Below are positions 1 through 32,268 of a DNA stretch of 32,268 nucleotides, in pieces. The notes beneath the pieces were generated by a model. The model searched no databases, was not told the DNA's origin, and saw only the letters and a list, made by a program, of their open reading frames with translations. The stretch's first letter is position 1; each line of letters opens with the position of its first letter. Source of the DNA: Spirochaetaceae bacterium (GTDB taxonomy: Bacteria; Spirochaetota; Spirochaetia; Treponematales; Rectinemataceae); NCBI GenBank assembly GCA_026418115.1, contig JAOABY010000020.1, forward strand, positions 1-32,268, read 5' to 3'. Made by a program: the position numbers and the translations under genes.

Positions 1-822
1 GCTGCCGTCGGCCGACGCATCGCCCAGGCTTGCCGAAGGCAGCATGCCAATGGAACCGGTCAGCATGCTGGCCTCGTCGGAGAGGATGTCACCAAACAGA
101 TTCGAGGTAACGATCACATCAAACTGTCCAGGGTTCCGGATGAGCTGCATGGCGCAGTTGTCCACGTACATCGTCTCCACCGAAATATCGGGATATTCCG
201 GAGCGATGCGCGCATTGACTTCGCGCCAGAGCCGCGAGGTTTCGAGCACATTGGCCTTGTCAACAAGGCAGAGTTTCCGTTTTCGTCCGCGTGCCGCCTC
301 GTACCCGACTCGCAGGACTCGCTCAATCTCATGCCAGGAATAACGCTCGGTATCGAACGCGGCACTGCCACCTTCCTCTCGGCCGCTTCGGCCGAAATAG
401 ATGCCTCCCGTCAGCTCGCGCACAATGAGGAGATCAAATCCATCTGCTGCCACAGTGTCTTTGAGAGGGCAGGCTGCGCGCAAGGATGCAAGGAGTCTTG
501 CAGGGCGCAGATTGGCATAGACACTGAGCGCAGCGCGCAGGCCGAGCAGCGCCCGTTCCGGACGCAGATGACTGGGAAGCGAATCCCATTTTGGCCCTCC
601 GACTGCGCCAAGCAGCACTGCATCACAGCGCAAGGCAGCATCCCGTGTCGAGTCGGGCAGGGGAGTGCCGGTTGCATCGATAGCCTCTCCACCTGCTGGC
701 AGTGCGTCCAGCACCAGATCGTGTCTGTATTTCTGCGCTACTGCTTCCAGAACCGGAAGCGCAGCCTGTACCACTTCCGGGCCAATACCGTCACCCTTGA
801 TGACGCCGATGTGCATCTTCAT
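1..822 (-). CDS. leuB: 3-isopropylmalate dehydrogenase LeuB (C-terminus cut by window edge)
   Basis: The minus frame is open from the window edge up to an ATG at 822. It encodes an NAD-dependent oxidative decarboxylase of the isocitrate/isopropylmalate dehydrogenase family, which converts 3-isopropylmalate to 2-oxoisocaproate in leucine synthesis. Visible family marks are the N-terminal GDGIGPEVV, the [11 protein letters not shown] stretch, the [10 protein letters not shown] motif, the YVDNCAMQL segment with its substrate-binding residues, and the [20 protein letters not shown] block that carries the Mg-binding aspartates. About 274 residues are present of the usual ~355, so the last quarter lies outside the window. 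The start overlaps the leuD stop as ATGA (819-822), which indicates translational coupling. It is the last visible gene of leuACDB. The identification is secure. Confidence 0.96.
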
Positions 823-1403
823 ACGCCGCTCCTCCGTTTCTGGGCCAGCCTGCGTCTTGTCGCCTCTACGAGTCCCCCTGCCTCGATGATGTCGCGGATG
901 AAGAGTGGGAATGGCTGGGCTTTCCATATGCAGTTGGAAGGCAGAGTGGTACCGCCTTCAGCCGCGGTAGCGATGAGCCTGATCTCTCCTGTCTCGAAAT
1001 CGAGCGCTACCATGTCGCCAGAATGCAGTGCTCGTGCTGCATCCGGGCACTCCAGTATCGGCAGACCGATATTGATGGCATTCCGGTAAAAGATACGTGC
1101 AAAGCTTGCTGCAATGACGCAGGCAATTCCGGCCGCCTTGATGGCTATCGGTGCGTGCTCTCTGCTGGAACCGCAGCCGAAATTCTCTCCGGCGACCAGA
1201 ATATCGCCGGGCTGTATCTTGTTAATGAACTCTGGATCGAGGTCTTCCAGGCAGTGTGCCGCAAGCTCGCGCGGATCGGATGTGTTCAGGTAGCGTGCCG
1301 GGATGATGACATCAGTATCGATGTTGTCGCCATACACATGGGTGCGCCCCTGCACAGTCTTTGCTGCATGCGGGATGCCCGTGTTGTTCTTCATGCTATT
1401 CAT
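819..1403 (-). CDS. leuD: 3-isopropylmalate dehydratase small subunit LeuD
   Basis: This 194-residue protein is the swivel subunit of isopropylmalate isomerase. With LeuC it interconverts 2- and 3-isopropylmalate. The aconitase-type small-subunit marks are visible: [16 protein letters not shown] near residue 25, then [21 protein letters not shown] around residue 75, and [15 protein letters not shown]. The length fits the short bacterial/archaeal type. The start at 1403 is preceded by GGAGGAG on the minus strand with about 8 nt spacing; an in-frame ATG three codons later is an alternative. It sits 87 nt after leuC and overlaps leuB by 4 nt. The pairing with the leuC form found here is expected. 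Confidence 0.96.
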
Positions 1404-1490
1404 GATTTCTGCTCCTCCTGCGGTGACAGGCTGGCGTGGTGGAGTGCGCCTCGGCAGCCTTGCAGCTTTCTGCTGTTACTTGCATGCCTC

Positions 1491-2798
1491 TCATGGACGG
1501 AACAGCTCTTCCCGTTCCGGCGATTCGGATACGATATGCTCCGGCGTTGCAACTGCGCCGGCTATCGCGGAGGCGGCGGCTACCGCGGGTCCGGCGAGTA
1601 TTACTTCCGATTCCACATGCCCCATGCGCCCTACAAAATTGCGGTTGGTCGTGCTGACTGCCCGTTCTCCCCTTCCCAGCACACCCATGTGACCCCCAAG
1701 GCACGGCCCGCAGGTTGGCGGCGACACCACCGCGCCGGCCTCGATGAAGATGTCCAACAGCCCTTCCCGGAGTGCCTGCCGATAGATGCGCTGTGTGCCC
1801 GGGATGACAATGCAGCGCACCGACTCTGCCACCTTTTTTTCTTTCATGATCGCCGCCGCGACGCGAAGATCCGAAATGTGCCCGTTTGTGCAGGATCCGA
1901 TGACCACCTGGTCGATCGGCATGCCGCACACCTGTGCTGCTTCCCTCGTGTTTGACGGAAGGTGCGGCATTGCCACCGTCAAGGGAATCTGCGAAAGGTT
2001 GAGCGTAATGACCGCATCATACGCGGCATCAGGATCGGCGTCGAAAATCTGTGGTGTCCGTGCGCCGACCAGGGTCAGATACTCCCGCGTCCGCTCATCA
2101 ACGGGGAAGATTGCATTCTTGGCTCCAGCCTCGATCCCCATGTTGGCAATGGTGAAGCGTTCGTCCATCGCAAGCTGCCCGACACCTTCACCGATGAACT
2201 CGAGCGAGCGGTATCGGGCGCCATCAACGCCGATCTTTCCTATGAGATGCAGCACAATGTCCTTGCCCGACACCCAGCCCGAGAGCCTGCCCACGAGCTC
2301 GATCTTGAGTGCGGAGGGCACCTTGAACCAGGTACGACCCGTCGCCATGGCGCATGCAAGATCCGTAGACCCCACTCCCGTCGCAAAGGCCCCCAGCGCG
2401 CCATACGTGCAGGTATGACTGTCAGCCCCGATAATGCAGTCTCCTGCAGTAATCAAGCCCTGCTCGGGAAGCAGCGCATGCTCGATGCCGCCGCGCCCCG
2501 TCTCCCAGTAATGCGAAATACGCTGGTCGCGTGCAAAGCGGCGCATGATGCCTGCCTGTTCCGCTGCCTTGATGTCCTTGTTGGGCGTAAAGTGGTCGGA
2601 AACCAGCGCAATGCGGCCGGGGTCATGTACCCGGCCACAGCCGATTCTGCCGAACTCCACGATCGCAGGGGCGGCTGTGATATCGTTGCCCAGCATGAGA
2701 TCGAGTTCTGCCTCGATGAGCTGGCCAGCTTCCACCTGTTCGAGCCCCGCCTTCTGTGCCAGAATCTTCTGACTCATGGTCATCGGTCTGTCATGCAT
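1491..2798 (-). CDS. leuC: 3-isopropylmalate dehydratase large subunit LeuC
   Basis: This is the catalytic [4Fe-4S] subunit of isopropylmalate isomerase, about 435 residues, matching the ~420-residue form rather than the longer proteobacterial one. Cluster cysteines are visible in IGSCTNG and in the pair [10 protein letters not shown]. Other family motifs are [23 protein letters not shown] and [12 protein letters not shown] chose the ATG at 2798 because GGGAGGAAGCT lies directly before it; the frame is open further upstream, but only inside leuA. This start overlaps the leuA stop by 8 nt, so coupled translation is likely. In-frame ATGs at 2783 and 2777 lack a good ribosome site. It pairs with LeuD downstream. 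Confidence 0.95.
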
Positions 2799-4314
2799 AG
2801 CTGGCTTCCTCCCATACCATCGTGTTGATTGCCGAAAGATAGGCCTTGATGGATGCTTCAAGGATATCGGTTGACAGCCCGTGCCCGTTCCAGGTTTTGC
2901 CGTCGTTTCTGATTCTCACCATCGCCTCGCCCTGCGCATCTTCGCCAGCGGTCACCGAAGTCAGCCTGAAGTCTTCCAGTTCGAGAGTGCGACCGACAAT
3001 CGCATCGATTGCCTTGAAGGCAGCATCGACTGGTCCATCGCCGACCGCTGCTTTTTCGATGCTGGATCCATCCTTGTGCACCAGACACACATTGCATGCT
3101 GCCGACATGCCGGTTCCCGAATGCACCGCAAAACGCTCCAGGCGCCATGTCTCCGGCACCACTGCACTGGCACCACGGGCGAGGGCTTCGATATCGCGGT
3201 CCGTCACTGTTTTTTTCCTGTCGGCGAGGATCTTGAACTCGGCAAATATGCGGTTTATCTCTTCAGGCCCGAGCGAAAAACCCAGGTGAGCCAGGCGGGC
3301 TTCGAATGCATGCCTGCCGGAATGCTTGCCCAGTACAAGGGCGTTGCGTGGCAGCCCAATCGATTCGGGAGTCATGATTTCATACGTGCTGCGATTGGCG
3401 AGTACACCATGCTGATGAATACCCGCTTCGTGCGCGAAAGCGTTCTCTCCTACAATCGCCTTGTTGATCTGGACCGGTACGCCGGTAACCTTTGACACCA
3501 GACGGCTGGTGCTGAATATCTGGCTGGTCACGATACCGGTTGCGCAGTCAAACAGGTCCCGGCGCGTATGGAGCGCCATGACGATCTCTTCAAGTGCAGC
3601 ATTCCCAGCGCGCTCGCCCAAACCATTGATGGTGCACTCTACCTGGTCGGCGCCTGCCTGTATTGCTGCCAGACTGTTGGCAACAGCCAGGCCCAGGTCG
3701 TTGTGGCAGTGGACCGAAATCTGAACCGGCCCAATGTCCTTTATTCGCGAGGCGATGAGGGACACCAGCGCTGAAAACTCCGCGGGATAGGTGTAGCCTA
3801 CCGTATCCGGAATATTGATGACAGTTGCACCTGCTCGTACTGCTGCTGTGAACACCTGACAGAGAAACTCCGGATCGCTGCGGGACGCATCCTCGGCGGA
3901 GAATTCCACATCGCTGCAGTAGCGGCGAGCATGACGGACCGCCCATTCGGCCTGTGCCACCACCTCTGCAGGTGTCATCCGCAGCTTGCTCTGCATGTGG
4001 ATCGGTGAGGTAGCGATGAAGGTGTGGATGCGCGGAGATTCGGCTTTTCGCAGTGCCTCCCAGGCTGCATCGATGTCGGATTCTATCGCTCTGGCCAGAG
4101 CCGCTACCCGCGAATGTCTGATGCATCCGGCTATTTCGCGTACTGCAGCCAGATCGCCAGGGCTTGCCGCCGGAAACCCTGCTTCCATGACATCTACACC
4201 GAGTTTTTCGAGCTGTCGTGCAACCTCGAGCTTTTCAGCGAGGTTCATGCTGCAGCGAGGAGCCTGCTCGCCATCCCGCAGGGTTGTATCGAAAATATGG
4301 ATCCGTCGTACCAT
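2791..4314 (-). CDS. leuA: 2-isopropylmalate synthase LeuA
   Basis: This 507-residue enzyme condenses acetyl-CoA with 2-oxoisovalerate, the committed step of leucine synthesis. The TIM-barrel start [15 protein letters not shown] is at residue ~5. The metal-site motif [16 protein letters not shown] and the [13 protein letters not shown] motif follow, and HEAGIHQHG comes later. The C-terminal ~130 residues form the LeuA regulatory (leucine feedback) domain, ending in a [15 protein letters not shown]-type segment. The ATG at 4314 has GAAGGAGAG about 8 nt upstream; the frame extends 13 codons further without a ribosome site. It is the first structural gene of the operon and lies behind a leader that encodes a Leu-rich peptide, so control by leucine supply is likely at both enzyme and RNA level. 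Confidence 0.95.
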
Positions 4315-4423
4315 GATCTGTGCTCTCCTTCTCTGGAAATGGACTGGCGGCATGCAGGCGGGTATGGATACAGTACCGCTGCTGTTGCCGTTTTGGTGAA
4401 ATGGAATGGTGGTCGGAATGGGC

Positions 4424-4477
4424 GGGTCTTTGTCGATCGCGAAGGGGCTCAGCCCTGGCGAATCAGATCAAAGACCC
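4424..4477 (-). promoter_or_regulatory. Long RNA hairpin in the leu leader
   Basis: On the minus strand GGGTCTTTG (4477-4469) pairs perfectly with CAAAGACCC (4432-4424). Inside, GAT and CGC pair with ATC and GCG across small bulges, and the apex contains GGGC-TGA-GCCC. The 5' arm is the end of the leader peptide frame, so translation and folding compete. There is no T-tract after the stem. It may be an antiterminator-type structure or may act through Rho or translation. Confidence 0.55.
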
Positions 4478-4530
4478 TTACGCAGGGAGAGGAGCAGAGG
4501 AGAGAACAAGAGATGGAAATGTTCAGGCAT
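4468..4530 (-). CDS. Leucine-rich leader peptide of the leu operon (candidate attenuator)
   Basis: This is a 20-codon reading frame, ATG at 4530 and TGA at 4468-4470, in the untranslated leader between the leu promoter and leuA. Seven of 20 residues are leucine, including LLLSL and LL, and the peptide ends RKGL. AGGTG lies about 5 nt before this ATG; a second in-frame ATG at 4545 would give 25 residues but would sit almost at the predicted 5' end. The last codons overlap the 5' arm of a long hairpin (4424-4477). A ribosome at the stop codon would therefore block the stem, while one stalled on the Leu run would not. This matches the logic of amino-acid attenuation leaders. I see no U-run terminator, so the mechanism is open. 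Confidence 0.68.
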   Translation of the reverse strand: MPEHFHLLFSPLLLSLRKGL

Positions 4531-4553
4531 GTACACCTGCTTCATGGGTTGGC

Positions 4554-4582
4554 ATCCTACAATGTGCGAATACCGAAGTCAA
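4554..4582 (-). promoter_or_regulatory. Sigma70-type promoter of the leu operon
   Basis: On the minus strand there is a -35 box TTGACT (4582-4577), a 17 nt spacer, and a -10 box TAGGAT (4559-4554). The predicted start near 4547 gives a leader of about 230 nt before leuA. Confidence 0.6.
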
Positions 4583-4746
4583 GCCTGTGTATAAAGAATT
4601 TTGGTTGAGGATGAGAGGACGCCATTTCAGGAGCGGACTTTTCAGACCTGCCATGCTGAGAGTAGAGTATGCATGGTGTGGCGCGCTCATGACAGTCTGG
4701 CATGAACCAGCGCTCGCCTATCCATACCTGCCGGGAGGGCCATGGC

Positions 4747-6549
4747 ATGTATCAGCTCGAGCATTTCACGCTCTGCGAGGTTGCCGAAAAGAGCGCAGTC
4801 CACTATGGCACGAGGCCTGCACTCAGCATGGTGGGCGCCTATTCGATTTCCTATGCAGATCTGGGCAGGATTTCTTTTGAGCGCGCCGCAGCACTTGCCG
4901 CACAGGGCATAGGCAAAGGCGACCGCGTGGCGCTGCTTGCAGAAAACTCTCCCTACTGGGTGGTCTCGTGGTTCTCGATTGTACGGGCGGGTGGCATTGT
5001 GGTTCCCATTCTGATCGATTTCACACCCGATCAGATTCGGAACATCATCATGCATGCCGAGGCAAAAGCAGTAGTCGTGTCCGAGAAATTGAGAGCCAAG
5101 GTGGCCGACCTTCCCTCTTCGATCCATCTGCTCGATGTCAGAAAATGGGATGGCATGGAGCATGCTGTGGCATCATTCGTTCCGCCAAAGGTAGACCCCG
5201 ATGATCTCGCCGAAATTGTCTATACATCGGGTACTACCGGATTGTCCAAAGGTGTCATGCTCACACACCGGAATCTGCTTTCGAATGCAACGGCCTGCAA
5301 ATCCATCATCGTGCTGCACCGTACTGACCGCCTTCTTTCGATCCTGCCTCTGGCCCATACCTATGAGTTCACCATCGGCACCCTGATTCCGCTGCTTGCT
5401 GGTTCGCATATCCATTATCTCGACCGTCCACCCGCAGCTACCGTGCTGCTGCCCGCCCTGCAGGCTGTACGACCAACCATCATGCTCAGCGTGCCTCTGG
5501 TCATCGAGAAAATCTATCGTTCCAGCATCAAACCGACGCTCGATGGCATGAAGCTCTACCACAATCCTCTGTTCAAACCGATCATCACACGGTTTGCGGG
5601 ATTCAAGCTCAGAAAGACCTTTGGCGGCAAACTGCGGTTTTTCGGTATTGGCGGTGCACCTCTGGCTGCCGATGTCGAGGAGTTTCTCAAACAATCTGGA
5701 TTCCCCTATGCGATCGGATATGGACTCACTGAGACTTCACCGCTGCTGGCAGGCTGCGGACCACGGCATACCCATCTGCGATCGACAGGACCTGCGCTGC
5801 AAGGAGTACAGCTCCGCATCGCCGATCCCAGGCCGGATACCGGTGAGGGTGAAATACAGGCCAAAGGACCAAATATCTTCAAGGGATACTGGCGTGATGA
5901 GGCCCGCACCAGAGAAGCATTCACCGAGGATGGTTGGTTCAGAACCGGCGATCTCGGCGTGTTTGATGACAAGGGACGTCTGTATATTCGAGGGCGTTCC
6001 AAGACAATGATCCTCGGTCCTTCGGGAGAGAATATCTATCCTGAGGAAATCGAGGCGGTGCTCAATCAGTCTCCCTATGTTGCTGAATCGCTTGTGGTGG
6101 AGGAGGACGGTGCGCTGACTGCTCTGGTCTGTCTCAAGAGCGAGGTGCTCGAGAAACTCGAGGCACGCCTGGAGGATAGCCTGGAAGCGGCGGGGCAGCT
6201 TGGCTCGAATGTGGGCCGGACGCTTGCGGATGCCGAAAAATCGGTTGCACAGACAGTCGGGCATGCCTTTACAAGCGCCGAGAAGGCAGCGGAACACTTG
6301 CTGGAGTCCATACGCAAGGAAGCAAACGCCAAACTGGCTGCCTTCTCCAGAATCAGGACGGTCAAGCTGCAGATCGAGCCTTTCGAAAAAACTCCCACGC
6401 AGAAGATCAAACGGTTTCTGTATGGTTCGGCAGGAAAGGCTCCCGGCAAAGAGAAAGAAGGGCATAGATCCCGTGTGCAGCCCACCTCACCGACGGATCA
6501 GAACCTTCCCCCCTCCGACGCGGAGAAAGACAGGAGCACACAGCCCTGA
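4747..6549 (+). CDS. Long-chain fatty acyl-CoA ligase (AMP-forming) with helical insert
   Basis: This 600-residue member of the ANL adenylating family activates fatty acids with ATP and CoA. Visible motifs are the phosphate loop YTSGTTGLSKGVMLTH (159-174), GYGLTETSP (324-332), GWFRTGDLG (396-404), the hinge region GRSKTMILG (416-424), and the catalytic lysine region KTPTQKIKRF (548-557, K553 likely). Between the start of the C-terminal domain and that lysine, residues ~465-535 form a charged, Ala-rich amphipathic helix not found in short family members. The start at 4747 is set by GGGAGGG 7 nt upstream; upstream in-frame ATGs lack this. The tail after ~560 is polar and low in complexity. Single gene, divergent from leu and convergent with the chemosensory operon. 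Confidence 0.9.
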   Translation: MYQLEHFTLCEVAEKSAVHYGTRPALSMVGAYSISYADLGRISFERAAALAAQGIGKGDRVALLAENSPYWVVSWFSIVRAGGIVVPILIDFTPDQIRNIIMHAEAKAVVVSEKLRAKVADLPSSIHLLDVRKWDGMEHAVASFVPPKVDPDDLAEIVYTSGTTGLSKGVMLTHRNLLSNATACKSIIVLHRTDRLLSILPLAHTYEFTIGTLIPLLAGSHIHYLDRPPAATVLLPALQAVRPTIMLSVPLVIEKIYRSSIKPTLDGMKLYHNPLFKPIITRFAGFKLRKTFGGKLRFFGIGGAPLAADVEEFLKQSGFPYAIGYGLTETSPLLAGCGPRHTHLRSTGPALQGVQLRIADPRPDTGEGEIQAKGPNIFKGYWRDEARTREAFTEDGWFRTGDLGVFDDKGRLYIRGRSKTMILGPSGENIYPEEIEAVLNQSPYVAESLVVEEDGALTALVCLKSEVLEKLEARLEDSLEAAGQLGSNVGRTLADAEKSVAQTVGHAFTSAEKAAEHLLESIRKEANAKLAAFSRIRTVKLQIEPFEKTPTQKIKRFLYGSAGKAPGKEKEGHRSRVQPTSPTDQNLPPSDAEKDRSTQP

Positions 6550-6560
6550 ACCAGTAGTGC

Positions 6561-7934
6561 TCATGCAGAAGGCATCGAAGACTGCTTCTTTTTCTGTTTC
6601 TGCTCGTACATGAGGGTATCTGCCCGATGCAGAACCTCGTCGATTGACTGGTTGGTGGCATAGGACAGTGTCTCGATGCCCAGACTGATCGAGAGTGAGA
6701 AAGCTGCTTTGTGCTCGCTGTTGAATCTAGCAATCAGCGCTTGCAGACGCTCGATCAGCGCTTCGGGAATGAAACTGTCATTGATGAGGCCTATTACCGC
6801 AAACTCGTCTCCACCCAGTCGTGCGATGATATCGGTTTCGCGGAAAGCCTGACGGAGGCATCCGGCGATAGCCTGAATGGCATTGTCTCCTTCGATATGG
6901 CCGAGTGTATCATTAATGTGCTTGAGCCCGTCGAGGTCTCCAAACAGGATAAACAGGTTTGACTGCATGCGACGGGCGAGCTTGAGCATCCGTTCTGAGA
7001 GCAGCTTGAAGCCGCGTCGATTATACAGGCCCGTAAGGTCATCAGTCAGGCTCATCTGTTCCAGTTCCTTGCGGAGCTGAATTGCTTCGGTGATATCGCG
7101 GAGGACGGCGAGCGTCATCATCTCACCATCCCAGTCGGTGCTGACTGAGCGTACGTCAAGATAAACCGTGTTACCATAGGGATCCTGGATTTCGAGTTCA
7201 CTCTGTCCCGTGAGATCCTGTTCTACGGGTACTGCAGCTCCCATCAGCGCCTTGCCATTTGAGAAGAGAGCATGGGCGGCAGGATTGGCGTATCGGACTA
7301 TGTGATTTCTATCAAATACCAGAATGGCATCCTTGCTGGTCTCGAGAAGCTGGCGGTAGTTGCGCTGGAGAGTGATGATGTTATCAAGAGCTTCCTTGAG
7401 TTTATTGTTGGCTACAAAGAGTTCCTGGTTCTTCTGGATGGCGCTCTCATAGGTGGAGAGCAGGAAATCGATCATCTGTATCCGGGTTGAGTTGATGAAA
7501 TATTTCTTGCCGGCGAAAAAGACCTCGATGCCTATGTCGCTGCCCCGCTGGCGGCGGATCTCCTGGTTGGCGAGAATGTAGCGAATGCGTGAAATGAGCG
7601 CCTGCTCATTGTATGGCTTGGTGGTGAAATTGTCCGCTCCAGCTTCCAGCGCACGGATGACGTCAGTGGGGTCGGAAAGGGTGGTCACGAGCATGACCGG
7701 AATGTCTCTGAGCCGTTCGTCTGCTCGTATTCTTCTGCAGAGATCATACCCGTTCATCTTTGGCATCATGACATCGGTGATTATGAGGTCTGGCAGGATT
7801 TTTTCCAGCATCAGCAGGGCTTCCTCGCCATTTGCCGCCACATGTACCTCGAAGCCTTCCGATTCGAGTACATAACGCAGCCGCATGGCCTGCGTGAGGC
7901 TGTCCTCTACCATCATGATCCTGATGTTTGCCAT
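6561..7934 (-). CDS. Response regulator diguanylate cyclase, REC-PAS-GGDEF (WspR-like)
   Basis: This is a 457-residue output protein. Residues 1-125 are a receiver domain with the VEDS acidic pocket, phospho-acceptor D54 (IITDVMMP) and K106 (TKPY). Residues ~160-195 look like a coiled-coil linker. Residues ~193-285 are PAS-like (LLETSKDAILVFDRN). Residues ~295-450 are a GGDEF domain with an intact RLGGDEF at 372-378 and an RxxD inhibitory site RETD at 365-368, exactly five residues before it. It should therefore make c-di-GMP from GTP and be product-inhibited. It is the last gene of the Wsp-type operon, 2 nt after cheB, and is the expected phosphorylation target of the CheA hybrid. It differs from classical WspR by the added PAS domain. 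Confidence 0.9.
   Translation of the reverse strand: MANIRIMMVEDSLTQAMRLRYVLESEGFEVHVAANGEEALLMLEKILPDLIITDVMMPKMNGYDLCRRIRADERLRDIPVMLVTTLSDPTDVIRALEAGADNFTTKPYNEQALISRIRYILANQEIRRQRGSDIGIEVFFAGKKYFINSTRIQMIDFLLSTYESAIQKNQELFVANNKLKEALDNIITLQRNYRQLLETSKDAILVFDRNHIVRYANPAAHALFSNGKALMGAAVPVEQDLTGQSELEIQDPYGNTVYLDVRSVSTDWDGEMMTLAVLRDITEAIQLRKELEQMSLTDDLTGLYNRRGFKLLSERMLKLARRMQSNLFILFGDLDGLKHINDTLGHIEGDNAIQAIAGCLRQAFRETDIIARLGGDEFAVIGLINDSFIPEALIERLQALIARFNSEHKAAFSLSISLGIETLSYATNQSIDEVLHRADTLMYEQKQKKKQSSMPSA
6567..6593 (+). terminator. Candidate terminator of the acyl-CoA ligase gene
   Basis: A short stem AGAA-(G)-GCA / TGC-TTCT with an 8 nt loop is followed by TTTT and further T-rich sequence. 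It lies 18 nt after the ligase stop, inside the 3' end of the convergent cyclase gene. The stem is only 7 bp, so confidence is moderate. Confidence 0.35.
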
Positions 7935-7936
7935 TC

Positions 7937-9031
7937 TCAGACCTCTCTTTCCGGCGTTGCATGGATGCCGAAGATCGCGAGCAGTATATCAGAAATTCTT
8001 TCGGGAGGAAGATGACGCATTGCAGCACCAAGTCTCTCTGCTTCACCCGGCATGCCATAGACCACGGAGCTCTCTCTATCCTGTGCCAGGGTAATGCAGC
8101 CCATCTGCCGGAGCCTCAGGAGTCCCTGCGCGCCATCTTTTCCCATTCCCGTGAGCAGGATACCGATTGCGTGTCTGCCACATTGCCCCGCTACCGACAG
8201 AAAAAGAGTATCGATTGATGGAATGATGAGATCACGGGAATTGGCGAGTCTGTAGCGGATGTGTCCTCCCTCTCCGATGATCAGGTGGACATCGTTGGGT
8301 GCGATGTAGACGGTGCCGGGCATGGGATCTTCGCCATCTTCGGCCAGCTTGCAGCGAATCGAGCATGTGTTGTCGAGCCATGTGGCGAAATGCTGCGCGA
8401 AGCCTGAAGCGATATGCTGCACGACAAGTATGGGAACTGGAAAATCCGCCGGGAGTCTGGAGAGGATTTCCTGCACTGCGGGGGGGCCTCCGGTAGAGGC
8501 ACCCAAGGCTATGAGTTTCGGCATCGACTCCTGCGGAATTGGAAAGGGAGGCAGGTCCCCCAATTGTGAGTCGATCGGTGTGTGCCCGTACGAAGGTTTG
8601 CGTGCGTCTGCTACCGGTCTTCGAGGGCGCACGGTGGCAGAGTTTCTCAGCAGGTCGGCGATCTCTCGCGCATGGAGATAGAAGTTGGGAGAACCAAATC
8701 CCGGTGGTTTGCCGACAGCGGCAACAGCACCCGCTCTCAGTGCCTTGAGCGCCTTTTCGGCAGAGGGGTAGTTGTAGGCATTGCTGATAATGACAATAGG
8801 GATGCTGTATCGTGCAAGGATGCTGCTGGTTGTCTCGTAGCCGTCCATGCCCGGCATTTCAATGTCCATGGTGATGACATCGGGGACACCAGAAGAAGGA
8901 TTGTCGAGATAGGCAAGAGCTTGATAGCCATCTCTTGCTTCAGCAACCACTTCGAGATCACCGGCGAGATGGCAGATGTATTTGAGTACCTGGCGGGAGA
9001 CAACCGAATCATCGACGATAAGCACCTTCAT
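7937..9031 (-). CDS. cheB: Chemoreceptor methylesterase CheB (WspF-like)
   Basis: This is a 364-residue protein with an N-terminal receiver (D56 in VITMDIEMPGMD) and a C-terminal CheB methylesterase domain. The catalytic triad is visible: S179 in ALGASTGGP, H206 in VVQHIASGF, and D299 in LLTGMGKDGAQG. The linker spans about residues 125-168. It removes methyl groups from receptor glutamates and resets sensitivity once phosphorylated by CheA. It lies 24 nt after the CheA-hybrid gene and 2 nt before the cyclase gene, the same position as wspF relative to wspE and wspR. Confidence 0.94.
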   Translation of the reverse strand: MKVLIVDDSVVSRQVLKYICHLAGDLEVVAEARDGYQALAYLDNPSSGVPDVITMDIEMPGMDGYETTSSILARYSIPIVIISNAYNYPSAEKALKALRAGAVAAVGKPPGFGSPNFYLHAREIADLLRNSATVRPRRPVADARKPSYGHTPIDSQLGDLPPFPIPQESMPKLIALGASTGGPPAVQEILSRLPADFPVPILVVQHIASGFAQHFATWLDNTCSIRCKLAEDGEDPMPGTVYIAPNDVHLIIGEGGHIRYRLANSRDLIIPSIDTLFLSVAGQCGRHAIGILLTGMGKDGAQGLLRLRQMGCITLAQDRESSVVYGMPGEAERLGAAMRHLPPERISDILLAIFGIHATPEREV

Positions 9032-9055
9032 CCTGCCATCTCCGGTTTTGTAAGC

Positions 9056-11398
9056 CTATATGAACCTGCGTATGGTTTCAAGCAGATTGTTCTGCACGAA
9101 ACCGCTCTTGGTGATGTAGGCATTCGCACCCACTGCGATGCCCTTCTCCTTGTGCTCCCGGGACTCGAGGCCTGTCACCAGAATCACGGGCAGCTTCGCG
9201 AGGGCGGGGTCCTGGCGGATACGCTCCGTAAGGCCAAAGCCGTCAAGCCGTGGCATCTCAACGTCAGATACTACGCAATCAAAGGGCTCGCTCTTGAGCA
9301 GTGTATAGCCTTCGATACCGTCGACCGCGGTCTGAACCTCGTATCCTGCGGCGCTGAGTATGGATTTCAGCAGCGTCCGGGATGTGACGGAATCCTCGAC
9401 GATGAGAATTCTCTTTTTTTTGCGTGATTCCTGGCGCGCAGCAGCAGGTGGAGCTGTCTCGGTACTCATGCTGAATGCGGAATCCAGAAGCTCATGCACA
9501 TTGAGGATGGGGATCGCCGCATTGCCGCCTGCTATGGTCGCTCCCTGTACCAGGCGCACATTCCCCAGCAGTGTGCCAAGAGGCCTGGTGAGCACGTCAT
9601 GTTCGCCATGCAGCTCATCTACGATGAAGGCGCATGCTCTGTCCTGATATCTGCAGACCAGCGCCAGCACATGGGCTGGTGTCTGCTGTTCCATGGAAGG
9701 CGGCAGCCCCAGAAGCGTTCCCAGATGCACAAGGCCGATGACCTCTCCATGAAAATCAATGACTTCGGCATTGCCTGCAGTCAGGATGTCCTGCTGCTGC
9801 ACCCTGACTGCCTGCACGACGGCAGCTGAAGGAATGACAAACCGCTGTCCCTGGACCAATACGAAATGCCCCTTGAAGGAGCTTTTCCCATAGGGGAGGG
9901 TTATGTGAAACCTTGTGCTCCGTCCCGGTACTGATTCCACATGGATGGACCCATCGAGCTCCTCGATGGCCTGTCTGACGATGGCCAGACCAAGTCCCCT
10001 GCCTGAGAGATCGGTAATGATGGGACTGGTTGAGAAGCCTGATGTAAACAGCAGATCGAGCAGTTGCTGTTCGGTTGCATTGCGTGCTTCATCCTCTGAA
10101 AACAGATTTCGTGCAACCGCGATCGCTCGTATGCGATCGAAATCGATTCCTCGACCATCATCGGTGATGGTGAGGTCGAGTTCTCTGGCATTGCGATGGC
10201 TTACGGTAATGGAGATGGTGCCTCTGGCAGGTTTGCCGAGTGCACGTCGTTCCTGGGGAGGCTCTATGCCATGATCTATGCTGTTGCGCAGGATATGCAT
10301 CAGAGGATCCTTGAGTTTTTCAAGGATCTTCTTCTCAAGTTCGATCTCCTGGCCTTTTATGTCCAGAGTCACTTCCTTGCCGAGGCTTCTGGCAATTTCA
10401 CGTGCAGCGAGAGGAAAAGCATCAAAAATATAGGCGCAGGGCAGCATGAGGAGAGACTGTGCGTCTTCGATCAAGGTGTCTATGAGGTTGTTGGCGGTGA
10501 TTGACTCCTGATCCACGCGATGCTGGAGACTTGCAAGCGATGCCTGGATCTCCCGCAGCGTTTGAGCATCAATCGTGCGTTCAGAAAGCTGCAGCAGTAT
10601 CTCCTTGAGTGTCGCATGTGTTTCCTGCAGCACCTGCTTGACCGTGATGAGATTCTCAGCGGTACGCAGCAACTTGTCCATTCGTTGGCTTGCTACCCGG
10701 ATCGTGGCGGCAATCGGTTGCTGCTGGGATACCTGCTGAGCTATCGTGTGCCGGTGTTCCTGATGAGCTGGCAAAAATGGCGCAGCTTCAGTTCCTTCGC
10801 TCTGGCTCACTCCAGCCTGTTGCAGTTGTTCCTGCTGTGTCCCTGTTTCATGAACAGATGCCGGTCTTGGGTGTTCCTTCGGGGGAGCAGCCTGATGCTC
10901 GGCTGGAGCAGTATCAGTTGCAGTCTGCTCGGGTCCTGCATACTCATGCTCCAGCATGGAGGACATGGGTCTCTTCAGGATTTTCTCAGCCTTTGCCAGT
11001 GCAAGATCATTGCGAAGAAGCCCTTCAAGCCCGGCAGCGAGGTCGGATAGGATATTCGGACCAACCACCTCTCCTGCAAGCATCTTTTCGACTGCCTGCA
11101 GCGTCGCATGGAGTGCATCCAGAAGCTCTCCGGAAACCAGGACTTGCTGGTGCTGCAGGGCTGCAAACGCACTTTCCATGGAATGACAGAGATATTCTAT
11201 GTCCTTCAGATCGACTGCGCGTGCAGCGCCCTTGAGACTGTGTGCAGCTCTGAACGCCTCCTCAATGATGGCTGTATCAATGCTTCCGTGCGCCTGTTCC
11301 ATGGCAATCAGAGAACCGGCAATTGTGCGCACATGTTCCTGCGATTCGAGAGCGAATGCTGTCCGCAGCTGCTGCAGGAACTCTTCCTGATTGATCAT
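9056..11398 (-). CDS. CheA-type hybrid histidine kinase with receiver domain (WspE-like)
   Basis: This 780-residue protein has, in order, an Hpt domain (H53 in AAHSLKGAA), a Gln/Pro-rich linker (~150-235), a dimerisation helix region, a HATPase core (N box LRNSIDHGIEPP, DDGRGID, GRGLGLAIV), a CheW-like P5 domain, and a C-terminal receiver with D712 (VVSDVEMPRLDG) and K764 (ITKSG). The CheA-REC fusion is typical of Wsp, Frz and similar alternative-function pathways rather than plain flagellar chemotaxis. The extra receiver may act as a phosphate sink or second output. It sits 21 nt after the receptor gene and upstream of cheB, and should phosphorylate both CheB and the GGDEF regulator. Confidence 0.93.
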   Translation of the reverse strand: MINQEEFLQQLRTAFALESQEHVRTIAGSLIAMEQAHGSIDTAIIEEAFRAAHSLKGAARAVDLKDIEYLCHSMESAFAALQHQQVLVSGELLDALHATLQAVEKMLAGEVVGPNILSDLAAGLEGLLRNDLALAKAEKILKRPMSSMLEHEYAGPEQTATDTAPAEHQAAPPKEHPRPASVHETGTQQEQLQQAGVSQSEGTEAAPFLPAHQEHRHTIAQQVSQQQPIAATIRVASQRMDKLLRTAENLITVKQVLQETHATLKEILLQLSERTIDAQTLREIQASLASLQHRVDQESITANNLIDTLIEDAQSLLMLPCAYIFDAFPLAAREIARSLGKEVTLDIKGQEIELEKKILEKLKDPLMHILRNSIDHGIEPPQERRALGKPARGTISITVSHRNARELDLTITDDGRGIDFDRIRAIAVARNLFSEDEARNATEQQLLDLLFTSGFSTSPIITDLSGRGLGLAIVRQAIEELDGSIHVESVPGRSTRFHITLPYGKSSFKGHFVLVQGQRFVIPSAAVVQAVRVQQQDILTAGNAEVIDFHGEVIGLVHLGTLLGLPPSMEQQTPAHVLALVCRYQDRACAFIVDELHGEHDVLTRPLGTLLGNVRLVQGATIAGGNAAIPILNVHELLDSAFSMSTETAPPAAARQESRKKKRILIVEDSVTSRTLLKSILSAAGYEVQTAVDGIEGYTLLKSEPFDCVVSDVEMPRLDGFGLTERIRQDPALAKLPVILVTGLESREHKEKGIAVGANAYITKSGFVQNNLLETIRRFI

Positions 11399-11419
11399 GA
11401 TCGGCCTTCCGGAGTCCGC

Positions 11420-13045
11420 CTAGAGTTGGTAGCGCTCTATCAGGGACTTCAGTCTGGCGCTGAGATCCTTGATCGAATTGACGGCCTGCTCCAGATTGCG
11501 AGCCGCCTCGACATTCTGTGTGCTTGCTGTCTTGATGTTATCCATTGCCATGTTGATCTGGTCGATGCCCGTGAACTGCTGTTCGTTGGCATAGGTAATC
11601 TGATGGATGAGCTGAGTGCTGCCTGTGATCGAGTCGGCAAGGGTCCGGATGGCTGCATTTACTTCCTGCGATCTCTGAACACCACTTGCAACTTCCTTGT
11701 TCCCCTGTTCTGTTGCCATGATGGCGCTTGAAGTCGCTTTCTGAATATCGGAAAGTATCTTTCTGACCTGCCGGGTCGACTGCTTGGATTGCTCAGCGAG
11801 CGATTTGACCTCCTGTGCAACGACGGCAAAGCCCTTACCATGTTCTCCTGCCTTGGCAGCCTCGATAGCGGCGTTCACTGCCAGCAGATTTGACTGCTCC
11901 GCAATGTCATCCACTGCTGCGATGATTTCAGCAATTGCCTGGCTCTGTTCGCTCAGATTGAGGATGGACTGCGCAATCTTCTCCATCTGGTCCCGTATGC
12001 GGGTAATGCTGTCAGACATCGACCCCAGCGAGGAAAGCCCTTCCTTGCTGATTTCGGAAGTATGGGCTGTAGCCTCGGTCACATTGCGGGCGAGGTCTCT
12101 GGTGGTTTCCGCAACCTGACGTATTTCCTCGGCCGTTGTCGCGGTCTCTGCAACCGATGCGGCGGTTTCGCTGGCTGATGAGCTGAGCTGGGCGCTGGTA
12201 GCACTTATTTCATTGGATGATGTGGCGAGATGCAGCACCATCTGACTCATTTCTGCAATCTGCGTCTTGAAACTCGTGAGGAAATGTTCAAATGCCTCAA
12301 TGAGTGTACCTATTTCATCCTTGCGGCGGTCGCCGAGCTCGATGTTCTGCAGGTTGCCCGACGCTACGGTCTTCAGATTCGCAATGAGCCTGTGGAGGGG
12401 ACGCACTATGTTTTCCCCCATTATCAGAGCAATCAGCACGCCGAGTACCAGAGCTGCAACATTGAGAATGACGGTCAGGACAACCGTATTCCGAAGTATT
12501 GTCTGCATTTCTTCGTAGTGGCTTCTTGCCCTGTCCATGGCAAGACGATCGAGCTCGGCAGCCTGTTCCTGCAATACGGTGAGCAGCGGTTGCACACTTC
12601 CGGAATGGTAGGCGAGCATTTCTTTTATATTTCTTGCTCTCTTGAATGTGATCATGGTTTCCAGCGCAGGCGCAAGATTCTGCGCAGTCTCAGCCAGCAT
12701 GGTGCGTGTCTGACGACCTTTGTCGGTTTCCAGTCTGGCGGTAGCGGCCTCGAGATTGCTCTGTATGCCGGCAAGGGATCTGGTTATTGCAGCAGAGGCA
12801 TTTTCGGTGTCCTGAGCAGATGCTGCATCGAGGAGTGCCATTAGATTGAGTTCAAGCTCCGCACTCTGGTATCGTGTATCCAGTGCAAGCTGGACTACAG
12901 CGAGGTTGTTCTCATACATGCTCCTGGCCGCTCTGCCAGTATTTTCGAGCGATATGATCGACAGGATTCCCAGTCCCGTCATGAATATGAATACCAGTCC
13001 AAAGGCAATGATCAGTTTGATGCGGATTTTCAGGTCTTTGAACAT
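11420..13045 (-). CDS. Methyl-accepting chemotaxis receptor (WspA-like)
   Basis: This is a 541-residue transmembrane receptor. TM1 is at about 10-32, followed by a ~155-residue helical extracytoplasmic domain resembling the four-helix-bundle MCP sensor type. TM2 is at ~187-209, then a HAMP domain, then the cytoplasmic coiled coil with the conserved hairpin tip [19 protein letters not shown] (383-400 region) and [18 protein letters not shown]. The ATG at 13045 is chosen for its GGGAGGAAA ribosome site; the frame runs further upstream only over the preceding cheW gene. The C-terminus ends ERYQL, with no NWETF-type CheR tether. The receptor gene lies fourth among the Wsp-like genes instead of first as in Pseudomonas. 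Confidence 0.92.
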
Positions 13046-13061
13046 GACTGGCTTTCCTCCC

Positions 13062-13610
13062 TCAATTCTTCTGAACTGCAGTTTCGAGTATGCTGAACAT
13101 GGCTTTCGGATCGAGCAGCACGAGACCATGGGGCCCCATGCCGGCACTACATTGTGTCACTCTGCTGTTCTGAGCTGCAGGATGCTGCTGGAGAGCATTC
13201 CGTGGCAGATTTCTGATGCGCCTGATGCCTGCACAGGCAAAAGCCACCACTTTCTCTCCTTCTGCAAGTACAATGAGAAAGTGCAGTTCCTCTCGAGATG
13301 GCTGAAGGCCGAGCAGCATTGCCAGGTCGATCACCGGAACGATTTCACCTCGAATGTTGACGATGCCTCTATAGGGGGCAGGCAGCCCTGGCACAAAGGT
13401 CAGCGGCAGCGTATTGCGAAGCGCTTCTCTGGTCTGCTCTATGGGAATGGCAAATGAAGACCCATTGAGCGTGAATTCAAGGCATGTGAATGTCTCATCC
13501 TCTACAGCCGGGGCAGGTGGTGACTTTGCAAGCTCGCGGGCTCTTTTCCTGAGCAGCGTGGCAGACTGCAGGGCCGGGGAGCCTTCCTGGTGTTTCTCAT
13601 CCTTCATCAT
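13062..13610 (-). CDS. CheW-like coupling protein (second copy)
   Basis: This 182-residue protein has a disordered N-terminus (~1-35), then a CheW fold: [19 protein letters not shown], the [20 protein letters not shown] core motif, and a C-terminal [10 protein letters not shown] strand. CheW proteins link receptor and CheA kinase. The start overlaps the cheR-TPR stop by 14 nt and has no clear Shine-Dalgarno, so re-initiation from cheR is likely; the ATG at 13607 is an alternative. The [21 protein letters not shown] region corresponds to a variable loop. It is one of two CheW genes flanking cheR, matching the WspB/WspD arrangement. Confidence 0.9.
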
Positions 13611-15180
13611 ACTGTTGCAGCAATGCCTTGATCATGGATGTCATCGCACCGGCTGGGATACCCTCCGAGCCTGGCACTGGATCGTTCTCTTTCATTTTCG
13701 ACAGAAAATACAGGGCATTTGAGTATTGTTTGCGCATTACGTCATAATTGCCCAGGCCGGCAGCGCATTCTGCAAGGGCAACATACCCGACAATGCTGTC
13801 TGGCTGGAGAAAGAGCAGTTTCTGAAGATCCTCGGAAGCGGATCTGTAATCTTTCGTATTCATGCTCACGACCGCCCGGTAGTAATAGAGGTCGGCTTCC
13901 GCTGGCTGTTCAGTAATGAGGTGGCTGAGCTCGTCCCATGCCTCGGCGTATCGACCCAGATCGGCCAGCGCACGCGCATGACTGGCGGAACGGCCGGATA
14001 CTTCGGGGGGTAGGGGATCGTTTGCCTTGTTCTGATTGTTGTCGTCAGACAAGGCAGGACTGCCATTTATATCCTTGCTCGTCCTCTCATGGCCCATGCT
14101 ATGCCCGGATACATGATGCTGGGTCGGGGCCTCCTTCAGGTCCATCCTGCCGGAAGGATCTGGCGTCAGCGGTCTGGCCTTCTGTCTCAAGAGGGAAGAG
14201 CTGACGTTGGTCCTGTCACCCAGCCTGTCCTTCGGAGGAACAGCTTGCAGGGTTCCCCATGTCCTGTTGCCCGACAGGACAAAAATGCTGCCCTTTCCGG
14301 AGATCAGAGGTCTGAAACAGGAATCATTGAGCGTCCAGGATTCGCTTGGTCCTACTACAAGTACTCCTTCCGGGTCCAGCAACCGTGCAAATCTGTGCAG
14401 AAGACCATGAATCTGGGGTCTGTTGAAGTAAATCGCTACATTGCGACAGAGAATGAGATCAAAGCTCCTGCCGTCAACCAGACTTCCACTCCAGTCGGAA
14501 GCATGGAGATTGAGTTCGCCAAATGTGACAAGCCTTGCAATGGATGCATCGAGCTGGTAGCGCTGAAGATGTGGCAGTACTGGAACCTGGGGGGTGCTCT
14601 GGAATATAGGCGTGAAATAGCGGGAACGGACTTCCTCGGACATCCCACGGAAGGACCACGCTCCATAGATGGCCTTTCGTGCGAAGGCCAGAGATTCAGG
14701 GTTGAGATCTGTGGCGAGAATGGAGATATCCCACTGTTCATCCGCCGTAAGACACTCGCTGAGGGTAATTGCCAGAGAATATGCTTCTTCTCCCGTACTG
14801 CAGCCTGCAGACCAGCATCGAATCTGCCTTCTGTTGGCTGTGGCAGGATTCCGTCTGCGCAGGTGCGGAATGAATACCTCTCTGACCCATCGGAAATGTT
14901 CGGGATGTCGAAAGAAATAGGTTTCGCTCACCGTGCAGTGGGGCACCACGATGCGCATGACGTCATGTTCCATGGGAACTTTGCAGCAAAGCCTTATGGC
15001 GTCCTCAATTGGGAGGCTCGTATGCATGGCGAGCTCCCTGACTGCTCTGGAGAGCGCAGAGATATGGACTGTGCCTCGCTTTATTCCAAAATTGTGGAGG
15101 AGTGAGAGTTCCAGCTGTTCCTGCCAACGCGTGATCAGGGGATCAATGTCGGTATACTGACCCAGCTGATCATGCTTCAT
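13597..15180 (-). CDS. CheR methyltransferase with C-terminal TPR repeats (WspC-like)
   Basis: This is a 527-residue protein. Residues ~20-290 are a CheR S-adenosylmethionine-dependent glutamate O-methyltransferase: the SETYFFRHPEHF segment at 85-96, the SAM motif RCWSAGCSTGEEAYSLA at 121-137, ATDLNPESL, and FDLILCRNVAIYF. A polar linker (~330-420) follows, then about three tetratricopeptide repeats (~425-515), with DLGRYAEAWDELSHLI and YYRAVVSMNTKDYRSA. The TPR tail is the hallmark of WspC/FrzF-type enzymes. The start at 15180 follows GGGGAG at ~10 nt. It lies 7 nt after the first cheW and is coupled to the second. Confidence 0.93.
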   Translation of the reverse strand: MKHDQLGQYTDIDPLITRWQEQLELSLLHNFGIKRGTVHISALSRAVRELAMHTSLPIEDAIRLCCKVPMEHDVMRIVVPHCTVSETYFFRHPEHFRWVREVFIPHLRRRNPATANRRQIRCWSAGCSTGEEAYSLAITLSECLTADEQWDISILATDLNPESLAFARKAIYGAWSFRGMSEEVRSRYFTPIFQSTPQVPVLPHLQRYQLDASIARLVTFGELNLHASDWSGSLVDGRSFDLILCRNVAIYFNRPQIHGLLHRFARLLDPEGVLVVGPSESWTLNDSCFRPLISGKGSIFVLSGNRTWGTLQAVPPKDRLGDRTNVSSSLLRQKARPLTPDPSGRMDLKEAPTQHHVSGHSMGHERTSKDINGSPALSDDNNQNKANDPLPPEVSGRSASHARALADLGRYAEAWDELSHLITEQPAEADLYYYRAVVSMNTKDYRSASEDLQKLLFLQPDSIVGYVALAECAAGLGNYDVMRKQYSNALYFLSKMKENDPVPGSEGIPAGAMTSMIKALLQQYDEG

Positions 15181-15187
15181 GTCTCTG

Positions 15188-15706
15188 TCACTCCCCTGAG
15201 ATAGCCTGGACGGATGCAGCAGGGTGGTCCTGCAGTTCTTCCGCAAAGAAGGCTCCTGTATCATAGAGCATCGCCAGATTGTCCGCGAATTTCACGATGC
15301 CCGAGATCATTGATATCCCTGGAAGAATCGCTTCCGCATCATGGAAAGTCGCTTCATCCAGATGCACGACGCCGGCTACTTCCTCAACATGGAGCACGAG
15401 CTTCTTTCCGTCAATCGCAATCATGATGAACTGATGGCTGGGATCGATCTCTGTGGCGATGTGTTCGCACTTCATGCGCATGTCGAGCACAGGCACTATC
15501 TGGCCGTGAATATTCACAACACCTTTAATAGTGGGGAGCGATTGGGGTACCGGTGTCACTTCACATGCGGGATAGATATAGACTATGTCATCGACATCGA
15601 GGCAGTAGAAGCGATTGCCCGTGCGGAATACACATGCCTGCCTTTTGGGTCGGGATTGGTCGTCGGGCTTGTGAGATGAAGATGCTGATGCAGCCATGGC
15701 AGCCAC
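15188..15706 (-). CDS. CheW-like coupling protein (first copy)
   Basis: This protein has 172 residues if the GTG at 15706 is used, or 169 from the ATG at 15697; neither has a strong ribosome site. The gene starts 4 nt after the DUF59 gene, so coupling is likely. The CheW fold is visible: CVFRTGNRFYCLDVDDIVYIYP, then LPTIKGVVNIHGQIVPVLDMR, then KKLVLHVEEVAGVV and ISGIVKFADNLAMLYD. The first ~25 residues are Ala/Ser-rich and probably disordered. It is sequence-divergent from the second CheW gene, so the two may serve different partners, as proposed for WspB and WspD. Confidence 0.9.
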   Translation of the reverse strand: MAAMAASASSSHKPDDQSRPKRQACVFRTGNRFYCLDVDDIVYIYPACEVTPVPQSLPTIKGVVNIHGQIVPVLDMRMKCEHIATEIDPSHQFIMIAIDGKKLVLHVEEVAGVVHLDEATFHDAEAILPGISMISGIVKFADNLAMLYDTGAFFAEELQDHPAASVQAISGE

Positions 15707-15710
15707 GGTT

Positions 15711-15983
15711 TCATTCGACTATGATGGTGAGGTCAGGGAAGGCCTCCTGAAATGCCTCCAGGGCGCGCCGGCGTATTCCCTCGAGTACCACTGTGTTGAG
15801 CGCAGAGCATGCAGGACACTGGTAGGGCAGCAGGCCGGTCACCAGAGCGATCAGAAGTGTGTTTTCTTTCTGGCTGTAGGTGATTTTCTCGACCAGGCCG
15901 AGGTCGGCAATGGGAACATCAGATTGGGGTTCCCGTACTTTCGCGAGAGTCTCGTCAATCTTCTTTTTCATCTCGGGGTCCAT
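15711..15983 (-). CDS. DUF59/MIP18-family small protein
   Basis: A 90-residue protein whose DVPIADLGLVEKITY segment and LLPYQCPACSALNTVVLEGI region match the DUF59 (MIP18, PaaD/SufT-like) fold; such proteins take part in iron-sulfur cluster assembly. The single CPAC motif gives two nearby cysteines. The start at 15983 has GAGGAGG about 5 nt upstream; the longer frame from 16037 has none. It is placed immediately before cheW with a 4 nt gap, so it is co-transcribed with the chemosensory genes. Why an Fe-S-type factor should sit there is unclear. Function is inferred from the fold only. Confidence 0.78.
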   Translation of the reverse strand: MDPEMKKKIDETLAKVREPQSDVPIADLGLVEKITYSQKENTLLIALVTGLLPYQCPACSALNTVVLEGIRRRALEAFQEAFPDLTIIVE

Positions 15984-16099
15984 GATAGCCTCCTCTGGTG
16001 AGCACCACGATCGAGAGCAGGATCCTGGCGCCCGCATCCCTCACGCTGGAAACAGGTAAAGCTGTCACAGGCCGGTTTCCCTCTTCCAGCCCTTCAATA
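15984..16099 (-). other. 116-nt intercistronic gap within the 11-gene operon
   Basis: This is the only sizeable gap in the operon. On the minus strand GGAAAC and GTTTCC can pair around a ~21 nt interior. There is no T-tract and no convincing promoter. It may be an mRNA processing or stability element; I see no gene in it. Confidence 0.3.
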
Positions 16100-16726
16100 C
16101 TACCTGAAATACTCCGCGCATTGTACCATGAAGGCTTCGAGATTTCGTTCTATGTTGCCGTTCTTTGGCCGCAGGAACAGGAAGAATGCCTTGTTCTCGT
16201 CAAAGCAGGTAAAGTGGACAAGGGTCTCTGGTTCCGGCATTGCCTGCAGCGTACGATGCAGGGCATCACGAAGATCAGCATGTCTCCATGCAAGTGTAAA
16301 GGTTTTGCCTCCACGCTCGACTTCTTCAGTTTCCATCTCCTCGAAGCCATCGATTTTTGCTTTTCGCAGATGCTGCTGCTCAATGATATGACCTTCTCCC
16401 GCAAGTCTGCGGTCGGTGAACAGATTCAGATAGAAACGATCCGAGCTTCCGATGAGAAGAGAGATAGGCATGTAGAGAAGCGAGTGACGCGGGAAGAAAG
16501 TAAAGGTTCCCTTTGCCTCTTTCCATGGTTCACGGAGCTTGTACTTGATGTGGTAGCCTATGGCGCCACCGATATTGACATACTCGGTATCTCTGGGTTG
16601 GAGAATGTTCTCAGCCTGCGTCGACATGCGCTTGCCGAGCCAGCGATTCTTTTTCACGCCAAGGAAATAGTTCAGTGTAGCGCCGACACCAAGCAGCACC
16701 AGTGCAGTAAACAGGAATGGATTCAT
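16100..16726 (-). CDS. Unknown membrane-anchored protein, 208 aa
   Basis: I do not recognise this family. Residues 2-24 form one hydrophobic segment (PFLFTALVLLGVGATLNYF) followed by a basic stretch, so the soluble ~185 residues are most likely cytoplasmic (N-out/C-in anchor). The body has mixed alpha/beta character, with a FTFFPRHSLLYMPISLLIGSSDRFYLNLF region and a late HFTCFDENKAFFLFLRP strand. The start overlaps the ATPase stop as ATGA. Constant co-directional placement between an ArsA-like ATPase and the chemosensory genes suggests a role with the ATPase, for example as its membrane partner. This is inference. Confidence 0.75.
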   Translation of the reverse strand: MNPFLFTALVLLGVGATLNYFLGVKKNRWLGKRMSTQAENILQPRDTEYVNIGGAIGYHIKYKLREPWKEAKGTFTFFPRHSLLYMPISLLIGSSDRFYLNLFTDRRLAGEGHIIEQQHLRKAKIDGFEEMETEEVERGGKTFTLAWRHADLRDALHRTLQAMPEPETLVHFTCFDENKAFFLFLRPKNGNIERNLEAFMVQCAEYFR

Positions 16727-17649
16727 TTTTGACTGCCTTTCTTGAGGAAGTATTCTACGAGTGATGCCATGCCTATGCGGACAAGGTCTTCACGTGATCC
16801 GATGCCCTCGCGAGTAAAGTCAAAATCGAATCGGGTCAGCCTGGCAAGCTGCGGAGCCAGCTCCCAAGCTGCATCCGACACTCCCTGCTTGTTGACACAG
16901 AGTGCTTCAAGAGGAAGGCCGAATTTGTCAAGCTCATCCTTGATTCGCACTGCCTCCGATACCGAGAGCTCATCCGGATTGACAATCACTGACATGAAAC
17001 TCTTTTTCGTGAAGAGTGTGGCGAGCGCGGCAAGCCGTTTACGGATAGTGGTGAGTGTGCCATATACCCTGTCGTCTTCCTTGTCTACACAGCTTTCTGC
17101 AATCGGTGAAACAGGATTGATCTGGCTGATGGTGTTTCGTTTCTCCAGGATGCGCTCACGCAGCTTGATGAGCTCCGTGACCCACAGTTTCGAGATGAAG
17201 GGCAATGAGAGGAAACGCAGCGAGAGGGCGGTTGGCGGGGTATCGAACACCACGTACTCGTAGTTCGGAGCCAGATGACAGTGCACATCCTCAATGGCCC
17301 AGAGGACGGCATATTCTTCCGTACCTGGAGAGTACTTCAGAATATTGAAGAAGGAGTCGAGGTTCAGCGTAAGATTGTAGGAATAGTTTTCCTTGAGCTG
17401 GCGCCTGGCGTCTTCCAGGTATCGCTCTACCCACGAAGAGAGGCTCACCTCCATTGCATCGAGATTGGGTTCAACAGTACGGGGCTTGCTGTCAAGTCTG
17501 GCAGAAAGGGCATCTCCCAGATTATGCGCAGGATCGAGAGAAGCAATGAGCACCCGCTTGCCCATGCGTGCAAGTTCGAGCGCGAATGCACTTGAGAGCG
17601 TTGTCTTGCCTACGCCCCCCTTGCCCAGGAAAAATACCGTATCTTTCAT
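16723..17649 (-). CDS. ArsA/Get3-like ATPase
   Basis: This is a 308-residue P-loop ATPase of the SIMIBI class. The deviant Walker A FLGKGGVGKTTLSS is at residues 7-20, the switch I DPAHNLGDAL at ~39-48, and the switch II FDTPPTALSLRFLSLP near residue 135. These patterns match ArsA/Get3 (anion pump ATPase / tail-anchored protein targeting) better than ParA or MinD. It lacks the paired CxxC zinc motif of eukaryotic Get3 dimers. It is a single-ATPase-domain form, and no arsB or arsR is nearby, so arsenite export is unlikely. It lies 11 nt after the 93-residue gene and overlaps the next gene. The client or cargo is unknown. Confidence 0.88.
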   Translation of the reverse strand: MKDTVFFLGKGGVGKTTLSSAFALELARMGKRVLIASLDPAHNLGDALSARLDSKPRTVEPNLDAMEVSLSSWVERYLEDARRQLKENYSYNLTLNLDSFFNILKYSPGTEEYAVLWAIEDVHCHLAPNYEYVVFDTPPTALSLRFLSLPFISKLWVTELIKLRERILEKRNTISQINPVSPIAESCVDKEDDRVYGTLTTIRKRLAALATLFTKKSFMSVIVNPDELSVSEAVRIKDELDKFGLPLEALCVNKQGVSDAAWELAPQLARLTRFDFDFTREGIGSREDLVRIGMASLVEYFLKKGSQK

Positions 17650-17660
17650 GACAATTCCTC

Positions 17661-17942
17661 TCAGTCTATCTGCAGCATATCCATGAGCGTCGCAAGCGGA
17701 TCCTGCGAGAGATCGGTGCGAGAAAGCAGAACAGTGAGTTCACGCTCCATGTACGGCAGCAACTCTATGGCGATCGGTGCCGGTGGAGAAGGCAATCCTG
17801 CAAAACCACCCAGAATCAGCAAGGCGAAGATGTTTTCAAGCTCCTTGAGCTCGAATTCAATGATATTGGTTGCCTTCTCACGATTCACCTGTACGGCTGT
17901 CAGATATGCCTGTTTGAGAATGTGTTTCAGTTTGCGTACCAC
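17661..17942 (-). CDS. Unknown small protein, first gene of the chemosensory operon
   Basis: A 93-residue protein with no family I recognise. I chose the GTG at 17942 because GGAGGAG lies 5 nt before it; the frame is open upstream but runs through the cstA terminator and this operon's own promoter. The N-terminus is basic (RKLKHILKQ), residues ~25-35 are acidic and helical, and a hydrophobic, Pro/Gly-rich stretch follows (IFALLILGGFAGLPSPPAPIA). It could be a membrane-associating partner or client of the ArsA/Get3-like ATPase encoded 11 nt downstream. Function unknown. Confidence 0.72.
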   Translation of the reverse strand: MVRKLKHILKQAYLTAVQVNREKATNIIEFELKELENIFALLILGGFAGLPSPPAPIAIELLPYMERELTVLLSRTDLSQDPLATLMDMLQID

Positions 17943-18002
17943 AAGAACTCCTCCGGGGTGCCATTGGAGCTGGCTGCCTGCACTCCGTTCTATGCAAAAT
18001 AT

Positions 18003-18031
18003 ACTATACAGCGATCTTCCGTGCCGGGCAA
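18003..18031 (-). promoter_or_regulatory. Sigma70-type promoter of the 11-gene chemosensory operon
   Basis: On the minus strand there is TTGCCC (18031-18026), a 17 nt spacer, and TATAGT (18008-18003). The predicted start near 17996 gives a ~54 nt leader before the GTG at 17942. No other promoter of similar quality was seen down to 6561. Confidence 0.6.
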
Positions 18032-18100
18032 GGCAGCATGGAGAAAGCTCAGGGATGCATTCCCCCATCCAGGATGCTGCATGGTTTCTGCTAGACATGG

Positions 18101-18133
18101 AAAAGGCCGGATGGCATACACCGTCCGGCCTTT
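18101..18133 (-). terminator. Intrinsic terminator of cstA
   Basis: On the minus strand AAAGGCCGGA pairs with TCCGGCCTTT around a 12 nt loop, ending in TTTT. It lies ~32 nt after the cstA stop and just upstream of the chemosensory operon promoter, separating the two units. The A-rich other side could make it work in both directions. Confidence 0.7.
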
Positions 18134-18165
18134 CGTGATGCATACTGATCAGACGTTCAGGCAGA

Positions 18166-19860
18166 TCATGCCTTCGCGGGCTGTCCCTTCCAGTTCTTGA
18201 GGAAGCTGTTGATCATGATGAAGTTGAGGATGAGCATGAACAGGGTGATGGCGCCAACGACTGTACCAGTGATGACATTCATCGACTTGCTCATATCCCT
18301 GAAGAAGACGGGGATGATGGTGACTTCATACCAGATGAGCGCCGAGGTCACGGTTACCCACAGGAAGATGCCGGGGATGATGACGGAGGCCACATAGGCG
18401 GGATTCAGCTTGCGCTTGACCCATACGGCAACCGTCAGCATGACCACCGAGGCGAGCAGCTGGTTCGCCCCGGAGAATGCCGGCCACAGAACGGTATAGC
18501 CGCCAGAGCGTGCAAGGAAGATACCCACGAACGCGATCGTAATGGATGCAACCCACTTGTTCTCGAAGAACTTGTAGAGGCCGGGGTTCTTTTCCTTGAG
18601 CGGCAGGGCCATCTCCTGGACGAGGTAGCGGCCGAGACGGTTGGTGGTGTCCAGCGTGGTCAATGCAAAGGTCGAGACCCAGACTGCCGAGAACAGGGTC
18701 ATGAAGCTCATGGGCAGGAAGGGCAGATTGGTGCTGACCATCTTCGCGAAGGACTGCACAAAGCGGCCAAGAGCTGGGGTAGTCATCAGTTTGTCGCCGA
18801 GGGCAGCAGAACCAAATGCAGCGATTGAGGTTACAACGAGGGTCGACAGGAAGCCCTCAGTCAGCATGGCACCGTAGCCTACGAACAATGCATCTTTCTC
18901 TTCCTTGAGCTGCTTGGAGCTGGTACCGGAAGCGACCAGTGCATGGAAGCCGGACAGTGCACCACATGCAATGATCAGAGGTACCGTCGGCCAGAATGGC
19001 GAGGGCTGCAGTGCTCCCGCAGGACCGATCAGTTTTGCACTGAAGCTGGTGAAAGCCGGAATCGAGGTGAACGGAGCTGCGCTGATCAATGCGGAAATAC
19101 CACCAACAATAAGACCAAAATACAGGAAGAACGAGGACAGATAGTCACGAGGCTGCAGCAGCAGGTTGACCGGCAGCGTGGATGCAAGAACAATATATAC
19201 AAATATAATCAGGAAATAGACATCCTTGCTCCACTTGACAGGGAACTTGTCACCAGCCCAGAACGCGATGATGACCAGCACGATACCAATGATCGAGCCC
19301 CAGCCGAGGCCGAGCTTGGTCTTGTACATGAAGTAGCCTGCAATGACCGCAGCTATGCAGAAGAATACGAACGCCCAGAAGACACGGCCATCTGCAGCGA
19401 ACTGACCTGCGACGATGTCACCGAATGCCGCTACGACCAGAATGCAGAGGAAGAGCGTAAACCAGCCAAAGGTCTTGCCGGCTTTCTTTCCGATCAGGTC
19501 CTGGGCGACAAACTGCACCGACCGTCCATCGTAGCGGACTGATGCTGCGAGTGCCAGATAGTCATGGATGGCGCCAAGGAAGATGTTACCCAGCCAGATC
19601 CACAGCAGGCCGGGAAGCCATCCCCAGGCGACTGCCATAGCCGGACCGGTGATGGGGCCAGCACCAGCAATCGAAGCGAAATGGTGGCCAAACAGGACGT
19701 ACTTGGATGTCGGCACATAGTCGACACCATCAGCCAGCCTCTTGGATGGCGCTTCCGGCGCCTCCCCGCTCTTGAGCACCTTGTCCCTGATTACCTTTCC
19801 ATAAATGAAATAGAAGGCCAGGTAGATGCCAAGCGCGATAAGAGCAACCAAAGTTGACAT
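18166..19860 (-). CDS. cstA: CstA-family carbon starvation / pyruvate transporter
   Basis: This is a 564-residue polytopic inner-membrane protein. The family signature VLFGHHFASIAGAGPITGPAMA lies near residue 60, followed by LLWIWLGNIFLGAIHDYLAL, and about 15 or more hydrophobic segments cover the whole length. CstA/BtsT proteins import pyruvate or peptides under carbon limitation. The length fits the shorter CstA form rather than the ~700-residue E. coli protein. The start at 19860 has GGAGGG 4 nt upstream; the open frame upstream covers the promoter. It is a single gene with its own promoter and terminator. A carbon-starvation transporter between the chemosensory and polysaccharide units may be coincidental. 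Confidence 0.93.
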   Translation of the reverse strand: MSTLVALIALGIYLAFYFIYGKVIRDKVLKSGEAPEAPSKRLADGVDYVPTSKYVLFGHHFASIAGAGPITGPAMAVAWGWLPGLLWIWLGNIFLGAIHDYLALAASVRYDGRSVQFVAQDLIGKKAGKTFGWFTLFLCILVVAAFGDIVAGQFAADGRVFWAFVFFCIAAVIAGYFMYKTKLGLGWGSIIGIVLVIIAFWAGDKFPVKWSKDVYFLIIFVYIVLASTLPVNLLLQPRDYLSSFFLYFGLIVGGISALISAAPFTSIPAFTSFSAKLIGPAGALQPSPFWPTVPLIIACGALSGFHALVASGTSSKQLKEEKDALFVGYGAMLTEGFLSTLVVTSIAAFGSAALGDKLMTTPALGRFVQSFAKMVSTNLPFLPMSFMTLFSAVWVSTFALTTLDTTNRLGRYLVQEMALPLKEKNPGLYKFFENKWVASITIAFVGIFLARSGGYTVLWPAFSGANQLLASVVMLTVAVWVKRKLNPAYVASVIIPGIFLWVTVTSALIWYEVTIIPVFFRDMSKSMNVITGTVVGAITLFMLILNFIMINSFLKNWKGQPAKA

Positions 19861-19891
19861 GAAGCCCTCCTCTGAAACGATTGGATACACC

Positions 19892-19921
19892 ATTCTAGAT
19901 TCAATATATGTCATCAGTCAA
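19892..19921 (-). promoter_or_regulatory. Sigma70-type promoter of cstA
   Basis: On the minus strand there is TTGACT (19921-19916), an 18 nt spacer, and TAGAAT (19897-19892). The predicted leader is about 25 nt. It overlaps the divergent promoter of the polysaccharide operon. Confidence 0.6.
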
Positions 19922-19936
19922 ATGGTTTTTTATACT
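19908..19936 (+). promoter_or_regulatory. Candidate promoter of the polysaccharide operon
   Basis: There is ATGTCA (19908-19913), a 17 nt spacer, and TATACT (19931-19936). The -10 matches 5 of 6 and the -35 4 of 6. The predicted start near 19943 leaves a ~105 nt structured leader. Because the -35 regions of the two divergent promoters interleave, one bound regulator or polymerase could affect both. Confidence 0.45.
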
Positions 19937-19943
19937 TTTGCAG

Positions 19944-20015
19944 CGGCAGGGGATCCTCAGTGCATACAGGTGCCTGCACTGCATATTCATCCAGCTGCCG
20001 GCTTGTGGACGGCAG
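19944..20015 (+). promoter_or_regulatory. Structured 5' leader with mutually exclusive stems
   Basis: CAGTGCA (19958-19964) pairs with TGCACTG (19975-19981) as a perfect 7-bp stem. CTGCCG (19995-20000) can pair either with CGGCAG at 19944-19949 or with CGGCAG at 20010-20015, giving two exclusive folds. The ribosome site of the first gene lies ~20 nt further on. It does not match the c-di-GMP-I riboswitch consensus as I know it. Confidence 0.35.
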
Positions 20016-20047
20016 GATTTGCTCCTAGAATCAAAGCAGGAGAGTCC

Positions 20048-21868
20048 ATGCATCTTTCTGCAGGCCCGACTGAGCTTGATGCCGGATTGTTCTGGGTTGG
20101 ATCCCATATACTGAACGAGCGGCTTCAGACCAATATCTATCTCCTCAAGACTGGTGGAACAGCCGTGCTGTTCGGCCCAGGATCCGTGCTGATGGTGCCC
20201 GAGGTCGTCGACAATGTAGAGAGAATTGCGAGCAGCAGCGCTGTTACCCTTGCAGTGATTCAGCAGCCTGATCCCTGCCTCGTCTCGGGAATCGCGCTGT
20301 TCGAGAGGGCAGGGTACCGCTTCAGAATTGCCACAGCGAGTGCGCTGTGGGGGGCGTTGCGCGCATTCGGAGCGCTGTCCTCACCGCTCTTCGTAGATGA
20401 TCTTGGATGGAAACTCGATGCCGGCCAGGGGAACGTCCTGGAATGCGTGCCCATGCCATATGTGACGAGTCCCTATGCATTCGCGGTCTACGATCCTAGA
20501 AGCGGCACCCTTTTTTCGGGCGATCTCTTCTCGACATTCAGCAGGGAAGTGATGCTGCATTCCTCTCCTGAGCTGCCTGCAGAAGCCATGCGCCGCTATC
20601 ATGCACTGATGGTTCCCTCGGGAGCTGCGCTCACTGCGGCTCTTGAGCATCTGAAGACCAGAAAGATTCGGAGAATCTGCCCGGCTCATGGGCCTGTAAT
20701 TCCTGACTCCCAGGTTGCTGCTGCATTCAATGCACTGGAAGGCCTGACATGTGGAGAGTTGCTCTCCGACATGGCACAGGAAGGCCGTATTGCTGCTCAT
20801 TCCGAAAAGCTCAGGCTCATTGGCCCTGGCTTCAGAAGCAGACCTCATGCTTCCGATGAAGAACACGCCGAGATCAACCGCCTTCTGGGGGAAATAGAGC
20901 GACTTCGCAGAATCAACGAACAGCTGAATCGCACGATAGAGATTTCGAGGAACCGCTCAATCAGGGACTCTCTCACCGGGCTCTATGAAGAGGAATTCTT
21001 CAAGTCGCTGGTTGAAGAGGAAGCAGCTCTCTCTGCACAGGACAGGGAGGGCAAGATGTATGCGCTTGGCGTAATCGGTATTGACAATGATCTTGCCATG
21101 CTGGAAAGCAGATACGGATCAGATGAGGTTGATCAGGTGCTGCGCGGGGTCGCGTCGGTAATAAACCGTCATATGCCGGCAAAGGGGCTTGCAAGCCGCC
21201 TTCATGGTGCCATGATGGGAGCATGGGCGGGCTTTGCCTCTCTGGAAGAAGCAGTGGCCATGTTCGACAGAATTCGCTATGACGTGAGCAATTCAAAATC
21301 CTTCGTAGAACCGATTACCATTTCGGTCGGGATGGCGACAGTAGGAGAATTGATACCTGCTCATGCAGACCTTACCAGACTGGCAACCGCTCTCATTGAT
21401 CTCGCGATCCAGCGCATGCGGCTCGCACGAACACGAGGTGGCAACAACATCTGCTCCATGACAAGCGTGCCATCACTGGAGCAGAGAGGAGGCAGAGGGC
21501 GCATCCTGCTCATCGATGATGATGAGACGAACAGAGGCATACTGGCAGTGCTGCTTGGCAATGAGGAGTATGAAATCCTGCAGGCATCAGATGGCTATCA
21601 GGCACTGGAGAAAACAGAGCAGGAATCGGTCGATGTCATCGTGACTGAACTCATGCTTCCCAAAATGGATGCTTTCCGGCTGAAAGAGCTGCTCAAGGCT
21701 GCATCCTCAACCAAGGATATTCCAGTCATTGTCATTTCACATCTCAAGAATGAAACCTCCGTGCGTCGCGCATACGGGCTCGGTATAAGCCATTATCTTC
21801 AGAAACCCATTCTTCCGGAGGAACTCCTGGGCATCATCAGGAATCTCATTCCTGCAAGGGGCGGCTGA
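20048..21868 (+). CDS. Degenerate MBL(ODP-like)-GGDEF-REC signalling protein
   Basis: This is a 606-residue protein with three domains. Residues ~1-235 resemble the oxygen-binding di-iron (ODP) metallo-beta-lactamase fold, but the metal motif reads QQPDPC (72-77) where H and D ligands are expected, and PYVTSPY (137-143) replaces a PYxHSPG-type segment; SGDLF (157-161) and CPAHG (H214) are kept. After a coiled-coil linker, residues ~300-460 form a GGDEF-like domain starting DSLTGLYEEEFF, with the active site reading RLHGAMMG (384-391). Residues ~485-602 are a receiver with E534 (VTELMLP) in place of the phospho-acceptor Asp, while DDD (490-492) and K586 remain. All three activities are probably lost. 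The ATG at 20048 has AGGAGAG upstream. Its TGA overlaps the next ATG. Confidence 0.88.
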   Translation: MHLSAGPTELDAGLFWVGSHILNERLQTNIYLLKTGGTAVLFGPGSVLMVPEVVDNVERIASSSAVTLAVIQQPDPCLVSGIALFERAGYRFRIATASALWGALRAFGALSSPLFVDDLGWKLDAGQGNVLECVPMPYVTSPYAFAVYDPRSGTLFSGDLFSTFSREVMLHSSPELPAEAMRRYHALMVPSGAALTAALEHLKTRKIRRICPAHGPVIPDSQVAAAFNALEGLTCGELLSDMAQEGRIAAHSEKLRLIGPGFRSRPHASDEEHAEINRLLGEIERLRRINEQLNRTIEISRNRSIRDSLTGLYEEEFFKSLVEEEAALSAQDREGKMYALGVIGIDNDLAMLESRYGSDEVDQVLRGVASVINRHMPAKGLASRLHGAMMGAWAGFASLEEAVAMFDRIRYDVSNSKSFVEPITISVGMATVGELIPAHADLTRLATALIDLAIQRMRLARTRGGNNICSMTSVPSLEQRGGRGRILLIDDDETNRGILAVLLGNEEYEILQASDGYQALEKTEQESVDVIVTELMLPKMDAFRLKELLKAASSTKDIPVIVISHLKNETSVRRAYGLGISHYLQKPILPEELLGIIRNLIPARGG

Positions 21869-24800
21869 TGAATTTCCCTTCCGAGCTCATCCTGCTGTCC
21901 TGTCTCGTGCTGTTCTGGCTTGACATCATGGTGATGGTGTCGGTACTGCTCAATAAGACAAGGCTCCTGATGCAGCAGGCGGATCGTGATCGCCAGTTGC
22001 ATGAGCTTCCCAGCCTGTTTGCCGCTGGAGGCGGATCAAGCAGTCAGAGAGCGGCAAAGCTGCTCAACAACATCCTTTTTCTGACCCAGAATCTTCAGTT
22101 GGGGCAGGATCGCAAGGCAAAAGTATTCAATCGGAAAGCACTCGAACGATTCGAAAAGGTCCAGTTGCGGCGGTTGCGGCGGGGAAGCCGTATGGACCGG
22201 ATGGATGCAGCACGTCAGCTTTCGGCACTTGGTACCGAAAAGGCAAGGCTTGCAATCGAACTCGCAGTGCTCAGAGAGCGTCACTATCCAACCAGGCTCT
22301 ATCTTGCCAATGCGCTGTCCGACATGCATGACCTCCGTTCCATTCCGGCTCTGGTGGCAAGCCTGCATGGAGCGCATTTCTGGTATCGCAGCAAGGTGAA
22401 CATGCTGATCGCTTCCTATGGCATGGATGCGCTGCTTGCCCTGCGGGATCACATGGACTGCGAGGATATCGAGATACGGGAGCTGCTGGTGGATCTGGCC
22501 GGGGTCATAGTTTCAGCCGACCTGCGTGACTACCTTGCAGCGCTGGTTCGACAGGCGCCGATGGAAATAACCCGGCTTGAGAAGCTGGAACAGAGCCTGC
22601 CTGAGCGCTGCTGTTTCTATTGTGAACACGGCAGGAAAAAGTCTGATGAAATGCATCGTCACTGCCGTTTCAAGGGCATGGTCGACAATTCATTCCGTTG
22701 CCTGCGATATCGGACCCTGGTCACCAGCATTGCGCCTGCTGCGAGCTTTCGGCGACTCCTTGGTAATGCAGTCACCACACTCGAAAAATTCTTTCCTTCA
22801 GTTCTGGATGATCCTGTCTACCTTGAACATACGGACAAGGTTGTTCGCGATGCTGCCATACGGGCACTGGGATCGGGCTCGGGGGAGCGGAATGTTCGCA
22901 GACTGGTTGCCTTTCTGGGTGATGATGCCTCTGCTGCATCAGCTCGTGCCGGTCTCAGGACCTTGCTGGATAGGCAGCCCCGGCATATTCCTCTCGTCGC
23001 CCGCATCTTCGAGAGCTCTACCGGAACGCTGCGTTCGAGACTTGCCGACGTGCTCTCGAACAGGATCGAGTACATCATCGGCAAGCTGGGCAGCCGTGAG
23101 GCAAATTTTGCCGCGGGAGTGCTGCATGAGCTCATCAGCATGCAGAGGGTGTCGGAGCTCGTTGAGTTCCTGAAGCACAATCGCGACAGAAATCTTGAAT
23201 ATAAGCTGCTCGGTCTGCTCGAGAGCAGGCTCACCGACAGCGAGGCTCTGCGCCGTGAATGCTGTCTGTTCCTTCCTGATCGATTGCTTGATCGGCTTGG
23301 TCTTGCCCGAATCGTGCCGCCAGCCAGAAAGAGAGAAGAAAAGCTCGACAGAAAAATGGTGCGCAATCTCGTGTATATCCTTATTGGAGCAGTGGTGCTC
23401 TTCCCACTCCTCTATGTGCTTCGCTACTACGATTCCTTCACCAGCATGCCACTGCTGCTCAACCTCAGGTACTTCGTCTGGAACTTCAACAGGGACTTTG
23501 CGTTCTATGCGCTGACGGTGAATGCTGTCTACCTGGCGCTCATGGCTCTCTCGGCACTCAATATCCGCAAATCTGCCCGCCTGTGGGAACTCAAAACCAT
23601 GAGCATGCTCTTCAAGCCGCGGATGCTGCCCTCGGTGAGCATCATCGCACCGGCATACAATGAGGAGAAGACCATCATCGAGAGCGCGAACTCGCTCTTG
23701 AATCTCAAATATCCCGACTATGAACTCGTCATCGTTAATGATGGCTCGAAAGACAATACTCTCCAGACACTGATCGAATATTTCAGCCTCAAGAAGACCG
23801 ATTTCCGCTTCGAGCCCCGCCTCAAACACTATCCCGTGCGAGGCATTTACACCAATCCGAACCTTCCCAGGCTCATTGTCGTCGACAAGGAAAATGGCGG
23901 TAAGGCCGATTCTCTGAATGCGGGGATCAACATCGCATCCAAGGAGTATTTCTGCGGTATTGATGCCGACTCGCTGCTCGAGCCTGAGGCGTTGCTCAAG
24001 ATCGCTTCGCTTACGCTCGATCATGGCGTCGAGACACCTGCGCTTGGCGGGAATGTGTTCCCCATCAATGGCTGTCGCGTCGATCATGGCAGCATCGAAT
24101 CGATTGGCCTTCCACGGCGCTTCCTTGCACGCGTGCAGCTCGTGGAATACATGAGGGCATTTATGTGTGCGCGGCTTGGCTGGGATTATCTGAATGCATT
24201 GCTCATCATTTCAGGCGCCTTCGGGCTTTTCCGCAAGGAGAGGGTAGTTGCAGTGGGAGGCTATCTGACAAGCAGCGGCCCCTACCAGCGTGATACCGTT
24301 GGCGAAGACATGGAACTCGTGGTTCGTCTGGCCCGCCACATGCGCGAACACAAACTCAAGTACCGTATTAGTTATGCATACAACGCCAACTGCTGGACCG
24401 AAGTGCCGGAGGATCTGACGAGCCTGCGAAAGCAGCGCAACCGATGGCATCGGGGTCTCATTGACATCATGCATGTACACCGGAAAATGCTGTTCAACCC
24501 GCGCTATGGGCCTGCCGGTACCCTTGCCATGCCGTACTACCTGCTCATCGAGATGATAGGGCCTCTCTTTGAAATACAGGGCTACCTCATGGTCATTCTG
24601 GCAGCCCTGTTTGGCATGCTCAGTTTCAGGCTGGCTCTTCTGCTCTTTCTCACCGCCGTACTCATGGGCATTCTCGTTTCCATGATGGCGGTGCGCATCG
24701 CAGAACATCATGCAGGGTACTTCGGCTACCGTGAAACACTGACCATGCTCTGGACCGCTTTTATTGAAAATTTCGGACCTCGCCAGATGTTCTCGATATG

Positions 24801-24966
24801 GAGGGTCTTCGGTTTTTTGAATGCCATGAAAAAACCGGTTGGCTGGCAGAAATTCGATCGCATAGGGTTCGGGAAATCTGCTGCTCCCCAGCAGAAAGCG
24901 GACACCCGTAAGGATCCGAACACACCGCAGCCTGCAAAGAGTGGCGCGGGCAGCAGCGGGAGGTAG
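21868..24966 (+). CDS. Membrane GT2 polysaccharide synthase with HEAT-repeat N-terminus
   Basis: This 1032-residue protein has a TM helix at 6-28, then a ~460-residue helical-repeat (HEAT-like) region, then a BcsA/PgaC-like processive glycosyltransferase 2. GT2 motifs are VNDGS (D625), DAD (699-701), GED (812-814) and QRNRW (856-860). TM segments lie near 500-518, 545-563, 888-912 and 915-943. Within the HEAT region a Cys/His cluster (C248, C249, C252, H254, H263, H265, C266, C278) looks metal-binding. No PilZ domain is visible. It should polymerise and export a beta-linked polysaccharide from a nucleotide sugar. It is translationally coupled to the preceding pseudo-sensor (TGATG overlap). 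The polymer identity cannot be told from sequence. Confidence 0.9.
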   Translation: MNFPSELILLSCLVLFWLDIMVMVSVLLNKTRLLMQQADRDRQLHELPSLFAAGGGSSSQRAAKLLNNILFLTQNLQLGQDRKAKVFNRKALERFEKVQLRRLRRGSRMDRMDAARQLSALGTEKARLAIELAVLRERHYPTRLYLANALSDMHDLRSIPALVASLHGAHFWYRSKVNMLIASYGMDALLALRDHMDCEDIEIRELLVDLAGVIVSADLRDYLAALVRQAPMEITRLEKLEQSLPERCCFYCEHGRKKSDEMHRHCRFKGMVDNSFRCLRYRTLVTSIAPAASFRRLLGNAVTTLEKFFPSVLDDPVYLEHTDKVVRDAAIRALGSGSGERNVRRLVAFLGDDASAASARAGLRTLLDRQPRHIPLVARIFESSTGTLRSRLADVLSNRIEYIIGKLGSREANFAAGVLHELISMQRVSELVEFLKHNRDRNLEYKLLGLLESRLTDSEALRRECCLFLPDRLLDRLGLARIVPPARKREEKLDRKMVRNLVYILIGAVVLFPLLYVLRYYDSFTSMPLLLNLRYFVWNFNRDFAFYALTVNAVYLALMALSALNIRKSARLWELKTMSMLFKPRMLPSVSIIAPAYNEEKTIIESANSLLNLKYPDYELVIVNDGSKDNTLQTLIEYFSLKKTDFRFEPRLKHYPVRGIYTNPNLPRLIVVDKENGGKADSLNAGINIASKEYFCGIDADSLLEPEALLKIASLTLDHGVETPALGGNVFPINGCRVDHGSIESIGLPRRFLARVQLVEYMRAFMCARLGWDYLNALLIISGAFGLFRKERVVAVGGYLTSSGPYQRDTVGEDMELVVRLARHMREHKLKYRISYAYNANCWTEVPEDLTSLRKQRNRWHRGLIDIMHVHRKMLFNPRYGPAGTLAMPYYLLIEMIGPLFEIQGYLMVILAALFGMLSFRLALLLFLTAVLMGILVSMMAVRIAEHHAGYFGYRETLTMLWTAFIENFGPRQMFSIWRVFGFLNAMKKPVGWQKFDRIGFGKSAAPQQKADTRKDPNTPQPAKSGAGSSGR

Positions 24967-24968
24967 AC

Positions 24969-27900
24969 GTGGTCTCCAGAAGACGACACTTTTCCAAACT
25001 CGCCATTCTCTATGCTGCAGCCATTGGCGCAACAGTACTGTTTCTGGCGCTCACGCTCTTTCCTTTTGTGGCATGGGCGCTGAAGCCCTACCGACCACTC
25101 GATATCTGGGTCATGGACAAGACCGTACCCTATCCTGACTATCGCAAGCATGCCGGCTTCTTCTGGCTGCTGAAAAATGAAAAATTCTCTCCTCCGGGCA
25201 GTACCCGACTCTATGATGAACGTACTGACTACTTTGGCTTTCATCCCACCACATGGCAGAGCTGGGATCTCGTATCATTCCCAGGGACTGGCCGCAAACC
25301 CGATGTGATTTACATCACCGATACCTATGGCGTGTACCTTGATGACTACATGGAGCGATATGTTCCCAAGGAACGCTCCACCCTCATCCATGGAGGCCTT
25401 ACCACTGAGGACTACCGCCTCATCCAGCAGTCTCTTGGCGAAGGCACTACCATCATCGCCGAGTTCAATACCGCCAATGCACCCACCAATGCGGATGACC
25501 GCGAGCTGTTTGGACGGCTCATGGGATTGCGGTGGAACGGCTGGATCGGTGCCTATTACGACAACCTCTCCCGTGATGCCGATATTCCTGTGCTTGTCGT
25601 CGATACCTGGGAAAACTCGAAAGGGACTCCATGGCGATTTTCCGGGCGGGGTATTGTGCTGCTCAATGAGAGAGAAGGAAAGGTGGAGGTGCTTACTGAA
25701 AAGGAAGACCTTGGCGCATCCGGGATGAAAATCGTATTCAACGCAGAATATGCAGCGCAATTGGGCATAAGAGGTCCAGTTTCCTATCGATACTGGTTCG
25801 AGTTTGTAGAGCCCGAGCCGGGTGTTGATACCATCGCGCAATTCAGGATTGATCTTACCAGCAGGGGTCTTTCAAAACTTGATGCCCTCGGGCTGAAAAC
25901 CACATTCCCGGCAGTGCTCAGGATGCAGACAGAGCAGTATACCGCCTGGTATTTTGCAGGGGACTTTGCCGACAGCCAGTTCAAGGGAACACCCTTCCGA
26001 ATGGCTGGTATCCAACGCATCAAGAGCCTGCTTGCTGATGATGCTGCCGACAACAACAGCTATTTCTACTGGAAAGCCTATGTGCCGCTCATGCGCTTCA
26101 TCCTGAGAGCTGCCGAGCAGAAGAAGAATCTCATCCGACAGCAGGAGCCGCCGGCGACTCCGCAGGTCACGGTCCGGGCTGTTCGTACCGGCTTTGAGCT
26201 TCTGACCTCGGATGGAAAGTGGAAACCTCTGTTCATCCGGGGCGTCAACCTTGGCGTAGCGGAACCCGGCAGGTTCTTTACTGAATTTCCTTATGAGACA
26301 GCGACCTATCTCAGATGGCTCGAGATGGTGGGGCAGTTGGGGGCCAACAGCATCCGTGTCTATACCCTGCTGCCACCTGAGTTCTACAGGGCGCTCAGAC
26401 TTTATAATAAAGCGCACCCGGAGACACCGCTTCTGCTCTTCCAGGAGCTCTGGCCTGAAGAGCATCCGCCTGGCAATGATTACCTTGAGCCTGCATATCA
26501 GCGGGAGTATCTGCGAGAGATCGAGTATGGCATTGATGCGGTGTATGGGCGAGCCAATGTACCACAGCGCAAGGGGAGGGCCTGGGGCGTATACGCCACC
26601 GATGTCTCGCAATGGCTGCTGGGCTGGCTTGTGGGACGCGAGCTCGAAAGTGCGGAAGTACTGCAGACCGATGCCAATCACCGTGGTGCTACCTACAGCG
26701 GCAAGTATGTCAGTGCCGGTCCTGAAGCCTCACCTACCGAGGTATGGCTTGCGGAATCACTTGATGCGGTGGTATCGATCGAGGTGGAGCGCTACGGCAA
26801 GCAGCATCCGGTAGCCATCGTGTCCTGGCCAACCCTCGATCCACTTGAGCATGATACCGAGTGGGACCCCGTCACTGGCAAGAAGAACCGATGGAATGAC
26901 CGGGCGAGCATCATGGTGGAGCATCTCGAGATGACCGATGCCATGAAGGCGGGAATATTTGCCGCGTACCACATCTATCCCAACTATCCTGACTTCATCG
27001 TCAACGAGCCTGCCTATGATGCATACCGAGATCAGTATGGCATCCTGCGCTACGGCGGATACCTTCAGCAGTTCATCAAAACTCACAAGCGGTATCCGGC
27101 TCTTGTGGCGGAATTCGGCATGGCAAACGGTGCAGGAGTCGCACACCTTGCCTCTGATGGGCTGCACCATGGCGGTATCGATGAAACCACCGCCGGAAGA
27201 GACATACTCCGCATGCTCGATGCTATCGAGCGCGAGGGATATGCCGGAGGCATCATTTTTGAATTCATGGACGAATGGGCAAAGAAGACATGGACTACCG
27301 AGCCGTTCAAGATTCCGTTTGACCGCCGTGTGTTCTGGCATGATGCTGTGGACCCCGAGCAGAATTATGGTCTGATAGCCAATGAGCCGATTCCTCCCGA
27401 GAAGCCGGCCCTTGTGCTGGAAGGCGAGGGGTATCTGCAGCGTCTTGGTATGGCGCATGATGCTTCCTATCTCTATCTCGATCTGGCGCTCAAGGACCCA
27501 GGGTTGCTTGACAGCCACAGAATTCTTGTCGGAATCGATACCTACCAGCGATCGTCGGGACAGCTTGAATGGCCTTACGGGCTTGGGCCGGCCGAGAGCG
27601 GGATGGAGTTTCTGTTGGAGATTACCGCATCATCTGTAACGCTGCGCGTCATTCCTTCCTATAATATTGCAAATTATCGCTACGCAACGAGCCTTCGCCG
27701 CGATGGTCTCTTCGAGGACATCGAAATGCTCGTCAACGGCAAGGTTGTCACCAAAGATGGCACCATCATCCCCGAGAAGCGGTTCAATTGCTCGCCGCTT
27801 CGCAAAGGCGCATTCGATGAGGCAGGAAATCTCTGGTATCTGGATGGCACTACGCTCCGTGTTCGCATTCCCTGGGGCAGGCTCAATGTCACCGATCCAT

Positions 27901-28199
27901 CATCCTTGAAGGTGCTGCATGACACGAGGGTCAATATCGGCAGCCCCGGCATAGACATGCTGAGGACAACGACGACGGACGGTATCGTGGTGCAGGCACT
28001 GTCTCTGCTCAGAACCAACGGGCAGATTGATGGCCGTGTGCGCCCGAACATTTCGAACCCCTACCTTTGGGAGGGCTGGGAGATGGCGCCCCCCTACCGT
28101 GAACGCATCAAGAAAAGCTATCATATCGTTCGCGACAGATGGCTCCCCCTGGCGGAAAGGGAACGGAGCATGCTGCTCGATCATCTTTCACTGCGTTGA
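24969..28199 (+). CDS. Membrane-anchored glycoside-hydrolase-like protein
   Basis: This is a 1076-residue protein read from a GTG at 24969, with GGGAGG 5 nt upstream and a 2 nt gap after the synthase gene. A TM or signal anchor is at ~10-38. Residues ~40-375 are an unfamiliar alpha/beta domain (DVIYITDTYGVYLDDY). Residues ~415-790 look like a TIM-barrel glycosidase of the GH2/GH5 superfamily: FIRGVNLG, ANSIRVYTLLPPEFY, a likely acid/base E558 in WLVGRELES, and a likely nucleophile E715 in LVAEFGMANG, followed by GGIIFEFMDEW. Residues ~800-1050 are beta-rich and could bind carbohydrate. It probably faces the periplasm and trims, transfers or guides the polymer made by the upstream synthase. 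The family assignment is by motif only. Confidence 0.82.
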   Translation: MVSRRRHFSKLAILYAAAIGATVLFLALTLFPFVAWALKPYRPLDIWVMDKTVPYPDYRKHAGFFWLLKNEKFSPPGSTRLYDERTDYFGFHPTTWQSWDLVSFPGTGRKPDVIYITDTYGVYLDDYMERYVPKERSTLIHGGLTTEDYRLIQQSLGEGTTIIAEFNTANAPTNADDRELFGRLMGLRWNGWIGAYYDNLSRDADIPVLVVDTWENSKGTPWRFSGRGIVLLNEREGKVEVLTEKEDLGASGMKIVFNAEYAAQLGIRGPVSYRYWFEFVEPEPGVDTIAQFRIDLTSRGLSKLDALGLKTTFPAVLRMQTEQYTAWYFAGDFADSQFKGTPFRMAGIQRIKSLLADDAADNNSYFYWKAYVPLMRFILRAAEQKKNLIRQQEPPATPQVTVRAVRTGFELLTSDGKWKPLFIRGVNLGVAEPGRFFTEFPYETATYLRWLEMVGQLGANSIRVYTLLPPEFYRALRLYNKAHPETPLLLFQELWPEEHPPGNDYLEPAYQREYLREIEYGIDAVYGRANVPQRKGRAWGVYATDVSQWLLGWLVGRELESAEVLQTDANHRGATYSGKYVSAGPEASPTEVWLAESLDAVVSIEVERYGKQHPVAIVSWPTLDPLEHDTEWDPVTGKKNRWNDRASIMVEHLEMTDAMKAGIFAAYHIYPNYPDFIVNEPAYDAYRDQYGILRYGGYLQQFIKTHKRYPALVAEFGMANGAGVAHLASDGLHHGGIDETTAGRDILRMLDAIEREGYAGGIIFEFMDEWAKKTWTTEPFKIPFDRRVFWHDAVDPEQNYGLIANEPIPPEKPALVLEGEGYLQRLGMAHDASYLYLDLALKDPGLLDSHRILVGIDTYQRSSGQLEWPYGLGPAESGMEFLLEITASSVTLRVIPSYNIANYRYATSLRRDGLFEDIEMLVNGKVVTKDGTIIPEKRFNCSPLRKGAFDEAGNLWYLDGTTLRVRIPWGRLNVTDPSSLKVLHDTRVNIGSPGIDMLRTTTTDGIVVQALSLLRTNGQIDGRVRPNISNPYLWEGWEMAPPYRERIKKSYHIVRDRWLPLAERERSMLLDHLSLR

Positions 28200-28208
28200 G
28201 GTAATGAG

Positions 28209-29327
28209 ATGGAAGATCCCAGAATGAGAAAGCTCGCCAGGCTGCTTGTGCGGTATTCGACAAAGGTGCAGCCAGGCGAAAAAGTGCTGCTTGAAAGCGT
28301 CAATCCCGAAATCGATTTTGTTCGGATGCTGGTTGAGGAAGTACATGCAGCCGGTGGTCTGGCATTTGTTTCGCTGCGAGACAAGCGGCTCGAGCGCACT
28401 CTGTTTTCGGGCGGTGCAGAGGCTCAGTTTGAACTGCAGGCCGAGCTCGAGCGCGCCCGCATGGCGAAGATGGATGTCTACATAGGCTTTACAAGCCACC
28501 GCAATGCATACGCATGGTCTGACATTCCGGCAGAGAAGATGGATCTCTATAATCGGCATATCTGGAAGAAGGTACACATCGAGCAGCGAATTTCCCACAC
28601 GCGCTGGGTGGTGCTGCGCTTCCCCTCGGCCGCCATGGCGCAGAGTGCAGGCATGAGCGAGGATGCCTTCGAACAGTTCTATTTCAATGTCTGCACCATG
28701 GACTATGCGAAGATGTCCGCTGCCATGGATGCTCTCGTGGAGCTGCTGCAGCGAAGCGACAGAGTGCGTGTCACGGGACCCGCCACCGATCTTTCCTTCT
28801 CCATCAAAGGTATGCCTGCCATCAAATGCGATGGCACCATGAACATTCCAGACGGCGAAGTATACACGGCTCCGCTGCGCGAATCGGTGAATGGGGTGCT
28901 CAGTTACAACACACCATCAGAAAAGGATGGATTCCGCTTTGAGAATATAAGGTTCGAATTCAGGAATGGACGGATAGTCCGGGCTGAAGCAAATGATACC
29001 GAGCGGATCAACCGCATTCTCGATATCGATGAAGGCGCCCGATACCTGGGCGAGTTTGCGTTCGGACTGAATCCCTTCATCACACGCCCTATGATGGAAA
29101 CGCTCTTTGATGAGAAAATTGCAGGTTCTCTGCACATCACACCGGGCAACTCCTACGATGACTGTGACAATGGCAACAAATCAGCACTGCACTGGGATAT
29201 CGTGCTCATGCAGGATGAGGCATCCGGCGGTGGAGAAGTCTGGATCGATGACGTGCTGATACGCAAGAACGGCATTTTTATGCTTCCCGAGCTCGAATGC
29301 CTCAATCCTGAGGCGCTGAAAGGTTGA
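28209..29327 (+). CDS. M29-family aminopeptidase
   Basis: This is a 372-residue metallopeptidase of the AmpS/PepS/AmpT (thermophilic aminopeptidase) family, a cytoplasmic dinuclear exopeptidase. Family marks are the N-terminal PGEKVLLES segment, the NIPDGEVYTAP motif with its metal-binding Glu, and the SLHITPGNSY and SALHWDIVLM His motifs near the C-terminus. The start at 28209 lies 9 nt after the hydrolase gene, with GAGGTAATGAG upstream. It is probably co-transcribed with the polysaccharide genes, but no functional link is evident. Confidence 0.92.
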   Translation: MEDPRMRKLARLLVRYSTKVQPGEKVLLESVNPEIDFVRMLVEEVHAAGGLAFVSLRDKRLERTLFSGGAEAQFELQAELERARMAKMDVYIGFTSHRNAYAWSDIPAEKMDLYNRHIWKKVHIEQRISHTRWVVLRFPSAAMAQSAGMSEDAFEQFYFNVCTMDYAKMSAAMDALVELLQRSDRVRVTGPATDLSFSIKGMPAIKCDGTMNIPDGEVYTAPLRESVNGVLSYNTPSEKDGFRFENIRFEFRNGRIVRAEANDTERINRILDIDEGARYLGEFAFGLNPFITRPMMETLFDEKIAGSLHITPGNSYDDCDNGNKSALHWDIVLMQDEASGGGEVWIDDVLIRKNGIFMLPELECLNPEALKG

Positions 29328-29364
29328 ACGTCAGTTCCTGTTCCCGCCCTGGCTGGTCATGAGG

Positions 29365-29595
29365 TCATTCGCCATCATTGCCAATCGCACCGACGGGGCA
29401 GTCTGACATTGCCTGCGTCGCTGCGGCCAGCGCTTCAGGCTCGGTAGGCTGGCTCATGACCACTGCTTTGTTGTCATCGGAAAGCTGAAACACAGCTGGT
29501 GCGGTTTCTGCACAGAGACCGCACCCGATGCAGGTCTCGTCGACATACCAGGAACCTGGCTCGTTGCCTTTCAGTCGCAAGGTCTTGTCTGCCAT
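29365..29595 (-). CDS. Single-cluster 4Fe-4S ferredoxin
   Basis: This 76-residue protein has CIGCGLC near residue 22 and a distant SDCPVGAI, giving the four cysteines of one [4Fe-4S] cluster, as in small clostridial/Thermotoga-type ferredoxins. It carries electrons between redox enzymes in the cytoplasm. The ATG at 29595 follows CAGGAGG at ~5 nt. It is transcribed on its own; the hsp20 terminator lies upstream. No clear promoter boxes were found in the AT-rich stretch 29630-29650. Confidence 0.93.
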   Translation of the reverse strand: MADKTLRLKGNEPGSWYVDETCIGCGLCAETAPAVFQLSDDNKAVVMSQPTEPEALAAATQAMSDCPVGAIGNDGE

Positions 29596-29690
29596 GGCAA
29601 CCTCCTGTCCGATGCATCATCGTGAATGCATCTATATACAATATAATGAGGATTGGTCGGATTTTTCGGTAACACAGGTTACGGAAATAC

Positions 29691-29721
29691 AAAAGGGCTG
29701 CCTTGCAGAGGCAGCCCTTTT
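29691..29721 (-). terminator. Intrinsic terminator of hsp20
   Basis: On the minus strand AAAAGGGCTGCC pairs with GGCAGCCCTTTT around a short loop and ends in TTTTGTATTT. It lies ~37 nt after the hsp20 stop and before the ferredoxin gene. The stem has at least 8 G/C-rich pairs. Confidence 0.8.
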
Positions 29722-29758
29722 GCTTCCTGCAGATCAGCAGGACAGATGGCGGAATGTA

Positions 29759-30172
29759 TCAGTTGATCTTGACTTCGATGGCACGAGGTGTGGCTTCAGG
29801 CTTCTTCGGGAGCTGCACTTCAAGCACGCCATTTCTGAACCTGGCTTCGATTCTGGAAATATCCACGTCCTCGGGCAGGGTAAAGGAGCGGGCAAAGCGA
29901 AATTCGCGGCGTTCGCGGCGGAGCCACCTGCCCTTGCGGGACTCTTCCTTCTGCTCCTTCTTTGCAGTGGAGAGGACGAGCTGACCCTGCTGTACCTCAA
30001 GCTTGATATCCTTGTCGGTGAGGCCGGGGAGCTCTGCCTCCAGCACGTATTTGTCGCCTTCTTCATAGACATCGATGGCAGGCGACCTGAACCTCGGCAT
30101 CATCCAGTCGTCATCGAAGAATCTCTCAATCAGGTCGAAAGGATTGTTTTCATAGAGTACCAGGCTGTTCAT
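29759..30172 (-). CDS. Small heat-shock protein Hsp20 (alpha-crystallin family)
   Basis: This is a 137-residue ATP-independent holdase chaperone. The alpha-crystallin domain runs from SPAIDVYEEGDKYVLEAELPG (~34) to FRNGVLEVQLPK (~120), with the conserved RSFTLPEDVD strand. The short C-terminal tail EVKIN resembles the IxI/V motif region. The start at 30172 has GGAGG 6 nt upstream; the longer frame covers the promoter and leader. The gene is preceded by a near-consensus sigma54 site rather than a CIRCE element, and followed by its own terminator. It is therefore likely activated by an enhancer-binding protein. Confidence 0.93.
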   Translation of the reverse strand: MNSLVLYENNPFDLIERFFDDDWMMPRFRSPAIDVYEEGDKYVLEAELPGLTDKDIKLEVQQGQLVLSTAKKEQKEESRKGRWLRRERREFRFARSFTLPEDVDISRIEARFRNGVLEVQLPKKPEATPRAIEVKIN

Positions 30173-30268
30173 ACTGTACCTCCTGTACTGATGGTGTGTT
30201 CGGCGGGTGGTGTCCTCACGGGATCCTTGCGCCCGTCCGGGGCCCTTTTCGGCGCCCATAAACATATA

Positions 30269-30284
30269 TGCAAGAGCTGTGCCA
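30269..30284 (-). promoter_or_regulatory. Sigma54 (RpoN) promoter of hsp20
   Basis: The minus strand reads TGGCACAGCTCTTGCA, matching TGGCACG-N4-TTGCW at all but one defined position with the required -24 GG / -12 GC spacing. The predicted start near 30259 gives an ~87 nt leader. Confidence 0.75.
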
Positions 30285-30377
30285 AAACGCAGCCAAATTG
30301 CCAATAATTTTCAAGAAACCTATTTATTTATTGTTTTGTAAGGAAATAAAAATATTGCAAGCGGCTGGGTGGCTTAG

Positions 30378-30408
30378 GCAGACAGGGGTCTGCGAGGTAG
30401 CTGCAGCT
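30378..30408 (-). promoter_or_regulatory. Candidate enhancer sites for the sigma54 promoter
   Basis: There is a perfect inverted repeat GCAGAC-N4-GTCTGC (30378-30393) and a palindrome AGCTGCAGCT (30399-30408). They lie about 120-150 nt upstream of the predicted hsp20 start, the usual distance for enhancer-binding proteins. The stretch between (30300-30360) is very AT-rich and could bend. Confidence 0.4.
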
Positions 30409-30600
30409 CCGAGAAGGCGCTGGCAATGTTGCGGATCTGCACAGGCCTGACCATTGATGATCATGAGAAGAGTACCACTTTGCGACAATTGTATCATTTT
30501 TGCCGGACCTAATGTGTTATAAAGAAACACTGTTTTGTAGCGTTTTTCGGAAATGTTAATTTCTGGTGAATGTTTTTCTCTGGAACAGCCAGGCGTCGGC
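30409..30600. other. Intergenic stretch, divergent hsp20 / binding-protein region
   Basis: No convincing gene is present. An imperfect operator-like repeat GTGTT-N7-AACAC lies at 30514-30530. The open minus frame here has no ribosome site or recognisable content. Confidence 0.4.
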
Positions 30601-30629
30601 TTGCGGAAATTACGTATAAACCGTACAAT
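30601..30629 (+). promoter_or_regulatory. Sigma70-type promoter of the substrate-binding protein gene
   Basis: There is TTGCGG (30601-30606), a 17 nt spacer, and TACAAT (30624-30629). The predicted start near 30636 gives a ~27 nt leader containing the AGGAGGAA ribosome site. Confidence 0.65.
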
Positions 30630-30662
30630 AGCCATGTAAATGCATCACTACAGGAGGAATCC

Positions 30663-31658
30663 ATGAAACGCATTGCCCTGGTGGCTATGGTGCTGCTTCT
30701 GGGTGTAACGCTTGCCTTCGGACAGCAGAAGGTTGGTGTATATACTACGCTTGAGGAGCCCCTGGCCAAGGAACTGTTTGACCTGTTCCAGAAAGAGACC
30801 GGCATTCAGGTCAACTGGCAGCGCCTTTCCGGCGGTGAGGTTGAAAGCCGTCTCGAGGCAGAGAAAGCCAATCCCCAGGCATCGATCTGGGTCGGAGGAG
30901 TCGGTCTCAATCATATAAGCGCCAAGATCAAGGGTCTGACAACCCCGTACAAGTCGAAGATGCTCGAGAACACGCCACCCCAGTTCCGTGATCCGGAAAA
31001 CTACTGGGTTGGCCTCTATCTTGGTCCTCTCGCGTTCGTCACCAACAACAAGATCGCCAAGGAGCAGGGAATCGTGCCGCCCAAGTCGTGGGCAGACCTT
31101 CTCAAGCCCGAGTACAAAGGCAAGATCAGGATGGCCAATCCCACCACCTCAGGCACTGCCTATAATGTGATCACGACGCTGCGCTATGTATTCAAGAATG
31201 ATGAAGAGAAGGTATTCGATTACCTGCGCAAGCTCGACAAGAACATTGACCAGTACACCAAGTCGGGTTCTGCACCCGGCAAGAGTGTGGCCATCGGTGA
31301 AATCCCCGTAGCCATCGGCTATGCGCACGATCAGGTCAAACTCAAGGTAGAAGGTGCCGATGTAACCATCACCATTCCCGAGGAAGGCACCGGCTATGAG
31401 ATTGCCTCGATGTCGCTGGTGAAGGGCGGCCCGGACATGGTCAATGCGAAGAAACTCTACGACTGGATTCTCTCTCCCAAAGCGCAGGAAATCATCGCCA
31501 AGTGGTACGTAGTGCCACTCTCCAAGCTTGCAAAGAAGAATCCTGTTGCCTTCGGCATGGATGAAGTAAAGGCCGTCGATCAGGATATCCTCTGGGATGC
31601 AAACAACAAAGAGCGTCTGCTCAAACGCTGGGTCGACGAGATCGGATCCAAGCGCTGA
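30663..31658 (+). CDS. Periplasmic ABC-transporter substrate-binding protein (COG1840 type)
   Basis: This is a 331-residue secreted protein. A classical signal peptide (KRIALVAMVLLLGVTLAFG) covers residues 2-20, with cleavage likely before QQ. The mature part has the FbpA/AfuA-like pattern: VGVYTTLEEPLAKELFDLFQ, the WQRLSGGEVESRLEAEK region, SGTAYN near the hinge, and DWILSPKAQEIIAKW. Members bind ferric iron, phosphonates or sugar phosphates. The paired tyrosines of ferric-binding proteins are not evident, so the ligand is uncertain. The ATG at 30663 has AGGAGGAA upstream. The next gene encodes a membrane-anchored sensor-like protein, so it may deliver a ligand signal as well as feed a transporter. 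Confidence 0.9.
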   Translation: MKRIALVAMVLLLGVTLAFGQQKVGVYTTLEEPLAKELFDLFQKETGIQVNWQRLSGGEVESRLEAEKANPQASIWVGGVGLNHISAKIKGLTTPYKSKMLENTPPQFRDPENYWVGLYLGPLAFVTNNKIAKEQGIVPPKSWADLLKPEYKGKIRMANPTTSGTAYNVITTLRYVFKNDEEKVFDYLRKLDKNIDQYTKSGSAPGKSVAIGEIPVAIGYAHDQVKLKVEGADVTITIPEEGTGYEIASMSLVKGGPDMVNAKKLYDWILSPKAQEIIAKWYVVPLSKLAKKNPVAFGMDEVKAVDQDILWDANNKERLLKRWVDEIGSKR

Positions 31659-31674
31659 TCCTGCAATGCTTCGC

Positions 31675-31698
31675 ATGCCGGAATTCCAGTTCCGGCAT
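31675..31698 (+). repeat. Perfect 9-bp hairpin after the binding-protein gene
   Basis: ATGCCGGAA (31675-31683) and TTCCGGCAT (31690-31698) form a stem with a 6 nt loop. There is no T-tract. Such hairpins often protect the mRNA of abundant binding proteins from 3' decay. Confidence 0.6.
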
Positions 31699-31713
31699 TG
31701 CACCTCGATCCGG

Positions 31714-31760
31714 ACACCGGGCTGCCGTGCACATCATGAAATGCGGCGGTCCGGTGTTTT
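31714..31760 (+). terminator. Terminator-like hairpin between binding protein and sensor genes
   Basis: A 14-bp stem has arms at 31714-31727 and 31744-31757 (two G-T pairs), a 16 nt loop, then TTTTC. It ends only a few bases before the AAGAAGG ribosome site of the next gene, so the downstream gene depends on read-through unless it has its own promoter. Probably a partial terminator. Confidence 0.65.
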
Positions 31761-31778
31761 CTAAAGAAGGATGCAACT

Positions 31779-32268
31779 GTGTTCACCAGAAAGAAACTGA
31801 TCCTGTTTGCGGTGGTATGTGCGCTCTTCGCGGCAGGTGAATTCTGGGTATTTTCCACCATCCGATCCAGCTACGAAAAGGACAGTCTCGCACAGCTGAA
31901 GACACTTGCGAAGGCGATGACCAGTGCAGCGCCAGTCCAGCCGGAAGAGATGGCTGCATGGCCTGACAGGCTTTCGTCCCAATATGCTGGTTCACGCTTC
32001 TTTCTCATCTCGGGCCTTCCGGGAGAAGAGGGCAGTGAGCTAATCGGTGGAGATCCCGAGCTCAGCCGATTCTGGTCGGATGAGCGCAACAGCGCACTTG
32101 TTGCTGAGGCAGTGGATACTGCATCGTACCTCGAGTTCTACGTAGCCAAGGATCCGCTGCTCATAGGGGGGACGCCGTATCGAGTCGTAGTGGCACCTGT
32201 GCCGGATGAGGAAGAGTCCGCAGCAAGGGCCCTGTTGATTATCGGAGCCAATGGCGCAGGTTATGTGT
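31779..32268 (+). CDS. Membrane-anchored sensor-like protein (N-terminal part, runs off window)
   Basis: A frame open to the window end starts at GTG 31779 with AAGAAGG 8 nt upstream. The first residues are basic (FTRKK), then there is a TM segment LILFAVVCALFAAGEFWVF (~7-25), then ~135 residues of extracytoplasmic character including LAQLKTLAKAMTSAAP and GGTPYRVVVAPVPDEE. This fits the N-terminus of a histidine kinase or other sensor with a periplasmic domain, but no catalytic domain is inside the window. The position after a substrate-binding protein suggests a kinase that monitors that protein, as in PgtBC-like systems. Function is inferred. Confidence 0.7.
   Translation, partial: MFTRKKLILFAVVCALFAAGEFWVFSTIRSSYEKDSLAQLKTLAKAMTSAAPVQPEEMAAWPDRLSSQYAGSRFFLISGLPGEEGSELIGGDPELSRFWSDERNSALVAEAVDTASYLEFYVAKDPLLIGGTPYRVVVAPVPDEEESAARALLIIGANGAGYV

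Follow-up and report, generated by a model that had tools for sequence, protein, structure and literature searches.

A chemosensory operon of the ACF class with a Wsp-like diguanylate cyclase output in a non-flagellated Rectinema

The operon and the genes ahead of it

The window, by which we mean the whole 32,268-nucleotide stretch of DNA analysed, carries at positions 6561-15706 seven genes on the minus strand that Pfam matches identify, in order, as CheW, CheR-TPR, CheW, MCP, CheA-REC, CheB and REC-PAS-GGDEF, the component types, order and strand that an earlier note on this DNA had described. The first CheW coupling protein (15188..15706; GTG start at 15706; Pfam CheW, 2.4e-20) has orthologues in the same place in the related genomes G002 and G009. 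The CheR-TPR methyltransferase (13597..15180; Pfam CheR, 3e-43, and TPR_2, 4.9e-6) has a weak but present TPR_2 match, 0.3 bits under the Pfam cut-off, and conserves the SAM-site and NVxIY residues of E. coli CheR; its start is probably the ATG at 15180 and not 15264, the start of the longest ORF, which begins inside cheW1. The second CheW coupling protein (13062..13610; Pfam CheW, 2.2e-22) is followed by the MCP (11420..13045), whose start should probably be moved from 13147 to 13045, and which consists of a transmembrane segment, a four-helix-bundle ligand domain, a second transmembrane segment, a HAMP domain and a signalling domain (Pfam 4HB_MCP_1, HAMP and MCPsignal, the last at 3e-39). 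Its signalling domain runs on for 146 residues past the tip, the same number as in Wsp MCPs, and compared with E. coli Tar both flanks of the tip carry an insertion of 14 residues; the domain thus has the length of WspA homologues, placing the receptor in the 40H class by length.

The hybrid kinase CheA-REC (9056..11398) comprises Hpt, a Pro/Gln linker replacing P2, and dimerisation, HATPase, CheW and REC domains (Pfam); His53 of Hpt, Asn372 of the ATP-binding domain, and Asp712 and Lys764 of REC are conserved in five operons. The CheB methylesterase (7937..9031; Pfam CheB_methylest, 2.9e-58, plus REC) has Asp56 and the Ser/His/Asp triad. Last comes the output, a REC-linker-PAS-GGDEF diguanylate cyclase (6561..7934; Pfam REC, 4e-28, PAS, 2e-6, and GGDEF, 3e-36), with the GGDEF motif, the RxxD I-site and the receiver Asp all intact. 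A residue alignment, in which the Rectinema subterraneum cyclase is truncated at a contig end, found the active and phosphorylation sites kept in the window and the related operons compared.

Ahead of the operon, also on the minus strand, lies a cassette headed by a CstA-type transporter (18166..19914; PF02554, 5e-128). It continues with a small helical protein (17661..17942) that is weakly 'cory-CC-star'-like (NF041419, 3.1e-4, below cut-off) and is kept between CstA and ArsA in relatives, an ArsA/Get3-type ATPase (16723..17649; PF02374, 5.9e-48; TIGR00345 above cut-off), and a membrane-anchored protein (16100..16726) that matched no Pfam or NCBIfam family. The last gene encodes a small MIP18/FeS-assembly-like protein (15711..15983, the start corrected to 15983; weak PF01883, 0.0036, and TIGR02945, 4.5e-4) and is conserved after the membrane protein mem208 in relatives without che genes.

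The small or negative gaps described earlier are there; the only gap of more than 25 nt, the 116 nt between 16100 and 15983, falls among the leading genes and not between che genes. The single promoter that the same note had placed ahead of the unit was not recovered, promoter-like matches over the region (11, against 8.3 +/- 2.7 in shuffled sequence) and terminator-like matches (12, against 10.2 +/- 4.1) showing no excess over shuffles, and an Rfam scan of the window gave no match.

Gene order, kinase lineage and class of the pathway

Is this gene order a reshuffled Wsp order, as first suggested? The arrangement CheW-CheR-CheW-MCP-CheA-REC-CheB-regulator recurs identically in two other Spirochaetota (G532 and G561), on plasmid TSH58_p02 of Azospirillum sp. 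TSH58 and in G017, from another genus. It is found with one extra MCP in the spirochaete G430, and nearly so on the Alteromonas plasmid pMIT1002, which has an extra small gene and lacks a same-strand regulator after cheB. The MCP-first order of Wsp was found in Mesorhizobium, Novosphingobium, Cupriavidus and Burkholderia; the MCP of the window is the fourth gene, and the conserved wspA-wspF synteny is thus absent. Gene-order variants of Wsp-like clusters have already been described in Halomonas (PMC5907407).

The kinase places the operon more precisely. In a maximum-likelihood CheA tree, which samples Proteobacteria thinly and contains no Desulfobacterota or Tfp-class CheA, the window groups with three Rectinema copies (100/100), then with G017 (99/98), then with the Spirochaetota operons G430, G561 and G532 (98/97), while the Wsp CheAs (100/100) and the spirochaete flagellar CheAs (100/100) form separate clades. 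Uniting the CheAs of the window group with those of Wsp is rejected by the AU test (p=0.0004), as is uniting them with the flagellar CheAs (p=4e-5). A tree of CheB alone agrees with the CheA placement (support 96), and a tree of CheA, CheB and CheR together supports the spirochaete grouping at 99/99 and 100/99 and Wsp at 100/100, with other lineages between the window and Wsp. The earlier note had regarded a grouping of CheA and CheB with the flagellar classes as fatal to its proposal; trees and AU test place them elsewhere. Its broader suggestion, a non-flagellar chemosensory pathway of the c-di-GMP type in a lineage distinct from the Wsp systems of Pseudomonas and Burkholderia, is supported by the same trees and tests. 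The label Wsp does not hold: Wsp is a supported clade of its own that the AU test keeps apart from this one, and neither the architecture of the cyclase nor its best PDB match is that of a WspR orthologue. Membership of the kinase lineage in Wsp was thus rejected on the CheA tree, the AU test and the concatenated tree.

The features of the locus are those of the ACF class: a multidomain response regulator with a non-motility output (REC-PAS-GGDEF) follows cheB, the CheA stands apart from the flagellar classes, lacks P2 and carries REC, and CheR is fused to TPR (with TPR_2 just under its cut-off). The kinase and adaptation proteins fall outside the Wsp clade, the output is a cyclase with a PAS domain and without a full-length WspR match, and the F class is not indicated either, with FliM/N not found in the genus and the CheA outside the flagellar class. 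By these sequence comparisons, assignment of the pathway to the ACF class with a Wsp-like output, as neither a Wsp member nor a flagellar system, is well supported.

Likeness to Wsp of Pseudomonas and Burkholderia is nonetheless extensive: the same seven component types, a 40H-length MCP, two CheWs, CheR-TPR, a CheA without P2 but with REC, CheB, and a REC-GGDEF output with an I-site. The differences lie in the position of the MCP, the lineage of CheA, CheB and CheR, the phylum, and the PAS domain and linker of the cyclase, both of which are missing in WspR. The Spirochaetota operons G430, G561 and G532 share with the window the nearest kinase lineage, the gene order and the REC-linker of the regulator, but in place of the terminal GGDEF their regulators have histidine kinases or a short domain containing Cys. 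Cluster 2 of Halomonas titanicae (PMC5907407) is likewise a Wsp-like ACF system with a cyclase output, a 40H receptor, CheR-TPR and CheA-REC; it differs in gene order, in its Hpt-REC-REC-GGDEF cyclase and CheY-like protein, and in its CheA branch (judged from Halomonas locus L063 as a proxy). The CheR-TPR/ACF superfamily survey of 2012 describes multidomain regulators, some combining REC with PAS and GGDEF, next to CheR-TPR, and lists Proteobacteria, Cyanobacteria, Chloroflexi and one Firmicute, with no mention of spirochaetes (PMC3447774); another survey restricts Wsp to beta- and gammaproteobacteria (PMC8552884). Other hybrid-CheA operons are present in many Spirochaetota, and the ACF pathways of the phylum are therefore broader than that of the window.

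The only chemosensory system found in a non-flagellated host, and the likely origin of its output

The host genome (2.17 Mb, 96% complete) belongs to Rectinema, the same genus as G002, which NCBI places in Rectinemataceae, Treponematales, Spirochaetota, and whose type species, R. cohabitans, has been described as a rod (PMC6052044). Searching directly with the CheA alignment also found contig WESA01000044.1 of R. subterraneum SURF-ANA1. In most of the order FliM/N is present, but searches of the genus's ten genomes and of those from six further family genera (g6, g7, g9, g12, g13 and g14) turned up none. Three flagellated family members carry 23-39 MCPs, and the non-flagellated members checked carry none or exactly one, the single MCP always being the operon's own. 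The window's genome has one PF00015 match and one CheR, and no further CheA was found in 19 of these non-flagellated genomes, only receiver-only or partial kinase matches, although individual gene absences are provisional because some genomes are incomplete. Since this non-flagellated genome lacks FliM/N and a second CheA and has a single CheR and a single MCP, the operon is the only chemosensory system found in it.

The full operon occurs in the window's genome, G002, G009 and G017, and partially, owing to a contig break, in G003. A CheR search of 394 genomes (E<=1e-40) returned three carriers, an underestimate because it missed G003, on its broken contig, and G017, both of which were found by CheA and diguanylate cyclase searches. 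In four congeners (G004, G005, G007 and G008) the site is empty, with the MIP18-like gene followed directly by a convergent AMP-binding gene, the same one that flanks the operon in the window. G001 retains the cyclase at this site, flanked by the MIP18-like and AMP-binding genes, with no CheA or MCP that we could find in a genome that is 71% complete; the cyclase may therefore function in the absence of the array. In G015 the cyclase stands without CheA at another locus, and G014, where the contig ends inside the gene, possibly also has a cyclase without CheA. A tree of neighbouring cassette genes, used as a proxy for the species tree, has a backbone without resolution.

Where, then, did the cyclase come from? 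The PDB entries that it matches best are PleD receivers, followed by the GGDEF domain of WspR alone; the regulator of Mesorhizobium, by contrast, matches WspR end to end. Its REC and linker share 50% identity with the regulator of G532, 46% and 43% with two kinases of G561 and about 41% with the cyclases of G431 and G564, and the linker alone matches regulators of the sister operons and not WspR. These sister regulators end in histidine kinase, class III nucleotidyl cyclase or PAS domains. Because the REC-linker is common to sister operons with kinase and class III cyclase outputs, we think it likely that GGDEF was put separately onto the REC-linker of an existing spirochaete ACF operon, and that a Wsp-like function was likely reached here by a route separate from that of Wsp. 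A GGDEF-only tree, in which the domain is short and the branches long, is compatible with kinship to WspR (AU p=0.34), and REC-only trees are likewise short and dominated by long branches.

The alternative that fares best is that the cyclase is an old resident to which the array was added later, and that its main control comes from its PAS domain or another kinase. The orthologues that stand without any CheA, in place in G001 and elsewhere in G015, speak for it, as does the greater conservation of the cyclase within the genus (69-80%, versus 42-61% for the Che proteins). We nevertheless find it unlikely: the REC-linker matches sister ACF regulators, suggesting that the cyclase descends from the regulator native to the operon, the full operon is present in another genus (G017), and the orphan cyclases have kept their REC sites.

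Less probable still is that a true Wsp system, with orthologues of wspA-F and R, was acquired horizontally by a spirochaete and its MCP gene relocated. The component list, the 40H-length receptor, the hybrid CheA-REC and the terminal GGDEF are what such a transfer would bring, and the GGDEF tree leaves a joint group with WspR open. Against it stand the AU rejection of a joint CheA clade, the lineages lying in between in the concatenated tree, the PAS domain and non-WspR linker of the cyclase, and its PDB matches, which unlike those of the Mesorhizobium regulator do not run along the length of WspR.

The earlier note took the four genes in front of the che genes to extend the pathway, and one could imagine all eleven genes working as one unit, with the ArsA-type ATPase and small proteins assisting the array, for instance by positioning it as ParA-like proteins do elsewhere. 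All eleven genes lie on one strand, and cheW1 follows the MIP18-like gene after only 4 nt, a junction kept in G002 and G009, so that shared transcription is plausible. Across the order, however, the CstA cassette is retained, and in nearly every case che genes are missing beside it. ArsA orthologues occur throughout the order (44-71% identical); the same membrane protein follows ArsA in all of 26 relatives' loci, with CstA before and the MIP18-like gene after in most where contigs allow, and che genes or the cyclase lie beside ArsA in just 3 of the 26. The empty sites of the four congeners and the separate location of the G017 operon, near PmbA/TldD, SAM synthetase and Rnf genes, argue in the same direction. 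We consider joint function very improbable; on this conservation of neighbourhoods, the leading genes belong to a cassette of CstA, small protein, ArsA, membrane protein and MIP18-like protein and are not parts of the pathway.

That the operon is a remnant of F-class chemotaxis re-used after flagella were lost, as they were in this clade among flagellated relatives, can hardly be entertained, given a CheA apart from those of spirochaete flagellar systems and the non-flagellar character of CheA-REC, CheR-TPR and the lack of CheY, CheX and CheD. Flagellar origin was ruled out by the absence of FliM/N together with the AU test.

Proposed working and biological meaning

In CheA systems, an MCP-CheW array sets the autophosphorylation of CheA, and CheR and CheB adapt the receptor. 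By analogy with this family, from which we infer phosphotransfer, cyclase activation and adaptation, the membrane MCP with its periplasmic four-helix bundle, coupled via the two CheWs, would control CheA-REC; phosphate would pass from His53 of CheA to Asp54 of the cyclase receiver and to CheB; the phosphorylated cyclase would make c-di-GMP; and CheR-TPR and CheB would adapt the receptor. The receiver on CheA could serve as a phosphate sink or a brake, and the receiver fused to FrzE has been reported as a brake (cited in PMC5907407). On the gene content, residues, order and lineage observed, with no second MCP or CheA found, we regard it as probable that the locus encodes a complete single-receptor ACF pathway of a non-flagellated Rectinema, running from array to CheA-REC to cyclase with CheR/CheB adaptation, in which GGDEF was added to a spirochaete ACF operon.

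What might the c-di-GMP act on? A search of seven genomes for PilZ effectors found none, and a search for c-di-GMP-I riboswitches gave no match, its controls being silent too. Divergent from CstA, at 19826..28199 on the plus strand, lies a cluster encoding an ODP-GGDEF(degenerate)-REC protein, a GT2 glycosyltransferase and a 1076-residue protein (Pfam ODP, GGDEF, REC and Glycos_transf_2), which is conserved in relatives and is adjoined in G015 by the orphan cyclase. It is possibly a polysaccharide cluster, and we would name it, speculatively, as a candidate c-di-GMP target. By eye, its large protein looks glycoside-hydrolase-like.

We tentatively suggest, with clearly less confidence than we place in the pathway itself, that Wsp-like signalling arose separately in these non-flagellated spirochaetes: an ACF operon gained GGDEF and was kept after the loss of flagella as a single-receptor system setting c-di-GMP, perhaps for the neighbouring polysaccharide cluster. 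A single receptor, the lack of motility and the absence of a rival array would allow signal, adaptation and c-di-GMP output to be followed here without cross-talk, and the genus, whose members carry the full operon, the cyclase only or an empty site, offers a natural experiment. More broadly, the locus suggests that among spirochaete ACF operons the output on one receiver-linker is exchangeable, be it a kinase, a class III cyclase or a diguanylate cyclase, and that a design like that of Wsp may have evolved more than once.

Gene clusters flanking the chemosensory operon

Beside the che operon lies the CstA cassette (15711-19914, minus strand), which encodes CstA, a small cory-CC-star-like protein, an ArsA/Get3-type ATPase, a membrane protein and a MIP18/FeS-assembly-like protein, and is conserved order-wide. 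Divergent from it, on the plus strand (19826-28199), a protein that combines an ODP domain, a degenerate GGDEF domain and a REC domain is followed by a GT2 glycosyltransferase, whose homologue in relative G015 carries HEAT repeats, and by a 1076-aa protein that matched no family. Relatives keep this cluster, which looks like a polysaccharide cluster.

The cyclases of relatives G001 and G014

In relative G001 the cyclase occupies the same locus as in the window (L044, 15225-16664) with all six che genes cleanly missing; its receiver and GGDEF residues are intact, and it is an orphan regulator. The cyclase of relative G014 (L111) is located at the type of locus seen in G017, a relative from another genus. 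The neighbour-gene tree, to which G014 contributes only 28% of columns, nevertheless puts its CstA-cassette sequences together with those of the genome that holds the window.

Related operons in other lineages

A published survey restricts Wsp to beta- and gammaproteobacteria (PMC8552884), yet two alphaproteobacterial plasmids carry operons in Wsp order: Mesorhizobium pMLb (L066, 4934-13334), whose regulator aligns with WspR over its full length, and a Novosphingobium humi plasmid (L064, 4988-13252). Numerous Spirochaetota possess hybrid-CheA operons (L115, L117-L127) that encode a regulator in which REC is joined to a class III adenylate/guanylate cyclase, a candidate chemosensory path to cAMP or cGMP.
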